Positions 1 through 64,000 of a stretch of DNA of 64,000 bases are shown one piece after another. Source of the stretch: Eubacteriales bacterium (GTDB lineage Bacteria; Bacillota; Clostridia; Lachnospirales; Lachnospiraceae); assembly GCA_030524545.1 (NCBI GenBank), contig JAUNGM010000017.1:31383-95382 (forward strand), read 5' to 3'. Below the pieces are notes generated by a model. That model ran no database searches. It was not told the DNA's origin and saw nothing but the letters and a program-made list of their open reading frames with translations. Each line of letters begins with the position of its first letter. Within the stretch, counting starts at the first letter, position 1. A program made the translations under genes and the position numbers.

Positions 1-27
1 ATCTGCTTTTGAAAACATGAAGCTTAT

Positions 28-56
28 TTGTTGCAGTATGATCGTGGAATGATACT
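28..56 (+). promoter_or_regulatory. Candidate promoter for the ABC-F gene
   Basis: TTGTTG (28-33) and GATACT (51-56) are separated by 17 bp and could serve as -35 and -10 boxes. That leaves an untranslated leader of about 200 nt before the ABC-F start. The leader holds a 6-bp hairpin, GGTTCC/GGAACC (221-226 and 235-240), but no clear terminator. ABC-F resistance genes are often controlled by leader attenuation, but no complete attenuator is visible here. Confidence 0.35.
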
Positions 57-262
57 GCTTAGTCATGTTGCCAAAAGTGGATTATGTTCTCATAACCCCT
101 CTTTTTTGATGCGCAAAACAGGATGCGGCCATAACGCTGTGAAGCAATGGTTTATGTGCGTTCCTGCAGAAAACAGATGTAAGGTTTGGGTACACGATTC
201 GGGATCATTTGGCAGCAGATGGTTCCTTTTTTATGGAACCGGTCAAAGAGAGGATGAGGAAT

Positions 263-1852
263 ATGGCACAGATCTGTGTATCGGATCTTACATTTTATTA
301 TGAAAACAGTTTTGACAACATTTTTGAGAAGGTATCTTTTTCTATTGATACGGACTGGAAGCTGGGATTGATCGGGAGAAACGGGAAAGGGAAAACAACT
401 TTTCTGAACCTGCTGCTGGGAAAATATGAGTATCAGGGAAGTATCAGCACTTCGACAGTTTTTGATTATTTTCCGTATTCGGTTTTACCGGAGGATTACG
501 GGAAATGTGCGGTGGAATTTTATGAGGAACTGAAGGCAGGAAGTGAATTCTGGCGGATTTTATGTGAATTGGAGAAGCTTGAGGCAGACGCGGAGATTTT
601 GTACCGGCCGTTTGAAACCCTGAGCCACGGGGAGAGGACGAAGGTGATGCTGGCCGTATTGTTTTCCGGGGAAAATGAATTTCTTCTGATCGATGAGCCT
701 ACCAATCACCTGGACCAGGCTTCCAGGGAAATTGTAAAGAGGTATCTTGGAGGAAAAAGGGGATTCATTCTTGTATCTCATGACAGGGATCTTCTGGATG
801 CCTGTGTGGATCATGTACTGGTATTAAACCGGAATTCCATTGAGGTGCAGAGCGGAAATTTTTCAAGCTGGTGGGAGAATAAAAACCGGAAGGATGCCTT
901 TTCCCAGAGAGAAAATGAAAAGCATAAAAAGGAGATCGTGAAGCTGAAAAAAGCATCTGAAAGGACAAAACAGTGGGCGGACAAAAACGAGGGAACCAAG
1001 ATCGGATTTGACCCTGTAAAAGAGCATGACCGCTGTATTGCAACAAGGTCTTTTATCGGTGCAAAGACGAAAAAGATGCAGAGCCGTGTAAAGCAGATGG
1101 AATACCGGATCGACAGGGAGATTGAGGAAAAGGAAGGGCTTCTGAAGGATATCGAAACGCCTGCGGAGCTGAAGCTTTCTCCTTTGGAGCATTATAAAAA
1201 TGTGCTTATTTCCGCAAAAGAATACGGGCTGAAATACCAGGATGCAGAAACTCCTGTTTTTGAAAATCTGAATCTGGAGGTGCAGCAGGGGGAACGGATC
1301 TTCCTCAATGGGAAAAACGGCTGCGGGAAGTCAAGCCTGATCAAAGCAATTCTGGCAAATGCAGCAGGAAATGCAGCAGGAAATACAGTGGAAAATGCAG
1401 CAGGAAATGCTGCGGAAGATGCAAAGTGCGGGCAGAAGCCGGTGAATCCGGCGGCAGAGACGGGAACACTCCGCATTGCTCCGAACCTGGTGATATCGTA
1501 CATTAACCAGGATACCTCCTTCTTAAAAGGAGATATCAGGCATTTCTGCAGGATACGGAATCTGGAGGAAAGCCTGTTTTGTGCGATTCTTCGCCAATTG
1601 GATATGGGACGGGAGCAATTCGCAAAGAATATGAAGGAATTTTCGGAAGGACAGAAGAAAAAGGTTCTGATCGCCGCCAGCTTAATGACACCTGCACATC
1701 TGTATATCTGGGACGAACCGCTGAATTATATCGATGTATTTTCCAGAATGCAGCTTGAAAAATTAATACTGGCCTATCACCCCACCATGCTGGTGGTGGA
1801 GCATGATGTACGGTTCCGTGAGCAGATCGCTACCAGAGTGATTGAAATGTGA
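263..1852 (+). CDS. ABC-F family ATP-binding protein, Lsa-like
   Basis: The product is a soluble 529-residue protein with two tandem ABC ATPase domains and no membrane segments. This is the layout of ABC-F proteins, which bind the ribosomal E site and either protect it from antibiotics or tune translation. NBD1 has Walker A GRNGKGKTT, signature LSHGE and Walker B LLIDEPTNHLD. NBD2 has GKNGCGKSS, signature FSEGQ and the degenerate Walker B YIWDEPLNYID, a form typical of Lsa/Vga-like members. A basic, Lys-rich linker separates them. The ATG at 263 is preferred because a GAGGATGAGGA purine run lies just upstream; the in-frame ATG at 209 has no ribosome site. An unusual Asn/Ala/Gly-rich insertion follows the second Walker A. 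Resistance to lincosamides, streptogramin A or pleuromutilins is plausible for the family but cannot be read from the sequence. Confidence 0.85.
   Translation: MAQICVSDLTFYYENSFDNIFEKVSFSIDTDWKLGLIGRNGKGKTTFLNLLLGKYEYQGSISTSTVFDYFPYSVLPEDYGKCAVEFYEELKAGSEFWRILCELEKLEADAEILYRPFETLSHGERTKVMLAVLFSGENEFLLIDEPTNHLDQASREIVKRYLGGKRGFILVSHDRDLLDACVDHVLVLNRNSIEVQSGNFSSWWENKNRKDAFSQRENEKHKKEIVKLKKASERTKQWADKNEGTKIGFDPVKEHDRCIATRSFIGAKTKKMQSRVKQMEYRIDREIEEKEGLLKDIETPAELKLSPLEHYKNVLISAKEYGLKYQDAETPVFENLNLEVQQGERIFLNGKNGCGKSSLIKAILANAAGNAAGNTVENAAGNAAEDAKCGQKPVNPAAETGTLRIAPNLVISYINQDTSFLKGDIRHFCRIRNLEESLFCAILRQLDMGREQFAKNMKEFSEGQKKKVLIAASLMTPAHLYIWDEPLNYIDVFSRMQLEKLILAYHPTMLVVEHDVRFREQIATRVIEM
1357..1416 (+). 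repeat. Five 12-bp in-frame tandem repeats inside ABC-F NBD2
   Basis: The unit AAATGCAGCAGG is repeated five times with small changes and encodes runs of Asn-Ala-Ala-Gly. It lies at about residues 365-385, just after the second Walker A, where ABC-F proteins normally run directly into a beta strand. Copy-number change would lengthen or shorten the loop without shifting the frame. Confidence 0.8.
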
Positions 1853-2003
1853 GGCTTACTGTTTATGCTGAAGGCATGAACAGATAACATGTGGGGAAAT
1901 GATGCGGGCATCAGATGTTACAAAAGAATATGCACACCGGACAAAACGTGCTAAAATAGAAATACAGCGTAATGCGAAACTTCAGTTAAGAAGGAGAATA
2001 TTT

Positions 2004-2558
2004 ATGTATACAATAACAGCACATAAAGCCACTATTTCTGTTCCGGAATTTATAGAGAAGTTTGTGGATGTTCCTACATTTCTTGAGGCATGTAAGGCAT
2101 GTCCGAATTATGGTCACATCTGGTCCTGCCCGCCCTATGATTTTGACGTGATGGAATACTGGAAACGCTTCAGAACCCTGGAGCTTCAGGCAGTAAGGAT
2201 CTTATTTGACAAAGAGGTTACGGAAAGATCTTATACAAAAGAAGAGCTGGATTCCATCATCAATCAGGTGATTCCCGCTGAAAAACAAAAGCTGACGGAT
2301 CAGCTCCTTGCCATGGAAAAGGAGCATCCCGGCAGTATCAGCCTTTCCGCAGGAAGCTGCAGTACATGCAGAAACGGATGTACCAGGCCCTGCGGCGCTC
2401 CATGTCGGTATCCGGAGGGGATGCGTTATTCCATCGAATCCCTTGGCGGAAATGTGGGACTGACGATCGAAAAGCTTCTCGGGCTGCACCTGGAATGGAT
2501 GGAAGAGAACCGCCTGCCGCACCACTTTGTGCTTGTCTGCGGACTGCTGCTGCCGTAA
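2004..2558 (+). CDS. DUF2284 family metal-binding protein
   Basis: This 184-residue protein matches the DUF2284 family of predicted metal-binding proteins of unknown function. The cysteines fall in characteristic clusters: CKACPNYGHIWSCPPY near residues 30-45, then a dense Cys-rich stretch CSTCRNGCTRPCGAPC around residues 120-135. Such clusters suggest an iron-sulfur or zinc site. The ATG at 2004 follows AAGGAG (1991-1996) at good spacing; an upstream in-frame ATG at 1899 has no such site. No signal peptide or membrane segment is visible, so the protein is probably cytoplasmic. It sits between the ABC-F gene and a HAD phosphatase without a clear functional link to either. The family call is firm; the cofactor and role are unknown. 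Confidence 0.8.
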   Translation: MYTITAHKATISVPEFIEKFVDVPTFLEACKACPNYGHIWSCPPYDFDVMEYWKRFRTLELQAVRILFDKEVTERSYTKEELDSIINQVIPAEKQKLTDQLLAMEKEHPGSISLSAGSCSTCRNGCTRPCGAPCRYPEGMRYSIESLGGNVGLTIEKLLGLHLEWMEENRLPHHFVLVCGLLLP

Positions 2559-2653
2559 AATACGGTAATACGGCGGTTGGCTCCCATAAAATACGGAGGT
2601 TCGCAGCCATAAATACGATTACGAAGTAAAAGGAAAAACGGAGAACATACCAT

Positions 2654-3475
2654 ATGAAGATCAAGCTCATAGCCAGCGACCTGGACGGAACGTTTTTGAC
2701 AGACAAAAAAGAGATCACCCCTTTGACAAAAGAAATCATTGAAAGAGCAGGAAGGGAAGGTATCCGGTTCGTCCCTGCCACAGGACGGGCATTTAGTGCC
2801 GTACCAAAAGAGGTTCTGGCACTTCCCCATACGGAATATGTGATCACGTCAAATGGAGCAGCCATTTATTCCATATCAGAAAAGAGAAGAGTTTATCAGT
2901 GCCTTCTGGACGGAGAATCCGTAAGGGCCGTACTTGATCTGGAAATGCCGTCCGGGATTGCGATGGAAGCCTTCCTGGACGGAGTTCCTTATTCAGAAGA
3001 ACGGTACATATCCCATGCAAAAGACTACGGCGCTACGGAGTATGGTGCGGTTTATGTGAAAAATACGCGCCGGCCTGTAAAAGATATCCGTGCTTTTATC
3101 AGGGAACACTTTGAAGAACTGGACAGCATTTCCTTCCTTTGTGCAGATGCAGAAAAACGAAATGCACTGCGCGAATGCCTGGAAACGCAGATTCCGGGAA
3201 TCTACGTAACCTCGTCTGTTTCCCATATGCTGGAGATCGGCAATGCACACGCAGGAAAAGGAAAAACGCTGCTGTACCTGCTGAAACTTCTTGATATTTC
3301 CCCGGAGGAAGCCATGGCATTCGGGGACGCGGACAATGATGTGGATATGCTTCAGGCAGTGAAATACGGGATCGCCATGAAAAACGGTACGGAGAACTGC
3401 AAAAAAGCTGCCTTTGCCATCACGGACAGCAATCATGAGGATGGCGTTGCAAAAGGGATTCAACGGTTTTTATAA
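2654..3475 (+). CDS. HAD superfamily Cof-type phosphatase
   Basis: The 273-residue protein is a Cof/YbiV-type haloacid dehalogenase-fold phosphatase. Motif I is DLDGTF near residue 9, with the nucleophile and acid/base aspartates. The conserved lysine lies in AGKGKTL, and motif IV is GDADNDVDML near the C-terminus. A C2-type cap domain fills the middle. Members hydrolyse sugar phosphates, FMN, pyridoxal phosphate or nucleotides, and the substrate cannot be told from sequence. The protein is cytoplasmic and full length. A strong intrinsic terminator follows 27 bp downstream, so this gene closes the first transcription block of the window. Confidence 0.9.
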   Translation: MKIKLIASDLDGTFLTDKKEITPLTKEIIERAGREGIRFVPATGRAFSAVPKEVLALPHTEYVITSNGAAIYSISEKRRVYQCLLDGESVRAVLDLEMPSGIAMEAFLDGVPYSEERYISHAKDYGATEYGAVYVKNTRRPVKDIRAFIREHFEELDSISFLCADAEKRNALRECLETQIPGIYVTSSVSHMLEIGNAHAGKGKTLLYLLKLLDISPEEAMAFGDADNDVDMLQAVKYGIAMKNGTENCKKAAFAITDSNHEDGVAKGIQRFL

Positions 3476-3502
3476 AATAGTATTATAGAAGAGATGGAAG
3501 AA

Positions 3503-3538
3503 GACGGCATCCGGAATTCCCGGTGCCGTCTTTTTTTT
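3503..3538 (+). terminator. Intrinsic terminator after the HAD gene
   Basis: GACGGCA (3503-3509) pairs with TGCCGTC (3524-3530), with extra CCGG pairing inside the loop, and eight T residues follow directly. Confidence 0.9.
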
Positions 3539-3700
3539 ATGATATAGGAAAGTTCTCACTTTCCTATATCATAAAAAAGCACTTCGTGCAATGATGCGCA
3601 CTCGCACGAGAGGAAAATATTGCTTTGCAATCGTGCTCGGCGCGGCAAAAATGTGCTTCTTTGGAAGAAATGGAAACCGCGAGGATGTGCGAAGCACATT
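3538..3700. repeat. Hairpin-rich structured intergenic element
   Basis: A perfect inverted repeat with 16-bp arms and a TCTC loop (3538-3573) is followed by a chain of small perfect hairpins: GCAC-TTC-GTGC (3579-3589), ATTGC-TTT-GCAAT (3619-3631) and TGTGC-GAA-GCACA (3686-3698). GCACGA (3604-3609) can also pair with TCGTGC (3631-3636) around the second one. No convincing protein is encoded. The dense mini-hairpins look like a dispersed structured intergenic repeat rather than a terminator, since no T-run follows them. Confidence 0.6.
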
Positions 3701-3720
3701 TTTGTTCCGTTCAGGTCATC

Positions 3721-3776
3721 AATCTGACATTTTTACAATGAATCTGATTTCTCTTTCCGTGCATTTCAGGTAACAT
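3721..3776 (+). promoter_or_regulatory. Predicted AraC-type operator and promoter of the GH94 operon
   Basis: Two direct half-sites, AATCTGA at 3721 and AATCTGA at 3741, lie 20 bp apart and flank TTTTTACAAT. A TAACAT -10 box begins at 3771, 30 bp after the start of the second half-site. The 30-bp block matches 9891-9920, upstream of the sugar importer, at 25 of 30 positions, and there the -10 box is also 30 bp after the second half-site. The second half-site would overlap the -35 region, as in AraC-activated promoters. Confidence 0.6.
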
Positions 3777-3830
3777 GTGGGCATAGCAGGCAAGTGCTGT
3801 ATCTTTTATTAAATTCAGGAGGATAGTTTT

Positions 3831-6548
3831 ATGGAAAAGATACATTACATGGAAAAAATACATTTCATGGATGAGAGCGGAACTTTTTCAATAAAAAACC
3901 CGGAAAATTATAGTGCCCTGTACTTTCCCATTGCGGGCGAAAGCGGCCTGAAAAGCTCTGTGACGCCGAACCTGGGCGGCGACAGCAAGCTTGATCAGGA
4001 AACCTTTTTGCTGGAACCGGTCAGTGTAGAAAATCTGCACAACAACCGATCTACCAGAAATTTCTGGTGCTGTGTGGAGAACCTGGGATGCTGGTCAGCA
4101 ACAGGGGCTTCCGCAGAAGAAGAGTCAAAAAAATTTACGGACGGGCAGGATGTAAGTGAACTGACCGCAGGCTTTATGTGGCACACCATAAGAAGGGAGT
4201 CCGTGAAATATCAGCTTGCATCTGAAGTGACTTCGTTTGTTCCTGTCCGGGAAAATGTGGAGATCATGCGCATCAGGATCCGAAATACGGCGGAGAAGCC
4301 TCAGAAGATCACACCTGTGGCTGCAGTTCCGATTTATGGAAGAAGTGCGGACAATATCCGTGATCACAGAAACGTGACCTCTATGCTTCATAGAATACAC
4401 ACGGACAGGTATGGTGTCCTGGTGAAGCCTACCATGTCCTTTGATGAAAAAGGGCACAGAAGGAACCATCAGATTTATTTTGTGGAAGGAATGACAGGAA
4501 ACGGGGAGGCACCGGTTTCCTTTTATCCCACAGTGGATTCGTTTCTTGGGGAGGGCGGAACCTTTACCCACCCGAAAGCTGTTTACAGGAATCTTCCGGG
4601 GGCATCTGAGGGAACGGAAGCAGCAGGAAAGGAAGCCATGGGCGGAATCCGGTTTGAAACGATCGTCCTCGGGCCGGATGAAACAGCGGAATATCTGATT
4701 TTCGCAGGTATCACGGAACAGGAAGAACAGGCAGGGAGAATCCTTTCCCTTTATGGTTCTTCCGAAAAGACGGAGCAGGCGCTGGAAGAGGTGAAGGAAT
4801 ACTGGCAGAAAAAAGTGAATGTGGCCTACCATACCGGTGATGAACGATTTGACCTCTTTATGCGCTGGGTCAGCTTCCAGCCATTGTTAAGACGGATTTA
4901 CGGATGTTCCTTCCTGCCGCATCATGATTACGGAAGAGGAGGAAGAGGATGGAGAGATCTGTGGCAGGACTGTCTGTCGCTCCTTTTGATGGATCCCGGT
5001 GATGTGCGGAAAATGCTTCTTGCCAATTACGGCGGCGTACGGATAGACGGGACAAATGCGACGATCATCGGACATGAGCCCGGAACCTTTGTGGCAGACA
5101 GGAAAGGAATCAGCCGTGTCTGGATGGATCATGCCGTATGGCCTTTTATGACGACCAGGCTTTACATAGACCAGACCGGGGACATCGGAATCCTGACAGA
5201 AAAGGCATCTTATTTTAAAGATTCCCAGGCCATGCGGGGAACGGATACGGACAATGCGTGGAATGAAGCGTATGGAATGCAGCAGAAAACGGCCGATGGC
5301 AGTATTTATCACGGAAGCATTCTGGAACATCTGCTGATTGAACATCTCACTGCATTTTATGAGGTGGGAGAACACAATGAAATGCTTCTGCGCGGAGCAG
5401 ACTGGAATGATGCCCTGGATATGGCATCTGATCACGGGGAAAGTGTGGCTTTTACCTGCGCATATGCAGGAAATATGAAGGAACTGGCACTCTGCATTGC
5501 ACTGCTGCGGGATAAGCTGTCCTGTACGGAAATCGAGCTTCCGGAAGAAACCGCACTCCTTCTGAAGGATGACAGGGAGCTTTATGAGAATATACAGGCA
5601 AAGCATGAGACACTGCGGGAGTATCTGACTGCCTGCAGACATGAAATCAGCGGAAAGATGATTCGTGTATCTGCGGATGAGCTGATCGGCAATCTGAATC
5701 ACAAAGCTGACTGGATGATGGAGCATATCCGCAAAGAGGAATGGATCAGCGGTGAAAACCGGGAAGGCTGGTTTAACAGCTACTATGACGATCATAAAAA
5801 TGCAGTGGAAGGATTTTTTGAAAAAGGCGTCCGGATGATGCTTACAGGCCAGGTATTTGCTGTGATGAGCGGTACGGCCACAGAGGAACAGGTTACCGGA
5901 ATATGCAGAAGTGCGGAACATTATCTCTACGATCCGGCAGTTGGCGGTTACCGCCTGAATACGGACTTTCAGGAACTGAAGTTTGACATGGGAAGGATGT
6001 TCGGGTTTGCGTACGGAGAAAAGGAAAACGGTGCGGTATTTTCCCATATGACGGTCATGTATGCCAATGCTCTTTACAAGAGAGGCTTTGTCAGGGAGGG
6101 ATATCAGGCATTAAGAACCCTGGCGGACACTGCACTGGATTTTGAAACCAGCAGGATCTATCCCGGAATTCCGGAATATTTTAACAGCGAAGGAAGAGGC
6201 ATGTATCACTATCTGACAGGTGCGGCAAGCTGGTACATGATGACAATGATCACAGAGGTGTTCGGTGTGCGCGGCGCAGCGGGAAACCTTACAGTTCACC
6301 CGAAGCTGTTGAAATCTCAGTTTGACAAAGACAAAAAAGCAGGAATCTGCCTGACCTTTGCCGGGAAGGAATTTGAAGTAATCTTCCATAATGAAGTATT
6401 GCTGGAATACGGTGCATACCGGATCGGCCGGGCAGATTGTGACGGAGTCCCGATGAAGCACACAGATCGTGAGGCAGTTATGGACAGAGCGGCTGTAGAA
6501 GCCCTGGGAGAGGGCCTGCATCAGATTCATGTAAGCCTTGTTCCATGA
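3831..6548 (+). CDS. GH94 glycoside phosphorylase (possibly laminaribiose phosphorylase)
   Basis: This 905-residue cytoplasmic enzyme belongs to the GH94 phosphorylases, which split beta-glucosidic disaccharides with phosphate to give alpha-glucose 1-phosphate and a free sugar. An N-terminal beta-sandwich domain is followed by an (alpha/alpha)6 barrel containing GRGWRDLWQD near residue 370 and a DWND motif at 524-527, which holds the general-acid aspartate of the family. The length exceeds cellobiose phosphorylases (about 800) and resembles laminaribiose-type members (about 900). The neighbouring laminarinase-type GH16 supports that reading, but specificity is an inference. CAGGAGG at 3817-3823 precedes the ATG. 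The second GH94 gene starts 28 bp after the stop, so the two form an operon. No signal peptide is present. Confidence 0.85.
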   Translation: MEKIHYMEKIHFMDESGTFSIKNPENYSALYFPIAGESGLKSSVTPNLGGDSKLDQETFLLEPVSVENLHNNRSTRNFWCCVENLGCWSATGASAEEESKKFTDGQDVSELTAGFMWHTIRRESVKYQLASEVTSFVPVRENVEIMRIRIRNTAEKPQKITPVAAVPIYGRSADNIRDHRNVTSMLHRIHTDRYGVLVKPTMSFDEKGHRRNHQIYFVEGMTGNGEAPVSFYPTVDSFLGEGGTFTHPKAVYRNLPGASEGTEAAGKEAMGGIRFETIVLGPDETAEYLIFAGITEQEEQAGRILSLYGSSEKTEQALEEVKEYWQKKVNVAYHTGDERFDLFMRWVSFQPLLRRIYGCSFLPHHDYGRGGRGWRDLWQDCLSLLLMDPGDVRKMLLANYGGVRIDGTNATIIGHEPGTFVADRKGISRVWMDHAVWPFMTTRLYIDQTGDIGILTEKASYFKDSQAMRGTDTDNAWNEAYGMQQKTADGSIYHGSILEHLLIEHLTAFYEVGEHNEMLLRGADWNDALDMASDHGESVAFTCAYAGNMKELALCIALLRDKLSCTEIELPEETALLLKDDRELYENIQAKHETLREYLTACRHEISGKMIRVSADELIGNLNHKADWMMEHIRKEEWISGENREGWFNSYYDDHKNAVEGFFEKGVRMMLTGQVFAVMSGTATEEQVTGICRSAEHYLYDPAVGGYRLNTDFQELKFDMGRMFGFAYGEKENGAVFSHMTVMYANALYKRGFVREGYQALRTLADTALDFETSRIYPGIPEYFNSEGRGMYHYLTGAASWYMMTMITEVFGVRGAAGNLTVHPKLLKSQFDKDKKAGICLTFAGKEFEVIFHNEVLLEYGAYRIGRADCDGVPMKHTDREAVMDRAAVEALGEGLHQIHVSLVP

Positions 6549-6576
6549 AAGAATGTGTCAGAGAGGAGAAGAAAAA

Positions 6577-8991
6577 ATGCAGTATGGCTATTTTGATGAT
6601 GAAAACCAGGAATATGTGATCACCAGGCCTGATACGCCTGCTCCCTGGGCCAACTATCTGGGTTCACCGGAATACGGCGCTGTGATCTCAAATAATGCGG
6701 GAGGATACAGCTTTGCAAAGTCCGGCGCAAACGGACGTATTATCCGGTATGTGTTTAACAGCTTTGACCAGCCGGGGCGGTATCTGTATATCCGTGATAA
6801 CGAGCAGAAAGACTACTGGTCTGCCTCCTGGCAGCCGGTTGGCAAGGATCTGGAAAACTACAAAAGCGAATGCCGCCATGGAACAGGTTATACCAGAATG
6901 GCTGCGGATTACAGCGGCATCCATTCGGAAGCCCTGTATTATGTTCCGATGGAGAAGGAATATGAGGTCTGGAACCTGAAGGTGACGAACCTATCCGAAA
7001 CAGCAAGAAGCTTAACGATCACCGGGTATGCGGAATTTACCAACAACAGCAACTATGAACAGGATCAGGTAAATCTCCAGTATTCCCAGTTTATTACAAG
7101 GACATTATTTGAGAAGAACCGCATCCGCCATCTGGTTCACGGCAATCTGGACGGGCTGGAAGAAGGCAAGGATGTGGATGATAAAATCGTGACTGAGCGC
7201 TTTTTCGGCCTTGCAGGAGCAGAGGTTTCTTCTTACTGCGGCGACAGGGAGAAATTCCTCGGAAGATATCATGGATATGGAAATCCGGCAGGTGTGGAGA
7301 GCGGCTGTCTCGGCAATGAGTCAGGCTATAACGAAAACGGGTGCGGGGCACTGGCCTGCGAAATACTGCTGGCACCGGGTGAAACCAGGCATGTGGTATT
7401 TGTTCTCGGCATGAAGTCCGGCGCAGAATCGGAACTGATCCTGGGAAGCTATGAAAATCCGGAGAAACAGTGCGAAAAAGAGCTGGGAGAGATTATTTCC
7501 TATTGGCACGGCAAACTGTCGCATTTCCGGATCAGGACACCAAGCCCGGAATTTAACACCATGATCAATACCTGGAATGCCTATAACTGCTTTATGACCT
7601 TTATCTGGTCCCGGGCTGCATCCTTTATCTACTGCGGCCTGCGCAACGGATACGGGTACCGCGATACCGTTCAGGACATTCAGGGAATCATTCATCTTGC
7701 CCCGGAAATGGCTGTGGAGAAAATACGCTTCATGCTGTCTGCGCAGGTGGACAACGGAGGCGGCCTGCCCCTTGTGAAATTCACGCACAATGCAGGACAC
7801 GAGGATACCCCGGATGATGCATCCTATGTAAAAGAGACGGGACACCCGGCTTACCGGGCGGATGATGCGTTATGGCTGTTCCCCACGGTTTATAAGTATG
7901 TTTCCGAGTCGGGAAATCTGGCCTTTATAGATGAGGTGATTCCCTTTGCAAATAAGGATGAGGGGACTGTCTATGAGCATCTGAAGAGAGCCATTGATTT
8001 CTCCATGAATCATCTGGGAATCCATGGAATGCCTGCCGGCCTGTATGCAGACTGGAATGACTGCCTAAGACTGGGAAAGGACGGAGAGTCTACCTTCGTG
8101 GCGCTTCAGTTCTACCTGGCAATGACGATCCTGAAGAAATTTGCAGAGTATAAAAAGGATGAAGCCTATATCCGGTATCTGGAGGACAGCCAGGAGAAGC
8201 TGGGCGGAATTATCCAGGAACTGTGCTGGAATGAGGATCGTTTTATCCGTGGCTTTACCGAAAAGGGTGAGGTTATCGGAAAACGTACGGATCCGGAAGC
8301 AAATATCTGGCTGAATCCCCAGAGCTGGGCAGTGATCAGCGGCCTGGCTTCAAAAGAGCAGGCGGACAAGGCTCTGGATACGGTCTATGAGAGACTAAAC
8401 ACAGAATACGGTGCGATCCTGATGGATCCGCCCTATCATGAACATGCCTTTGACGGGGCGCTGGCTGTGATTTACAATGCGGGAACCAAGGAAAATGCAG
8501 GAATCTTTTCCCAGTCTCAGGGATGGATCATTCTGGCAGAAGCACTGCGCGGACATGGAGACAGGGCGTTTACCTATTTTATGGAAAATGCGCCTGCAGC
8601 ACAGAACGACCGTGCGGAGATCCGGAAACTGGAGCCGTACTGCTATGGACAGTTCACAGAAGGAAAGGCAAGCCCGCATTTCGGACGTTCCCATGTACAC
8701 TGGCTCACCGGAACGGCGTCTACGGTAATGGTTGGCTGCGTAGAAGGAATTCTTGGAATGCGTCCTGATTTCCACGGCCTGCGGATCGCTCCGTCCATAC
8801 CGAAGGAATGGGATGGATTTGAAATCGAAAAGGATTTCCGGGGATGTCATCTGCACATTTCCGTTTCCAATCCGGGACATGCGGAATCCGGATGCCGGAA
8901 GCTTTTGGTAAACGGAAAGGAAATGGAAGGAGATTATATTCCGGCAGAACTTTTAACGGAGCAGACGGAGATCCAACTGCAGATGTCATGA
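6577..8991 (+). CDS. GH94 phosphorylase, cellobiose/chitobiose phosphorylase type
   Basis: The 804-residue protein has the typical start of short GH94 phosphorylases (YGYFDDENQEYVITRPD, then PAPWANYLG) and the expected length. The DWND motif begins at residue 492, where the family places its general acid. Such enzymes phosphorolyse cellobiose or N,N'-diacetylchitobiose; with beta-glucan genes all around, cellobiose or a related beta-glucoside is more likely here. The ATG at 6577 follows GAGAGGAG; an earlier in-frame ATG at 6538 overlaps the upstream gene and has no ribosome site. With the first GH94 this gives the cell two phosphorylases, probably for differently linked disaccharides released from mixed or beta-1,3 glucan. 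The enzyme is cytoplasmic. Confidence 0.85.
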   Translation: MQYGYFDDENQEYVITRPDTPAPWANYLGSPEYGAVISNNAGGYSFAKSGANGRIIRYVFNSFDQPGRYLYIRDNEQKDYWSASWQPVGKDLENYKSECRHGTGYTRMAADYSGIHSEALYYVPMEKEYEVWNLKVTNLSETARSLTITGYAEFTNNSNYEQDQVNLQYSQFITRTLFEKNRIRHLVHGNLDGLEEGKDVDDKIVTERFFGLAGAEVSSYCGDREKFLGRYHGYGNPAGVESGCLGNESGYNENGCGALACEILLAPGETRHVVFVLGMKSGAESELILGSYENPEKQCEKELGEIISYWHGKLSHFRIRTPSPEFNTMINTWNAYNCFMTFIWSRAASFIYCGLRNGYGYRDTVQDIQGIIHLAPEMAVEKIRFMLSAQVDNGGGLPLVKFTHNAGHEDTPDDASYVKETGHPAYRADDALWLFPTVYKYVSESGNLAFIDEVIPFANKDEGTVYEHLKRAIDFSMNHLGIHGMPAGLYADWNDCLRLGKDGESTFVALQFYLAMTILKKFAEYKKDEAYIRYLEDSQEKLGGIIQELCWNEDRFIRGFTEKGEVIGKRTDPEANIWLNPQSWAVISGLASKEQADKALDTVYERLNTEYGAILMDPPYHEHAFDGALAVIYNAGTKENAGIFSQSQGWIILAEALRGHGDRAFTYFMENAPAAQNDRAEIRKLEPYCYGQFTEGKASPHFGRSHVHWLTGTASTVMVGCVEGILGMRPDFHGLRIAPSIPKEWDGFEIEKDFRGCHLHISVSNPGHAESGCRKLLVNGKEMEGDYIPAELLTEQTEIQLQMS

Positions 8992-9033
8992 TTTTTATAT
9001 AGAGAATGAAAGAAAGAGAGTTTTCATAAGAGA

Positions 9034-9071
9034 AAACCGGGCATCCATTATGCCTCGGTGGTGCCCGGTTT
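9034..9071 (-). terminator. Terminator-like hairpin at the end of the AraC gene
   Basis: AAACCGGGCA (9034-9043) pairs perfectly with TGCCCGGTTT (9062-9071). The hairpin overlaps the last codons of the minus-strand AraC gene and, read on the minus strand, ends in a short TTTTCTCTT tail. It lies between converging genes and may stop transcription from both sides, though the T-run is weak. Confidence 0.6.
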
Positions 9072-9827
9072 ATCAGGAATTGTAACTGTCCAGCCTGTGC
9101 AGTAATACAGGTCGCGGTATTTCTTCGGAGTCATTCCCACAAGCTTTTTAAAAATCTGGATGAAATGGCTCTGGGAGGAAAAGGAGAGATAATTGGCAAT
9201 CTCAATCAGGCTGTAATCACAGAATTTCAGAAGATTCTGCGCCTTTTCAATTTTTTTCTCCCGGATGTAGTCACTGACGGAAATACCGACCTCTTCTTTG
9301 AACAGGCGGGAAAGGTAACTGGTGCAGAGGCCCGTGTGCGCAGCGAGATCCTCGATGGTGATCCGCTCCTTAATATGGGCATAAATGTAGTCGATACAGG
9401 CAGTGACGGGCTTGGAGGTTCCGGCATTTTTCTTAAGAAGCCGCATTTTTCCGGTAAAATCAAGAACCATGCGGTCATGAAGGCGGGCGACCTCCTGGAT
9501 GGAGTGCAGCGGATCCAGCTTCAGGATATAAAAGTCACTGAGACGGAAGGCCTGCTCCATTTCCATTCCGGCCTCCACACAGAGCCTCGTGATCAGGGCT
9601 GTGGTGATCACAAAATGATACTTCAGGTTTGTCACCGGGTTCCGGGAAAGGATTCCCACACCTTCCGATTCGGTAAAGCGGTTCTGTTCGCAGTTATGGC
9701 GTACTGCGTCAATATCGCCGGAGCTGACGGCCTGATAAAAGGCAATTTCTTCATTTTGGGGACGGTGTGTGCGTTCTTCCTCATTGTTTATTGTTTCGTG
9801 GACGTACCAATCCTGCAGCAATCCCAT
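9048..9827 (-). CDS. AraC family transcriptional regulator
   Basis: This 259-residue regulator has an N-terminal alpha-helical sensing region (about 1-140) and a C-terminal AraC/XylS DNA-binding domain with two helix-turn-helix motifs: IEDLAAHTGLCTSYLSRLFK, then the second through FSSQSHFIQIFKKLVGMTP. The N-terminal part is unlike the cupin of classical AraC, and its ligand is unknown. On the minus strand AAAGGAG precedes the ATG. The gene is divergent from the sugar-binding protein gene and lies between the GH94 operon and the importer. Both of those units carry the same two-half-site element, so I infer that this protein activates both in response to a beta-glucan oligosaccharide. Confidence 0.85.
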   Translation of the reverse strand: MGLLQDWYVHETINNEEERTHRPQNEEIAFYQAVSSGDIDAVRHNCEQNRFTESEGVGILSRNPVTNLKYHFVITTALITRLCVEAGMEMEQAFRLSDFYILKLDPLHSIQEVARLHDRMVLDFTGKMRLLKKNAGTSKPVTACIDYIYAHIKERITIEDLAAHTGLCTSYLSRLFKEEVGISVSDYIREKKIEKAQNLLKFCDYSLIEIANYLSFSSQSHFIQIFKKLVGMTPKKYRDLYYCTGWTVTIPDKPGTTEA

Positions 9828-9890
9828 ATGAAAACTCCTTTCCTGCCATATTTTGTGGGGCAGATAAAAAATTTTGTATATTATATCATG

Positions 9891-9946
9891 AATTTGATAT
9901 TTTTACAATTAATCTAATATATTTCCAGACAGGGAAAAGATAGAAT
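9891..9946 (+). promoter_or_regulatory. Predicted AraC-type operator and promoter of the importer operon
   Basis: Half-sites AATTTGA (9891) and AATCTAA (9911) lie 20 bp apart around TTTTTACAAT, matching the element at 3721-3750 in 25 of 30 positions. A TAGAAT -10 box lies at 9941-9946 with a weak -35 (TATATT, 9918-9923), so an activator is probably needed. The site is also in the region divergent from araC and could mediate autoregulation. Confidence 0.6.
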
Positions 9947-10015
9947 ATAGCCATCAACGGGACAACAGGAAACCCGTTAAAAAGAATAAAAAAGATAAAA
10001 CAGGAGGAAACAGGT

Positions 10016-11371
10016 ATGAAGAAAAAGTTACTTGTGATGCTGCTTGCAGCAGCCGTAACAACCGGAACTATGGCAGGAAGCGTGTACGCAGGGGATGAAG
10101 GAAAGGTGATCAACATCTATTCATGGAATAACGAGTTCCGTGAGCGTGTAGAAGCCGTATATTCCGAAGTAGAGAAAACTTCAGATGACGGTACGGTAAC
10201 CACGTTAAAGGATGGTACGGAGATTCACTGGATCATCAATCCGAACCAGGACGGCGTTTACCAGCAGAAGCTTGATGAGGCACTGCTGAGACAGGCAGAT
10301 GTTTCTGATGATGAAAAAGTGGATATTTTCCTGTCAGAGACAGACTATGTAAATAAATATACGGATGCAGACGCAGGCGTTGCAATGCCGCTTACGGATC
10401 TTGGCATTGATCCGGAGACAGATCTGGCAGACCAGTACAGCTTTACCAAGACAACCGCATCCGACCAGGACGGCGTTCAGAGAGGCTCCACATGGCAGTG
10501 CTGCCCGGGACTTCTGGTATATCGCCGCGACATCGCAATGGATGTATTCGGCACAGACGATCCGGAAGCTGTCGGAGAAAAGGTAAAAGACTGGGATACC
10601 ATCAAAGCAACTGCTGAAGAACTGAAGGCAAAAGGATATTACACATTCTCCTCTTATGCAGACACCTTCCGTCTGTACGGCAACAGCATTGAGGAGTCCT
10701 GGGTTGCTCCGGGAGAGACAACCTTAAAGGTTGACCAGAAGATCATGGATTGGGTAAAGGATTCCAAGGAATGGCTGGATGCAGGCTATTTTGACAAGAC
10801 TGTAAAAGGTCAGTGGAATGATGACTGGAACAAATCCATGGGTTCTGCATCTAAGGTGTTCGGTTTCCTTCTTCCGGCATGGGGAATCGACTTCGTGTTA
10901 TCCAAAAACTGGGACGGCGACGAAGGTGCATGGGCTGTTACAAACCCGCCGCAGGAATATAACTGGGGAGGCTCCTATGTACATGCCTGCGAAGGTACGG
11001 ACAATCCGGAGCATGTAAAAGATATTATCCTTGCTTTAACTGCTGATAAAGAAAACCTGTTAAAGATTTCCCGGGAAAAATCAGACTTTACGAACACTCT
11101 GAGCGGCATGCAGGAGGCTGCATCTGATGATGAGAACTTCTCCTCCGCATTCCTTGGCGGACAGAATCCGTTCAAATATTTTGCTCCTGTTGCAGAAAAC
11201 ATTAAGATCGCACCTCTTTCTGCTTACGACCAGGGCTGCGTAGAGCTGATTCAGAATACATTTGGGGACTATTTACAGGATAAGGTTGATTTCGATACCG
11301 CAAAAGCAAACTTTGAAACAGCAATCATAGAGCGTTATCCGGACATCACCGAAATTCAGTGGGCAGAATAA
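10016..11371 (+). CDS. Sugar ABC transporter substrate-binding protein (CUT1)
   Basis: The 451-residue protein is an extracytoplasmic solute-binding protein of the CUT1 carbohydrate class, followed by two matching permeases. It starts with a basic, hydrophobic signal peptide ending SVYA-GD, typical of signal peptidase I. There is no lipobox cysteine, which is odd for a Gram-positive binding protein; the lipobox-like position reads TMAG-S. AGGAGGA at 10002-10008 precedes the ATG. The context of GH94 phosphorylases and a GH16 laminarinase suggests that it binds beta-glucan oligosaccharides. A perfect GC-rich hairpin just after the stop (11383-11408) may protect this part of the mRNA and give more binding protein than permease. 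Confidence 0.85.
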   Translation: MKKKLLVMLLAAAVTTGTMAGSVYAGDEGKVINIYSWNNEFRERVEAVYSEVEKTSDDGTVTTLKDGTEIHWIINPNQDGVYQQKLDEALLRQADVSDDEKVDIFLSETDYVNKYTDADAGVAMPLTDLGIDPETDLADQYSFTKTTASDQDGVQRGSTWQCCPGLLVYRRDIAMDVFGTDDPEAVGEKVKDWDTIKATAEELKAKGYYTFSSYADTFRLYGNSIEESWVAPGETTLKVDQKIMDWVKDSKEWLDAGYFDKTVKGQWNDDWNKSMGSASKVFGFLLPAWGIDFVLSKNWDGDEGAWAVTNPPQEYNWGGSYVHACEGTDNPEHVKDIILALTADKENLLKISREKSDFTNTLSGMQEAASDDENFSSAFLGGQNPFKYFAPVAENIKIAPLSAYDQGCVELIQNTFGDYLQDKVDFDTAKANFETAIIERYPDITEIQWAE

Positions 11372-11382
11372 TCAGGTACCGT

Positions 11383-11408
11383 CTGCGGGGCATGGCTATG
11401 TCCCGCAG
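11383..11408 (+). other. mRNA stem-loop between binding protein and permease genes
   Basis: CTGCGGG (11383-11389) pairs with CCCGCAG (11402-11408). No T-run follows, so it is more likely a processing or stabilising hairpin than a terminator. Confidence 0.5.
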
Positions 11409-11432
11409 TGTTATGGAAAGGGATGAGATCTT

Positions 11433-12392
11433 ATGACGAAAAAACGAAAAAGTATCAGCTATGCAAAATGGGGCTATATTTTTATTCTTCCGTTTTTTTT
11501 ATGCTATTTCATTTTTTCTTTGATTCCTCTGGCAGATACGATCAGGTACAGCTTTTTTGAATACTATCGTTCTGGAATCAAGGAAATCGGACCTAATTTT
11601 ATCGGCATGGAAAACTATGCCAGCCTTCTGCAGTCAGATATGCTGAAATATGGAATCAATACCCTGATCCTGTGGGTGATCGGGTTTATTCCCCAGATCG
11701 TTGTGGCTTTGCTTCTTGCCGTATGGTTTACCGATATCCGCCTGAAGATTCATGGGAAACAGTTCTTTAAGGTAGTCATTTACCTGCCGAACCTGATCAT
11801 GGCCTCTGCATTTGCCATGCTGTTCTTTACCATGTTTTCCACCAACGGTCCGATCAATTCCATCCTGATGGGAGCAGGGATTATTAAGGAACGGATCGAT
11901 TTTATGGGAACGGCATTCGGTACAAGATCGCTGGTCGGCTTTATGAATTTCCTGATGTGGTTTGGAAATACAACGATCATGCTGATGGCAGCCATTATGG
12001 GCATCAGTGTGGATATCTTTGAGGCTTCCGAGCTGGACGGCTGCAACAGTCTCAAGAGATTCTACTATATTATACTGCCTCTGATCCGTCCGATCCTTGC
12101 CTATACATTGATCACAGCGATCATCGGCGGACTTCAGATGTTTGATGTTCCTCAGATCCTGACAAACGGACAGGGTAACCCGAACCGTACATCCATGACC
12201 CTGATCATGTTCCTGAATAACCATCTGAAGAGCAAGAACTACGGTATGGCAGGCGCCTTATCTGTTTACCTGTTTATTGTCAGCGGTATCCTGTGCTTCT
12301 TTGTATACAGAATGACAAATGACAATGACCCGGATGGCTCCAAGGCGGCTGCAAAAAGGAAAGCAAAAGAAGAAAGAAGAAGGAGGAGATAA
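11433..12392 (+). CDS. Sugar ABC transporter permease, MalF type
   Basis: This 319-residue integral membrane protein has about six hydrophobic segments and the binding-protein-dependent permease motif EASELDGCNSLKRFYYIILP near residue 200, the EAA loop that docks the ATPase. It forms the first half of the CUT1 channel. AAGGGATGAGA lies upstream of the start. The C-terminus ends in an extremely basic tail (KRKAKEERRRRR), unusual for the family and cytoplasmic by topology. The second permease follows after 3 bp, so translation is probably coupled. No ATPase gene is nearby; a shared MsmX/MsmK-type ATPase encoded elsewhere is the likely energy source. Confidence 0.9.
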   Translation: MTKKRKSISYAKWGYIFILPFFLCYFIFSLIPLADTIRYSFFEYYRSGIKEIGPNFIGMENYASLLQSDMLKYGINTLILWVIGFIPQIVVALLLAVWFTDIRLKIHGKQFFKVVIYLPNLIMASAFAMLFFTMFSTNGPINSILMGAGIIKERIDFMGTAFGTRSLVGFMNFLMWFGNTTIMLMAAIMGISVDIFEASELDGCNSLKRFYYIILPLIRPILAYTLITAIIGGLQMFDVPQILTNGQGNPNRTSMTLIMFLNNHLKSKNYGMAGALSVYLFIVSGILCFFVYRMTNDNDPDGSKAAAKRKAKEERRRRR

Positions 12393-12395
12393 CTT

Positions 12396-13241
12396 ATGAA
12401 ATCGAAAAAGCCAAATCGCGTGCAGAGCATCGTTGCGCATATCGTGCTGATTTTGTTATCGTTTATGTGCCTGTTCTTCTTCTATATTCTGATCGTGAAC
12501 TCCACCCGTTCGCATGCGGACCTGCAGAAGGGATTTTCGGCACTGCCGGGAAAATATTTCCTGCAGAACCTGAAAAATGTTGCAAATGACGGTACTTTCC
12601 CGATGTTCCGGGGCATTTTAAACAGTCTGATTGTATCCGGCTGTACTGCGGCAATCTGTACTTATTTTTCGTCACTGACTGCTTACGGCATTTATGCGTA
12701 TGACTTTAAAATGAAAAAAGCCGCATTTACGTTTATTATGGCAATTCTCGTAATGCCGACACAGGTTACGGCAATGGGCTTTCTGCGTTTGATCACCAAA
12801 ATGGGAATGTATGATTCCCTGCTTCCCCTGATCATTCCGTCCATTGCATCCCCGGCTGTATTCTATTTTATGTACAGTTATCTGCAGTCCTCCCTGCCGC
12901 TGTCTCTGGTGGAAGCTGCGAGAATTGACGGCTGCGGAGAGTTCAGAACCTTCAACCAGATCGTGCTGCCGATCATGAAGCCGGCGATTGCGGTACAGGC
13001 AATCTTTACCTTCGTCGGTTCCTGGAACAATTACTTCGTTCCTGCACTGGTCATTCAGTCCAAGGATAAGATGACGGTGCCGATCCTGATCGCAACACTG
13101 CGAGGCGCGGACTATATGAACTTTGACAGCGCCAAGATCTATATGATGATCACTGTGGCAATTGTTCCGATTATTATCGTATATCTGCTCTTGTCAAAGT
13201 ACATTATCGCAGGTATTACCCTTGGCGGTGTAAAGGAATAA
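12396..13241 (+). CDS. Sugar ABC transporter permease, MalG type
   Basis: The 281-residue protein has six predicted membrane helices and the EAA loop EAARIDGCGEFRTFNQIVLP near residue 185. It ends in GGVKE, as MalG-type permeases commonly do. It pairs with the upstream MalF-type permease to form the translocation pore for a beta-glucan oligosaccharide importer. GGAGGAG lies at the end of the preceding gene, immediately before the start. A terminator hairpin follows the gene and separates it from the GH16 gene. Confidence 0.9.
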   Translation: MKSKKPNRVQSIVAHIVLILLSFMCLFFFYILIVNSTRSHADLQKGFSALPGKYFLQNLKNVANDGTFPMFRGILNSLIVSGCTAAICTYFSSLTAYGIYAYDFKMKKAAFTFIMAILVMPTQVTAMGFLRLITKMGMYDSLLPLIIPSIASPAVFYFMYSYLQSSLPLSLVEAARIDGCGEFRTFNQIVLPIMKPAIAVQAIFTFVGSWNNYFVPALVIQSKDKMTVPILIATLRGADYMNFDSAKIYMMITVAIVPIIIVYLLLSKYIIAGITLGGVKE

Positions 13242-13269
13242 ATGTGCGTTGCTCTTTTGTTATGAGAGT

Positions 13270-13319
13270 GTTCCTGCTCTGGGAAAATATGGTTTTCTTC
13301 GGGGCAGGAACTTTTTTTT
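13270..13319 (+). terminator. Terminator or attenuator directly before the GH16 start
   Basis: GTTCCTGC (13270-13277) pairs with GCAGGAAC (13304-13311), followed by eight T residues (13312-13319). Only 12 bp separate the T-run from the GH16 ATG, and the ribosome site lies in that gap. No promoter fits there, so GH16 must be expressed by read-through or from a promoter upstream of the hairpin. Confidence 0.8.
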
Positions 13320-13331
13320 GGAGGGGTATCT

Positions 13332-14750
13332 ATGAAATATGGAAAGATATTGTCTTTTGCTATGCTTGCAGCGGTTTTGTCCGCAGCTGTATCCGGGACG
13401 GAAGTATGTGCGGCAGAAGAAGAGACACAGGAGGCTGTTGTTGAAGATATGATAGGAGAAGATATCAGTATACCGGAAGGTTATCATCTTGTATGGGAAG
13501 ATAATTTTGACGGAGATTCTCTGAATGAGAATGACTGGAATTATGAATGCCATGAGCCCGGCTGGGTGAATAACGAGCTTCAGGAATATGTAGAGAGTAC
13601 GGAAAATGCCTATGTAAAGGATGGAGAGCTTGTGATCCAGCCAATCAAGCTGGTGGATGAAAACGGCCGGGTCAGCTACACGTCGGGAAGAGTGAACACA
13701 CAGAACAAGCAGGGCTTTCAGTATGGAAGGTTTGAAGCCAGAATCAAGGTTCCCAAGGGACAGGGATTTCTTCCGGCTTTTTGGATGATGCCGGTAGATG
13801 AAGGGTTTTACGGACAGTGGCCCAAGTGCGGAGAAATTGACATTATGGAGGTCCTTGGAAATCAGACGGACTGCCAGTACGGGACGCTGCATTACGGAGA
13901 GCCGCACATGCAGCAGCAGGGCTCCTATAAGCTTGAGGATGGTGATTTTGCGGAAGAATACCATGTGTTTGCCTGCGAATGGGAACCTGAACCTGGCGAG
14001 TTTCGGTTTTATGTAGATGATGAACATTATTATACGGTAAATGACTGGTTTACCAAAAAGGAAGGCTGTGAGGAGGAACCATATCCGGCACCCTTTAACC
14101 AGCCGTTTTATATCATCCTGAATGTTGCAGTGGGCGGCAACTGGCCGGGCAACCCGGATGAAACCACCGCTTTTGATGAAACCGCGGCAATGAAGGTGGA
14201 TTATGTCAGAGTTTACCAGAAGGACAGCTATGATGAAAATGTGAAAAAACCGGAAAAGGTTCTGGAATTACGGGATGCGGATGCCACAGGAAATTATATC
14301 ATGAACGGAGATTTTGCTGAGGCAGAGGATCTTTCCGATGAAGATGGCTGGGTATTTCTTCTTGCAGGTCAGGGAGCGGCAGAAGCACAGATCGCTGAGA
14401 ATGAGCTGTACATTGCAACAGAGAACTGCGGTGAGCTGGACTACAGCGTACAGTTTGTCCAGGCAGGGCTTCCCATGATACAGGGGGACAAATACAAAAT
14501 CTCCTTTGATGCGTATGCAGATGAGGACAGAACTGTGATCGTAACGGTTTCCGCACCGGATGTAGGCTGGATCCGGTATTTTGCGGACACGAAGGTAGAG
14601 CTTAAAAAGGAAAAACAATCTTTTGTCTTTGAATTTGATATGACAGAAGAAAGTGATGACAACGGACGGCTGGAATTCAATCTCGGAAACCAGAATTCTG
14701 CGGCAGGAGTTCATATCAGCAATGTGCGGGTGGAAAAGGTTACGGACTAA
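13332..14750 (+). CDS. Secreted GH16 endo-beta-1,3-glucanase (laminarinase type) with CBM4-like domain
   Basis: The 472-residue protein opens with a signal peptide (about 1-30, ending VCAA-EEE) and is probably secreted. The GH16 domain spans about 45-300. Its catalytic motif GEIDIMEVLG has the E-x-D-x-x-E spacing of laminarinases, with the inserted Met, rather than the E-x-D-x-E of lichenases. That points to endo-cleavage of beta-1,3 or mixed-linkage glucan. The remaining 150 residues form a beta-sandwich like CBM4/CBM9 carbohydrate-binding modules. GGAGGGG at 13320-13326 is the ribosome site. It is the only clearly exported glycoside hydrolase in the window and would feed the adjacent importer and the cytoplasmic GH94 phosphorylases. 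Confidence 0.88.
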   Translation: MKYGKILSFAMLAAVLSAAVSGTEVCAAEEETQEAVVEDMIGEDISIPEGYHLVWEDNFDGDSLNENDWNYECHEPGWVNNELQEYVESTENAYVKDGELVIQPIKLVDENGRVSYTSGRVNTQNKQGFQYGRFEARIKVPKGQGFLPAFWMMPVDEGFYGQWPKCGEIDIMEVLGNQTDCQYGTLHYGEPHMQQQGSYKLEDGDFAEEYHVFACEWEPEPGEFRFYVDDEHYYTVNDWFTKKEGCEEEPYPAPFNQPFYIILNVAVGGNWPGNPDETTAFDETAAMKVDYVRVYQKDSYDENVKKPEKVLELRDADATGNYIMNGDFAEAEDLSDEDGWVFLLAGQGAAEAQIAENELYIATENCGELDYSVQFVQAGLPMIQGDKYKISFDAYADEDRTVIVTVSAPDVGWIRYFADTKVELKKEKQSFVFEFDMTEESDDNGRLEFNLGNQNSAAGVHISNVRVEKVTD

Positions 14751-14831
14751 AAGGAAGAGAAGAAAAAGGCTGTAAAAGAAAAAGGTTATAAGAGAAAAAG
14801 ATTATTATAAAAGAATAAAGCGTTTGCCGGT

Positions 14832-14867
14832 AAAACATCTGCCTGAATGATTCGGGCAGATGTTTTT
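14832..14867 (+). terminator. Intrinsic terminator after GH16
   Basis: AAAACATCTGCC (14832-14843) pairs perfectly with GGCAGATGTTTT (14855-14866), followed by further T. It separates the beta-glucan locus from the xylan locus. Confidence 0.9.
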
Positions 14868-14989
14868 GGAAGTTGCTGCAAAAAAACAATAATTTGTCCC
14901 TGAATCTTCCATATTTTCCCTATATATTTGCCGGAACAGGAAGATTAGAATGATAGGATAAGAAACAATAGAAAAGGAGAAGCACAGAA

Positions 14990-16915
14990 ATGATTCGGTT
15001 ATCATCGTTGATCAGTGACGGGATGGTATTGCAGAGGAATGTAAAGAACCGCATCTGGGGATATGGCGTACCGGGCAGAACCATAGAATTATTTTTTAAA
15101 AGTTTTACGGCTAAGTATGAGATTGGCAAGGATAGATATTTTGAATTTGAGTTACCGGAGGAACCTGCGGGAGGACCGTGGGGGATGCTGCTGTGTGACG
15201 GAGAAGATTCGGTGGTGATTCGTGATATCCTTTTTGGAGATGTATTTCTTCTGGGCGGGCAGTCCAATATGGAGCTTCCCATCGAACGGGTCATGGAACG
15301 GTATGGTGATGAGATCCTGCAGACCTCAGAGGATGAGATCCGTATGTTTGAGGTTCCGAAGGAATATGTTTTCGGCGGAAAAAGACAGGAGCTGGAAAAA
15401 GGCTTCTGGACAAAGGCGAGGGGTGAGGAACTGCAGCTTTTCAGTGCTGCAGGCTATTTTGCTGCAAAAGAACTGCACGACCGGGAAGGAATTCCTGTGG
15501 GGCTTCTGCAGACGGCTGTGGGCGGAACTCCCGTTAAAGCATGGTGCAGTGAAGAAACCATTGTCCGCCTTGGCTATGACACAGAAGAAATTGCCGAGTG
15601 CAGACAAAAGGGTTATCCGGAAAAGACGATAAAGGCGGAAGAGGAACGGGATCTTCTCTGGCGCAGGGAAGCATTAACCATGGATGCGGGCGGTGAGGAA
15701 ACAGAGAAAGGAAGCTTCCGTGTCCCGGGTTTTTTTGAGGGAACCGAACTGGAGCATGTTTACGGCGGAGTGCGTTTTGCGAAAACCATTACGCTGGCAC
15801 AGGAGGATGAGCCGGAGAAGGGAGAGGCCCTGCTTTATCTCGGCGCAATTGTGGATGCGGATATGGTATGGGTTAATGGGAAACAGATCGGGGAGACACC
15901 ATACCGTTACCCGCCCAGAATCTACCGGATACCGGAAGGAATTCTTCATGCAGGGGAAAATGTGATTGAAGTGAAGGTTCTGATATTTGGAGAAGGCGGC
16001 GGCTTTGTGCCGGGAAAAGCGTATGAGCTTTGCTATGGAAAAAATAAGGAGAAGAAAGCAGTGCTTGCCGGAGAATGGGATTACGAAATCATACACAGGA
16101 TGGAGGAACTCCCGCAGATGACCTTCTTCCAGTTTAAGGCATGCGGGCTTTATCAGGGAATGCTTTACCCGATCCGTAAATGGAAAATAAAAGGCTGCTT
16201 TTTTTATCAGGGAGAATCCAACACCGGAAGGCCGGAAACCTATGAGGAGGAATTCCGGGCAATGATCGAAGAGTGGAGAGAACTCTGGGAAATGCCGGAA
16301 ATGCCTGTAATCTTTGTTCAGCTTGCGGGATTTTCCGATGGAAAGCTGCATACAGAAGGAACAAACTGGGCTGTTCTGCGTGAGGCACAGAGAAAAACAG
16401 CGGAAATGCCACATACCATGATGGTACAGGCATACGACCTGGGAGAATATAATGACCTTCATCCCACAGACAAGAAGACCGTGGGAATCCGTGCGGCGCT
16501 TGCGGCGGAGAAGATGATTTACGGCAGGGAGGTTTTCTGTCAGAATCCGGAGCTTACGGAGATGGTGCGAAGCGGAAACCATGTACAGCTTACCTTTGGC
16601 CCGTCATGTATCGTGCTGCATACGGAAAAAAGAACGCCTGACTTAAAAGAAGTGCCCGGAATTTGCCTGAAGGAGGAAGGCGCATCAGTCAGAGGATTTG
16701 AAATTGTACACAGGGACGGAAGCCGTACCGCTGCAGAGGGAAGACTCACAGGTGCACGTACCGTAGAAATAGCAATGCCTGAGGACGCTGATGGAATTTC
16801 CTATGCATGGAATGACTGTCCGTGGGAAGCAAATCTTTACAGTGCTGAGGAGCTTCCGGCAGTACCCTTTACAGTTGCCGTACATTCGGAGGGAACAGGG
16901 AGCATCAGGTTTTAG
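14990..16915 (+). CDS. Sialate O-acetylesterase-like (SASA) carbohydrate esterase
   Basis: The 641-residue protein belongs to the SASA/DUF303 family of SGNH-fold carbohydrate acetylesterases. Block I is GGQSNMELP near residue 88, carrying the nucleophilic serine, and DLHPTDKKTVG near residue 490 carries the Asp-His pair. A galactose-binding-like beta domain with the sequence DADMVWVNGKQIG interrupts the catalytic domain around 240-350. Members remove acetyl groups from sialic acids or from xylan and xyloglucan. The very next gene is a GH115 xylan alpha-glucuronidase, so acetylxylan deacetylation is the better reading here. There is no signal peptide, so it should act on imported oligosaccharides. 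AAAGGAG (14973-14979) precedes the ATG. Confidence 0.82.
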   Translation: MIRLSSLISDGMVLQRNVKNRIWGYGVPGRTIELFFKSFTAKYEIGKDRYFEFELPEEPAGGPWGMLLCDGEDSVVIRDILFGDVFLLGGQSNMELPIERVMERYGDEILQTSEDEIRMFEVPKEYVFGGKRQELEKGFWTKARGEELQLFSAAGYFAAKELHDREGIPVGLLQTAVGGTPVKAWCSEETIVRLGYDTEEIAECRQKGYPEKTIKAEEERDLLWRREALTMDAGGEETEKGSFRVPGFFEGTELEHVYGGVRFAKTITLAQEDEPEKGEALLYLGAIVDADMVWVNGKQIGETPYRYPPRIYRIPEGILHAGENVIEVKVLIFGEGGGFVPGKAYELCYGKNKEKKAVLAGEWDYEIIHRMEELPQMTFFQFKACGLYQGMLYPIRKWKIKGCFFYQGESNTGRPETYEEEFRAMIEEWRELWEMPEMPVIFVQLAGFSDGKLHTEGTNWAVLREAQRKTAEMPHTMMVQAYDLGEYNDLHPTDKKTVGIRAALAAEKMIYGREVFCQNPELTEMVRSGNHVQLTFGPSCIVLHTEKRTPDLKEVPGICLKEEGASVRGFEIVHRDGSRTAAEGRLTGARTVEIAMPEDADGISYAWNDCPWEANLYSAEELPAVPFTVAVHSEGTGSIRF

Positions 16916-16946
16916 AAACAATGTTTTGGGAGAAACGGAGCAGGTT

Positions 16947-19841
16947 ATGAGAATATTCGGCAATGGAAAAGCAGTTCCTCTTTTTGTGGAAAAAGATGCC
17001 TTTGAAGGAGTCCGGAGAATTGCCCGGAAGGTAGCAGGAGATATAAAGCTGGTATCCGGTACAGAACCCCTGGTCTTATCCGAAGGCGGAAAAGAAATCA
17101 GGGAGCTGATCCTTTTTGCCACGGTGGGCAGGAGTAATCTTCTGGAAGAATTAGAAAGCAGAGGAAGGATTCAGACAAAAGTAATAGAAGGAAAGCGGGA
17201 GGTATTCGGTATCCGGCTTCTGGAAGGGAAACACTGCCTTGGAGATTCGGAAGAATTTGCAGGAGTGGAACAGGCGCTTGTTATTTACGGAAGTGATAAG
17301 AGGGGAACCATTTACGGCATGTTCCGCCTCTCCGAGATGATGGGAGTCAGTCCGCTGGTATTCTGGGGCGATGCGGTGCCGGTGCACAGAGAAGTTATGG
17401 AGCTGGATGGTTCTGTGGAAATGGTCTCCAAAGAGCCGTCCGTACGCTATCGGGGCTTTTTTATCAATGATGAATGGCCCTGCTTCGGAAAATGGACATT
17501 TCATCATTACGGCGGTTTTACGGCAGAAATGTATGATCAGGTGTTTGAACTTCTGCTCCGCCTGAAAGGAAATTATCTCTGGCCTGCGATGTGGACCTCT
17601 TCCTTTGCTCTGGACGGACCCGGGCAGGCAAACGAAGAACTCGCAGATATTTACGGAGTGATCATGGGAAACTCTCATCATGAGCCTTGTCTGAGGGCAA
17701 GCGAGGAGTGGGACATTTACCGGGGAGAGGACAGCATTTATGGAAATGCCTGGAACTATGTAAAAAATAAAGAAGGACTTCTGCACTACTGGGAGGACGG
17801 ACTGAAGCGGAGCGGAAAGTTTGAAAATATCATCACTATCGGCATGCGCGGGGAGCGGGACAGTACTATGGAAGGCCCCCAGACCACCGAGGAGCATATT
17901 GCACTTTTGAAAGACATTATTACGGAGCAGAAACGCCTGATCAGACACTGTATAAAAAGAGAAAACGGTGATGTTCCCATGCTGCTTGCCGTTTATAAAG
18001 AAGTGGAACATTATTTTTATGGTGAGGAAGGAATTCCGGGGCTTAAGGATTGGGACGGCCTTTCTGATGTGATCCTCATGTTCTGTGAGGATAATTTCGG
18101 CCATATGCGGTATCTTCCGGATGAAAGGATGAGGGCGCATCAGGGCGGCTTCGGCATGTATTATCATCTGGATTATCATGGGAGTCCCATTTCTTATGAG
18201 TGGATCAACAGTACACGGCTTACGGCAATCTGGGAGCAGATGACTCTTGCCTATGAATACGGGATTCGTGATGTATGGATGGTGAATGTGGGGGATTTAA
18301 AGGGAAATGAATTCCCTTTGTCCTATTTTATGGAGTTAGCCTATGATTTTGGTACGTGGGGAAGCCTTGCACCGAATCGGACAGGGAAATTTACGGAAAG
18401 ATGGATCGAGACTCAGTTCGGAAGCCGTATTACGGAGAAACAGAAGAAGAAACTAACCGAAATCCTTACGGAGGGAACGGCGCTGATTGCAAGACGCAGG
18501 CCGGAGGCCCTGAGAGAGGATACCTACCACCCGGTTCATTACGGCGAGTCAGACAGAGTGCTGGAGGAAATCCGGTGTGTGACGGAAAAAATGACAGAAC
18601 TGGAGCAGGAGCTTCCCGGGGAGAGCCTGCCGGCATTTTACAGCATGATCTATGACGATCTGAGGAAGGGCCTGAATCTGATCTGTATGCAGATTTATGC
18701 AGGAAAAAACCGGCACTATGCAAGGCAGGGCAAAAAGATTGCCAATCTTTACGGTGAGAAAACGGCAGAATGCATTGCCGGGGACAGAAGCCTGGTGAAG
18801 CAGGCTATGGAACGTATGAACGGAAAATGGTACGGTATGGGGACAGGGAGTCATGTGGGGTTCCGGAAATGGAATGAGGATGGCTGCCGTTATCCTGTCA
18901 GAATGTATGTGGAGCCTTTTGAAAAGCCCCGCCTGACTGTTTCCAGAGAAGACGTGGAGCGTATTCTGGTAAAAAATTACGGTACCTGTGAATCCATGGA
19001 AATCCGTGATTTTCTTTATGCAGGAAATCATGAGGTCAGGATAGAGATCGCCAATGACGGAATCGGAAGCTTTCACTGTGAGACAGAGGCAGAGCCCTGT
19101 AAGTGGCTGAGGCTGGAAATGGCGGACAGGGAGATAAAAAACCAGGAAATCCTTCGTCTGATCTGCTGCCGGAATGAGCTTCCGGAGGAGGAAGAAATCT
19201 GCAGGGTACGGATTTCTGACGGAGACGCGTCGGTGGAACTGAAGGTTCACGGAAAAAAAGTAAGGACAGAGCAGGTACCAAAAGGTACTTTTTTTGAACG
19301 TAACGGTGTCATTTCTGTTTTAGCAGAGCATTTTGCAAAAAAGCAGACGGGTACAGGACAGAAAGCAGAAGGAAGAATCCAGATTCTGAAGGATCATGGG
19401 CTTTGCGGAAGCGGCATCCGGGCAGTTCCGTCAGATCTGAATTGCGGATGTGAAGAAGGACCGTCCGTCTCTTATCTTGTTATGGCAGAAGAAGAAGGAA
19501 TCTATACGGCGGAAGTATGGACGGCTCCCTGCAATCCTGCCGCACCGGGAGATCGTCTGTGCTTCGCTGTACGGAGTATGTCTTCAGAGGAAAGCTGGAA
19601 AACCGTGTGTACGGTTCCAAAGGGATACCGGGCCGGAGAGCCGGAGGATGCCTTTTGGTCTGCCGGCGTGGTGGAGCAGATTCATAAAGCCAGGGTGCCG
19701 CTGTTTTTCCGAAAGGGGGTAAATGAGGTACAGTTAGGCTTTTTAAACGGCATTCTTGTCGTGGAAAAGCTTCTTTTTTACAGGGAAGGTGCGGCATTAA
19801 AAAAATCCTGCATGGGGCCGGAGGAAAGCTGGCGTAAATAA
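16947..19841 (+). CDS. GH115 xylan alpha-1,2-glucuronidase
   Basis: The 964-residue protein has the length and core signatures of GH115, including the run YRGFFINDEWPCFGKW near residue 165, LKGNYLWPAMWTS near 205, and ITIGMRGERDSTMEG near 300. GH115 enzymes remove 4-O-methylglucuronic acid from internal xylose units of glucuronoxylan, unlike GH67, which needs a terminal decorated residue. A C-terminal beta-rich region of about 170 residues completes the multidomain layout. The ATG at 16947 follows CGGAG at short spacing; an upstream in-frame ATG at 16791 lies deep inside the esterase gene. No signal peptide is seen, so it should act in the cytoplasm together with the esterase, GH8 and GH43 enzymes. 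Confidence 0.92.
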   Translation: MRIFGNGKAVPLFVEKDAFEGVRRIARKVAGDIKLVSGTEPLVLSEGGKEIRELILFATVGRSNLLEELESRGRIQTKVIEGKREVFGIRLLEGKHCLGDSEEFAGVEQALVIYGSDKRGTIYGMFRLSEMMGVSPLVFWGDAVPVHREVMELDGSVEMVSKEPSVRYRGFFINDEWPCFGKWTFHHYGGFTAEMYDQVFELLLRLKGNYLWPAMWTSSFALDGPGQANEELADIYGVIMGNSHHEPCLRASEEWDIYRGEDSIYGNAWNYVKNKEGLLHYWEDGLKRSGKFENIITIGMRGERDSTMEGPQTTEEHIALLKDIITEQKRLIRHCIKRENGDVPMLLAVYKEVEHYFYGEEGIPGLKDWDGLSDVILMFCEDNFGHMRYLPDERMRAHQGGFGMYYHLDYHGSPISYEWINSTRLTAIWEQMTLAYEYGIRDVWMVNVGDLKGNEFPLSYFMELAYDFGTWGSLAPNRTGKFTERWIETQFGSRITEKQKKKLTEILTEGTALIARRRPEALREDTYHPVHYGESDRVLEEIRCVTEKMTELEQELPGESLPAFYSMIYDDLRKGLNLICMQIYAGKNRHYARQGKKIANLYGEKTAECIAGDRSLVKQAMERMNGKWYGMGTGSHVGFRKWNEDGCRYPVRMYVEPFEKPRLTVSREDVERILVKNYGTCESMEIRDFLYAGNHEVRIEIANDGIGSFHCETEAEPCKWLRLEMADREIKNQEILRLICCRNELPEEEEICRVRISDGDASVELKVHGKKVRTEQVPKGTFFERNGVISVLAEHFAKKQTGTGQKAEGRIQILKDHGLCGSGIRAVPSDLNCGCEEGPSVSYLVMAEEEGIYTAEVWTAPCNPAAPGDRLCFAVRSMSSEESWKTVCTVPKGYRAGEPEDAFWSAGVVEQIHKARVPLFFRKGVNEVQLGFLNGILVVEKLLFYREGAALKKSCMGPEESWRK

Positions 19842-19903
19842 ACCGCCAAAGGGATGCGGGAGCTGTGAGATTGGAGAGATATCGGAGACAGGAGGAAGAT
19901 GTT

Positions 19904-21700
19904 ATGCACAGATTCATGCAGGTATTGGAAAGCAGGATGAACAACTACAATCTGAAGAAAAAACTTCATATTCTATATATCTTCTGTATGCTGATTCCTC
20001 TTATTATAACGGACAGTGTGATCATATATATTGTGGTTCATTCCGAGCAGGTGAAGCAGCAGCATGTGATGGAAAATGCCGCCAGCGCCGTACAGTACAG
20101 TCTTTCCGAAAACGTGGAAACTGCGGCGTCAAAGGCCAAGAATATTTATATGAATGAGTTCATAGATGATTTTTTGAACCGGCAGTATGAAAGACCGCTG
20201 GATTATGTGGAGGGATATCAGACTTTTTTAAAGGACTCCCTGTTTGAAACCAGCATGGGAGTGGATAATACTCTGGTCACTATTTACGCAGACAATGAGA
20301 CCATCATCAATGGGGGATATTTCTGCCGTATTTCGGAGATACGGGAAACAGAATGGTACAGGTACCTTCAGGAATCCGGCAAGGACGCAGTATTGTATTT
20401 TTATTATGATGATTGGAAAAGCCCGGCAGTACAGCCAAGACGGAAAGCGGCTTTTATCCGGAAGATGAATTTTTTCGGCCGGAAGGGCAGCGAAAAAGTT
20501 GTAAAGGTTGAGATGGATTACAGCAGCCTTGTGCGTGACCTGGATAATCTGAATTATGAATCTTTCATCTGCATCTGCAGGGACGAAAAGGTTCTGATTT
20601 CCAATAATGGACTGAATTATGTGGGACAGCCGTTTCAGGAACTGGGCGAGAAACGCCGGCCGGGATATCAGAAGGAGATCAATGCCTATGGGGAGAATCT
20701 GCAGATTCTTGTTTACCCGGCGGATACAGGGGCCTGGCCGCAGATCCGGGAGCACATGCCGCTGATTCTTCTGCTTGTACTGGTGAACGCTGTGATGCCC
20801 TGGATTTTGATGAGGCAGATCAACTGTTCTTTTACTGCCCGTGTGGAAGAACTGAGCAGGGCATTTGACAATGTGGATGAAGAGCGGCTTCAGGAAATTG
20901 ACTGTGTACGGGGAAGGGATGAGATCGGCCGGCTGATGCAGAACTATAACCGTATGGCAGTAAGGCTGAATGAGCTGATTCAGACTGTGTATAAAGACCG
21001 GCTACGGGAGCAGGAGATGGATATCGCCAGGCAGAATGCGGAGCTTTTGGCTCTTCAGAGCCAGGTGAATCCCCATTTTCTCTTTAATGCTCTGGAAAGT
21101 ATCCGGATGCACAGTATCCTGAAGCAGGAATATGAGACTGCGGATATGGTGGGCAGGCTGGCGGTCATGGAACGGCAGAATGTGGACTGGAGCACGGATC
21201 TTGTAGAGGTCAGCAGGGAGATGGAGTTTGTGGAAGCATATCTGGGGCTTCAGAAATACCGGTTTGGTGACAGGCTGTCTTATGAACTGGATATTGAACC
21301 GGATTGCAGCGGGCTTAAGATTCCGCGGCTGACGATGGTGACTTTTGTGGAAAATGCCTGCGTGCACGGAATTGAAAAGAAGGCGGTGCCCTGCTGGATC
21401 TTTGTGCGGGTCTATCGGGAAAATAGTCATATATGCATTGAGGTGGAGGACACAGGCTGCGGAATGGCTGCGGAAAAAATTGCGGAGCTTAAGGAAAAAA
21501 TGGAGAATGCCAGTATTGAAAAGCTGAGGAGAAAAGGACGTGTAGGAATCGTCAATGCATGTCTGAGGCTGAAGATGGTAACAGATGGCCGGGTACGCTT
21601 TTTCATAGAGAGTGAAGAAGGGGTGGGAACTACCATACAGATACTGATACCGACGGATGCTCTTAGTGGAAAGAGGGAACTGGAATTACAGGAGAAATAA
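19904..21700 (+). CDS. YesM-type sensor histidine kinase
   Basis: This 598-residue membrane kinase has a first membrane helix at about 22-45, an extracytoplasmic sensor domain of about 230 residues, a second helix near 280-300, then HAMP. The LytS/YesM-type catalytic part includes QVNPHFLFNALES with the phosphorylated His391, followed by an HATPase domain. GGAGGAAG at 19891-19898 selects the ATG at 19904 over an earlier in-frame ATG at 19865. Its partner response regulator starts 23 bp after the stop. The pair sits between xylan-debranching genes and the xylo-oligosaccharide importer, so a xylan-derived signal is likely. Confidence 0.9.
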   Translation: MHRFMQVLESRMNNYNLKKKLHILYIFCMLIPLIITDSVIIYIVVHSEQVKQQHVMENAASAVQYSLSENVETAASKAKNIYMNEFIDDFLNRQYERPLDYVEGYQTFLKDSLFETSMGVDNTLVTIYADNETIINGGYFCRISEIRETEWYRYLQESGKDAVLYFYYDDWKSPAVQPRRKAAFIRKMNFFGRKGSEKVVKVEMDYSSLVRDLDNLNYESFICICRDEKVLISNNGLNYVGQPFQELGEKRRPGYQKEINAYGENLQILVYPADTGAWPQIREHMPLILLLVLVNAVMPWILMRQINCSFTARVEELSRAFDNVDEERLQEIDCVRGRDEIGRLMQNYNRMAVRLNELIQTVYKDRLREQEMDIARQNAELLALQSQVNPHFLFNALESIRMHSILKQEYETADMVGRLAVMERQNVDWSTDLVEVSREMEFVEAYLGLQKYRFGDRLSYELDIEPDCSGLKIPRLTMVTFVENACVHGIEKKAVPCWIFVRVYRENSHICIEVEDTGCGMAAEKIAELKEKMENASIEKLRRKGRVGIVNACLRLKMVTDGRVRFFIESEEGVGTTIQILIPTDALSGKRELELQEK

Positions 21701-21723
21701 GAGAGGCAAAGGAGAAGAAAAAG

Positions 21724-23322
21724 ATGCTGCGGGTTTTGCTTGTGGATGATGAGCCGTTTATTGTACAGGGGCTTATGGTGTTTATTGACTGGAAACAGGA
21801 GGGCTATGAAATTGTATCCATTGCCTCCGACGGAGCGGAAGCTCTCGATTATCTGAAAGAAAACGAAGTGGATCTGATCATCGCAGATATCAAAATGCCG
21901 GTTATGAGCGGGCTGGAGCTTCTGGAAAAGATCCGTACGGAGAAACTGTCAGAAGCATACTTTGTAATCCTGAGCGGATACAGTGATTTTTCCTATGCGC
22001 AGCAGGCCATCCGCTTTGCCTGTATGGACTATGTGCTGAAGCCTGTGGAAAAAGAGGAACTGCTGCGGGTTCTGAGGAAAGTGGCAAAAATATCTGAACA
22101 CGCAAGGGAAGATGAGCAGAACAAGCAGAAGCTGGAGCATGCATTTCTGGCCAGGAATCTGATCTCCCTGCTTTGCGGAAAATATGACGAGGTAAATCTG
22201 GAATATGTAAATAGCCATATGCGCCTCTCAAAGGGTGTCCGGTATATTTATCTGGAATCATGTGAGTCAGAGGAAGTACAGGAGCATGAGGAAGGGGAGC
22301 TGCGTAAGCTGCAGCGAAGGCTGTATCAGGCGTGCCTGGATTTTCTTAAGGAAGACAGTACCCACTGCATCTTAGATGTATCACTGAATGAAAAAAACTA
22401 TGACATTGGCTTTATTTACTGTGATTACATGGCAGCAGATATGAGCTGTACGGAAACAGAGTATCTGAGCAATCTTCAAAAACAGTTGGAAACGGCTATC
22501 CAGCATTCAGTCAGAATGCTGGTCGGCAAGAAGGTGGCGGATATTTCCGCATTGGCAAAGTCTTATAGTACGGCCTGTGTGCTGAACTCCCTGGAGGCAT
22601 TCCGTACGAAAAAGAAGATGTATTTCTATGAGGAAGAGGTACAGATTCATCAGGGGGGGATCCTCCTGTGCAAGCAGAGTCTGGATGCTCTGATCGCGGC
22701 GATTGAACAAAATGACAAAGTCCATATTCGGAAAAGCGTCGAACATCTTTACGAGGAGATGCAGCAGACGGGGCTTGCAGGAGATACGGTGAAGCTGAAC
22801 ATCAATTATCTTTTATTTCAATTGATTCATCTTGCCACGGAGCAGGATGACTGTGTGAATCAGGAGGAAATCCTTCATTACATTGGAGAGAGTACGTTTG
22901 AAGAGGGAACGATCAGAGGAAGCAGTGTGCATCTTATCCATTTTGCCATGGAATATGCGGAGTATATGGCACAGCTCCGCAAAAATATTTCCAGAGGAGG
23001 CATTCTTTCGGATATTGAAAAGGAGATCAGGGAAAATTATGCGGAAAATCTTACTCTTCGGGAACTGAGCCGGAAATACTTTATCAACAGCGCCTACCTG
23101 GGACAGCTTTTTCGGAAAAAATACGGACAGTCTTTTAAGGATTATCTGAATAATTACCGAATGGAGCAGGCTGCCCAGCGGCTTCTGCGTACTGATGATA
23201 AGATCTGTCAGATCGCCCAGGATGTGGGCTATAAGGACTGCGATTATTTTATCAACCGGTTTATTTCTGCCAAAGGCTGTACTCCTGCCAAATTTCGAAG
23301 GCGGGGGGGGGTATTTGAATAA
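21724..23322 (+). CDS. YesN-type response regulator with AraC output domain
   Basis: The 532-residue protein has an N-terminal receiver domain with the phosphoacceptor Asp55 in DLIIADIKMPVMSG and the conserved Lys in YVLKPVEK. A long helical middle region follows, then a C-terminal AraC DNA-binding domain with HTH sequences LRELSRKYFINSAYLGQLF and CQIAQDVGYKDCDYFINRF. It should activate the downstream binding protein, permease, GH8 and GH43 genes when phosphorylated by the adjacent kinase. The last codons include a run of nine G residues (23303-23311) encoding Arg-Gly-Gly just before the stop. A slip there would change only the extreme C-terminus. Confidence 0.9.
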   Translation: MLRVLLVDDEPFIVQGLMVFIDWKQEGYEIVSIASDGAEALDYLKENEVDLIIADIKMPVMSGLELLEKIRTEKLSEAYFVILSGYSDFSYAQQAIRFACMDYVLKPVEKEELLRVLRKVAKISEHAREDEQNKQKLEHAFLARNLISLLCGKYDEVNLEYVNSHMRLSKGVRYIYLESCESEEVQEHEEGELRKLQRRLYQACLDFLKEDSTHCILDVSLNEKNYDIGFIYCDYMAADMSCTETEYLSNLQKQLETAIQHSVRMLVGKKVADISALAKSYSTACVLNSLEAFRTKKKMYFYEEEVQIHQGGILLCKQSLDALIAAIEQNDKVHIRKSVEHLYEEMQQTGLAGDTVKLNINYLLFQLIHLATEQDDCVNQEEILHYIGESTFEEGTIRGSSVHLIHFAMEYAEYMAQLRKNISRGGILSDIEKEIRENYAENLTLRELSRKYFINSAYLGQLFRKKYGQSFKDYLNNYRMEQAAQRLLRTDDKICQIAQDVGYKDCDYFINRFISAKGCTPAKFRRRGGVFE

Positions 23323-23331
23323 GAAAAAAAT

Positions 23332-23377
23332 AAAAAACAGGATCAATTATAGAAGATTCTATAGTTTGTCCTGTTTT
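23332..23377 (+). terminator. Hairpin terminator after the response regulator
   Basis: AAAACAGGA and TATAGAA in the left arm pair with TTCTATA and TCCTGTTTT in the right arm, with a short unpaired bulge, and a T-run follows. It separates the two-component genes from the importer operon. Confidence 0.65.
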
Positions 23378-23395
23378 TATATATTCTTTCTCCGG

Positions 23396-23423
23396 TTGAG
23401 GATATCTTCAGATACGGTAAAAT
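23396..23423 (+). promoter_or_regulatory. Candidate promoter of the xylo-oligosaccharide importer operon
   Basis: TTGAGG (23396-23401) and TAAAAT (23418-23423) are 16 bp apart, 58 bp before the GTG start. Just upstream, ATAGTTTGTCC (23361-23371) resembles ATAATTTGTCC at 14889-14899 before the esterase gene, a possible shared regulator site. Confidence 0.45.
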
Positions 23424-23481
23424 AAAAGCATCTAATAAATCTTTGCAGAGATGAGGAAAAAGAAAAAGGAGGACGGGGTTC

Positions 23482-25134
23482 GTGAAGAGAAAAAAATTCG
23501 TATCCCTGCTGCTTTTGGCAGCAATGACAACGGCGCTGGCCGGAACACAGAGCGTAAAGGCTGATGATGAAATTAAGGAGTTTACTGCATTCTTTGCAGT
23601 TCCTGGTGCGGAGATCAATGATGACAATGAAATCCAGCAGATGATTGCAGAGATCACCGGAGCAAAATGTAAAGAGACATGGCTTACCGGTCAGACTGCA
23701 CAGGAGGCTGTGGGAACTCTGATCGCAGGCGGTGAGTATCCGGACTTTATTGAAGGAAATGAAGGAACCACACAGCTTTATGATGCAGGTGCACTGGTTG
23801 CACTGGATGATTATATTGACAATTATCCCAATATTAAAGAATTCCTGACAGAAGAGGAATGGGACAAGCTTCGCCAGGATGACGGCCATATTTACTGGAT
23901 CCCTCAGTTCAGCAATATCTATGGAGAAGAAAAAGCAACTACACATAATGATGAAGCATTCTGGATTCAGACCCGTGTTCTTGAATGGGCGGATTATCCG
24001 GAAATCCATACTATGGATCAGTACTTTGACCTGATTGAGAAATATAATGAGGCAAATCCTGAAATGGAAGACGGAACTGCGAATATTCCTTACACAATTC
24101 TCTGTGACGATTGGCGTTATTTCTGTCTGGAAAATGCATCACAGTTCCTGGACGGATATCCCAACGACGGCTGTGTTATGGTAGATCCGGAAACTTTAGA
24201 GGTTATTGACTACAATACCACACCGACTGCAAAGGCATATTTCGGAAAGCTGAATGAAGAATTCAAGAAAGGGATCGTAGACCCGGAATCCTTTACACAG
24301 ACTTATGATGAGTACATTGCAAAACTTTCCACAGGACGTGTGCTGGGTATGATCGACCAGTGGTGGGATTTTGCTTATACTGTAAATGATGCATTAAAGC
24401 AGCAGGGACTGGACAAGCAGGGATGCAACTATGTTCCCCTCCCCATTACCATTGAAGAAGGTATGAAAAACCAGTGGCATAACTCCGGCGGTGTCCTGAA
24501 TGTTTCCAGCGGCCTTGCGATCACCACAAGCTGTGAAGACGTGGAAGGCGCGCTTCAGTTTGTAAACGATCTTCTTTCCCAGGAAGTGCTTGACCTTCGC
24601 TACTGGGGCGTGGAAGGCGTAGATTACGAAGTAGATGAAAACGGCGAATACTACCGTACGGAAGAGATGAGAATGACTGCAGCCGATACTGCTTACAAAG
24701 CATCTCATATCTGCAATTACTCCTATTTCCCGCAGTATTCCGGAACAAGCCGCGACGGCATCAATGCAATGCAGCCGCAGTTCCAGCCAAAGGAATTTTA
24801 TGACAGCTTATGTGATGATGTGAAGAAATGCTTTGCCGCATACGGCGCAGAGACATATGTAGATATGCTTGGCACAAGTGAGGCTCCTGGCCCATGGTAT
24901 CCAATGTGGTCTTACTCCGGCACTATGACAACAAATACACCTGGCGGTATGGCAAGACTGAAGATCGATGAGATCAAGCATGAGTACCTGCCGAAAGTGG
25001 TTATGGCTGATGATTTCGACAGCGCATGGGAAGAGTACATGGGCGTTTATGATAGCTGTGACCCGCAGTCCTTCCTGGATGAAATTCAGGCAGAGGTAAA
25101 CCGCAGAGTGGAAGAAGCCGCAAAATATCAGTAA
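23482..25134 (+). CDS. Extracellular solute-binding protein, LplA-like, for xylo-oligosaccharides
   Basis: This 550-residue binding protein is of the large LplA/YtcQ class that works with LplB and YtcP permeases. GTG at 23482 is the start, preceded by AAAGGAGG at 8 bp. The signal peptide (KRKKFVSLLLLAAMTTALAG, then TQSVKA-DD) ends in a signal peptidase I site and lacks a lipobox cysteine, as in the other three complete binding proteins of this window. Many Trp, Tyr and acidic residues in the mature part fit carbohydrate stacking. The downstream GH8 and GH43 genes make xylo-oligosaccharides, perhaps still decorated, the likely ligand. An attenuator-like hairpin follows before the permeases. 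Confidence 0.85.
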   Translation: MKRKKFVSLLLLAAMTTALAGTQSVKADDEIKEFTAFFAVPGAEINDDNEIQQMIAEITGAKCKETWLTGQTAQEAVGTLIAGGEYPDFIEGNEGTTQLYDAGALVALDDYIDNYPNIKEFLTEEEWDKLRQDDGHIYWIPQFSNIYGEEKATTHNDEAFWIQTRVLEWADYPEIHTMDQYFDLIEKYNEANPEMEDGTANIPYTILCDDWRYFCLENASQFLDGYPNDGCVMVDPETLEVIDYNTTPTAKAYFGKLNEEFKKGIVDPESFTQTYDEYIAKLSTGRVLGMIDQWWDFAYTVNDALKQQGLDKQGCNYVPLPITIEEGMKNQWHNSGGVLNVSSGLAITTSCEDVEGALQFVNDLLSQEVLDLRYWGVEGVDYEVDENGEYYRTEEMRMTAADTAYKASHICNYSYFPQYSGTSRDGINAMQPQFQPKEFYDSLCDDVKKCFAAYGAETYVDMLGTSEAPGPWYPMWSYSGTMTTNTPGGMARLKIDEIKHEYLPKVVMADDFDSAWEEYMGVYDSCDPQSFLDEIQAEVNRRVEEAAKYQ

Positions 25135-25151
25135 AACATAAAGAAATCTAA

Positions 25152-25211
25152 GGCAGGCAGATGTCAGTCCATGTAGTGCATGACAGACTGGCAATCTGCC
25201 TGCCGCTTTTT
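25152..25211 (+). terminator. Attenuator-like terminator between binding protein and permease
   Basis: GGCAGGCAGAT (25152-25162) pairs perfectly with ATCTGCCTGCC (25194-25204), with GCTTTTT after it. The permease ribosome site AGGAGGG begins at once. Partial termination here would yield more binding protein than permease. Confidence 0.75.
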
Positions 25212-25221
25212 AGGAGGGACT

Positions 25222-26178
25222 ATGGCTGCTATAGCAAAAAGGAAAAAAGAAAAAATTACGGAGCCGAAGGTAAAAATCACCTGGAAAGAAGTAAAAAGCC
25301 AGAAAACACTGCTGATCTGGTCGGCATTTATTGTACTGTATGGAATTATTTTCTGTTATCTGCCTTTGGGAGGATGGCTGATGGGCTTTCAGAACTACCG
25401 GCCGAAAGACGGGCTTCTCCATTCTCAGTTTGTAGGATTGGCAAAATTCCGTCAACTGTTTTCGGACGCGACCTTCCTCCGTGTTATCCGGAATACGCTG
25501 GCCATGGGCGTGATCAATCTGGCTGCTACTTTTTTCATGGCAATTTTATTTGCAATTCTGCTCAATGATATAAAATCCAAGGGCGGAAAGAAGGTTGTGC
25601 AGACGATTTCCTATCTGCCTCATTTCCTTTCCTGGATCATTGTAACCGGTATTCTTCATGATGCCCTTTCCGGAACCGGTATTGTCAATGAACTCCTTTT
25701 GAAATTTGGTGTTCTGGATCAGCCTCTGAATTTCTTTGCCCATCCCAAATATTTCTGGCCGATCGTAGCATTTGCCAATGTATGGAAGGAAACAGGCTGG
25801 AATGCGATTATCTATCTTTCTGCGATTACCTCGATCGATCCGTCTCTTTATGAAGCTGCCAGCATTGACGGTGCAGGAAGATGGGCAAAAATCAAGTACA
25901 TTACATTGCCCGGAATCAGGCCGACCATTATGATCCTTCTTCTCATGAACGTGGGAAATGTCCTGAATGCAGGCTTTGAAATCCAGTATCTGCTTGGCAA
26001 CGGACTGGTACAGAGTGTTTCTCAGACAATTGATATCTATGTATTGAAATGGGGTATCAGCCAGAATGACTTTGCAATCGGTACTGCGGCGGGTATCTTC
26101 AAGAGCTTTGTCAGCATTGTGCTGATCGTTATTGCAAACGAGATTGCAAAACGATACGGCGAAGAACGGCTGTTTTAG
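25222..26178 (+). CDS. ABC transporter permease, LplB family
   Basis: The 318-residue protein has about six membrane helices and the permease EAA loop EAASIDGAGRWAKIKYITLP near residue 215. It is a LplB-type permease, the usual first permease with LplA-like binding proteins. The ATG at 25222 follows AGGAGGG (25212-25218); an upstream in-frame ATG at 25180 lies inside the attenuator hairpin and would add a non-family N-terminus. The YtcP-type permease follows after 18 bp. No ATPase gene is present in this operon, so a shared MsmX-like ATPase is expected elsewhere in the genome. Confidence 0.9.
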   Translation: MAAIAKRKKEKITEPKVKITWKEVKSQKTLLIWSAFIVLYGIIFCYLPLGGWLMGFQNYRPKDGLLHSQFVGLAKFRQLFSDATFLRVIRNTLAMGVINLAATFFMAILFAILLNDIKSKGGKKVVQTISYLPHFLSWIIVTGILHDALSGTGIVNELLLKFGVLDQPLNFFAHPKYFWPIVAFANVWKETGWNAIIYLSAITSIDPSLYEAASIDGAGRWAKIKYITLPGIRPTIMILLLMNVGNVLNAGFEIQYLLGNGLVQSVSQTIDIYVLKWGISQNDFAIGTAAGIFKSFVSIVLIVIANEIAKRYGEERLF

Positions 26179-26196
26179 GAAGGGAGAGATCAGATT

Positions 26197-27096
26197 ATGC
26201 AACTGTTTCACAAAAAGAAAAAAACATCAGTCGGGGATACCATTTTTGTTGTATGCAACACGTTGTTTATGATATGCTTTGTATTGATCACACTGTATCC
26301 GATACTGAACACGTTAGCCATTTCGTTCAATGATGGAACGGATGCACTGCGCGGTGGAATTTATCTGTGGCCGAGAAAATTCACCCTGAAGAATTATATT
26401 ACGGTTCTTCAGAAGGATAACCTGGTTACAGGCGCTTACATTTCCGTGGCAAGAACTGTGATTGGAACCCTGCTCAGCCTGGCATGCAATGCGGTCCTGG
26501 CATTCATTGTCAGCAGAAAACGCTTTATGTTTAAAAAACAGTTATCCTTATTCTGGGTGATCACCATGTATGTAAACGGCGGTATGATTCCTACTTTCCT
26601 GTTGTACAAGAATCTGGGACTGACCAACAGCTTCTGGGTATATGTCATTCCGGGTATGTTCAGCGCTTTTAATATGCTGGTCATCCGTACTTATATGAAC
26701 GGTATTCCGGAAAGCCTTGAAGAATCCGCACAGCTTGATGGTGCAGGCTATACGACTGTTTTCTTAAAAATCATTTCTCCCCTTTGCAAACCGGTATATG
26801 CCACCGTTGCTTTGTTCGTAGCAGTGGGACAGTGGAACTCCTGGTTTGATGCGATGCTTTACAATCGTATGAGCAGCAACCTGACGACACTGCAGTATGA
26901 GCTGATGAAGCTCCTGTCTTCTGTTACCAATCAGGGTAATTCCGTGGAGGCTATGAAAAATGCCGCAGGTGCAGTGACACCTACCTCAGTCCGTGCGGCA
27001 GCCACGGTACTTACCATGCTTCCCATCGTCTGCCTGTATCCGTTCCTGCAGAGATACTTTGTAACAGGACTTACCATCGGCGGCGTAAAAGAGTGA
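26197..27096 (+). CDS. ABC transporter permease, YtcP family
   Basis: The 299-residue protein is the second permease of the LplA/LplB/YtcP-type importer, with six predicted helices, an EAA-like loop ESAQLDGAGYTTVFLKIISP near residue 185 and the common C-terminal ending GGVKE. GGAAGGGAGAG lies before the ATG. The GH8 start codon lies 7 bp after the stop, so the importer and the intracellular hydrolases are translated from one mRNA and probably coupled. Confidence 0.9.
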   Translation: MQLFHKKKKTSVGDTIFVVCNTLFMICFVLITLYPILNTLAISFNDGTDALRGGIYLWPRKFTLKNYITVLQKDNLVTGAYISVARTVIGTLLSLACNAVLAFIVSRKRFMFKKQLSLFWVITMYVNGGMIPTFLLYKNLGLTNSFWVYVIPGMFSAFNMLVIRTYMNGIPESLEESAQLDGAGYTTVFLKIISPLCKPVYATVALFVAVGQWNSWFDAMLYNRMSSNLTTLQYELMKLLSSVTNQGNSVEAMKNAAGAVTPTSVRAAATVLTMLPIVCLYPFLQRYFVTGLTIGGVKE

Positions 27097-27103
27097 TAAG
27101 ATT

Positions 27104-28252
27104 ATGAAAAAAGGAGCGTTTTATACAGGAATCTATCCCAATCTATTTGCACTTGCCGGATATCCGCAGGAGGAAATCGAAAAGAGGAAGGAAGAGATTT
27201 TTCAGACTCTTTTTTATGGAACGGATGAAGAGCGGATTTATCATCCTGCAGAAGACGATATGGGGTACATGGAGGATACAGGTAATCTTGATGTACGTAC
27301 GGAAGGGATGTCTTATGGCATGATGATGTGCGTGCAGATGGACAAAAAAGAAGAATTCGACAGAATCTGGAAATGGGCAAGAACGTATATGTATATGGAG
27401 GAAGGCGATAATGCCGGATACTTTGCCTGGTCCTGCGGGACGGACGGTACGAAAAATGCTTATGGCCCGGCACCGGACGGGGAGGAATTTTTTGCCATGG
27501 CCCTGTTTTTTGCTTCACACCGCTGGGGTGACGGAGACGGAATTTTTGCATACGGTGAAGAGGCAAAAAAACTGCTGTACACCTGTATCCATAAAGGGGA
27601 AAATGGAGAACCCGGACGTGCAATGTGGGATTCCGGGAATAAGCTGATCCGTTTTATTACGGAGGTGGATTTTTCCGATCCTTCCTACCATCTGCCGCAT
27701 TTCTACGAACTGTTTGCAAGATGGACCTGTGAGAAAGAACGTTCTTTCTGGGCGGAAGCCGCCTGTGCGAGCAGGGAATATCTGAAAAAAGCATGCCATC
27801 CGGTGACAGGTCTCTGTGCGGAGTATGCGGAATATGACGGTACTCCCTGTACGCAGGGACAGGATATCTGGGGAAAACACGACTGGTATTATAGTGATGC
27901 CTACCGTACCATTGCGAATATTGCTTTGGATGCTTCCTGGTTTGGGGTGGATGAATGGAAAGCAGAAGAGGGAAAACGCTTCCTGAAGTTCTTTTGCGAA
28001 ACTGCAGGGGAAGAGCATCAGGACGGGATTTTTGCCATTGACGGAACGGTACTGCCGGGAAAAGCACTTCATCCTGTGGCGATGACGGCGGTAAATGCCC
28101 AGGCTGCCCTTCTTGTATGGAATGAACATGCACGTTCCTGTATCCGGAAATTCTGGGATACCCCGCTTCGTACAGGAAAAAGGAGATATTACGATAACTG
28201 TCTGTATTTCTTTGCATTTCTGGCATTAAGCGGAAATTATAAAATTTATTAA
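27104..28252 (+). CDS. GH8 reducing-end xylose-releasing exo-oligoxylanase
   Basis: The 382-residue enzyme closely resembles the Rex-type GH8 enzyme of Bacillus halodurans in length and motifs. DTGNLDVRTEGMSYGMMM carries the general acid Glu67, AYGPAPDGEEFF carries the conserved Asp125, and DAYRT carries the likely general base Asp265. The C-terminal RRYYDNCLYFFAFLALSGN is also conserved. Such enzymes remove one xylose from the reducing end of xylo-oligosaccharides of three or more units. There is no signal peptide, so it should act on imported oligosaccharides. It lacks a strong ribosome site and starts 7 bp after the permease stop, which suggests translational coupling. Confidence 0.92.
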   Translation: MKKGAFYTGIYPNLFALAGYPQEEIEKRKEEIFQTLFYGTDEERIYHPAEDDMGYMEDTGNLDVRTEGMSYGMMMCVQMDKKEEFDRIWKWARTYMYMEEGDNAGYFAWSCGTDGTKNAYGPAPDGEEFFAMALFFASHRWGDGDGIFAYGEEAKKLLYTCIHKGENGEPGRAMWDSGNKLIRFITEVDFSDPSYHLPHFYELFARWTCEKERSFWAEAACASREYLKKACHPVTGLCAEYAEYDGTPCTQGQDIWGKHDWYYSDAYRTIANIALDASWFGVDEWKAEEGKRFLKFFCETAGEEHQDGIFAIDGTVLPGKALHPVAMTAVNAQAALLVWNEHARSCIRKFWDTPLRTGKRRYYDNCLYFFAFLALSGNYKIY

Positions 28253-28303
28253 AGATTTATGAATGATTTATGGATGAATGATTTATGAATGGGAGACAAT
28301 AGT

Positions 28304-29866
28304 ATGTATTTTGCAAAAAATCCGATTCTTCCGGGCTTTCGTCCGGATCCTTCCATCTGCAGAGTGGGAGAAGACTATTATATTGTAACATCAAGCTTTG
28401 CTTATTTTCCGGGTATACCTGTTTATCACTGCAGAGATCTGGCGCATTGGGAGCAGATTGGAAATGTTCTTACAAGGCAATCCCAGCTTCCTCTTGAGAA
28501 TGCCGGGCATTCGAGGGGAATCTATGCGCCGACACTGCGTTATCATCAGGGAATCTTCTACATGATTACGACCAATGTTTCTCATGGAGGCAACTTTATT
28601 GTAACAGCCGAGAAACCGGAGGGACCATGGTCAGAGCCGTATTATCTTGGAGACGAAGCCGAGGGGATCGATCCAAGCCTGTTCTTTGATGAAGATGAGG
28701 ACGGAACCGTTCATTGTTACTATACAGGGACAAGGCCTAATCATAAGCATGGGGTGCGCTATAACGGAGACTGGGAAATCTGGGTTCAGGAGATTGACCT
28801 GAAGACCATGAAGCTGACAGGAGAAAGCAGGAAAATCTGGAAGGGCGCCATGCACCATGTTATTTGGCCGGAGGGTCCGCATCTGTACAAGAAAAACGGG
28901 TATTACTATTTGATGAATGCGGAGGGCGGTACAGGATCGAACCACAGCATTACGATTTCCAGAAGCAGAAGTGTATGGGGACCATATGAAGGAAATCCCA
29001 ATAATCCGATTCTGACGCACAGGCATCTGGGAAACGCTTACCCTGTAACAGCAGTAGGCCACGGCGATCTGGTGGATGACGGTCACGGAAACTGGTATGT
29101 GGTAATGCTGGGTTCCAGAAAATGCGAAGGCTATGTGAACACGGGGCGGGATACATTCCTGGCAAAAGTGACCTGGGAAGATGACTGGCCGATAGTGAAT
29201 CCGGGGGTTGGAATGCTGGAGCCTGCGGTGGAGCTTCCGGGAAACCCGGAGGAAGTAAGTCCAAAGAGCCGGGTTTACCATTTCTTTGAGAAAAAGCTTC
29301 CGGCAGACTGTATGACGCTTCGGGAACCTCTTTGGGAAAAGTATGACCTTTTTGAGAGAGAGGGATATCTGAGGCTGCCTGCCCTGCCGCAAACTCTCCG
29401 TGAAAAAGCATGTCCGGCTTTTGTGGCCGTGCGGCAGGAGGAATATGGTTATCTGGCATCTGCAGGAATGGAATTTCAGCCCTGTGAAGAAGGGGAAGAG
29501 GCGGGACTTGCCATCTTATGTGATGAGGATCACCAGATTCGTTTTTCCAGGGTGTTCTGCGACGGTAAGGTGCAGATGGTTCTTTGCCGGTGTCTTGGGG
29601 CTGAAGAAGAAATCATCGGAAAAGAGGAAGCGGAGGAAGGACGGATCTCTCTGGAAATCCGGGGAAGAGGGCAGAAAGCGGATTTCTATTATAAAGTAAA
29701 TGGAAAGGAAAGAAAGCTTCTGGCTGCTGATGTGGATATGTCCGGACTGAGTACGGAGCTTGCAGGAGGGTTTACCGGATGCTGTATCGGAATGTATGCT
29801 TCCTCCAACGGGAAGGACTCGGCAAACTATGCAGATTTTGCCTGGTTTTCTCTGGAAAATTACTGA
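28304..29866 (+). CDS. GH43 beta-xylosidase / alpha-L-arabinofuranosidase
   Basis: The 520-residue protein has the five-bladed propeller signature of GH43. FRPDPSICR near residue 15 holds the catalytic base Asp, GIDPSLFFDED near 122 the pKa-modulating Asp, and WPEGPHLYKK near 188 the general acid Glu. A C-terminal beta-sandwich from about 330 to the end is typical of xylan-active GH43 subfamilies. The ATG at 28304 follows GGGAG (28290-28294). With the GH8 enzyme it would convert xylo-oligosaccharides to xylose inside the cell; arabinofuranosidase activity is possible. A duplicated ATGAATGATTTATG stretch lies between it and GH8. Confidence 0.9.
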   Translation: MYFAKNPILPGFRPDPSICRVGEDYYIVTSSFAYFPGIPVYHCRDLAHWEQIGNVLTRQSQLPLENAGHSRGIYAPTLRYHQGIFYMITTNVSHGGNFIVTAEKPEGPWSEPYYLGDEAEGIDPSLFFDEDEDGTVHCYYTGTRPNHKHGVRYNGDWEIWVQEIDLKTMKLTGESRKIWKGAMHHVIWPEGPHLYKKNGYYYLMNAEGGTGSNHSITISRSRSVWGPYEGNPNNPILTHRHLGNAYPVTAVGHGDLVDDGHGNWYVVMLGSRKCEGYVNTGRDTFLAKVTWEDDWPIVNPGVGMLEPAVELPGNPEEVSPKSRVYHFFEKKLPADCMTLREPLWEKYDLFEREGYLRLPALPQTLREKACPAFVAVRQEEYGYLASAGMEFQPCEEGEEAGLAILCDEDHQIRFSRVFCDGKVQMVLCRCLGAEEEIIGKEEAEEGRISLEIRGRGQKADFYYKVNGKERKLLAADVDMSGLSTELAGGFTGCCIGMYASSNGKDSANYADFAWFSLENY

Positions 29867-29925
29867 GATCATTCATGATCATAGTCATATAGCGTTGTAT
29901 AAATAAAAAAGCATTTTGGTCTGTT

Positions 29926-29966
29926 CGTGTCTGGAAATTCGGGAGGGAATTTTCAGACACGATTTT
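29926..29966 (+). terminator. Terminator-like hairpin after GH43
   Basis: A 15-bp stem with one G-U pair (29926-29940 with 29947-29961), loop GGGAGG, is followed by ATTTTAT. The T-run is short, but the stem is strong and it ends the xylan operon. Confidence 0.65.
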
Positions 29967-30040
29967 ATGTATAAAAAGGAATATCTGAGAGGGAATATCG
30001 ATTTAATATCGATTGCCTGCAATTTCCGGCAGAATAGGCA

Positions 30041-30069
30041 TTGAATTCCTGGTTTTGATGGATTATAAT
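30041..30069 (+). promoter_or_regulatory. Promoter of the mgtE leader transcript
   Basis: TTGAAT (30041-30046) and TATAAT (30064-30069) are 17 bp apart, a near-consensus vegetative promoter. Transcription would start near 30076, giving a leader of about 360 nt before mgtE. Confidence 0.7.
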
Positions 30070-30124
30070 AAATACCATAGACGGATAGAGTCTGAAAAAC
30101 ATATGATAAAGGACGGTGAACAGA

Positions 30125-30229
30125 ATGGACAGTTGTGATAGTCGTAGTCGAAGTAGATGCAGAAAAACAGAAATAAACGAAGCATTCAAAGGGACTGACG
30201 GCAGGAAACGGCTGGATGTTCTGTTTTGA
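30125..30229 (+). CDS. Candidate regulatory leader peptide of mgtE
   Basis: A 34-codon ORF begins MDSCDSRSRSRCRK and ends LDVLF. AAAGGA (30108-30113) lies upstream. The N-terminal alternation of Asp, Ser, Cys and Arg is unlike ordinary proteins. The ORF lies between a strong promoter and a terminator ahead of a magnesium transporter gene. Codons 13-19 (30163-30181) can pair with 30256-30274, and GTTCTG near its stop repeats the right arm of the downstream terminator. Leader peptides that sense magnesium through ribosome stalling or destabilisation are known for enterobacterial mgtA and corA. This one has no counterpart I recognise, and its translation is an inference. Confidence 0.5.
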   Translation: MDSCDSRSRSRCRKTEINEAFKGTDGRKRLDVLF

Positions 30230-30350
30230 TCTGACAGACTGTATAGTGGCTTTCTTTCGCATTTCTGTTTTTTTCCCAAACCTGAAGGAAACGGTACTGT
30301 GAGTAAGTACGGTTTCATTATTGCTGTTTTTGAAGATAAAAAGGTTTCCG

Positions 30351-30378
30351 TGGAGAACGTTGTTCTGCATCTTTTTTT
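30351..30378 (+). terminator. Terminator/attenuator in the mgtE leader
   Basis: TGGAGAAC (30351-30358) pairs with GTTCTGCA (30362-30369) with one mismatch and loop GTT, followed by TC and seven T residues. It lies 57 bp before the mgtE start and after the leader ORF, as in transcription attenuation. Confidence 0.6.
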
Positions 30379-30435
30379 GATGTGCATTTCCTGCTGTTTA
30401 TGGCTGCGGCAAAAAAAGATAAGGAGGTTCGAGAA

Positions 30436-31875
30436 ATGGAGAAAGAATTACAGAAGATGGAAGCTTCCCAGGCAGACGTAATGACTGCCCTGAAGCCGGA
30501 TTACAAAAGCGAGATCCTGGCGATTATCCGGAGCAATGCTTCCCCGAAGGTTATGTGCAGTAAGCTGGATGATTACCACGAAAATGATCTTGCGGAGGTT
30601 CTGCCGGATCTGACTTCGGCGGAGCGGCGAAAGCTCTACAGAATTCTGGATATGGACATGCTGTCCGGTATTTTTGAGTATACGGAAGAACTGGAAGCGG
30701 GGCAGTATCTTGGAGAAATGGATCTGAAGAAAGCAGCGGCAGTGCTTTCCAGTATGGAAGCAGATTCCGCAGTGGAAGTGCTGCGGAAGATCGAAAAAGA
30801 CAAACGGATGCTGCTTATTGAATTGATGGATGAGACTGTGCGGGGGAATATTGCGCTGATCGCATCTTTTGATGAGGACGAGATCGGAAGCCGGATGACG
30901 ACTAACTACATCGTGATTCCGAGGAATCTGACTGTGAAACAGGCAATGAGTGAGCTGGTGGAACAGGCCTCCAGGAATGACAATATTTCTACGATATTTG
31001 TTGTGGATGAAAATGAAACCTTCTACGGTGCCATGGATCTGAAGGAGCTGATCATTGCCAGACAGAGCGACTGCCTTGAAGAACGGGTAATGACTTCTTA
31101 CCCTTATGTCTACGGACAGGAAACCATTGACGACTGTATCGAAAAACTCAAGGATTATTCGGAAAATTCCATTCCGGTGCTGGATAACAACAATCATCTT
31201 CAGGGTGTGATCACATCTCAGAACATCATTCAGCTGATCGATGATGAGCTGGGAGAAGACTATGCGATGCTGGCCGGCCTGACAGCGGAGGAAGATCTGA
31301 AGGAGCCCCTGAAGGAGAGCATGAAAAAGAGGCTGCCGTGGCTTTTGATTCTGCTGGGGCTTGGGATGGTGGTGTCCTCGGTAGTGGGAATCTTTGAAAG
31401 GGTGGTATCTCAATTGACTCTGATCATGTGCTTCCAGTCTCTGATTCTGGACATGGCGGGAAATGTGGGCACCCAGTCTCTGGCAGTGACGATCCGTGTG
31501 CTGATGGATGAAACCCTGACAGCCCGGCAGAAGCTTGGGCTTGTTGGGAAAGAGGTTCGGATCGGCGCATGTAACGGAATCATCCTGGGGATTCTTTCCT
31601 TCGGGGCGATCGGCTGCTATATCTGGTTTTTTAAAGAAAAAACGCCTGCATTTGCATTTGCTGTATCCGGCTGCATCGGAGCGGCACTGATCCTTGCAAT
31701 GGTAGTTTCCAGCATTGTGGGAACCTGTATCCCGCTGTTTTTTAAGAAGATTCATGTAGACCCTGCTGTTGCATCCGGCCCGCTGATCACGACGGTAAAC
31801 GACCTGGTTGCCGTAATCTCCTATTATGGGTTAAGCTGGATGCTTCTGATCCGGGTGATGGGGCTGGCAGGATAG
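30436..31875 (+). CDS. mgtE: Magnesium transporter MgtE
   Basis: The 479-residue protein has the full MgtE layout. It starts with a cytoplasmic alpha-helical N-domain (about 20-125, with repeats such as LAEVLPDLTSAERRKLY), followed by two CBS domains (about 130-255) that sense magnesium. Five membrane helices follow from about 285 to the end. The pore signature MAGNVGTQSLAVTIR and the late PLITTVNDLVA motif, containing the Asp that binds magnesium in the pore, are present. AAGGAGG (30421-30427) selects the ATG at 30436; an earlier in-frame ATG at 30382 has no such site. The protein is a gated magnesium channel in the cell membrane. A long leader with a small ORF and a terminator suggests regulation by attenuation. 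Confidence 0.95.
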   Translation: MEKELQKMEASQADVMTALKPDYKSEILAIIRSNASPKVMCSKLDDYHENDLAEVLPDLTSAERRKLYRILDMDMLSGIFEYTEELEAGQYLGEMDLKKAAAVLSSMEADSAVEVLRKIEKDKRMLLIELMDETVRGNIALIASFDEDEIGSRMTTNYIVIPRNLTVKQAMSELVEQASRNDNISTIFVVDENETFYGAMDLKELIIARQSDCLEERVMTSYPYVYGQETIDDCIEKLKDYSENSIPVLDNNNHLQGVITSQNIIQLIDDELGEDYAMLAGLTAEEDLKEPLKESMKKRLPWLLILLGLGMVVSSVVGIFERVVSQLTLIMCFQSLILDMAGNVGTQSLAVTIRVLMDETLTARQKLGLVGKEVRIGACNGIILGILSFGAIGCYIWFFKEKTPAFAFAVSGCIGAALILAMVVSSIVGTCIPLFFKKIHVDPAVASGPLITTVNDLVAVISYYGLSWMLLIRVMGLAG

Positions 31876-31935
31876 AGCTGCGGCAGTTCCGGGTATTGGT
31901 TCTATTCTTAAAAATTCATAAATTTCAAGTAGAAA

Positions 31936-31965
31936 TTACAACTTCCCGGAAAAGTATGCTATAAT
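31936..31965 (+). promoter_or_regulatory. Promoter of the DUF1002 gene
   Basis: TTACAA (31936-31941) and TATAAT (31960-31965) are 18 bp apart, with an extended -10 (TGC just before TATAAT). Confidence 0.6.
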
Positions 31966-32012
31966 GTAGAAACTTAGGAAACAAAACAATAGACATAATG
32001 GAGGAAGCAGTT

Positions 32013-33674
32013 ATGAAAAAAAGAAACATGATCAGTGCTATCGTATGCAGTGTCTGCCTGGTAGCTGCGAATGTGGTTCCGGCCATGGCAGATGCCGTGA
32101 AGGTAGTTACCCTCGGCGCTGATCTGACCGACGATCAGAAGAATACAATGATGAGATATTTTAAGGTGGACAGCAGCCAGGTGCAGATCCTGACGATCAC
32201 CAATCAGGATGAGAGGGATCATTTAAGCGCGTACGTTCCGCTGGAACAGATCGGAAGCAGAACCGTGAGCTGTGCTTATGTAAAGCCAACCCAGTCCGGC
32301 GGCATCAAGGTCCGTACAGCGAATCTGAACTGGGTAACCTGCAATATGATCGCAACGACACTTTCCACATCCGGTGTGACGAACTGTGAAGTTGTAGCCG
32401 CCTGCCCGTTTGAAGTATCCGGTACGGGCGCCTTGACAGGAATCCTGATGGCATATGAGACAGCCAGCGGGGAAAAGCTTGATACCACGAAGAAGGAGCT
32501 TGCTACCCAGGAAATGGTAGTGACCGGCAATCTTGCCCAGGACGTTGGCCAGGATGATGCCACGAGTATTATCAATGAAGCCAAAATGCAGATCCTTTCC
32601 GGCAACGTTCAGAATGCAGACGAAATCTACAATATTGTGGTAAATATCGCAGAACAGAACAATATGCAGGTAAGCAGTGACCAGCTTGATACGATCGTAT
32701 CCCTTCTGGAGCAGATCGCACAGCAGAACTACAATTATGATGAAATGAAAGAAACTCTGGAAAACGTAGAAGAGAACGTAACCGGAGAGGCCGGCACAGA
32801 CGGCGGCGATGACTATGTGGAAGACAACGGTGATGATGCCAGTGACGGAGAGAGCATTGTAAATGACCTGGATGAGAGTGTTCTTGGTGAAGATGTCATT
32901 GCAGGCTCCACAGAGGATCCGTCCCTTGCACAAGAGACACAGACGGCATCCGGTGAGGATGGCTGGTATGTAGAGGAGACCGGTGAAGACGGCAGTGACG
33001 GAACCGAGGAAGTTCCGGAAGATGAAAGTGTTGATGAAACTGTAACAGAAGGTGAAGAAGTACCTTCAGAGGAAGGGGAAGAGATTCCGGACGAAACAGT
33101 TGGCGGAACTGAAGAGATTCCTCAGACAGAAGGAGAAGAGACATTGAGCCCGGACAGCCTGAGCGAAGATGCAAGAGCACTCTATGACCGTGCAGAGAAA
33201 TTTGCTGCCGGTGAATATGAGGGTGATGCCGCTGCTCTTCAGGAAGTTATGGACGGAGCAGCAGTAACCGTAACTCTTGACCAGGAAACAGGTACCAAAT
33301 TAAAAGAAAAAGTCCTGAAAAAATATTTGGAAATTCTTGTTGACGGCGGAATGTCCTATGTTGCGGCTGACACAGATCTTTATATGACACCGGAACTGAA
33401 CCTGCTGAACAATGAGATGATGAAGATTTTCGGACTGACCGTAGATGACAGCGGCGAGGAAGATATTCTGGTAAATCAGACAGCAGAAGACAAACAGGTA
33501 CTTTATGACGATACGATGATTTTCTTTGAAAGTCTTTATGGAGAGAGCGTAAAGTCCTATGAGGAAGTGCTGGATAACACTTCTGAAGAAGGAACAGAAG
33601 AGTCCTATGACGAAACAGAAGGCTATTACGAAGAAGTACCGGATGAAACAGCAGAAGAAATTCCGGCAGAATAA
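32013..33674 (+). CDS. Secreted DUF1002 protein with acidic linker
   Basis: The 553-residue protein begins with a signal peptide (about 1-26, ending AMA-DA). Residues 27-250 match DUF1002, a family of secreted Firmicutes proteins of unknown function. A highly acidic, low-complexity linker runs from about 255 to 385, rich in Glu, Asp, Pro, Val and Thr. A helical C-terminal domain (about 390-515) and a second acidic tail follow. The linker has few basic residues and resembles a flexible or wall-spanning spacer. GGAGG (32000-32004) precedes the ATG at 32013. No sortase motif is present, so the protein is probably released or loosely wall-associated. The gene has its own promoter and terminator. 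Confidence 0.8.
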   Translation: MKKRNMISAIVCSVCLVAANVVPAMADAVKVVTLGADLTDDQKNTMMRYFKVDSSQVQILTITNQDERDHLSAYVPLEQIGSRTVSCAYVKPTQSGGIKVRTANLNWVTCNMIATTLSTSGVTNCEVVAACPFEVSGTGALTGILMAYETASGEKLDTTKKELATQEMVVTGNLAQDVGQDDATSIINEAKMQILSGNVQNADEIYNIVVNIAEQNNMQVSSDQLDTIVSLLEQIAQQNYNYDEMKETLENVEENVTGEAGTDGGDDYVEDNGDDASDGESIVNDLDESVLGEDVIAGSTEDPSLAQETQTASGEDGWYVEETGEDGSDGTEEVPEDESVDETVTEGEEVPSEEGEEIPDETVGGTEEIPQTEGEETLSPDSLSEDARALYDRAEKFAAGEYEGDAAALQEVMDGAAVTVTLDQETGTKLKEKVLKKYLEILVDGGMSYVAADTDLYMTPELNLLNNEMMKIFGLTVDDSGEEDILVNQTAEDKQVLYDDTMIFFESLYGESVKSYEEVLDNTSEEGTEESYDETEGYYEEVPDETAEEIPAE

Positions 33675-33691
33675 TCCCATCTGACTTACAG

Positions 33692-33731
33692 ACAGGGCAT
33701 TGCATATGATTTATGCAGTGTCCTGTTTTTT
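33692..33731 (+). terminator. Intrinsic terminator after the DUF1002 gene
   Basis: ACAGG and TGCATA on the left pair with TATGCA and CCTGT on the right across a short internal mismatch, followed by six T residues. Confidence 0.7.
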
Positions 33732-33734
33732 CAC

Positions 33735-33842
33735 CCCGTAATACAGGCTCCTCCGGAGCGGGCGCTTGCGCGGCAAAGTATACCCATACGGGCATCCCGT
33801 AATACAGGCTCCTTCGGAGCGGGCGCTTGCGCGATAAAGTAT
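33735..33842. repeat. Two direct copies of a 47-bp hairpin-rich intergenic repeat
   Basis: Copies at 33735-33781 and 33796-33842 are identical at 44 of 47 positions with a 61-bp period. Each contains the hairpins GCTCC-TYC-GGAGC and GCGC-TT-GCGC. Like the element at 3538-3700, this looks like a structured non-coding repeat. It fills most of the 338-bp gap before the rRNA methyltransferase gene. No spacer-repeat series exists, so it is not a CRISPR array. Confidence 0.7.
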
Positions 33843-34012
33843 GAATTTTTTGTGATTTGGGGGGACGGTTACGGGAATGACTGGAAAAAACAAACATTCT
33901 GTGATAGAATGTATGGAAATGCTGTAACTGTTCAGCAGGCAGTATCTATTGAAAGAAATGAACAGATACGAAATATTGATAGAGTACAGAGAAGACCGGG
34001 AGGAAAAGAAAA

Positions 34013-35215
34013 ATGAGTTTGGCAGTGGTAACGCTGAAAAAAGGAGAAGGCAGGATCCTGAAATCCGGCGGAATGTGGATTTTTGACAACGAGATCGCCA
34101 GTATTATGGGAAGCTTCGTAAACGGGGATGTTGTTCTTGTAAAAGATTTTGACGGATATCCTCTTGGGCGGGGCTTTATCAATACAAACTCTAAAATTAC
34201 TGTGCGGCTTCTGACCAGGGAGGAACACCAGGAGATTGACCGTGAGTTTCTTGAACGGCGTGTCCGTGATGCGTGGGAATACAGAAAGAAGGTTGTGGAT
34301 ATCAGCAGCTGCAGGCTGATCTTCGGAGAGGCTGATTTTCTTCCCGGGCTTGTGGTAGATAAGTTTTCAGATGTTCTGGTGGTTCAGTCTCTTGCCATGG
34401 GAATTGATCGCTGGAAGGAAGAGATTGTAGATTTGCTGAAAAAGGTTCTGGCAGAAGACGGAATTTCCATTCGCGGAGTTTATGAGCGGAGTGATGTGAA
34501 GGTACGCCGCCAGGAGGGAATGGAGCTGTACAAAGGCTTTATGGGACAGGAGTTTCCGACCCTTGTGGAGATTGAGGAGAATGGCGTTAAATATCAGGTA
34601 GATGTGAAGGATGGACAGAAGACCGGATTTTTCCTGGATCAGAAATATAACCGTCTGGCGATTCAGAAGCTCTGCAAAAATGCAAAAGTGCTGGACTGCT
34701 TTACCCATACAGGCTCTTTTGCGCTGAATGCCGGAATTGCCGGGGCAGCAGAGGTTCTGGGAGTAGATGCCTCCCAGCTTGCGGTGGATCAGGCAGCAGC
34801 TAATGCGAAGCTCAACGGTCTGGACGGCAGAGTGAAATTTCTCTGTGAAGATGTTTTCGAACTTCTTCCGGAGCTGGAAGAAAAAGGAGAGAAGTTTGAC
34901 GTGGTAATCCTGGATCCGCCTGCTTTTACCAAGTCCAGAAGTTCTGTAAAGAATGCGGTGAAGGGCTACCGGGAGATTAACCTCCGTGCAATGAAGCTTG
35001 TAAAGGACGGAGGATTTTTGGCTACCTGTTCCTGCTCCCATTTCATGACCTATGAACTGTTTACACAGACGATCGGCCAGGCTGCAAGGAATGTTCATAA
35101 ACGGCTCCGGCAGGTGGAATACAGAACCCAGGCACCGGATCATCCGATTTTGTGGGCAAATGATGAATCCTACTATCTGAAATTTTATATTTTCCAGGTA
35201 TGCAGTGATAAATAG
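34013..35215 (+). CDS. RlmI-like class I rRNA (cytosine-C5) methyltransferase
   Basis: The 400-residue protein has an N-terminal PUA domain (about 1-80), a central EEHD-like domain and a C-terminal Rossmann methyltransferase domain. Motifs include VLDCFTHTGSFALNAG (SAM site, near residue 225), VVILDPPAF near 300 and the CSCSHFM segment near 343, with the cysteine expected for RNA m5C enzymes of the RlmI family. In E. coli RlmI methylates C1962 of 23S rRNA; the exact target here is inferred. GGGAGGA precedes the ATG. The gene stands alone in a mixed housekeeping stretch. The protein is cytoplasmic and of normal length. Confidence 0.88.
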   Translation: MSLAVVTLKKGEGRILKSGGMWIFDNEIASIMGSFVNGDVVLVKDFDGYPLGRGFINTNSKITVRLLTREEHQEIDREFLERRVRDAWEYRKKVVDISSCRLIFGEADFLPGLVVDKFSDVLVVQSLAMGIDRWKEEIVDLLKKVLAEDGISIRGVYERSDVKVRRQEGMELYKGFMGQEFPTLVEIEENGVKYQVDVKDGQKTGFFLDQKYNRLAIQKLCKNAKVLDCFTHTGSFALNAGIAGAAEVLGVDASQLAVDQAAANAKLNGLDGRVKFLCEDVFELLPELEEKGEKFDVVILDPPAFTKSRSSVKNAVKGYREINLRAMKLVKDGGFLATCSCSHFMTYELFTQTIGQAARNVHKRLRQVEYRTQAPDHPILWANDESYYLKFYIFQVCSDK

Positions 35216-35291
35216 AAAAGGATTGCTGCTGTCTGCTGCTATCGGACTGCGGAAGACAGCGGCTGCCTGAACGAGAAAGTGAGGAAGAAGC

Positions 35292-35798
35292 ATGAGTTTT
35301 CGAGAAGTAAAAGCAGAAGAACTGAATATGAATCCTTTTACCAAAATCGGTAAGGAGTGGCTGTTGATTACAGCAGGAACAGATGAGAAATGTAATACAA
35401 TGACCGCAAGCTGGGGTGCAATGGGTGTTATGTGGGGCAAAAACGCCGTAACCGTATACATCCGTCCGCAGAGATACACGAAGGAATTTGTTGACAGCGA
35501 GGAGACTTTTACAATTTCCGTTCTTGGCGCTGATTACAGAAAGGCTCTGAATTACTGCGGAACCGTGACTGGACGGGGCATTGATAAGATCAAAGAAGCC
35601 GGACTGACTCCCTATGCGGTAGACGGTACCGAAGGAATTGCCGAAGCGGATATGATCATGGTCTGTAAAAAAATGTATCATGATACCATTAAGCCGGAGT
35701 GCTTTCTTGCAAAAGAACATGATACGAAGTGGTATCCGGACAAGGACTATCACACCATGTACATTGCAGAAGTGACAAAAGTCCTGGTAAAAGAATAG
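35292..35798 (+). CDS. Flavin reductase-like FMN-binding protein
   Basis: The 168-residue protein fits the flavin reductase-like split-barrel family, with TMTASWGAMGVMWGK near residue 37, YIRPQRYT near 57, and the following FTISVL strand that binds FMN in the family. Members use NAD(P)H to reduce flavin or act as small FMN proteins of unknown partner. GTGAGGAAGAAG lies before the ATG. No partner oxidoreductase is adjacent. The protein is cytoplasmic and full length. Confidence 0.8.
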   Translation: MSFREVKAEELNMNPFTKIGKEWLLITAGTDEKCNTMTASWGAMGVMWGKNAVTVYIRPQRYTKEFVDSEETFTISVLGADYRKALNYCGTVTGRGIDKIKEAGLTPYAVDGTEGIAEADMIMVCKKMYHDTIKPECFLAKEHDTKWYPDKDYHTMYIAEVTKVLVKE

Positions 35799-35882
35799 GC
35801 ACATGTACGAGAATTCATGTAGGAAAATGGCCGGGAATCAATACGATAAGGATTTACAGGCAATACAGAAAGAAGGTATTTC

Positions 35883-36293
35883 ATGAGAGAAAAGTTTATC
35901 AAATTCATGCAGGGACGTAACGGAGTGGATGATTTTTCCAGATTTACGATGGGAGTGGCGATTGTTTCCATTATTCTGGCTATTTTTACGAGAAATGGAA
36001 GCTTTATCGGCGCACTGCTGGATACGATAGGACTTTTGGCAATTGTTTACACATATTACCGGATTTTATCAAAAGATATCCCAAGACGTTATCAGGAGAA
36101 TCAGAAATATTTAGAGAAGACAAGTAAAATCCGCATGCGTTTCCGCAAAGAGAAGAATCTGATGGAACAGCGGAAAACTCATCATATTTATACATGTCCC
36201 GGCTGCGGTCAGAAGATTCGGATTCCAAGAGGCAAGGGAAAGATTGAAATCGATTGTCCGAAATGTCATACGAAATTTGTTAAGAAGAGCTGA
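35883..36293 (+). CDS. Small membrane protein with C-terminal zinc ribbon
   Basis: This 136-residue protein has two hydrophobic helices (about 22-36 and 42-60), a basic cytoplasmic stretch and a C-terminal zinc ribbon formed by Cys105, Cys108, Cys125 and Cys128 (YTCPGCGQ and IDCPKCHTKF). The ribbon should face the cytoplasm. Such proteins occur in Clostridia without an assigned role. It precedes the DUF5685-DnaJ pair in the same direction, with 76 bp and two small hairpins between. The ribosome site is weak (GAAGG). Confidence 0.7.
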   Translation: MREKFIKFMQGRNGVDDFSRFTMGVAIVSIILAIFTRNGSFIGALLDTIGLLAIVYTYYRILSKDIPRRYQENQKYLEKTSKIRMRFRKEKNLMEQRKTHHIYTCPGCGQKIRIPRGKGKIEIDCPKCHTKFVKKS

Positions 36294-36369
36294 CGGCGGT
36301 ACGGAAGGAATACTTTCCGGCATGGAGAATGCCGGATGAACCGCTGCGAGTGATATGCATGGAGGAAAT

Positions 36370-37224
36370 ATGTTCGGTTATATAGTAATGAATAAGCCGG
36401 AGATGAAGTTTAAGGATTTTGATGTCTATCGTTCCTTTTACTGCGGACTCTGCAGGGAACTTCGGGAGAAGTATGGAATTGCAGGGCAGATGAGCCTGAA
36501 TTATGATATGACTTTTGTGATCCTGCTGTTGAGCGGGTTGTATGAGCCGCCTGTCCGTAAGGGAACGACCCGCTGCATCATTCATCCGGTGATAAAGCAG
36601 CCGGTAAGGAAAAACGAAATTACGGAATATGCGGCTGATATGAATCTGCTCCTTACCTATTATAAATGCATTGATGACTGGAAAGATGAGAAGAAGCATC
36701 TCCGTCTGGCCTATGCCAAACTTTTGGAGGGCAGCAATAAAAAGACAGAAGCCGCCTATAAGGAAAAAACGAAGAAGATCGTTTTTTATTTAGATCAGCT
36801 TTCCGAATGGGAAAAAGCCGGAGAAAAGGATATTGATAAAATGGCCGGCTGCTTTGGCAGGATTATGGAAGAAATTTTTGCATTCAGGCAGGATAACTGG
36901 GAGCCGACTCTTCGGAGGATGGGATTTTATCTGGGGAAGTTTATTTATCTTCTGGATGCGTATGATGATGTGGAAAAAGATGCAGAAAACGGAAATTACA
37001 ATCCATTTGCAGAGGATTATATAATGGAAGGGTTTGAAGAGCAGGTGCGGCAGATTCTGATGATGATGCTTGCCGAAGCCTGCAGGGAATTTGAAAAACT
37101 TCCTATTATAAAATATGCGGATATTCTGCGGAATATTTTGTATTCCGGCGTGTGGTGCCGTTTTCAGGCGGTGTCTGCAAAGCGCAGGGAAGAACAGGAG
37201 AAGAATCATGTTAGATCCATATAG
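36370..37224 (+). CDS. DUF5685 family protein
   Basis: The 284-residue protein matches DUF5685, a family of unknown function. It has an N-terminal [13 protein letters not shown] motif (residues 24-36) and is mostly helical. Two aspartate-rich segments stand out: IDDWKDE at 101-107 and [14 protein letters not shown] at 195-208. Their spacing and form recall the DDxxD-type metal sites of class I isoprenoid synthases, though no homology is shown here. GGAGG (36361-36365) sets the start at 36370. The last 17 bp overlap the DnaJ-domain gene, so the two are translationally coupled and probably work together. Confidence 0.8.
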
Positions 37225-37840
37225 CGTACTTGGCGTGTCCAGGAACGCCTCTGATGAAGAGGTCAAAAAAGCATACAGGCGTTTGAGCAGGAAGTATCAT
37301 CCGGATGCCAATATTAATAATCCCAATAAAGATCAGGCAGAAGAGAAGTTTAAGGAAATCCAGCAGGCATATGACCAGATCATGAAAGAGAGGGAGTATG
37401 GCGGCGGAGATACGGGAAGTTTCAGCGGCTTTGGCGGTTATGGCAGCTACAGGGGAAATACGTACCAGGATGAGGAAGCCATACGCAGGCAGGCGGCTGC
37501 CAATTATGTACAGAATGGCCATTATCAGGAAGCACTGAATGTTCTTTCTTCCCTCAGACAGCGAAACGGGCAGTGGTATTATCTGTCCGCAATGGCGAAC
37601 ATGGGCATGGGAAATAATGTGAAGGCCATGAGCGATATCAGGGAGGCAGTGCGCCTGGAACCGGATAATGTCCAGTATCAAATGCTTCTTCAGAGAATGG
37701 AAGGAGGAGGTACCTGGTATCAGGAGATGCAGAATCCTTTCGGCGGAATGCCTGCGGAAGGCGGCGATCTGTGTATGAAGCTCTGCCTGGCAAATGTGGC
37801 ATGCAATCTGTGCTGCCCGGGAAGATTTTTCTGTATATGA
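37208..37840 (+). CDS. DnaJ-domain protein with Cys-rich C-terminus
   Basis: The 210-residue protein begins with a J domain (about 1-65) containing the HPD tripeptide in KYHPDAN, which stimulates DnaK ATPase activity. A Gly-rich stretch follows (GGYGSYRGN), then a TPR-like helical region (about 95-165). The C-terminus is short and cysteine-rich ([13 protein letters not shown]), unlike the zinc domain of true DnaJ. It is therefore a specialised co-chaperone, not the housekeeping DnaJ. ACAGGAG (37194-37200) sets the start, and the gene overlaps the DUF5685 gene by 17 bp, which suggests DUF5685 as its client or partner. Confidence 0.85.
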
Positions 37841-37880
37841 TATTACACCCAGCCATGCGGCAGATGTCTGCGCTATTACA

Positions 37881-37928
37881 GTAATTACGCTTTTTCGCGG
37901 TGAAGTAATTACGCTTTTTTGCGGTGAA
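37881..37928 (+). repeat. Two tandem 24-bp repeats upstream of the ddh promoter
   Basis: The 24-bp unit starting GTAATTACGC occurs at 37881-37904 and 37905-37928 with one mismatch. It lies just 3 bp upstream of the -35 box, a position suited to activator or repressor binding. Confidence 0.75.
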
Positions 37929-37931
37929 GAA

Positions 37932-37960
37932 TTGACAATTTGTTTTGAAAATAATAAGAT
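37932..37960 (+). promoter_or_regulatory. Promoter of ddh
   Basis: TTGACA (37932-37937) and TAAGAT (37955-37960) are separated by 17 bp. Confidence 0.65.
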
Positions 37961-38004
37961 AATAAATGGTGTATATGACAAAGAAACATGAGGAGGAAAT
38001 GACA

Positions 38005-38991
38005 ATGAGTATTCGTATTGGTATTGTAGGATACGGCAATCTTGGACGGGGGATTGAGTGTGCCATTAAGCACAATCCGGATCTGGAACTGGTTGCTGTT
38101 TTTACCCGCCGTGCTCCGGAAACCGTTCAGATTCTGACTGAAACAGCAAAAGTTTGCCGTGTAGAAGATGCGGAAAGTATGAAAGACCAGATTGATGTAA
38201 TGATCATGTGCGGAGGAAGTGCAACAGACCTTCCTGTACAGACACCGAAATTTGTTCAGTGGTTTAATGTAGTTGACAGCTTTGATACACATGCCAAGAT
38301 TCCGCAGCATTTTGAGAATGTGGACAAGGCGGCTTGTGAGAATGGTCATGTGGGAATTATTTCTGTTGGCTGGGATCCGGGAATGTTCTCCCTGAACCGT
38401 ATGTATGCAAATGCAATTCTTACCAATGGCAAGGATTATACATTCTGGGGCAAGGGCGTAAGCCAGGGTCACTCCGATGCGATCCGCCGCATTGACGGGG
38501 TGAAGGATGGCAAGCAGTATACCATTCCTGTAGCATCTGCTCTTGAGTCTGTACGTAATGGAGAGAATCCGGAACTGACGACCCGCGAGAAGCATACAAG
38601 AGAGTGCTTCGTAGTTGCGGAGGAAGGCGCAGATCTGGCCCGCATTGAGCAGGAAATCAAGACTATGCCGAATTATTTTGATGAATATGACACAACAGTA
38701 CATTTCATTTCAGAGGAAGAGCTGAAGCGTGACCACAGCGGAATCCCTCACGGCGGATTTGTGATCAGAAGCGGCAAGACCGGCTGGAATGATGAAAACA
38801 GCCATGTGATCGAGTACAGCCTGAAGCTGGACTCCAATCCGGAGTTTACTTCTTCCGTGATCGTTGCTTATGCAAGAGCTGCATACCGTATGAGCCAGGA
38901 AGGACAGAAGGGCTGTAAGACAGTCTTTGATGTACCGCCTGCATATTTAAGCGCACTGGATGGAGCTGAGCTGAGAAAGCACTTACTGTAA
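38005..38991 (+). CDS. ddh: meso-Diaminopimelate D-dehydrogenase
   Basis: The 328-residue protein has an N-terminal NADP-binding Rossmann motif GIVGYGNLGRG and the family segments WFNVVDSFDTH near residue 95, SVGWDPGMFSLNR near 125 and GKGVSQGHSDA near 155. The enzyme converts tetrahydrodipicolinate directly to meso-diaminopimelate with ammonia and NADPH, the one-step branch of lysine and peptidoglycan precursor synthesis. AGGAGG (37991-37996) best fits the ATG at 38005; the ATG at 37999 is too close to it. The gene stands alone with its own promoter and terminator, and a pair of 24-bp repeats sits upstream. Confidence 0.93.
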   Translation: MSIRIGIVGYGNLGRGIECAIKHNPDLELVAVFTRRAPETVQILTETAKVCRVEDAESMKDQIDVMIMCGGSATDLPVQTPKFVQWFNVVDSFDTHAKIPQHFENVDKAACENGHVGIISVGWDPGMFSLNRMYANAILTNGKDYTFWGKGVSQGHSDAIRRIDGVKDGKQYTIPVASALESVRNGENPELTTREKHTRECFVVAEEGADLARIEQEIKTMPNYFDEYDTTVHFISEEELKRDHSGIPHGGFVIRSGKTGWNDENSHVIEYSLKLDSNPEFTSSVIVAYARAAYRMSQEGQKGCKTVFDVPPAYLSALDGAELRKHLL

Positions 38992-39051
38992 GCTGCTGTA
39001 TTGAACGCAGAAGTTTGTTGAAATGTTACAAAAATATGAATGATTTTTCGG

Positions 39052-39088
39052 AAGGATGAAACTGCTTTTGCAGGATCATCCTTTTTTT
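39052..39088 (+). terminator. Intrinsic terminator after ddh
   Basis: AAGGATGA (39052-39059) pairs with TCATCCTT, with an inner CTGC-TTTT-GCAG hairpin, followed by a run of T. Confidence 0.9.
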
Positions 39089-39144
39089 TTATCGGCTGAA
39101 TGGAAGAAGTCTAACAATTTTATTGCAGAAATGAGACTTTGCTG

Positions 39145-39203
39145 TTGACGGGGGTTTTTGATTGGTATATAATGGGGTCATAAACTTGTAATAAGATTGT
39201 AAA
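39145..39203 (+). promoter_or_regulatory. Promoter and WalR-like box of the cell-wall hydrolase gene
   Basis: TTGACG (39145-39150) and TATAAT (39168-39173) are 17 bp apart. TGTAAT-N5-TGTAAA at 39187-39203 is a perfect match to the WalR (YycF) consensus TGTWAH-N5-TGTWAH. It lies just after the expected transcription start, a position associated with repression in Bacillus. Confidence 0.6.
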
Positions 39204-39271
39204 GATTTTGCGGGGCAAGTTACAGAAACATGGAAGCATGACAATGTAAAAAATGAAAAAGGAAGGTAAGT

Positions 39272-40765
39272 ATGCAGAACGTATGTAAAAAGTTCAGAAT
39301 CTGTGGTGTGCTGCTGTTGATGATTCTTTTTGTGGCAGGTGCAGCAACGTTTGCTACATCAAAAGAGGTACAGGCGGCAACAAAGAAAACTGGCTTTCAG
39401 ACCATTGGCGGAAAAACATACTACATAAAGAAAGACGGAACAAAACAAAAGGGATGGCTTACCCTGAATGGGAAGAAATATTATTTTGATACAAAGACAG
39501 GTGTACAGCAGAAGGGCTGGATGACAGACAGCAAGGGACGCAAGCGCTATTTTACCAGTAAGGCAGGTGCTATGGTCACAGGCTGGCTGTCCAACAGCAA
39601 GGGGCAGAGACGCTATTTTGACAAATCTACCGGTATCATGAAGACCGGATGGATGACTTTAAGCGGAAAGAAATACTATTTTTACAGCAAATCTGGTATT
39701 GCAGCCACAGGTTGGCTGACAGACTCCAAAGGAGTGAAGCGCTACTTTACCAGCAAGTCCGGAGTAATGGCTACGAGCTGGCTGACGGACAGCAAAGGTA
39801 ATAAGAGATATTTCAGTATCGTCACAGGCGGTATGCTTACAGGCCTTAAGAAAATCGGCAATGCGAAATATTATTTCTATGCCAATAGCGGAGTCATGGC
39901 CACAGGCTGGCTGACAAGCAGCAACGGAAATAAACGGTACTTCAGTACGGTCAACGGCAAGATGCTCACAGGTACGAAGACGATTGGCGGTAAGAAGTAT
40001 ACATTTGGAAGCGATGGAATTCTGATTGAGGATTCCGGTGTGAATATCGGCAAACCAACGACCTCTAAGACGATCAAGAATTATCTCCTGGGTGCGATTC
40101 AGCCGGTAGGACAGGCTCTCTATGTATGGGGAGGCGGCTGGAACGATTCCACCCGCAAGGGTGTCAGCCCCACATGGAAGTCGTGGTATAATAAGCAGAC
40201 CAGCAGTTATGATTATAATGACTATCGTGACCTGAGTACGACAAACAGGGCGAAAGGCCTTGACTGCTCCGGTTTCGTAGGCTGGGCGGCATATCAGGTA
40301 ATGCAGACCAAATCCGGCGTAGGCAGCGGTTATACGGTTGTTTCCGGAGAGGTTGGTTCTTCTTATAAATCCAGAGGATGGGGAAGTATCATTACCCAGT
40401 CCCAACTGTCCGCTACCAACTGGAAACTCCAGCCGGGCGATGTGGGATATAATTCCGGACATACCTGGATTGTGATCGGTCAGTGTAAAGATAAGAGCGT
40501 TGTGATTGTTCATTCCACTCCGAATGCAGGGTGTCAGATTTCCGGTACTCCGACACCAAGCGGGAATTATTCCAGTCAGGCAATTGCTCTGGCAAAGCAG
40601 TATATGTCCAAGTTTACCGGCTACAATAAGTATGATTACCATACTTCCAGCGGTAACTATATCCGGAATGGTAACTATCTGCGCTGGAACAGAAGCACTC
40701 TGGCAGACCCGGACGGCTATCTGAACAAGACAGCGGATCAGATTCTGAAGGATCTTTTTAAGTAA
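39272..40765 (+). CDS. Secreted NlpC/P60-like hydrolase with cell-wall-binding repeats
   Basis: This 497-residue protein has a signal peptide (about 1-36). Residues 40-245 form a row of choline-binding-like repeats of about 20 residues (patterns such as GWLTDSKGVKRYF and GWMTLSGKKYYF) that bind wall polymers. The C-terminal half is an NlpC/P60-type cysteine peptidase domain: GLDCSGFVGW with catalytic Cys332, then SGHTWIVIG with the His, and a polar residue soon after. It should cleave peptidoglycan stem peptides outside the cell. A strong promoter with a WalR-like box precedes it. The following gene is a second NlpC/P60 protein with another WalR-like box, so both may belong to a wall-homeostasis regulon. 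Confidence 0.88.
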   Translation: MQNVCKKFRICGVLLLMILFVAGAATFATSKEVQAATKKTGFQTIGGKTYYIKKDGTKQKGWLTLNGKKYYFDTKTGVQQKGWMTDSKGRKRYFTSKAGAMVTGWLSNSKGQRRYFDKSTGIMKTGWMTLSGKKYYFYSKSGIAATGWLTDSKGVKRYFTSKSGVMATSWLTDSKGNKRYFSIVTGGMLTGLKKIGNAKYYFYANSGVMATGWLTSSNGNKRYFSTVNGKMLTGTKTIGGKKYTFGSDGILIEDSGVNIGKPTTSKTIKNYLLGAIQPVGQALYVWGGGWNDSTRKGVSPTWKSWYNKQTSSYDYNDYRDLSTTNRAKGLDCSGFVGWAAYQVMQTKSGVGSGYTVVSGEVGSSYKSRGWGSIITQSQLSATNWKLQPGDVGYNSGHTWIVIGQCKDKSVVIVHSTPNAGCQISGTPTPSGNYSSQAIALAKQYMSKFTGYNKYDYHTSSGNYIRNGNYLRWNRSTLADPDGYLNKTADQILKDLFK

Positions 40766-40805
40766 GAATTGTAATAAATGAGATTGTAACTATTTAAGAA
40801 CAAAT

Positions 40806-40845
40806 AAAAAGAGGATTACCGAAGAAGCCGGCAGTCCTCTTTTTA
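40806..40845 (+). terminator. Intrinsic terminator after the first wall hydrolase
   Basis: AAAAAGAGGA (40806-40815) pairs with TCCTCTTTTT (40835-40844), and the loop carries further partial pairing. Confidence 0.85.
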
Positions 40846-40902
40846 TTGTTGCGTTAGCGTTAATAAATGTTACAAAATATTAAACTTTTTGTTCGTTTAT
40901 GC

Positions 40903-40969
40903 TTGCATTCTTTGTAATCATGTGTTAATATGTAAAAGAAGTTAAGAAAGATATTACAAAAATATTACA
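40903..40969 (+). promoter_or_regulatory. Promoter and WalR-like box of the PcsB-like gene
   Basis: TTGCAT (40903-40908) and TAATAT (40926-40931) are 17 bp apart. ATTACA-N5-ATTACA at 40953-40969 is, on the minus strand, TGTAAT-N5-TGTAAT, a perfect match to the WalR consensus. Confidence 0.55.
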
Positions 40970-41000
40970 TAGTAAACACAAAGTTATGAGGGTGATAGAC

Positions 41001-42428
41001 ATGAAAAAAAGAGTTGTATGTTTGACATTAGCACTTATTATGAGCGCAGCACAGGTTGTAAGTGTCAGCGCATCCAGAGAAGAGGAACTGAGAGAGGAAC
41101 AGGCATGGACTTATTCTCAGCTTGATGCTACCTATGCACAGCTTGATAATCTGTACTACGCCAAAGAACAGCTTCAGAATGAAATCGCTTCCCTTGATGC
41201 TAACCTTGTAAACGTTATGGTTTCCATCAATGTATTGGAAGGGGATATTTCTAATAAAGAATCAGATATCGCACAGACGCAGGAAGATCTGGGAAGAGCA
41301 CAGAAGGCTCGCGACAAGCAGTACGAGGCAATGAAGCAGCGTATCCAGTACCTTTACGAAAAAGGCGGAAATGACGCATGGTTCCAGATGATGATGAATG
41401 CGGACAACCTGTCAGACCTTTTGACAAAAGCCGAATATACTCAGAAGATGTATGATTATGACAGAGAGAGTCTTGAGAAATATGTAAATACCATTGAACA
41501 GGTAAAGCAGCTTGGTGAGAAATATGCACAGGAAAAAGCTGAACTGGAGGGAATGAAACAGGAATACGAAGCAGAGTCCGTAAACCTTCAGAATGCACTG
41601 GATGAGAAACGTGCCCAGTCTGCAAACTGCGATGATGAAATTGCTTATGCACAGTATATGGCAACGGAATATTCCAATCTGATCAATGAACAGCAGGCCG
41701 AGATTGAGCGTCTGGAAGCGGAAAGAATCGCAGCAGAGGAAGAAGCAAGACGCCAGGCCGAGGCGGAAGCCGCAGCAGCTGCTGCAGCAGCGGAGGCAGA
41801 AGCAGCAGCCGCACAGGAAGCAGAAGTGGAATATACGGAGCCGGAAGCTGTTTATGATGAAGAAGGCAATGAAGTAGATGTTGAGGAAGCAGCAGAGAAT
41901 GGTGATGTTGTTTATGATGAAGAAGGCAACGAGGTAGATGCTGCGGAAGTTCTGACTGCAGCCGAAAGTTCATCAGAATCTTCCTCCTCAAATGATTATG
42001 ATTATGAATATGATGAGTACGGCAACGTAATTGATACTGCAAATACAGTAACCGATACATCTGAGTACACAAGCAGCGGCTCAGGAGAAGGTTCTTCTGT
42101 TGTAGATTATGCAACACAGTTTGTTGGCAACCCATATGTCTGGGGCGGAACAAGTCTTACCAATGGTGCTGACTGCTCCGGTTTTGTCCAGAGTGTTTAC
42201 TCCAACTTTGGTGTTGATCTGCCAAGAACTTCTTATGAGCAGCAGAATGCAGGTACGGAAGTATCTTATGCAGATGCACAGCCGGGAGATTTGATCTGCT
42301 ACGGCGGTCATGTGGCAATTTATATGGGTGATGGCAAGATCGTTCATGCATCCAACTCCACAGATGGTATTAAGGTCAGTGATAATGCAGCATACAGAAC
42401 CATTCTTTCTGTAAGACGTCTGGTTTAA
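41001..42428 (+). CDS. PcsB/CwlO-like secreted NlpC/P60 peptidoglycan hydrolase
   Basis: The 475-residue protein has a signal peptide (about 1-28), a long coiled coil (about 30-260) and an Ala/Glu-rich stretch. A low-complexity acidic linker follows with a 20-residue repeat (VYDEEGNEVD twice), then a C-terminal NlpC/P60 domain (about 365-475). The domain holds GADCSGFVQS with Cys392, GGHVAIYMG with the His, and IVHASN with the third polar residue. This layout matches PcsB/CwlO endopeptidases, whose coiled coil is held by FtsEX and which open peptide crosslinks during growth. GAGGGTGA precedes the ATG at 41001. The upstream WalR-like box fits, since pcsB and cwlO are classic WalR targets. Confidence 0.9.
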   Translation: MKKRVVCLTLALIMSAAQVVSVSASREEELREEQAWTYSQLDATYAQLDNLYYAKEQLQNEIASLDANLVNVMVSINVLEGDISNKESDIAQTQEDLGRAQKARDKQYEAMKQRIQYLYEKGGNDAWFQMMMNADNLSDLLTKAEYTQKMYDYDRESLEKYVNTIEQVKQLGEKYAQEKAELEGMKQEYEAESVNLQNALDEKRAQSANCDDEIAYAQYMATEYSNLINEQQAEIERLEAERIAAEEEARRQAEAEAAAAAAAAEAEAAAAQEAEVEYTEPEAVYDEEGNEVDVEEAAENGDVVYDEEGNEVDAAEVLTAAESSSESSSSNDYDYEYDEYGNVIDTANTVTDTSEYTSSGSGEGSSVVDYATQFVGNPYVWGGTSLTNGADCSGFVQSVYSNFGVDLPRTSYEQQNAGTEVSYADAQPGDLICYGGHVAIYMGDGKIVHASNSTDGIKVSDNAAYRTILSVRRLV

Positions 42429-42451
42429 TAGAAATTACATAGGCAAGTGAC

Positions 42452-42481
42452 AAGGGCTGTCCGAGTGGACAGTCCTTTTTT
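42452..42481 (+). terminator. Intrinsic terminator after the PcsB-like gene
   Basis: AAGGGCTGTCC pairs with GGACAGTCCTT (one G-T wobble), loop GAGT, and T residues continue after the stem. Confidence 0.85.
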
Positions 42482-42566
42482 GGCGGACAAACATACGATA
42501 AAAAAACGTCTGGCGGATGTTTCGGGAGTTTTGACAGGCATCCGGCAGGGAAGATCAGACGGAAAA

Positions 42567-42611
42567 TATCCCCCTGGGGGGCTTGCCGGGAAAAAGGGAC
42601 TTTTTTATAAT
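42567..42611 (+). promoter_or_regulatory. Promoter of the methyltransferase genes with C-run/G-run element
   Basis: TTGCCG (42583-42588) and TATAAT (42606-42611) are 17 bp apart. TATCCCCCTGGGGGGCTTG (42567-42585) runs straight into the -35 box and matches 45352-45370, before the importer, at 17 of 19 positions. Confidence 0.55.
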
Positions 42612-42645
42612 AAACAGGTATTTATGAAAAAACGAGGTTAAACCG

Positions 42646-43413
42646 ATGAATCTGAGAGACGAAATACATGATTACTGGACGAATCGTGCGTCCGGTTATT
42701 CTGAATATAATCAGCAGGAGATGGCAGATGCAAGGCGGTCTATGTGGAAAGGGAAGCTGTTGGAATTGCTTAAGGGACAGTTCCCGGGCAGGGAAGCGTC
42801 AGAAATAAGAATACTGGATGTAGGCACTGGCCCGGGCTTTTTTGCGATTTTGCTCGCGGAAGCAGGGTATCAGGTGACAGCCGTGGACTACACGGAAGAA
42901 ATGCTGAAGGAGGCCGGACAGAATGCAGGCAGTCTGGCAAAGCAAATTCGCTGGATGGTGGGAGATGCCCAGAATCTGGAACTGGAAGACGGGCAGTTCG
43001 ATGCAGTAGTGACCAGAAATGTCACCTGGAATCTGCCGGATCCTGCTAAAGCATATGGAGAATGGTACCGCGTTCTGAAAAATGACGGTGTTTTATTCAA
43101 TTTTGATGCGGACTGGTACGGACATTTATTTGATGAGAAAAAGAGAGCTGCTTATGAGGCTGACCGCAAAAGAGTAGAAGAGGAGCAGCTGGAGGACTAT
43201 TACGGCAGCACGGACAATGATAAGATGGAGGAAATTGCAAGGCAGGTTCCCTTGAGCCGCCTGAGACGTCCGCAGTGGGATATAGAGGCTATGCGAGAAG
43301 CCGGATTTCGGCATGTGGAATGTGATGAAGAGGTGTGGAGAGAGGTCTGGACTGAGGAAGAGATTGTGAACAATGCGTCCACACCGGTTTTTCTGCTGTC
43401 AGGAATAAAATAG
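42646..43413 (+). CDS. Class I SAM-dependent methyltransferase
   Basis: The 255-residue protein is a Rossmann-fold methyltransferase with the SAM motif ILDVGTGPGFF at 56-66, an acidic strand end (VTAVDYTEEM) and the segment RNVTWNLPDP near residue 125. The start HDYWTNRASGYSEY and the RNVTWNLPD segment recur in the C-terminal half of the next gene (RNLTWTLPD), so the two domains are related and may pair. The substrate is unknown. A promoter with a C-run/G-run element lies upstream, and an Opp/Nik-type importer follows two genes later. I infer that the enzyme modifies, or undoes modification of, a small molecule linked to that importer. GAGG lies before the ATG. Confidence 0.8.
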   Translation: MNLRDEIHDYWTNRASGYSEYNQQEMADARRSMWKGKLLELLKGQFPGREASEIRILDVGTGPGFFAILLAEAGYQVTAVDYTEEMLKEAGQNAGSLAKQIRWMVGDAQNLELEDGQFDAVVTRNVTWNLPDPAKAYGEWYRVLKNDGVLFNFDADWYGHLFDEKKRAAYEADRKRVEEEQLEDYYGSTDNDKMEEIARQVPLSRLRRPQWDIEAMREAGFRHVECDEEVWREVWTEEEIVNNASTPVFLLSGIK

Positions 43414-43458
43414 ACGAACGCCGATAATGATGGAAGGGAAGAAGGAAAGGGAGAGCCT

Positions 43459-45195
43459 ATGGAATCTATGGAGGTACGAAAAAAAGAGGATATATTTTGT
43501 CTGTGCGGACTGGAAGCTGCGCCCGGTGAGCGCGTCAGCGGATGGCTGAAGCTGGGAGACGGAGAATTTGAACTTCCTGCTACGATTCTTCACGGCGAAC
43601 GAAAGGGTAAGACCGTGTTGATCATGGCCGGCATTCATGCTGGAGAATATGTGGGAATACAGGCGGCGGTCGAGCTTGCCCGGAAGCTGAAGATTGAGAA
43701 AGTGACAGGAACCATCATTCTTGTAAAAGTGATCAACAGACCTGCCTTTGAAAACAGAAAGGGCAGTATGGGGCTGACAGACGGGAAAAACCTGAACAGA
43801 GTATTTCCGGGAAATCCCGACGGAACAGAGATGGAACGGCTGGCTTACGCTGTTGACCATGAAATTTTTCCGGCTGCAGATTACTGTATTGACCTGCACA
43901 GCGGTGATGATTATGAGGAGCTTACGCCGTATGTCTATTATGCCGGAAGGGCATCCGATGCTGTAGTAGCGGCCTCCCGCCAGATGGCGGAACAGGTGGA
44001 TGTTCCTTATATGGTAAAATCCAATGTAGTTTCCGGCGGTGCCTATAACCATGCAGCCTCCCGGGGCATTCCAAGCATCCTGATCGAACGGGGCGGAATG
44101 GGACAGTGGAGCAGTGAGGAATCCAGATCTACCAGGCGTGATGTGAGGAACATTTTGTGCCATCTTGGCATTTATCAGGGAATCAAGGATTACCGGACTT
44201 ATTATCCGCTGGATGTTGCGGATGTGCGTTATCAGGATGCTTCCCAGGGAGGATTATGGTATCCCCGTAAAAAAGCCGGAGATATGGTGCGCAAGGGAGA
44301 ACTCCTTGGAGAAGTCCGGGATTATGAAGGAAAGATAAAGGAGGTCAGCACTGCGGAATTTGATGGTGTGATTCTTTATCAGACAAAGACACTGCAGGTA
44401 CTGGAAGACGGCCCGATGATCACGTATGGCCGTATTGTAAAGGAATATGATGAGCGCAAAGACCGGATCGTAAAATACTGGGGAAAACGGAGCGAAAGTT
44501 TTCTGGAGCAGCGTCGGGCGGAGCTGCACAGCACGATGGCAGAGCGCTGGCTGAAGGAGATCCATAAGCAGACAGAAGCTTTGGAAACGGTATGCGGAGA
44601 AAAAGGACAACTGAAAATTCTCGATGTGGGCTGCGGCACAGGCTTTTTTACGGTACTGCTGGCAAAGCAGGGCTATGAGGTCATCGGAACGGACCTGACA
44701 CCGGAGATGGTGGAAAATTCCAGGAGACTGGCAGAGGAAGAACAGGCGGACTGCAGATTTCTGCAGATGGATGCGGAAGATCTGGAATTTGCGGATGAGA
44801 CCTTTGATGTTGTGATTTCCAGAAACCTGACATGGACGCTGCCGGATGTGGAACATGCTTATAAAGAGTGGATCCGCGTCCTGAAAAAGGGAGGAATCCT
44901 GCTGAATTTTGATGCCAATTACGGAATGAGTGATTTTGCGGATACGGCCGGTCTGCCGAAGACCCATGCACATTATACGGTAGGGGATGAGATGATGCGG
45001 GAGTGCGAAGAGATCAAGCGCCAGCTTCCGATCAGTTCCTACAGCCGTCCGGCATGGGATGTGGAGGCCTTAAGCAGAATGAAGCTTCAGGAGTTTTCCA
45101 TTGACCTTGGCATCAGCAAAAGGATTTATATCGAAAAAGACGAATTTTACAATCCGACACCAATGTTCCTGCTGTGTGCAAGAAAAACGGAGTAA
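43459..45195 (+). CDS. Fusion of AstE/AspA-type zinc deacylase and SAM methyltransferase
   Basis: This 578-residue protein joins two enzymes. Residues 1-325 are a peptidase M14-like succinylglutamate desuccinylase/aspartoacylase domain. Zinc ligands are His60 and Glu63 in AGIHAGE and His147 in DLHSGD, NLNRVFPG holds Arg114, and ILIERGG the catalytic Glu210, so the site looks intact. Residues 330-578 are a class I methyltransferase with ILDVGCGTGFF at 387-397 and RNLTWTLPD, related to the preceding gene. Members of the first family remove acyl groups from amino acids or peptides. The fusion suggests sequential deacylation and methylation of one substrate. GGGAG precedes the ATG, and a terminator separates the gene from the importer. 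Confidence 0.85.
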   Translation: MESMEVRKKEDIFCLCGLEAAPGERVSGWLKLGDGEFELPATILHGERKGKTVLIMAGIHAGEYVGIQAAVELARKLKIEKVTGTIILVKVINRPAFENRKGSMGLTDGKNLNRVFPGNPDGTEMERLAYAVDHEIFPAADYCIDLHSGDDYEELTPYVYYAGRASDAVVAASRQMAEQVDVPYMVKSNVVSGGAYNHAASRGIPSILIERGGMGQWSSEESRSTRRDVRNILCHLGIYQGIKDYRTYYPLDVADVRYQDASQGGLWYPRKKAGDMVRKGELLGEVRDYEGKIKEVSTAEFDGVILYQTKTLQVLEDGPMITYGRIVKEYDERKDRIVKYWGKRSESFLEQRRAELHSTMAERWLKEIHKQTEALETVCGEKGQLKILDVGCGTGFFTVLLAKQGYEVIGTDLTPEMVENSRRLAEEEQADCRFLQMDAEDLEFADETFDVVISRNLTWTLPDVEHAYKEWIRVLKKGGILLNFDANYGMSDFADTAGLPKTHAHYTVGDEMMRECEEIKRQLPISSYSRPAWDVEALSRMKLQEFSIDLGISKRIYIEKDEFYNPTPMFLLCARKTE

Positions 45196-45246
45196 TACGG
45201 TGCGGGATGATAGGAGAAAGCACAGAAGGAATGATGAAAAATGCGG

Positions 45247-45273
45247 GGGATGGGATACCATCCCTCTTTTTTT
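45247..45273 (+). terminator. Intrinsic terminator after the fusion gene
   Basis: GGGATGG (45247-45253) pairs with CCATCCC (45258-45264), loop GATA, followed by TC and seven T residues. Confidence 0.9.
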
Positions 45274-45316
45274 GCGAAAAGATGGAGTTCCGCTGAAGAA
45301 CTGTTGAGTAAGCGCA

Positions 45317-45396
45317 GAATGGATTTCTATGACAAAATAGAATGCGTTCATTATCCCCCTACGGGGCTTGTATCGGTGGGGTAAGACAGATATACT
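45317..45396 (+). promoter_or_regulatory. LysR-type box, C-run/G-run element and promoter of the first Opp operon
   Basis: TTGTAT (45368-45373) and TATACT (45391-45396) are 17 bp apart. Upstream, 45317-45344 matches 53707-53734, before the second importer, at 23 of 28 positions and holds a T-N11-A core (T45330, A45342) centred near -67. Between them TATCCCCCTACGGGGCTTG (45352-45370) matches the methyltransferase promoter. Confidence 0.6.
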
Positions 45397-45451
45397 GTAA
45401 GAGCTACTAAAGTTTAAGTGAATCTGCATAATGAAAAGGAGAAAAGAGAGC

Positions 45452-47041
45452 ATGAAATTGAGAAAAATCACCAGTCTGTTGTGCGCACTGGCCATGACAG
45501 CGACCCTTTTGACTTCAGGAGCATTCACAGTCAGTGCGGATGCATCGGACGGCAGTGTGGTAGTAACCATGCCGACAACCTCCGAACCGGAATCCGGCTT
45601 TGATCCCTCTTACGGATGGGGCGCAGGCGAGCATGTACATGAGCCTCTGATCCAGAGTACCCTGGTGCGTACGAATAAAGAGCTTGGAATTGAGAATGAC
45701 CTTGCAACAGAATACAGCTGCAGCGAGGACGGTCTTACCTGGACGGTGAAGATCCGTGATGATGTAAAATTCACGGATGGTGAGCCGCTGACAGCAGAAG
45801 ATGTTGCATTTACCTATAATACCTGCCGTGACAACAGCTCTGTGAATGACTTTACCATGCTGAAGGAAGCAGTGGCAGTAGATGATACTACCGTGGAGTT
45901 CCATATGAACGAAGCGTATTCCATCTGGCCGTATACCATGGCAATTGTGGGAATCGTTCCAGAACATGCTTATGATGAGAATTACGGACAGAATCCCATC
46001 GGCTCCGGCCGTTACATCATGAAGCAGTGGGACAAAGGCCAGCAGGTAATTTTTGAAGCTAATCCGGACTACTATGGAGAAACTCCGAAGATTCAGAAAC
46101 TGACGGTCCTCTTTATGGAAGAGGATGCAGCTCTTGCAGCAGCTATGTCCGGAACGGCAGATGTGGCTCATACGGCAGCATCCTACAGTGACCAGGAGAT
46201 CGAAGGATACAGCCTGCTGAATGTAGAAACCGTAGACAACCGCGGATTTAATCTTCCATGCACGGAACCGGAGGACAAAGACGGTGTGACACACGGCAAT
46301 TCCTTTACCGCAGATGTAAATGTAAGACGTGCCATTAACCTTGCCATTGACAGGGAAGAAATGATCGACCACGTATTAAACGGTTACGGAACCATTGCCT
46401 ACAGCGTCTGCGACAAGATGCCCTGGTACAATGAGGAAGCTGTAACAGAGTACGACCTGGACGCTGCCAGGAAGCTGATGGATGAAGCCGGATGGACAGA
46501 AGGCGAGGACGGCATCCGCGAGAAAGACGGAGAAAAAGCCGCATTTACCCTGATGTTCAGCAACGGTGATTCTGTCCGCCAGGCACTTGCAGAAGATACG
46601 GCGAATCAGTTAAAAGAACTGGGCGTGGAAGTGACGACCGAAGGCGTAGGCTGGGATACTGCCTATGACAGAGCACAGTCCGATGCACTTGTATGGGGCT
46701 GGGGCGCTCATTCGCCGATGGAGCTTTATAACATTTACCATACCATGAAGGATACAGGATCTGCGGAATATTCTCCCTATGCCAACGAAACCGTGGACAA
46801 ATATATGGACGAAGCTCTTCAGAGTTCTGACCTGGAAGCATCCTATGACCTCTGGAAAAAAGCACAGTGGGACGGAACCACCGGTATCACCCAGGAAGGG
46901 GACATTCCGTGGATCTGGCTGTGCAATATCGATCACCTGTACTTTGTACGTGACGGTCTGAAGGTAGCTGACCAGAAGCTGCATCCGCACGGACATGGCT
47001 GGTCTATTGTAAACAATATTGACGAATGGGAATGGGAGTAA
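45452..47041 (+). CDS. Opp/Nik-type ABC transporter substrate-binding protein
   Basis: The 529-residue protein belongs to family 5 solute-binding proteins, which bind oligopeptides, nickel complexes or related ligands. The signal peptide ends TVSADA, a signal peptidase I type site, and there is no lipobox cysteine. Family features include LATEYSCSEDGLTWTVKIRD near residue 85, GEPLTAEDVAFTYN near 110, PIGSGRYIMKQW near 180 and the VNVRRAINLAIDREEM segment near 290. AAAGGAG precedes the ATG at 45452. Two permeases and two ATPases follow, a complete importer. The adjacent methyltransferase and deacylase genes suggest a modified peptide-like or chelator-type ligand; this is an inference. Confidence 0.88.
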   Translation: MKLRKITSLLCALAMTATLLTSGAFTVSADASDGSVVVTMPTTSEPESGFDPSYGWGAGEHVHEPLIQSTLVRTNKELGIENDLATEYSCSEDGLTWTVKIRDDVKFTDGEPLTAEDVAFTYNTCRDNSSVNDFTMLKEAVAVDDTTVEFHMNEAYSIWPYTMAIVGIVPEHAYDENYGQNPIGSGRYIMKQWDKGQQVIFEANPDYYGETPKIQKLTVLFMEEDAALAAAMSGTADVAHTAASYSDQEIEGYSLLNVETVDNRGFNLPCTEPEDKDGVTHGNSFTADVNVRRAINLAIDREEMIDHVLNGYGTIAYSVCDKMPWYNEEAVTEYDLDAARKLMDEAGWTEGEDGIREKDGEKAAFTLMFSNGDSVRQALAEDTANQLKELGVEVTTEGVGWDTAYDRAQSDALVWGWGAHSPMELYNIYHTMKDTGSAEYSPYANETVDKYMDEALQSSDLEASYDLWKKAQWDGTTGITQEGDIPWIWLCNIDHLYFVRDGLKVADQKLHPHGHGWSIVNNIDEWEWE

Positions 47042-47050
47042 TCAGTCTTG

Positions 47051-48043
47051 ATGAAGAATCATCTCATATTTGCAGGAAAAAACCTGATAAGAATGATATT
47101 GCTTTTGTTTGCCGTGAGCGTTGTTACCTTCGCCCTGGTATCCGCCTCCCCCATTGACCCTCTGCAGGCCAATGTGGGGCAGGCGGCCCTGGGGTCCATG
47201 AGCGAGGCGCAGAAAGAAAAGCTGAGGTCTTACTGGGGCGTGGACAAGGATCCTGCGGAACGGTACATGAACTGGGCAAAGGATGCGGTAAGGGGGGATA
47301 TGGGAACCTCCCTTCTTTACCGTCAGCCTGTGACAAAGGTAATTGCTGTAAAATTAGCCAACTCTCTGTTTCTGATGGGGTTGGCTTGGATTATTTCCGG
47401 GATTCTGGGATTTCTCCTGGGAGTGATTGCCGGAGTATGGAAAGGAAGCTTTGCTGACAAAGTGATCAAAGGGTATTCCCTTGTGATCGCCAGTACGCCC
47501 GCCTTCTGGCTTGCGCTGCTCCTGCTGATCGTTTTTGGAGTCTGGCTGAAGGTGCTGCCCATCGGATTAAGTGTCCCGATCGGTGTGGAGGCCGGCGGTG
47601 TTACTTTTCTGGACAGGGTGCGTCATGCAATCCTTCCGGCAGTGACCTTAAGCATTACGGGAATTTCCAATATTACCCTGCATACCAGGGAAAAAATGCT
47701 CGACATTATGGAGAGTGATTATGTCCTTTTTGCCAGGGCAAGGGGTGAGAACACGCTCAGTATTATGAAACGCCATGGGCTCCGCAATGTTCTCCTGCCT
47801 GCAATGACCCTTCAGTTTGCTTCGATCAGTGAGATTATCGGCGGCTCTGTGCTGGTGGAGCAGGTGTTTTCTTATCCCGGTCTCGGGCAGGCTGCGGTTG
47901 CGGCAGGAACAGGCAGTGATGTGCCTCTTTTGATGGGGATTACGTTGATCACTGCGGCAATCGTTTTTCTCGGCAACTTTATAGCAAACCTTCTTTACGG
48001 CGTGGTTGATCCGCGTATCCGGAGAGGAGGGAAGAGAGAATGA
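47051..48043 (+). CDS. ABC transporter permease, OppB/NikB type
   Basis: The 330-residue protein has about six membrane helices, the N-terminal SASPIDPLQANVGQ segment seen in OppB/DppB/NikB permeases, and the inner-loop motif DYVLFARARGENTLSIMKRH that contacts the ATPase. The ATG at 47051 is preferred over the adjacent TTG at 47048. A GGGAG sits 12 bp upstream within the end of the binding-protein gene. The OppC-type gene overlaps its stop by 4 bp (ATGA). It forms one half of the membrane channel. Confidence 0.9.
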   Translation: MKNHLIFAGKNLIRMILLLFAVSVVTFALVSASPIDPLQANVGQAALGSMSEAQKEKLRSYWGVDKDPAERYMNWAKDAVRGDMGTSLLYRQPVTKVIAVKLANSLFLMGLAWIISGILGFLLGVIAGVWKGSFADKVIKGYSLVIASTPAFWLALLLLIVFGVWLKVLPIGLSVPIGVEAGGVTFLDRVRHAILPAVTLSITGISNITLHTREKMLDIMESDYVLFARARGENTLSIMKRHGLRNVLLPAMTLQFASISEIIGGSVLVEQVFSYPGLGQAAVAAGTGSDVPLLMGITLITAAIVFLGNFIANLLYGVVDPRIRRGGKRE

Positions 48044-48936
48044 AGAACGATCCGAAAAGAACAGGTCAGGGAAGAACAAATTCAGGAAAAAGAAACCGGC
48101 AGAGATCAGACGGACGGAAAATGAATCAACGGCAAAAAGCAAAGGTGCTTCTTGTCATCTCACTGCTTTTTCTTGCAGCAGTGGCGATTTCCGGAAGATT
48201 GTGCCATGAAGCGGCAATGGTGACGGATTTTTCCAGAAAGAATCTTTCTCCCTGCCTGCAGTACCCCTTTGGTACGGACTGGCTTGGAAGAAATATGTTT
48301 TACAGGACGCTGACAGGTTTATCCATGAGCATTCTGATCGGTGTCTGTGCGGCGGGTGTCAGCGCAGTGGTTGCTCTGATCATGGGAATCGCTGCAGCAA
48401 CCCTGGGCAAAAGGGCGGACTCGGTGATTACCTTTGTCATTGATATGGTGATGGGCATTCCGCATATGCTGCTTCTGATCCTGATCTCCTATGCAATGGG
48501 GAAAGGGCTGAAGGGTGTGATCACGGGAGTGGCCCTGACGCACTGGACTTCTCTGGCACGTCTGATCAGAGGAGAGGTGATGCAGTTAAAAGAGAGTGAG
48601 TATATCCAAATTGCAGCAAAACTGGGACAGAGCAAGGCAAAGATCGCGGTGAAGCATATGCTGCCTCATCTTCTTCCGCAGTTTCTGGTGGGACTTGTGC
48701 TTCTGTTTCCCCACGCGATCCTTCATGAATCCAGTATCACGTTCCTGGGATTCGGACTTTCCACAGAGCAGCCTGCCATCGGAGTGATCTTATCAGAAAG
48801 TATGAAATATCTGATCATGGGAAAATGGTGGCTGGCACTGTTTCCGGGAATGATGCTGGTGCTGACAGTGGTCTTGTTTGACCTGGGAGGCACGGCCCTT
48901 CGGAGAATCCTGGATCCGAACAGTGTACACGAATAG
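48040..48936 (+). CDS. ABC transporter permease, OppC/NikC type
   Basis: The 298-residue protein has an unusually basic N-terminal extension of about 35 residues (many Lys, Arg and Gln), then membrane helices and the hallmark PFGTDWLGRNMFYR of OppC/NikC permeases near residue 78. The loop SEYIQIAAKLGQSKAKIAVKH is the ATPase contact motif. It starts in the ATGA overlap with the preceding permease, which indicates translational coupling. With OppB it forms the channel of the importer. Confidence 0.9.
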   Translation: MKNDPKRTGQGRTNSGKRNRQRSDGRKMNQRQKAKVLLVISLLFLAAVAISGRLCHEAAMVTDFSRKNLSPCLQYPFGTDWLGRNMFYRTLTGLSMSILIGVCAAGVSAVVALIMGIAAATLGKRADSVITFVIDMVMGIPHMLLLILISYAMGKGLKGVITGVALTHWTSLARLIRGEVMQLKESEYIQIAAKLGQSKAKIAVKHMLPHLLPQFLVGLVLLFPHAILHESSITFLGFGLSTEQPAIGVILSESMKYLIMGKWWLALFPGMMLVLTVVLFDLGGTALRRILDPNSVHE

Positions 48937-48945
48937 GAGGAACTT

Positions 48946-49956
48946 ATGAGTTGTATCAATAAAGAACATATCCTGGAGATTGATGAACTGTCCGTTTCCT
49001 TCTTACAGTATGAAAACAGCAGGGGAAGCCGTCAGATCGAGCTTCCGGTCATTTCCAAACTGTCTGTTTCCGTGCATGAAGGGGAGATCGTGGCAATCGT
49101 GGGCTCCAGCGGTTCCGGCAAAAGCCTTCTTGCCCACGCGATCCTGGACATGCTTCCCTATAATGCAAGAACAGGCGGCAGGATGTATTTTGAAGGCCAG
49201 GAACTGACAGGAGAGCAGATACGGAAGCTTCGGGGAAATAAGATTGCCTTTGTCCCGCAGAGTACCACTTACCTGGATCCTTTGATGAAGGTGGGAGAAC
49301 AGGTGAGCGGAAGCAGAAAAGATCAGAAGAGGATAAAAAAACAGAAGGAGCTGTTCCGCAGATACGGGCTTGGAAGGGATGTGGATACAAAGTATCCCTT
49401 TGAGTGTTCCGGCGGAATGACCAGGCGTGTGCTGCTGACCTCCGCGCTGATGGGAAATCCGAGACTGATCATCGCGGATGAACCTACACCCGGAATGGAT
49501 CTGGCACTGGCGAAGAAATCCATGGAGGATTTCCGGGCTTTTGCAGACGAGGGAAATGGGGTGCTGCTGATTACCCATGACATTGAACTGGCATTGGAGG
49601 TGGCTGACCGGATCGCTGTATTTTATGCAGGGACTACCATAGAGGAAGCATTGGTTTCTGATTTTGCATCTGAAGAAACACTGCGCCATCCTTATACAAA
49701 GGCATTGTGGCGTGCGCTGCCTCAAAATGGCTTTCAGCCGTTTCCGGGCGTGCAGCCCTATGTGAAGGATATGCCAAAAGGGTGTCCCTTCGGGCCGAGG
49801 TGTCAGGAGTATTCTGAAGAATGTCAGGGTGAGATTCCCATGCAGCGGGTTGGCTGCGGGACTGTCCGGTGTGTGAAATACCACGGGGAGCCGCTTGCTG
49901 TTTCAAAATATGAAAATCACTCTAAGGCAAATCAAATGGCAGGAGGCGTATCATGA
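48946..49956 (+). CDS. ABC transporter ATPase, OppD/NikD type
   Basis: The 336-residue ATPase has Walker A GSSGSGKS near residue 55, a signature CSGGM in place of LSGGQ, and Walker B LIIADEPT. A C-terminal oligopeptide/nickel extension carries a cysteine cluster (GCPFGPRCQEYSEECQG and VGCGTVRC). In Opp/Dpp ATPases such clusters can hold an iron-sulfur centre. AGGAGG precedes the ATG. The last 4 bp overlap the second ATPase gene. It powers import together with that partner. Confidence 0.88.
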   Translation: MSCINKEHILEIDELSVSFLQYENSRGSRQIELPVISKLSVSVHEGEIVAIVGSSGSGKSLLAHAILDMLPYNARTGGRMYFEGQELTGEQIRKLRGNKIAFVPQSTTYLDPLMKVGEQVSGSRKDQKRIKKQKELFRRYGLGRDVDTKYPFECSGGMTRRVLLTSALMGNPRLIIADEPTPGMDLALAKKSMEDFRAFADEGNGVLLITHDIELALEVADRIAVFYAGTTIEEALVSDFASEETLRHPYTKALWRALPQNGFQPFPGVQPYVKDMPKGCPFGPRCQEYSEECQGEIPMQRVGCGTVRCVKYHGEPLAVSKYENHSKANQMAGGVS

Positions 49957-50543
49957 TTCTGGAAGGGAAAAATCTGACATTCTCCTATGAGGATAAAGAA
50001 ATTTTTCATAATGTAAATCTTCAGGTAGAAAGCCATGAGCGGGCGGCTGTCTTAGGCCCCAGCGGTTTTGGAAAGACAACCCTGTGCAAGGTGCTTGCAG
50101 GCTACCTTTCCCCAAAATCCGGGGAAGTCCTTCTGGATGGCAGGCCGCTTCCGAAAAAAGGGTACTGTCCTGTGCAGATGATCTGGCAGCATCCGGAACG
50201 CGCGGTAAATCCCAGATTGAAGATGCGGGATACTCTGGCAGACGGACAGCAGATTGAAGAGCGGATCATCCGGGGGCTTGGTATTGAGGCCGATTGGATG
50301 AACAGGTATCCCCAGGAGCTGTCCGGCGGGGAACTGCAGCGTTTTTGTATTGCCAGGGCGCTGGGAAAAGATACGAAATTCCTGATCGCAGACGAGATCA
50401 GCACCATGCTTGACCTGATCACCCAGAGCCAGATCTGGAATTTTCTGCTGAAGGAAGTACAGGAGCGGGAAATCGGTATGATCGTGGTATCCCACAGCGA
50501 ACCGCTTCTGGATAAAATTGCGACACGCAGGATACACTTTTAA
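49953..50543 (+). CDS. Short ABC transporter ATPase, OppF/NikE type
   Basis: The 196-residue protein is a minimal nucleotide-binding domain with Walker A GPSGFGKTT near residue 35, signature LSGGE and Walker B FLIADEIS. It is much shorter than typical OppF/NikE proteins (about 250-330) and lacks the C-terminal oligo-binding extension. The sequence is continuous and all ATPase motifs are intact, so it is more likely a compact partner than a broken gene. It overlaps the preceding ATPase by 4 bp and ends the first importer operon. Confidence 0.85.
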   Translation: MILEGKNLTFSYEDKEIFHNVNLQVESHERAAVLGPSGFGKTTLCKVLAGYLSPKSGEVLLDGRPLPKKGYCPVQMIWQHPERAVNPRLKMRDTLADGQQIEERIIRGLGIEADWMNRYPQELSGGELQRFCIARALGKDTKFLIADEISTMLDLITQSQIWNFLLKEVQEREIGMIVVSHSEPLLDKIATRRIHF

Positions 50544-50648
50544 AAATAATAAAAGTTAGATTTTTTCCCTCTGAGTGGCTTTTGCAAAATGGTCTTTTCG
50601 TGGTATGATAAGGATGAACAGGTTGGCCGGATCAGACAGGAGGGGCAT

Positions 50649-50885
50649 ATGGAGTATGTATATAAAGAAATACGCGCAAGCAGGAACTCACGTTCCCTGA
50701 TGGAATATGCACAGGAATTGGAGAAATGCTGCATTAATCACATGCAGTGCATGAATGAACTGAGAAATTTTGCGGCAAACTGCGGTTTGAATGAGACGGA
50801 ACACTGCCTTGAAAATGCATTAAGGGAAATGGAGAAAAGTGAGATGTGGCTGAGAGCTGCCGTTTCCAGTCTGAAGAATATCTAA
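50649..50885 (+). CDS. Small hypothetical protein
   Basis: A 78-residue helical protein begins MEYVYKEIRASRNS and contains three cysteines. ACAGGAGGGG lies 5 bp before the ATG, an excellent ribosome site. A possible promoter (TTGCAA at 50582 and TATGAT at 50604, 16 bp apart) precedes it. I recognise no family. It lies between the first importer and the AlbA_2 gene and is followed by a terminator, so it is probably a real single gene of unknown role. Confidence 0.6.
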   Translation: MEYVYKEIRASRNSRSLMEYAQELEKCCINHMQCMNELRNFAANCGLNETEHCLENALREMEKSEMWLRAAVSSLKNI

Positions 50886-50974
50886 AATGATATCAGTCAA
50901 AAGCGTTTTGTTGAACAGAAGGGAAAGAATGTAAGCTTTGCTATGTGGAGAATGCCTAAATAGGAAAAACATTT

Positions 50975-51003
50975 GCTGTCGGACGAGGTGTCCGACAGCT
51001 TTG
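50975..51003 (+). terminator. Terminator-like hairpin
   Basis: GCTGTCGGAC (50975-50984) pairs perfectly with GTCCGACAGC (50990-50999), followed by TTTGTTT. It closes the small gene at 50649-50885. Confidence 0.75.
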
Positions 51004-51009
51004 TTTGGC

Positions 51010-51038
51010 TTGAAAGAAGTTTGATTTCCTCATATAAT
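51010..51038 (+). promoter_or_regulatory. Promoter of the AlbA_2 gene
   Basis: TTGAAA (51010-51015) and TATAAT (51033-51038) are 17 bp apart. They lie about 130 bp before the start codon, in an AT-rich stretch. Confidence 0.6.
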
Positions 51039-51171
51039 AAAATTAGAGAGATAAAAGCACAATGCAGGCAATCAATACAAATAATGAAAATATAGGGTAT
51101 GATTTGGAAAATTTGGCAGAGTGGTAAATGAAACATAGCTATAAAGGTGTTTTCAGAAAGGTGGTAATGCA

Positions 51172-52689
51172 ATGATTCCATTAAAGATAGATACATTACT
51201 CGCGGGACAAGTAGTAGAACAAGACCGAATTGAGTATAAAGAAGGTTGGAATCCGAATGATATTGTTCATACAATCTGTGCCTTTGCTAATGATTATAAT
51301 AATATGAATGGCGGCTATCTTGTAATCGGGGTACACGCAAATGATGGAGTCCCTGTCTTACCTCCAAAAGGATTGGCTGTTACAGAATTGGATTTTATAC
51401 AACAGAAGATATTTGAATATTGTAATCAGATCTCGCCGCGTTATATTCCGAGGATTGAGGTTGTCAATTACAAGAATTCTGGAATATATTTGATATATCT
51501 GTGGTGTACGGCCGGGGACAGTGGGCCGTATCAGTCACCTATAGATGTTTATTTAGAAAAGGGAAAGAAAATTGATAAAAGGATGCAATACTGGATTCGT
51601 CCAGCATCTTTGACAACGGTTGCAAAGAGAGATGAAATTGCAGAATTGTTTGATAAATTTAATTCAGTTCCATACGATGACCGTGTAAACAGAAGAGCAA
51701 CCATAAAAGATATCCGTCGTGGTTTTTTGGAAGATTTTCTTCATGATAGTAACAGCACATTGGTAAATGATATTAATACAAGTACAATGGAAGAACTGCT
51801 TGTTTCGTTAGAAGTTGCTGATGAAACCGATACAGAACTGGACATTCGTAATATTGGTGTTCTGATGTTTGCAGAAAGACCGGATAAATTGATTCCGGGT
51901 GCACAGATTGATTTGGTAAAATTTAATACAGAAGAAGCAGAAGGTTCCGATGATTTTATTGAAAAGACATTTTATGGACCAATTTGGAAACAAGTAAAAG
52001 ATGTATTAGATTATATGAAAACGAATGTGATTGAGGAAAAGGTTGTCAAGATACAAGGCCAGGCTGAAGCAGAGAGGTATTTCAACTATCCATATAATGC
52101 ATTGGAAGAGGCTGTGGTTAATGCAGTATTTCATAAATCTTACAGAGAGCCGGAACCAGTGGAGATAAGAATATATACAGATCGTATCATGATTATTAAT
52201 TATCCGGGACTGGCAAAATGGATTAATCTGGAAAAATTTTCGGCAGGTAAAGCAAGAGCCAGGAAATACAGGAATCGTAGAATTGGTGAACTGTTTAAAG
52301 AAATTGATCTATCGGAAAAGCAAGGAACCGGAATTACGAAAATACTTAGAGAATTGAAAAAAAATGGTTCTCCAGCACCAGAATTTGATATGGACGAAGA
52401 CAGAACTTATCTGGAAACAACAATTCATATTCGGGAGGGATTTGATTACAAAAGGATGCCCGAATCAATGCCCGAATCAATGTCCGAATTAATGTCCGAA
52501 TTGGATCAAGCACGTATGAAGGTGATATTGAAGTATTTGGATACAAACTCAGAGATTAGTAGTGTATTTGCTACAAAGCTGTTGGAGGTTCAGCCTAAAA
52601 CAGCTTCACGACTTTTGGCAAAGGCAGAAAAAATAGGCTTATTAGAGAGTCGTGGAAAAACAAGAAATAAAGTGTATCTGCTAAAATAG
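51172..52689 (+). CDS. AlbA_2/Schlafen-like ATP-binding transcriptional regulator
   Basis: The 505-residue protein has an N-terminal AlbA_2 (Schlafen AAA_4-type) domain (about 1-150), with EYKEGWN near residue 23 and NGGYLVIGVHAND near 50. A middle region follows, then a GHKL-like ATP-binding part (NALEEAVVNAVFHKSYRE near 310 and KQGTGITKILREL near 385), and a C-terminal winged-helix domain. This is the COG2865 layout. Four in-frame 12-bp repeats (52456-52503) encode MPES/MSEL units before the winged helix. Base composition is clearly more AT-rich than its neighbours, suggesting horizontal gain between two importer operons. GAAAGGTGG precedes the ATG. Relatives occur near phage-defence and stress genes; the role here is unknown. 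Confidence 0.82.
   Translation: MIPLKIDTLLAGQVVEQDRIEYKEGWNPNDIVHTICAFANDYNNMNGGYLVIGVHANDGVPVLPPKGLAVTELDFIQQKIFEYCNQISPRYIPRIEVVNYKNSGIYLIYLWCTAGDSGPYQSPIDVYLEKGKKIDKRMQYWIRPASLTTVAKRDEIAELFDKFNSVPYDDRVNRRATIKDIRRGFLEDFLHDSNSTLVNDINTSTMEELLVSLEVADETDTELDIRNIGVLMFAERPDKLIPGAQIDLVKFNTEEAEGSDDFIEKTFYGPIWKQVKDVLDYMKTNVIEEKVVKIQGQAEAERYFNYPYNALEEAVVNAVFHKSYREPEPVEIRIYTDRIMIINYPGLAKWINLEKFSAGKARARKYRNRRIGELFKEIDLSEKQGTGITKILRELKKNGSPAPEFDMDEDRTYLETTIHIREGFDYKRMPESMPESMSELMSELDQARMKVILKYLDTNSEISSVFATKLLEVQPKTASRLLAKAEKIGLLESRGKTRNKVYLLK
52456..52503 (+). repeat. Four in-frame 12-bp tandem repeats in the AlbA_2 gene
   Basis: Units ATGCCCGAATCA (twice) and ATGTCCGAATTR (twice) encode MPES-MPES-MSEL-MSEL just before the winged-helix domain. 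Copy change would alter the linker by four residues at a time. Confidence 0.85.
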
Positions 52690-52740
52690 CAGAATGAAAA
52701 TCTTGGTAGGATTAAAGTAAAATCAGGGAGCAAAGAGAAA

Positions 52741-53652
52741 ATGGTCGATTTAAAACAACTGCAGTATTTTGCGGCATGTGCCCGGACGGGCTCCATCAGT
52801 AAGGCGGCGGAGGTTCTGTATACGACACAGTCCAGTGTGAGCAAGGTCATTAAGGCGATGGAAACATCCATGAATGTAACGCTGTTTGAGAGGTATGCCA
52901 AGGGAATCCGCCTGACACGTGAGGGGGAGCATGTTTATAAGTATGCATGTCCTATTCTGGATCATCTGGAAAAGCTGCAGGCATTTGACAGGCAGGAGGA
53001 AAAAGAGGTGCTTTTGGTATCCTGTAACCCAAGCTCCTGGTTTGCGGATATGTTTGTGCAGTTTTATCAGAAGAATCAAAAGGAGAGCATTCATTATCAG
53101 GTTTATTCCGCAAGCAGCAGGGAGATTGTGGATCGGGTGCGGGAACGCAGCGATGATGTGGGATTTGTCTATGTGATGAAAAATCAATTGCCTGCATTTC
53201 AGTATTTTCTGGCAAGGAATTATCTGGAATTCACTGCCTTAAAAACGACGGATATTACCCTGTATCCAGGGGCGGGACATCCTTATTGGCAAGAGGAGGG
53301 CAGACAGATGACCCTGTCCGGCCTGAAACTGATCCAGCGCTTCCCGGATGAATTTTCACCGGACAATTACTGGGACATTTCAGACGAAAACGGCGATACC
53401 GCCGCTGATGCGGAGACAGTGATCACTACCAACAGCGATTATATAATGGAAAGGATTCTTCATGTAAGCGATCTGGTGAATATCAGCGGGGGCTATCTGG
53501 CAGAGGAACCCTGGAGAAAGGTAACCGGCGAGGTTCCTTTGTCAGGAAATGAAAACCAGGTTTTGTTCGGCTATGTAAAACGTCAGAATGAACCGCTCTC
53601 TGCATGGGCAGGGAAGTTTGTGGATTTTTTGAAGGAGAAGCTGGGAATATGA
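52741..53652 (+). CDS. LysR family transcriptional regulator
   Basis: The 303-residue protein has an N-terminal winged HTH (LQYFAACARTGSISKAAEVL, then TTQSSVSKVIKAME) and a LysR-type effector-binding domain that is rather divergent. GGGAG at 52726-52730 precedes the ATG. It lies directly upstream of the second importer operon and points the same way. Both importer promoters carry a T-N11-A dyad near -66, the usual place for LysR binding, so this protein is the likely regulator of both. A terminator hairpin follows its stop and overlaps the importer promoter. The effector is unknown. Confidence 0.88.
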   Translation: MVDLKQLQYFAACARTGSISKAAEVLYTTQSSVSKVIKAMETSMNVTLFERYAKGIRLTREGEHVYKYACPILDHLEKLQAFDRQEEKEVLLVSCNPSSWFADMFVQFYQKNQKESIHYQVYSASSREIVDRVRERSDDVGFVYVMKNQLPAFQYFLARNYLEFTALKTTDITLYPGAGHPYWQEEGRQMTLSGLKLIQRFPDEFSPDNYWDISDENGDTAADAETVITTNSDYIMERILHVSDLVNISGGYLAEEPWRKVTGEVPLSGNENQVLFGYVKRQNEPLSAWAGKFVDFLKEKLGI

Positions 53653-53706
53653 CTGACGGGCAGACAGTCTGTTCGGAAGTTTTGCATTAAGAGAATAGAG
53701 TAAAAG

Positions 53707-53785
53707 GAATGGATATCCATTCCGAAATAGAATGGCACTATAACCCCCAGGGCGGGTTGTGGTGCTTTTTTTCATTTGCTAAAAT
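53707..53785 (+). promoter_or_regulatory. LysR-type box and promoter of the second Opp operon
   Basis: CCATTC-N7-GAATGG (53717-53735) is a perfect dyad with a T-N11-A core (T53720, A53732) centred near -66. TTGTGG (53757-53762) and TAAAAT (53780-53785) are 17 bp apart. An 18-bp perfect palindrome (53706-53723) overlaps the dyad. CCCCC and GGG runs (53744-53756) abut the -35, as in the two related promoters. Confidence 0.6.
53735..53772 (+). terminator. Intrinsic terminator after the LysR gene
   Basis: A 12-bp stem with two G-T pairs (53735-53746 with 53754-53765) is followed by seven T residues. It overlaps the -35 box of the next promoter. Confidence 0.8.
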
Positions 53786-53865
53786 AAAAAAGATTTAAAA
53801 ACAAAGTGTGAACAAATTTGGAAAAAACTGTAAACCGATGAAGGGGAGGAACAAAGAGAACGCTT

Positions 53866-54810
53866 ATGGGAAAGTACATAATAAAACGATTATTACAGCT
53901 CATCCCGATACTGATCGGAATTACATTTCTATCTTTTGCCATGATGCGGCTGGCCGGCGGAGATGCGGTAACTTATATGTATGAAAATACCGGCACGGCG
54001 GTTTCACAGGAAATCATTGATGCGGCAAAAGCGGAATACGGGCTGGACAAGCCGTTTCTGGTTCAATATGCCAACTGGTTTGGAGGAATGCTGACAGGCG
54101 ATATGGGAGAAAGCTATGTTTCCCATAAAGATGTGTTTGAAACATTTGTTTCAAAGCTTCCTGCTACTTTGCTTCTGACACTGTCCTCTATTCTATTGAC
54201 TGTTGTCATTGCAATTCCCCTTGGAATCTTATCTGCTGTGAAGCATAACAAATGGGTGGATTATCTGATCCGTTTTCTGAGTTTTATGGGAAATTCCATG
54301 CCAAATTTTTTTGCGGCGCTTGTACTCATGTACTTCCTTTCCATAAGACTGAACTGGCTTCCGGTCATAACAACGGATAACACAGCAGTCAGCCTGATTC
54401 TTCCGACATTGACACTGGCGATTTCCATGGCTTCCAAATACACCAGGCAGGTAAGGGCTGCGGTTCTTGAGGAACTGAATAAGGACTATGTGGCCGGAGC
54501 AAGAGCCAGAGGTGTCCGTGGTAAGGTGATCATCTGGAAGAGCGTTATGAAGTCGTCTATGCTTACGATTATTACCCTGCTTGCATTATCTATCGGAAGC
54601 CTGCTCGGCGGTACGGCGATCGTAGAAAACATCTTTATGTGGGACGGCGTGGGAAAGATGGCAGTAGATGCCATTACCATGCGTGATTATCCTATCATTC
54701 AGGCCTATGTGGCATGGATGGCAATGATTTATGTAGTGGTGAATCTGGTAACGGATATCATCTACCATTATCTGGATCCCCGCGTACGCCTGGGAGGTAA
54801 TGGAGCATGA
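53866..54810 (+). CDS. ABC transporter permease, OppB/NikB type (second importer)
   Basis: The 314-residue protein has the typical start MGKYIIKRLLQLIPILIGIT, about six membrane helices and the conserved loop DYVAGARARGVRGKVIIWKS. The first extracytoplasmic region contains MRLAGGDAVTYMYENTG, as in OppB/DppB/NikB. A purine-rich GGGGAGGA lies upstream, though farther than usual. It overlaps the next permease by 4 bp. This operon has the order permease, permease, binding protein, ATPase, ATPase and needs no outside component. Confidence 0.9.
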   Translation: MGKYIIKRLLQLIPILIGITFLSFAMMRLAGGDAVTYMYENTGTAVSQEIIDAAKAEYGLDKPFLVQYANWFGGMLTGDMGESYVSHKDVFETFVSKLPATLLLTLSSILLTVVIAIPLGILSAVKHNKWVDYLIRFLSFMGNSMPNFFAALVLMYFLSIRLNWLPVITTDNTAVSLILPTLTLAISMASKYTRQVRAAVLEELNKDYVAGARARGVRGKVIIWKSVMKSSMLTIITLLALSIGSLLGGTAIVENIFMWDGVGKMAVDAITMRDYPIIQAYVAWMAMIYVVVNLVTDIIYHYLDPRVRLGGNGA

Positions 54811-55667
54811 GTGAAGAAAAAAAGATTACAGTCCGTGAACAGAAAATCAAAAAGAACCATATGAAAGCCAAACTGATATTTTTCCTTATACTCGCAGGAG
54901 CGCTTCTGCTGATTGCGGTCTTTGCCAAATATCTATGTCCTTATGATCCCTATGCACAGAACCTGATGGATGCACAGCTTCCGCCAAGCTCTGCACATCC
55001 TTTGGGTACGGACCGCTACGGACGTGATATGCTGTCCCGTGTCATTATTGGAAGTACCACGAGTATTTTTGCAACGCTTGTTCTGGTTGCGGTTATTACC
55101 GTAGTGGGAACTGCAATAGGGATCCTCTGCGGATGGTGCGGCGGAAAAATAGATACGGTTCTGATGCGTATTTCCGATCTGTTTCTGGCATTTCCGGGGC
55201 TGGTATTTGCTCTTGCGGTAGCCGGCGTCCTGGGAGGCGGCGTACAGAATGCGATCATTGCGTTGGGAGTGATAAGCTGGCCGAAGTTTGCGCGTTTGGC
55301 AAGAAGCCTGACTCTGACCGAGAAAGAAGCCCCTTATCTGATGGCTGCCAGGCTGTCAGGAAGCAGCATGCCGAAGCTTCTGTTGAAACATATTCTTCCG
55401 AATATTGCCGGGCCGATTCTGGTTACGTCCGTTCTGGATATCGGTACCATGATGATGGAGCTGGCCGGACTTTCCTTTCTGGGCCTTGGCGTAAAACCGC
55501 CGATGGCTGAGTGGGGAAGTATGATCAGCGACGGTCGGGTGATGCTTCAGACAGCACCGTGGATGGCTTTGGCACCCGGCGGAGCGATCTTTGTAACAGT
55601 TATGATCTTTAATCTGCTTGGTGATACGATCCGTGACTATATGGATCCGAAACAGAGGAATAAATAA
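54807..55667 (+). CDS. ABC transporter permease, OppC/NikC type (second importer)
   Basis: The 286-residue protein has a Lys-rich cytoplasmic N-terminus, one membrane helix, then HPLGTDRYGRDMLSRVIIGS near residue 65, the OppC/NikC hallmark. Further helices follow, with the ATPase contact loop APYLMAARLSGSSMPKLLLK. It starts in a 4-bp overlap with the preceding permease. A hairpin with GAGTCCGGCA arms follows it and may lower or separate expression from the binding protein gene. Confidence 0.9.
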   Translation: MSEEKKITVREQKIKKNHMKAKLIFFLILAGALLLIAVFAKYLCPYDPYAQNLMDAQLPPSSAHPLGTDRYGRDMLSRVIIGSTTSIFATLVLVAVITVVGTAIGILCGWCGGKIDTVLMRISDLFLAFPGLVFALAVAGVLGGGVQNAIIALGVISWPKFARLARSLTLTEKEAPYLMAARLSGSSMPKLLLKHILPNIAGPILVTSVLDIGTMMMELAGLSFLGLGVKPPMAEWGSMISDGRVMLQTAPWMALAPGGAIFVTVMIFNLLGDTIRDYMDPKQRNK

Positions 55668-55745
55668 TCAGGAAAGATATATTGAATACCAGAGTATGCA
55701 TAAGAATCCAATGACTCGGTGAAAATGCAGTTTATTAAGAATATG

Positions 55746-55796
55746 AGAGTCCGGCAGGCGTTTTTTCTGCAGGAAAATGTGATGCCGGACTCTTTA
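55746..55796 (+). terminator. Internal terminator-like hairpin before the binding protein gene
   Basis: GAGTCCGGCA (55746-55755) pairs perfectly with TGCCGGACTC (55783-55792), followed by TTTAT. The weak T-run suggests partial termination or mRNA processing. Confidence 0.65.
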
Positions 55797-55835
55797 TAGA
55801 TACATGATTATGATAAAGAAAGTTGAGGAATGAAC

Positions 55836-57389
55836 ATGAAGAAAAAAATTCTTACAGTCCTTTTGACATCAGCGCTGGTTGCTTCTATGGCCGCGGCACC
55901 TGTATTTGCCGATGGGGAAAAGGCATTCGTTTATGGAACTACCGGTTATGGCGTGGAAATGGGAGATGAAGGTTTGAATCCACATAATAACTATTCCGGA
56001 TGGAGTGCACTTCGTTACGGCGTTGGGGAAACACTGTTTAAGTATAATGACAATATGGAGATTGAACCGTGGCTGGCTACGGATTATGAGTTTGTAGATG
56101 ATAATACTGTTAAGATCACTCTCCGCGACGATGTTCAGTTTAGCAGCGGACGTACGATGGATGGAGAAGCTGTAAAAGAATGTCTGGACCATCTTCTTGC
56201 AGTGCACGACCGTGCTCCGAGCGACCTGAAGGTTGACCATATTGATGCTGACGGTATGACGATTACGATCTATACGACTGAACCATGCCCGGCAATCATC
56301 AATTATCTTGGTGATCCGTATGGAGCAATCATTGATATGGATTACGGTACGGACGGTGTGGAAGGTGATTCTGCCGGTACTGCTAATGTTGCAGGTACCG
56401 GCCCGTACATAGCTTCAAAGGTTACGGATACTCAGATTGATCTTGTAAAGAATGAGAATTACTGGGGCGGAGAAGTGAGCGTTGATAAAGTGGTTGTGAA
56501 GACCTTCAGTGATGCCAGTTCTCTGGCGGCTTCTCTGCAGACAGGTGATATTCAGGGGACATACGGGCTTTCCTATGACAGCTATGCATTGTTTGACGGA
56601 AATCCGGAGTATACCATTAATTCCTGTGCGACAAGCCGCTGCTTCTTTGGACAGTTTAACTATGATTCTGAGATCATGCAGGATGAGGCAGTGCGTAAGG
56701 CCATCTGTATGGGAATTGATAAAGAGGGATTTTGCACAGTTCTGATGCAAGGGAGGGGAATTCCGGCAAAAGCAGCATTCCCTGACAGCTTCAGTTATGG
56801 TAATGCAGCGGTAACTGCTCCGGATTATGATCCGGAAGGCGCTAAGGCCGTTCTGGAGGAAGCCGGATGGACAGATACAGACGGTGATGGATACGCAGAC
56901 AAAGACGGACAGAAGCTGACCGTACGCTGGCTGACTTATCCGGGACGTCTGGAACAGCCGAAGCTGGCAGAATATGCCCAGGCAACTCTGAAGGAAATCG
57001 GAATTGACGTAGATGTAAACTGCACACAGGATCATTTAAGCATCCTTGAGACTGGAGATTATGATGTATATGTAAGCTCTCTTACCACTGCGCCGACCGG
57101 CGATCCGGAATATTTCTTTACCACATGCGCGCTGGAGAGCTCAGCAAAGAACCGTTCCAATCATAAGATTGAGGAAGTGGAAACCCTGTACGAGCAGCTC
57201 CACCAGGAATTTGACGCTGCAAAAAGAGGTGAGCTTGCCATCCGGATGCAGCAGGCTATGCTGGATGAAAGCGCAATCTTTTTTGTATCTCATCTGAACA
57301 TGGGTATTGTTACAAGCTCTAATGTAACCGGTATGGCTGCACATCCGTGTGATTATTATGAAATTACTGCAGATCTGAATGTAGAATAA
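55836..57389 (+). CDS. Opp/Nik-type ABC transporter substrate-binding protein (second importer)
   Basis: The 517-residue family 5 binding protein has a signal peptide ending APVFA-DG (signal peptidase I) and no lipobox cysteine. Family features are LATDYEFVDDNTVKITLRDD near residue 72, the AGTGPYIASKV segment near 188 and DEAVRKAICMGIDKEGF near 287. A DTDGDGYADKDG loop near residue 347 looks like a calcium-binding loop, as in many family 5 proteins. GAGGA fits the ATG at 55836 better than the ATG at 55830, which directly abuts it. The ligand is unknown; a peptide or metal complex is typical for the family. Confidence 0.88.
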   Translation: MKKKILTVLLTSALVASMAAAPVFADGEKAFVYGTTGYGVEMGDEGLNPHNNYSGWSALRYGVGETLFKYNDNMEIEPWLATDYEFVDDNTVKITLRDDVQFSSGRTMDGEAVKECLDHLLAVHDRAPSDLKVDHIDADGMTITIYTTEPCPAIINYLGDPYGAIIDMDYGTDGVEGDSAGTANVAGTGPYIASKVTDTQIDLVKNENYWGGEVSVDKVVVKTFSDASSLAASLQTGDIQGTYGLSYDSYALFDGNPEYTINSCATSRCFFGQFNYDSEIMQDEAVRKAICMGIDKEGFCTVLMQGRGIPAKAAFPDSFSYGNAAVTAPDYDPEGAKAVLEEAGWTDTDGDGYADKDGQKLTVRWLTYPGRLEQPKLAEYAQATLKEIGIDVDVNCTQDHLSILETGDYDVYVSSLTTAPTGDPEYFFTTCALESSAKNRSNHKIEEVETLYEQLHQEFDAAKRGELAIRMQQAMLDESAIFFVSHLNMGIVTSSNVTGMAAHPCDYYEITADLNVE

Positions 57390-57406
57390 CGAGGAGACTG
57401 CTTATT

Positions 57407-58189
57407 ATGGAACCATTGCTGCGGGTAGAACATGTTACTATTTGTTATAACGGAAAGCCTGTTGTCCGGGATATCAGCTTTAACCTGAATCCGGGGGAAA
57501 TCCTGGGTGTGGTTGGTGAATCCGGCAGCGGTAAAAGCACCATCATTAAGGCCATCATGGGCCTCCTGGGCGGAGGAGGCATGGTAACGAGGGGCGACAT
57601 TTACTATAAAGGCCAGAATGTGGTGGATATGCCGCAAAAGGAGCAGCGCAGGCTTCTGGGACCGGAAATCGGGATGGTATTCCAGGACTGCAAAGCCGCC
57701 CTGTGTCCTATCCGCACCATTGGAGCCCAGATTTACGAGAGTCTGTTGGAACACGAAAGTATTACAAAAGAGAAAGCTTATGAGCGTGCCTGGGTTTTGA
57801 TGAAAAAAATAGGCCTGGATGATTATAAGCGGGTATTGGACAGCTATCCTTTTGAATTGTCCGGCGGTATGAACCAGCGTGTGGGAATCTGTGCCGCCAT
57901 GATGATGAAGCCGTCTCTGCTTCTGGCAGATGAACCGACCAGTGCTTTGGATGTGACCGTGCAGAAGCAGGTGCTGGAAGAGATGAAGCTGCTGCGTAAG
58001 GATTACGGAACGGCCATGATACTTGTCACCCATAATATTGGTGTTGTGGGGGCAATGGCTGATCAGGTTCTGGTGCTGCAGAATGGCAATATGATGGATT
58101 ACGGCCCCGCAGATCGTGTGCTGAACCACTCGGAAGATGCTTATACCCAAAATCTGATGAATTCTGTGCTGCATTTACGGAGGGATTGA
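57407..58189 (+). CDS. ABC transporter ATPase, OppD/NikD type (second importer)
   Basis: The 260-residue ATPase has Walker A GESGSGKST near residue 36, signature LSGGM and Walker B LLLADEPTSALD. It lacks the C-terminal oligopeptide extension of longer OppD proteins, so it resembles NikD-type subunits of about 250 residues. CGAGGAG precedes the ATG. The next ATPase starts 1 bp after its stop, and the two probably form the heterodimeric motor. Confidence 0.88.
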   Translation: MEPLLRVEHVTICYNGKPVVRDISFNLNPGEILGVVGESGSGKSTIIKAIMGLLGGGGMVTRGDIYYKGQNVVDMPQKEQRRLLGPEIGMVFQDCKAALCPIRTIGAQIYESLLEHESITKEKAYERAWVLMKKIGLDDYKRVLDSYPFELSGGMNQRVGICAAMMMKPSLLLADEPTSALDVTVQKQVLEEMKLLRKDYGTAMILVTHNIGVVGAMADQVLVLQNGNMMDYGPADRVLNHSEDAYTQNLMNSVLHLRRD

Positions 58190-58190
58190 T

Positions 58191-58949
58191 ATGTCTGATA
58201 CAATATTGCAAGTAGAACATTTAAAAAAAGTATTTATCACCGGAAAGAAAACATTTACCGCAGTAGATGACGTAAGCTTTACCGTAGAACGGGGCGAGTG
58301 CCTTGGAATCGTAGGCGAATCAGGTTCCGGAAAAAGTACCATTGCAAAAATGATCACCCGCCTTCTGGAGACTACGGAGGGCAAGGTAGTGCTGCTTGGA
58401 GAAGATATCACCCATGCCAGAGGCAAGGAATTGCGCAAGGCTTATCAGAAGATCCAAATGGTTTTCCAGATGCCTGTGGAATCCTTTGATCCTCGCTGTA
58501 CCCTTGGGGACGGCATTGGGGAAAGTCTGAGAAATATAGGTATGAGTAAAAAGAAAGCCAGAAAAAAGGTGGAAGAGCTGCTTATTACCTGTGGACTGAC
58601 ATCGGAATTTGCAGACCGCTATCCTCATGAGGTCAGCGGAGGACAGTGCCAGAGGGCCGCAATTGCCAGGGCTCTGGCTGTAGACCCGGCGCTGCTGATC
58701 TGCGACGAGGCTACCAGTGCTTTGGATGTAACTGTACAGAAGCAGATACTGGAGCTTTTGAAGGAATTAAAAGAGAAGAAGAAGCTTTCGTTTCTGCTGA
58801 TCTGTCATGATCTTGCCCTCGTCCAGGCCTTCTGTGATAAGGTGTTGGTACTGCATAATGGAAAGGCAGTAGAGACGGGGACAACGGATGAGATTATCAA
58901 CTGTCCGAAAACAGAGTATACGAAGAAGCTGATTGATGCAGTATTATAA
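58191..58949 (+). CDS. ABC transporter ATPase, OppF/NikE type (second importer)
   Basis: The 252-residue ATPase has Walker A GESGSGKST near residue 43, signature VSGGQ, Walker B LLICDEATSALD and the switch His in LICHDLAL. Its length fits NikE-type subunits without the oligo extension. GGAGGGA lies inside the end of the preceding gene. It ends the operon; the nitronate monooxygenase-like gene that follows has its own promoter. Confidence 0.88.
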   Translation: MSDTILQVEHLKKVFITGKKTFTAVDDVSFTVERGECLGIVGESGSGKSTIAKMITRLLETTEGKVVLLGEDITHARGKELRKAYQKIQMVFQMPVESFDPRCTLGDGIGESLRNIGMSKKKARKKVEELLITCGLTSEFADRYPHEVSGGQCQRAAIARALAVDPALLICDEATSALDVTVQKQILELLKELKEKKKLSFLLICHDLALVQAFCDKVLVLHNGKAVETGTTDEIINCPKTEYTKKLIDAVL

Positions 58950-58990
58950 ATAGATGGTATTTCTGTGAAGCTGTTTATCTCTGCTATATC

Positions 58991-59045
58991 TTGACTTTAT
59001 AACAGGAATAGTGTATTTTTATATAAAAATACTTTGATTATCAAA
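58991..59045 (+). promoter_or_regulatory. Promoter with palindromes, including a FabT-like box
   Basis: TTGACT (58991-58996) and TATTTT (59014-59019) are 17 bp apart. A perfect 20-bp palindrome lies at 59013-59032. TTTGATTATCAAA (59033-59045) matches the core of the FabT operator known from streptococcal fatty-acid genes. Confidence 0.5.
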
Positions 59046-59077
59046 ATATTTTAATATAAAAATAGAGGAGATTTCTT

Positions 59078-60133
59078 ATGAAGCCATTAGTGATAGGAAA
59101 TAAAGCAGCACGTCTTCCCATTGTACAGGGAGGTATGGGGGTTGGAGTCAGTCTTTCGGGGCTTGCAGGGGCAGTAGCACATGCAGGAGGAGTGGGTGTG
59201 ATCTCGGCTGCACAGATCGGATTTGAAGAACCGGACTTTTTGACAAATTGCCATGAAAGTAATTTGCGTGCCCTGAAGAAGCACCTTGCTCTGGCTAAAG
59301 AGCAGTCCAGGGGCGGCCTGGTAGGAGTCAATATCATGGCTGCTACTAAGGAATACGAAGCCCAGGTGCGTGCCGCATGCGAAGCCGGCGCGGATCTGAT
59401 TATCAGCGGAGCAGGACTTCCTGCGGATCTGCCGGGAATGGTCAGAGGGTATGAGACGCAGACGAAGATCGCACCGATCGTATCCTCTGCAAAATCTGCA
59501 AGGGTGATACTGAAGCTGTGGGACAGACATTATCAACGGACTGCTAATCTGGTTGTCATTGAGGGACCGGAAGCAGGCGGCCATCTGGGATTTACCAGGG
59601 AACAACTGGAGAGTATTACCCGTATGGACTATGACAGGGAGATACGGGCAATCATAGAAGCAGTACAGGAGTACGGACGGAAATACGGCAGGCATATTCC
59701 TGTGGTTGTCGGCGGCGGAATCTTTGATAAGGCGGATGTAAAACATGCCCTGGAGCTTGGCGCGGACGGCGTACAGCTTGCCACGCGCTTTGTTGTTACC
59801 AAAGAGTGCGATGCTGCGCAGGCATTTAAGCAGGCTTATCTGGATGCAGATGCCTCTTCTATAGAAATCATCAAAAGCCCGGTGGGTATGCCGGGGCGCG
59901 CTATCCGAAACGCTTTCCTGGAAAAAGTCAGCCGGGGACAGGTACGTGTAAACCGCTGTCTTTCCTGCCTTGCCGCCTGTAATCCGGCGAAGGCTCCCTA
60001 CTGTATTACCCAAGCTCTGATCGCTGCTGTCCGGGGGGATGTAGAAAACGGGCTGATCTTCTGCGGAACAAATGCGGCCCGCCTGAAACAGATGACTACC
60101 GTACCGGAGCTGATGGAGGAACTGACAATATAG
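59078..60133 (+). CDS. Nitronate monooxygenase / FabK-like FMN enzyme
   Basis: The 351-residue TIM-barrel flavoprotein has the opening IVQGGMGVGVSLSGLAGAVA, the central NIMAAT segment, EGPEAGGHLGF near residue 170 with the conserved His, and VVVGGGIFDKADV plus GADGVQLATRFV for the FMN phosphate. These are shared by nitronate monooxygenases and FabK-type enoyl-ACP reductases. A C-terminal cysteine group (NRCLSCLAACNPAKAPYC) is typical of the clostridial subgroup and could hold a metal centre. The FabT-like box upstream hints at a lipid link, but the reaction is uncertain. TAGAGGAG precedes the ATG. The protein is cytoplasmic. Confidence 0.82.
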   Translation: MKPLVIGNKAARLPIVQGGMGVGVSLSGLAGAVAHAGGVGVISAAQIGFEEPDFLTNCHESNLRALKKHLALAKEQSRGGLVGVNIMAATKEYEAQVRAACEAGADLIISGAGLPADLPGMVRGYETQTKIAPIVSSAKSARVILKLWDRHYQRTANLVVIEGPEAGGHLGFTREQLESITRMDYDREIRAIIEAVQEYGRKYGRHIPVVVGGGIFDKADVKHALELGADGVQLATRFVVTKECDAAQAFKQAYLDADASSIEIIKSPVGMPGRAIRNAFLEKVSRGQVRVNRCLSCLAACNPAKAPYCITQALIAAVRGDVENGLIFCGTNAARLKQMTTVPELMEELTI

Positions 60134-60140
60134 ATCGCGT

Positions 60141-60242
60141 TTACTATTCACAGGTAATATCCCGCGGGGTGTTTTGGCATGAATATGCCAAAATCCCGAG
60201 ACATACAAGCCCAAATTCCATTGCCGAAGGCGTGAACAGTAA
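60141..60242. repeat. Long imperfect inverted-repeat element
   Basis: TTACTATTCAC (60141-60151) pairs with GTGAACAGTAA (60232-60242) at 10 of 11 positions. Inside is a perfect hairpin TTTTGGCAT-GAAT-ATGCCAAAA (60172-60193) flanked by CGGG and CCCG. No protein is encoded, and no T-run follows. It resembles a small structured or MITE-like element. Confidence 0.55.
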
Positions 60243-60340
60243 CACATGACAAGCAGAGCCTGCTAAATTTGAATATTGTTTTATTGCAATTGTATGTAGT
60301 GTCGATTAAAATAAGAAATGGAAAGCAGAGGACTAAACAA

Positions 60341-62131
60341 ATGAAGCAGAAATTTCTTGAACTTGGATTAGTATATAAGATTACGTTGATCATAGTCTGC
60401 ATATTAGTCGTGCCGACATTTTTTATTGGCGCTTTTTATTATCAATCATACAAACAATCTTTATATGAGGAAGCAGATAAAAAAATAGAAGAAAGCATCA
60501 ACGAGGTAAATAGTGCTATCTCGTCAAGTCTGAATGATGCGAATAGTGCGCTCAGTGATATTGAATATAGTCAGGAATTATTGTATTTCATGGATGAGAT
60601 AAGCCAGCCCAGTGACCATGAGATTTCGATTTTCTGGGAAGACATACAGGAAGAATGGATCGATATAAGACAGATTTACCCCAATCTGTTTTCTTATATG
60701 TACGTATATTCCTCAAATGAGCAGGTGCACAGTGAGAACAACTGGAAATTCTCAATTCTTTCTTTAAGTGATTTTGAAAATATGGAAGAGGCGGATCGGC
60801 ATCAGACAGCCTGGCATGGAAATGTTTATCGTATGGAAAGCAGCGCGCAGGGAACGGATCTGAATTTGGCGAATACAGAAGATATGATATTCCCTGTTTA
60901 TCTGAACATCAGGAATGTGAGTTCGGACAAAATAATAGGAATTGTAGAATTGAGTATTCCCTTTGAAAAAGTAATTGATTCCAGAAATCTTCCAAATGAG
61001 ACGTCCGGGGTGAAGTATATTTTTTCTGACAAAACGGGGAAGACAATTTATCAGTCAGAGAATTTAGGGATGAAACAGCCGCAGATTTTTGAAAATGAGC
61101 TGGTCAGTTTTGTAGATTCCGTAGAATGCAATGGAACGGTATATAGAATTTTACAAAAAGAGAATAAGGAAACAGGTATTATATGTACAGTATTGCTTGA
61201 GGAAAATATAATTGTACAGTCCGCCAGAGATATGATCTGGAAAGTTGGTGCTGTGGCAGCTGCTGGAATCATATTGATTCTTCTGATGACTTATATGGTA
61301 ATCAAGAAGATGTTGAACAGACTGGTTGTATTAGATAAAGCTATGAAACAGGTAGAAACGGGAGATTTTTATATTCGTTTGGAAGAGGACAAGTATAACG
61401 ATGAAGTATCCCGTATGAAACGGCGGTTTCAGCATATGGCAGACAGACTTCAGGCTGCGATCGATGAAATCGTTGCGAAGGAAAAAGCGCAGAGTGAAGC
61501 AGAACTTCGTGCATTACAGGCGCAGATCAATCCTCATTTTTTATTCAATACTCTTGAAACAATGCGGATGCAATGTGAGATAGACCGCTGTTATAAGGTT
61601 GGAAATGCATTAATGGCTTTGGGAGATATTTTTCGCTATACAATACGATGGAAAGGATATGAAGTCCCTTTTCATTTGGAATGGGATAATCTTCAGAATT
61701 ATATTTCCCTGATGAAGCTTCGGTATGATGATGATTTTTCTTATGAGATGGAATGTGACGATACTTGTCGTGATGTTATGGTGCCGAAGATGTTCCTGCA
61801 GCCTTTGGTGGAAAATAGTTTTCAGCATGGATTTAAAGGTGTGCCGGCACCCTGGAAATTGGTGATTCGTGCATTTCAGGAAGATGGAAAGCTGGTAATT
61901 GATATTTTCGATAATGGATGTGGAGTGCCGGAAGAAAAGTTACAGCAGCTTCAGGCAGCTATGAAATGCAGAACATCCATGACACAAAAAGAGGAAGGAC
62001 GTCAATCCATCGGAATCATTAATGTATTGCAGCGAATGGACCGAATTTGTAAAAAGGGAAGCGATATATTTATTGCCAATGGTGAGCAGGGCGGAATAAA
62101 TATAGAAGTGAAAATAATGCTGGGGGAATAG
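60341..62131 (+). CDS. YesM-type sensor histidine kinase
   Basis: The 596-residue membrane kinase has a first helix at about 12-35, an extracytoplasmic sensor region to about 300, a second helix near 305-325, HAMP, and the LytS/YesM kinase core. QINPHFLFNTLETMRM holds the phosphorylated His399, and an HATPase domain follows with ENSFQHGF and DNGCGVPE. AGAGGA sets the start at 60341; an earlier in-frame ATG at 60269 has no such site. The response regulator starts 3 bp after the stop. It belongs with the regulator and sugar-binding lipoprotein that follow, so a sugar signal is likely. Confidence 0.9.
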   Translation: MKQKFLELGLVYKITLIIVCILVVPTFFIGAFYYQSYKQSLYEEADKKIEESINEVNSAISSSLNDANSALSDIEYSQELLYFMDEISQPSDHEISIFWEDIQEEWIDIRQIYPNLFSYMYVYSSNEQVHSENNWKFSILSLSDFENMEEADRHQTAWHGNVYRMESSAQGTDLNLANTEDMIFPVYLNIRNVSSDKIIGIVELSIPFEKVIDSRNLPNETSGVKYIFSDKTGKTIYQSENLGMKQPQIFENELVSFVDSVECNGTVYRILQKENKETGIICTVLLEENIIVQSARDMIWKVGAVAAAGIILILLMTYMVIKKMLNRLVVLDKAMKQVETGDFYIRLEEDKYNDEVSRMKRRFQHMADRLQAAIDEIVAKEKAQSEAELRALQAQINPHFLFNTLETMRMQCEIDRCYKVGNALMALGDIFRYTIRWKGYEVPFHLEWDNLQNYISLMKLRYDDDFSYEMECDDTCRDVMVPKMFLQPLVENSFQHGFKGVPAPWKLVIRAFQEDGKLVIDIFDNGCGVPEEKLQQLQAAMKCRTSMTQKEEGRQSIGIINVLQRMDRICKKGSDIFIANGEQGGINIEVKIMLGE

Positions 62132-62134
62132 CAG

Positions 62135-63676
62135 ATGTTTCGAATCTTGGTAGCAGATGATGAAAAGGTGACGCGCAGGGGCATAGTTACAATGCTTGAG
62201 CGCAGTCTGAAAGAAGAAATTGAATTCATAGAAGCGTCCAACGGGGAGGAGGCTCTGCAGATCGTAAAACAACAGATGATTCATCTGGTCATTACGGACA
62301 TCTGTATGCCATTGTGCAGTGGCCTGGAGTTTGTGGGACAACTGCGAAAAAATGATGATGATATGACGGTGATCATCATTTCCGGGTATGAAAACTTTGA
62401 ATATGCGAAGCAGGCGGTGAAATTAGGCGTGAAGGACTATATCATGAAGCCTTTGAAAAGAGAAGAACTTCTCGGTCTTGTGGAAAACTGCATTGCTGAT
62501 ATCAGAAAAAAGCAGGTGGAAATGCAGCAGTTCTGGAAGAAATCACAGGAACAGGACATGCTTCGTAAAGAGTTGGAAAGAGAAGTTCTTTTATACATTT
62601 TGCAGGGGAATCATGTTCAGGTTGGGATACAGCGGCTGGAGCTTTTGAATATCAGATTTGAAGATCCCTTTCTGCTGGCAGCCGTCATTTCCTATGAAGG
62701 GAATCAGGTAACAGATGCGCAGATGGAGTTAACTGTGAAAACGATTGTGGATGAATGTCTGGAGGCGAGAATTAACGGAAAGTTTTATAATATGACAGAC
62801 GATCATGGAAACATAGCGGTAATATTCCATTTTTCCGAGATGAGCCAGAAAAAATATATAGAAAAAACTCTTTTAGAAATTGTACACCTTATTGAAAAAA
62901 AGGGACGTATGAAAGCTCTTGCAGGAGTTGGAGAAATGGTATTTCAGCTTGAGGAACTGCATCGATCTTATAATCAGGCAAACATTGCTTCTGACTGCAA
63001 AATTTTTAATACCGGAGAGAAGCTAATTACATATGCAGCACTTCCAAAGAGCGTAAACGGAACAGGCATTGCTATAAACGGAATTGCAAATTACGTTGCG
63101 CAGGGAGAACAGAAAATTTTAGAAAAATTCCAGGATCTTTTAAAGCAGGGCAAATCCGTAGATACCATTTTGGAACTTCGGGAAAATTATGACAGTATTT
63201 GTAAATATTGCAATGAAAGACAGAAAAACAATGAAATATACGTTGGAAAACGATTCTCAGAGCTATGGAGCGACTTTGAACTCAGGCGTGAAATTAAAGA
63301 AATGATGCAATGCATGGCTGACATGGAGAAAGAAGATGCAGTGAGAAAGCGGCAGATCATAAAAGATATCACTGCTTTTGTCAGACAACATGTAACAGAA
63401 GATATTGATCTGAATTTCATAGCGGAAACTTTTGGAAAAACACCGGGATATATCGGAACGCTGTTTCGCAGAGAAAACAATAAGGGATTTAATGAATTTG
63501 TGACAGATGAAAGAATGGAAATTGCAAAAAAGCTGTTAAAGGATCATTCCATTTCTGTTCAGAAGGTCGGGGAAATGTGTGGATATTATAATCCTAAATA
63601 TTTTTCGATTGTCTTTAAAAAAGCGGAGGGCATAAGTCCAAAAGCGTATCAGATGATGCAGAAGAGAGAGGATTAG
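62135..63676 (+). CDS. YesN-type response regulator with AraC output domain
   Basis: The 513-residue protein has a receiver domain with phosphoacceptor Asp55 in LVITDICMPLCSG and Lys in YIMKPLKRE, a long helical middle region and a C-terminal AraC-type HTH pair (IAETFGKTPGYIGTLFRREN and VGEMCGYYNPKYFSIVFKK). It should be phosphorylated by the adjacent YesM-type kinase. A sugar-binding lipoprotein gene starts 3 bp downstream and is its probable target or co-sensor. Confidence 0.9.
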   Translation: MFRILVADDEKVTRRGIVTMLERSLKEEIEFIEASNGEEALQIVKQQMIHLVITDICMPLCSGLEFVGQLRKNDDDMTVIIISGYENFEYAKQAVKLGVKDYIMKPLKREELLGLVENCIADIRKKQVEMQQFWKKSQEQDMLRKELEREVLLYILQGNHVQVGIQRLELLNIRFEDPFLLAAVISYEGNQVTDAQMELTVKTIVDECLEARINGKFYNMTDDHGNIAVIFHFSEMSQKKYIEKTLLEIVHLIEKKGRMKALAGVGEMVFQLEELHRSYNQANIASDCKIFNTGEKLITYAALPKSVNGTGIAINGIANYVAQGEQKILEKFQDLLKQGKSVDTILELRENYDSICKYCNERQKNNEIYVGKRFSELWSDFELRREIKEMMQCMADMEKEDAVRKRQIIKDITAFVRQHVTEDIDLNFIAETFGKTPGYIGTLFRRENNKGFNEFVTDERMEIAKKLLKDHSISVQKVGEMCGYYNPKYFSIVFKKAEGISPKAYQMMQKRED

Positions 63677-63679
63677 CAT

Positions 63680-63991
63680 TTGAAGAATAAAATTGTTTTT
63701 ACTGCGTGTGCAGTTATTACTGTTTTGGCTTTGCAGGGATGTGCAGCGGCACAAAAAAAGACGGATATGCAGCAGAAATACGAAGATGCAGCAAACCTGA
63801 ATGCAGACGAAAGTACGGTGAGTGATAATTCTCGGATTCGGATCGGAGTTACGCTATATAGTATACAAAACGAATATACAAAACGTTTTGCTAATGCAGC
63901 ACAGTCTCAGGCAAAGCAGATGGGAATTGAACTGCAGTTATATGACGCAGGAAATCCAAACGTTTGGATTTCCTGCGATATCCAAACTTAA
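63680..63991 (+). CDS. Sugar-binding lipoprotein, RbsB-like, truncated
   Basis: A TTG start with AGAGAGGA upstream opens a lipoprotein: signal peptide with lipobox LQGC (Cys21), then a linker, then RIGVTLYSIQNEYTKRFANA and IELQLYDAG, the first strand and helix of a periplasmic sugar-binding protein. Such proteins have about 330-380 residues. Here the frame stops after 103 codons, just after entering a 30-bp palindrome. The gene is either disrupted or miscopied at the window end. It is the only binding protein in the window with a lipobox cysteine. Confidence 0.6.
   Translation: MKNKIVFTACAVITVLALQGCAAAQKKTDMQQKYEDAANLNADESTVSDNSRIRIGVTLYSIQNEYTKRFANAAQSQAKQMGIELQLYDAGNPNVWISCDIQT
63947..63976. 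other. Perfect 30-bp palindrome at the window end
   Basis: The two 15-bp halves, beginning GCAGGAAATCC, are exact reverse complements. A second pairing, GTTTGGAT with ATCCAAAC, overlaps it (63962-63987). The binding-protein frame is lost here. It could be an element end, a true hairpin or an assembly artefact. Confidence 0.6.
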
Positions 63992-64000
63992 ATAAAATCC

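What the first reader, a model, noticed from the sequence alone, without database searches (positions are those of the whole stretch)
42567..50543. Candidate new system: paired methyltransferases, a deacylase-methyltransferase fusion and an Opp/Nik-type importer
A stand-alone SAM methyltransferase is followed by a 578-residue fusion of an AstE/AspA-type zinc deacylase and a second methyltransferase of the same kind (both have RN[VL]TW[NT]LPD). A complete family 5 importer comes next. The zinc site (His60, Glu63, His147, Glu210) and both SAM motifs look intact. I know of no described pathway with this fusion. It may process an imported, acylated, methylatable compound such as a peptide, betaine-like molecule or metallophore. 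The staphylopine importers (Cnt) also belong to the Opp/Nik type, which makes a metal-chelate ligand worth testing.
Basis: partly seen in the sequence, partly recalled or inferred. Interest (0 to 1): 0.78.

Follow-up and report, generated by a model that had tools for sequence, protein, structure and literature searches.

The report
Nickel-uptake island with methyltransferase-deacylase fusion
A bacterium carries two nickel-type importers together with two related methyltransferases, one fused to a zinc deacylase; relatives of these enzymes often sit beside importers and sometimes beside nickel or cobalt genes, so they probably process or make the small molecule that carries the metal.

Summary
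In detail: MT-A, the deacylase-MT-B fusion and a family 5 importer are intact and in order, and zinc and SAM residues are conserved. Nearest solved relatives of the binding proteins include nickel-binding YntA (importer 1) and NikA types (importer 2).

Relatives of the methyltransferases have an importer gene close by in 69 of 95 loci and, in some loci, nickel genes (larBCE, nikR, hypB) or cobalt signs (cbiK, cobalamin riboswitches). LarC occurs in 43 of 44 carrier genomes against 144 of 255 others; urease in 16 of 44 against 0 of 36. The window's genome has both.

Best reading: a nickel-chelate uptake module whose cytosolic methyltransferases and deacylase remodel the metal-carrying ligand. 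The metal is well supported; the reaction, and whether the enzymes release or make the ligand, is inferred. Nine paper searches showed no report of the link; most subscription journals are not held.

The parts
42646..43413 (+). MT-A, stand-alone class I SAM-dependent methyltransferase (255 aa)
   Evidence: Methyltransf_11 E 4e-25; outside the MT-B clade in the tree of 69 rows; AlphaFold2 model of mean pLDDT 97
43459..45195 (+). Fusion: AstE/AspA-type zinc deacylase (about residues 1-325) plus MT-B (residues 333-578)
   Evidence: PF24827 E 1e-27 and Methyltransf_11 E 2e-28; zinc ligands in 19 of 19 rows; full-length relatives in 12 other genomes
45431..47041 (+). Importer 1 binding protein, YntA-like (alternative start 45452)
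   Evidence: best PDB matches 3ry3 (E 8e-104) and 4ofl, nickel-binding YpYntA (E 1.7e-102), the latter over residues 50-535
47048..48043 (+). Importer 1 permease (TTG start)
   Evidence: BPD_transp_1 E 4e-41
48040..48936 (+). Importer 1 permease
   Evidence: BPD_transp_1 E 3e-23
48946..49956 (+). Importer 1 ATPase with oligo_HPY tail
   Evidence: ABC_tran E 4e-25, oligo_HPY E 2e-11
49953..50543 (+). Importer 1 second ATPase, short (196 aa)
   Evidence: ABC_tran E 4e-25
52741..53652 (+). LysR-family regulator ahead of importer 2
   Evidence: HTH_1 E 2e-20; LysR relatives recur beside the module, e.g. L035, L039, L041, L043, L079, L084
53866..54810 (+). Importer 2 permease, NikB-like
   Evidence: NCBIfam Opp2B 'nickel ABC transporter permease' 373.6 bits, over its cut-off of 350
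54807..55667 (+). Importer 2 permease, NikC-like
   Evidence: NCBIfam Opp2C 'nickel transporter permease' 311.6 bits, over its cut-off of 300
55830..57389 (+). Importer 2 binding protein, NikA-like
   Evidence: nearest solved relatives are named nickel-binding proteins: 3t66 (E 2e-50), SaNikA 4ofj (E 7e-38) and others
57407..58189 (+). Importer 2 ATPase
   Evidence: ABC ATPase by reading of the ORF, not scanned against families; homologues lie with the other importer 2 genes in many loci
58191..58949 (+). Importer 2 second ATPase
   Evidence: as above

Best explanation
A nickel-chelate uptake module. Two family 5 ABC importers, one YntABCDE-like and one NikABCDE-like, bring nickel into the cell bound to a small organic ligand. 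In the cytosol MT-A and MT-B, two related but distinct SAM-dependent methyltransferases, together with the fused zinc deacylase, change that ligand. Most likely they methylate donor groups (probably amines) and remove an acyl group, so that the ligand lets go of nickel and cannot rebind it. The freed nickel would serve urease and the nickel-pincer (Lar) system that this genome encodes. In relatives the same methyltransferase family also serves cobalt importers under cobalamin riboswitches. Shown: gene order, conservation, the tie to nickel and cobalt genes, the kind of importer. Inferred: that the ligand is the enzymes' substrate, that the reaction is N-methylation, and that it releases metal rather than builds a metallophore.
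Against: No substrate or reaction was tested. Cobalamin riboswitches stand before 5 of 24 importer operons of a more distant type (4 of the 5 operons include a methyltransferase; 0 of 26 of the close type), and cbiK lies directly upstream of a fusion gene in L046, so cobalt is the likely metal in places. 26 of 95 loci have no importer gene nearby, some of them on short contigs. 5 of 36 genomes with a close importer 2 binding protein lack the methyltransferase. G320 has the methyltransferase but no LarC, urease or NiFe hydrogenase. ABC proteins over 500 aa, some possibly exporters, lie within 5 kb in 11 of 95 loci, which would fit ligand export and so biosynthesis. SBP2 misses the NikA equivalog cut-offs (310.6 against 600; 199.4 against 393). 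The co-occurrence tests do not correct for phylogeny or genome size, and LarC is common among non-carriers too.
Confidence: 0.48

Rival explanations
1. Metallophore biosynthesis: MT-A, MT-B and the deacylase build a small methylated (or aminocarboxypropylated) nickel ligand from a common metabolite; it is exported, binds nickel outside and is taken back by the two importers.
For: Enzymes plus a chelate-type importer in one operon is how opine metallophore systems are laid out (recalled). ABC proteins over 500 aa lie within 5 kb in 11 of 95 loci; in L185, outside the 95, one has an ABC_membrane domain. The triple fusions (L035, L036, L041, L042) suggest consecutive steps on one molecule. The deacylase is near N-acetyl-diaminobutyrate deacetylases.
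Against: I saw no further biosynthetic enzyme or MFS exporter among neighbour clusters of four or more loci, though diverse exporters could escape that clustering. At least one of the 11 large ABC proteins (L041) looks like two fused importer ATPases.
Confidence: 0.28
2. Cofactor maturation: the methyltransferases act on an intracellular nickel or cobalt cofactor or its precursor (such as the nickel-pincer nucleotide or a corrinoid), and the importer linkage only reflects shared metal supply.
For: LarC occurs in 43 of 44 carrier genomes; lar genes or cbiK lie near the methyltransferase in L062, L081, L101, L046, L055 and L068.
Against: The marker genes differ (lar, nikR, hypB, cbiK) while importers are the common factor. 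G185 has the methyltransferase and urease but no LarC.
Confidence: 0.09
3. The importers take up an organic nutrient (peptide, betaine or acylated amino acid) that is then methylated and deacylated; metals are incidental.
For: Family 5 importers include peptide importers; the best NCBIfam scores of the importer 1 permeases are oligopeptide models, below cut-off.
Against: Binding-protein relatives, marker genes, riboswitches and genome co-occurrence point to nickel or cobalt.
Confidence: 0.07
4. The methyltransferases are passengers in metal-uptake islands, with an unrelated target.
For: 26 of 95 loci have no importer gene nearby.
Against: The link to importers is seen in Bacillota, Gilliamella, Parasutterella and Methanosarcina, and the enzymes are fused to each other and lie in importer operons.
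Confidence: 0.04

Closest known systems
NikABCDE nickel importers
   Same: Importer 2 has the five-gene set; its binding protein is nearest to solved nickel-binding proteins and its permeases pass the NCBIfam nickel-permease cut-offs.
   Different: Coupled to a methyltransferase pair and deacylase. The binding protein misses the NikA equivalog cut-offs. A LysR gene lies beside it.
YntABCDE nickel importer of Yersinia
   Same: Importer 1 binding protein aligns almost end to end with YpYntA, E 1.7e-102.
   Different: In Yersinia nickel transport genes flank the urease locus (title in the reference list of PMC2667541). Here urease is on another contig and the neighbours are the methyltransferase and fusion genes.
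Staphylopine-type Cnt systems
   Same: Family 5 importer for a metal-opine chelate with enzymes encoded alongside (recalled).
   Different: CntA scores far below cut-off; no nicotianamine-synthase-like or opine dehydrogenase match among the window proteins scanned.
DoeB / N-acetyl-L-2,4-diaminobutyrate deacetylases (AstE/AspA superfamily)
   Same: Same catalytic domain, zinc ligands kept; 6twl and 6twm among the five solved matches.
   Different: 119.7 bits against the DoeB cut-off of 402.7; fused to a methyltransferase.
Glycine/sarcosine N-methyltransferase (Methanohalophilus)
   Different: 55.6 bits against the family cut-off of 350; MT-A ties with C- and other N-methyltransferases as well.

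Membership tests
NikABCDE nickel importer (importer 2) | five genes: family 5 binding protein, two permeases, two ATPases | tested here: met
   ORFs 53866-58949; binding protein and permeases by family search, the two ATPases by reading and by homologues
NikABCDE nickel importer (importer 2) | permeases over NCBIfam nickel cut-offs | tested here: met
   373.6 against 350 and 311.6 against 300
NikABCDE nickel importer (importer 2) | binding protein over a NikA equivalog cut-off | tested here: not met
   310.6 against 600 (Opp5A_nikA) and 199.4 against 393 (nikA)
NikABCDE nickel importer (importer 2) | binds and imports nickel complexes | not testable with these tools
   needs binding and uptake assays
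YntABCDE (importer 1) | binding protein homologous to YntA over its length | tested here: met
   query residues 50-535 of 536 aligned to 4ofl, E 1.7e-102
YntABCDE (importer 1) | next to the urease locus | tested here: not met
   UreC of this genome lies on contig C59, the window on C6
YntABCDE (importer 1) | nickel transport | not testable with these tools
   needs uptake assays
Staphylopine Cnt system | CntA-type binding protein | tested here: not met
   121.8 and 141.6 bits against 800
Staphylopine Cnt system | nicotianamine-synthase-like and opine dehydrogenase genes | tested here: inconclusive
   no such match among the window proteins scanned, but not every window gene was scanned and the rest of the genome was not searched for them
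AstE/AspA deacylase superfamily | catalytic domain with zinc ligands and general base | tested here: met
   PF24827 97 bits against 25; H60, E63, H147 in 19 of 19 and E210 in 18 of 19 rows
DoeB deacetylase | NCBIfam equivalog cut-off | tested here: not met
   119.7 against 402.7
Class I SAM methyltransferases | Rossmann-type methyltransferase domain with SAM motif | tested here: met
Glycine/sarcosine N-methyltransferase | NCBIfam equivalog cut-off | tested here: not met
   MT-A 55.6, fusion 46.6 against 350

The most novel reading that the evidence does not exclude
MT-A and MT-B found a new enzyme family dedicated to metal-chelate traffic: SAM-dependent modification of the imported ligand is a general way to strip nickel or cobalt from its carrier (or, run as biosynthesis, gives a new SAM-derived nickelophore class), shared by Opp- and Fec-type importers in bacteria and archaea.
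Probability: 0.4. Interest if true: 0.85.

Novelty: new variant of a known kind. Interest (0 to 1): 0.7.

Why it matters
How nickel leaves the chelates that Nik-type importers bring in, and which natural ligands anaerobic gut bacteria use, are to my knowledge open questions (recalled, not searched exhaustively). A methyltransferase family that the Pfam and NCBIfam models name only in general terms would gain a testable role in nickel and cobalt supply for urease, lactate-racemase-type enzymes, hydrogenase maturation and B12. The fused and triple-fused forms give ready constructs for finding the substrate.

Tried and rejected
Staphylopine-like (Cnt) identity: set aside on the CntA scores. Peptide or betaine import: nothing specific supports it. 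A cobalamin or NiCo riboswitch in the window: no Rfam family reached its gathering score in 37000-64000. A methyltransferase in the G185 urease locus (L204): the 39% hit lacks the family motif on reading and was dropped. Structure search: Foldseek and VIA-align list only general small-molecule and protein methyltransferases, so no substrate can be named; nicotianamine synthases are not among the 50 rows shown, which excludes nothing. Papers: nine searches were answered (one search listed 15 of 47 papers) and one failed; no listing pointed to a paper on this methyltransferase family. I saw passages only of PMC2667541, PMC5816558 and PMC6224512; other papers only as listings. PMC5816558 lists a SAM-dependent methyltransferase mru_1613 and nikB1 mru_1617 as both up under lauric acid; whether mru_1613 belongs to this family was not tested.

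Weak points of counts and controls. The family set (L035-L074) is 40 regions from 39 of the 44 carriers; the window is a further carrier, and G004, G037, G105 and G215 were not fetched. The phylum set (L160-L199) is 40 regions chosen from the matches. Two loci were found to be duplicates between sets. The FecCD part of the 5 kb count uses distance between gene starts up to 6.5 kb. Carrier status of the 299 family genomes comes from a search with the fusion at E 1e-30, so weak carriers may be counted as lacking it; in the phylum draw it is a profile match at E 1e-35, which includes members without the strict motif. The two draws share some genomes (G000 and G261 among carriers). The urease and Nramp tests used all 44 carriers but only 36 of 255 non-carriers, the first in handle order. 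Dropped before the strict count: 22 of 119 loci without the RNxTW motif (among them the archaeal L102, L105, L107, Brevibacterium L111 with ureG, and L185) and duplicates L083 and L103, leaving 95. The class of 'ABC proteins over 500 aa' rests on length and ATPase similarity only. Riboswitches were sought in 53 of the 119 loci and in no control locus; three further loci with cobalamin riboswitches elsewhere (L084 downstream of a close-type importer, ahead of a GDT1 gene; L163; extra ones in L050, L172, L175) were not counted as operon leaders.
Full report
WHAT IS THERE. The window lies in a genome of 4.34 Mb. From 42646 to 50543, all on the + strand, are MT-A, the 578-residue fusion and a complete family 5 ABC importer. 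After a 98-aa ORF without Pfam match and an AlbA_2/RecG-type gene at 51172 come a LysR gene (52741) and a second importer (53866-58949).

WHAT THE IMPORTERS ARE. The binding protein of importer 1 aligns almost end to end with the nickel-binding protein YpYntA (4ofl, E 1.7e-102), just behind a 'putative solute-binding protein' (3ry3, E 8e-104). The binding protein of importer 2 has its nearest solved relatives in named nickel-binding proteins: 3t66, SaNikA, and the chains called nickel-binding periplasmic protein, which I recall as E. coli NikA. Its two permeases pass the NCBIfam cut-offs for nickel permeases; its own score for the NikA equivalogs is below cut-off, so I call it NikABCDE-like. 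Scores for CntA, the staphylopine protein, are far below cut-off.

THE ENZYMES. A search of 299 genomes of the family finds the full-length fusion in 12 others and the methyltransferase in 44 in all, this genome included; 6 more of the 50 matching genomes match the deacylase part only (list counted). In a tree of 69 methyltransferase segments MT-B forms a fully supported clade of 37 rows (100/100); the MT-A rows are the remainder, and three long-branched rows are unsure. In 28 MT-A and 35 MT-B rows the two share SAM and other core residues but differ at fixed positions, for example Y18, N22 and W157 in MT-A against F, R and Y in MT-B. They occur as neighbours, as MT-A-MT-B fusions (L049, L052), as deacylase-MT-B fusions and as one ORF MT-A-deacylase-MT-B (L035, L036, L041, L042). 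The deacylase also stands alone near them (L048, L050, L053, L054, L055, L084, L100). So the pair is the core and the deacylase an option, found in 20 of 95 unique loci, one of them with a broken copy; 34 of the 95 show two motif-bearing methyltransferases. The MT-A model is of high confidence (pLDDT 97) and resembles many methyltransferases, among them glycine/sarcosine N-methyltransferase, with no single best match.

LINK TO IMPORTERS. Of the 12 other genomes with an intact fusion, 9 have an Opp-type importer near it; of the misses, L044 lies near a contig end and G102 (L043) has a second, broken copy that does stand next to an importer (L047). Over the three sets of loci (40 from the family, 39 named, 40 from the phylum) Opp-type binding protein and permease genes occur in 31, 21 and 23; in the 41 control loci in none. 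In the stricter set (motif-bearing, duplicates removed) 69 of 95 loci have an Opp-type gene or FecCD nearby. The order FecB-FecCD-ATPase-methyltransferase is seen in L099 and L101. Close relatives of the importer 2 binding protein occur in 36 of 299 genomes; 31 of these carry the methyltransferase, against 13 of the other 263, and 27 of 39 places have it within 16 kb. Importer 1 recurs at high identity beside a fusion only in L040, where importer 2 follows it as in the window; weaker Ynt-like genes also lie in L090 and L184.

LINK TO NICKEL AND COBALT. Gilliamella wkB108 (L081) has larA-like, an MFS gene, larC, larE and larB directly ahead of the methyltransferase and importer. L062 has larB-larC-larE next to MT-B and an importer next to MT-A. 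Merdimmobilis (L101) has an Fec-type importer, MT and larE, with a larC-larE ORF further on. Virgibacillus (L090) and Parasutterella (L099) have nikR next to the methyltransferase. L059, L079 and L080 have hypB downstream of the pair, the first two confirmed by NCBIfam. Cobalt appears too: cbiK lies directly upstream of the fusion in L046, lies between a cobalamin riboswitch and two methyltransferases in L068, and is joined to hemC in one ORF of L055. Cobalamin riboswitches precede 5 importer operons, 4 of which include a methyltransferase, all of the more distant importer type (5 of 24 scanned; 0 of 26 of the close type that the window has). L050 has a NiCo riboswitch ahead of a cation-efflux gene next to MT-B. 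None of the marker exemplars finds a match in the 41 control loci. Most MT loci show no such marker within reach: for example lar or nikR in 5 of 119.

GENOME CO-OCCURRENCE. LarC is in 43 of 44 carriers against 144 of 255 non-carriers in the family draw, and in 34 of 35 against 189 of 363 in the phylum draw. Urease is in 16 of 44 against 0 of 36; Nramp, a control, in 11 of 44 against 4 of 36. The one family carrier without LarC (G185) has urease; the one phylum carrier without LarC (G320) has neither urease nor NiFe hydrogenase. Ten of 13 fusion genomes have urease against 6 of 31 other carriers; shared ancestry may explain this. These tests are not corrected for phylogeny or genome size. The window's genome has LarC and urease and no NiFe hydrogenase match.

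HOW IT MOST LIKELY WORKS. Shown: the gene sets, their conservation, and the tie to nickel and cobalt genes. Inferred: nickel enters as a chelate; MT-A, MT-B and the deacylase act on the ligand in the cytosol, weakening its hold on the metal. I prefer processing to biosynthesis because among clusters of four or more loci in 1112 unlabelled neighbour ORFs I saw no ligand-biosynthesis enzyme or MFS exporter; what recurred was FecB, FecCD, response regulators, Lar proteins, ABC-3 permeases, a Gate-domain protein, DUF4198 and a few others, judged by one representative each. Large ABC proteins near 11 of 95 loci keep biosynthesis open. Nickel rather than cobalt for this window rests on the close importer type, the YntA likeness, the absence of a riboswitch and the nickel genes of the genome; the genome has a separate distant-type importer next to cbiK (L201).

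KNOWN OR NEW. The importers are of a known kind. Their tie to this methyltransferase family I did not find in print in the searches; the library lacks most subscription journals. The 2009 survey of nickel and cobalt use (PMC2667541), of which I saw 12 of 34 matching passages and six more, shows no mention of it in those passages.

Noticed in passing
window 51172-52689: AlbA_2/RecG C-terminal-type gene between importer 1 and the LysR gene; it has no relative among the compared neighbour ORFs and may be an insertion into the island.
   Followed up: partly
window 50589-50885: 98-aa ORF with no Pfam match and no relative in the compared neighbourhoods.
   Followed up: partly
L047 7757-10042: A second copy of the MT-A, deacylase and MT-B genes in genome G102 is broken into several frames, yet stands near an importer 2 type, while the intact copy (L043) has no importer nearby.
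   Followed up: no
L104 10795-11904: A 370-aa ORF next to MT-B matches the RcnR-like exemplar (1e-37) and, by reading, has a SAM-type motif near its start: perhaps a methyltransferase joined to a metal-sensing repressor domain.
   Followed up: no
L201 6624-7859; also L050 6-1184, L072 1094-2341, L095 12418-13644: About 400-aa secreted protein family near distant-type importers or methyltransferases; the one member scanned has no Pfam or NCBIfam match; a possible second unknown partner.
   Followed up: partly
L102 5096, L105 10894, L163 10178, L186 5975, L187 5625: A Gate-domain membrane protein recurs beside methyltransferase relatives in archaea and Bacillota, in L163 and L186 together with a DUF4198 protein.
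   Followed up: partly
L201 5693-13246: The window's genome has another Nik-type importer (distant type) without methyltransferase, next to cobalt chelatase cbiK.
   Followed up: partly
L204 5528-16266: In G185 a urease cluster lies next to a distant-type Nik importer without a motif-bearing methyltransferase.
   Followed up: partly
window 39272-42428: Two ORFs just upstream, by reading one with repeats and one with a coiled coil and an NlpC/P60-like end; not scanned against families.
   Followed up: no
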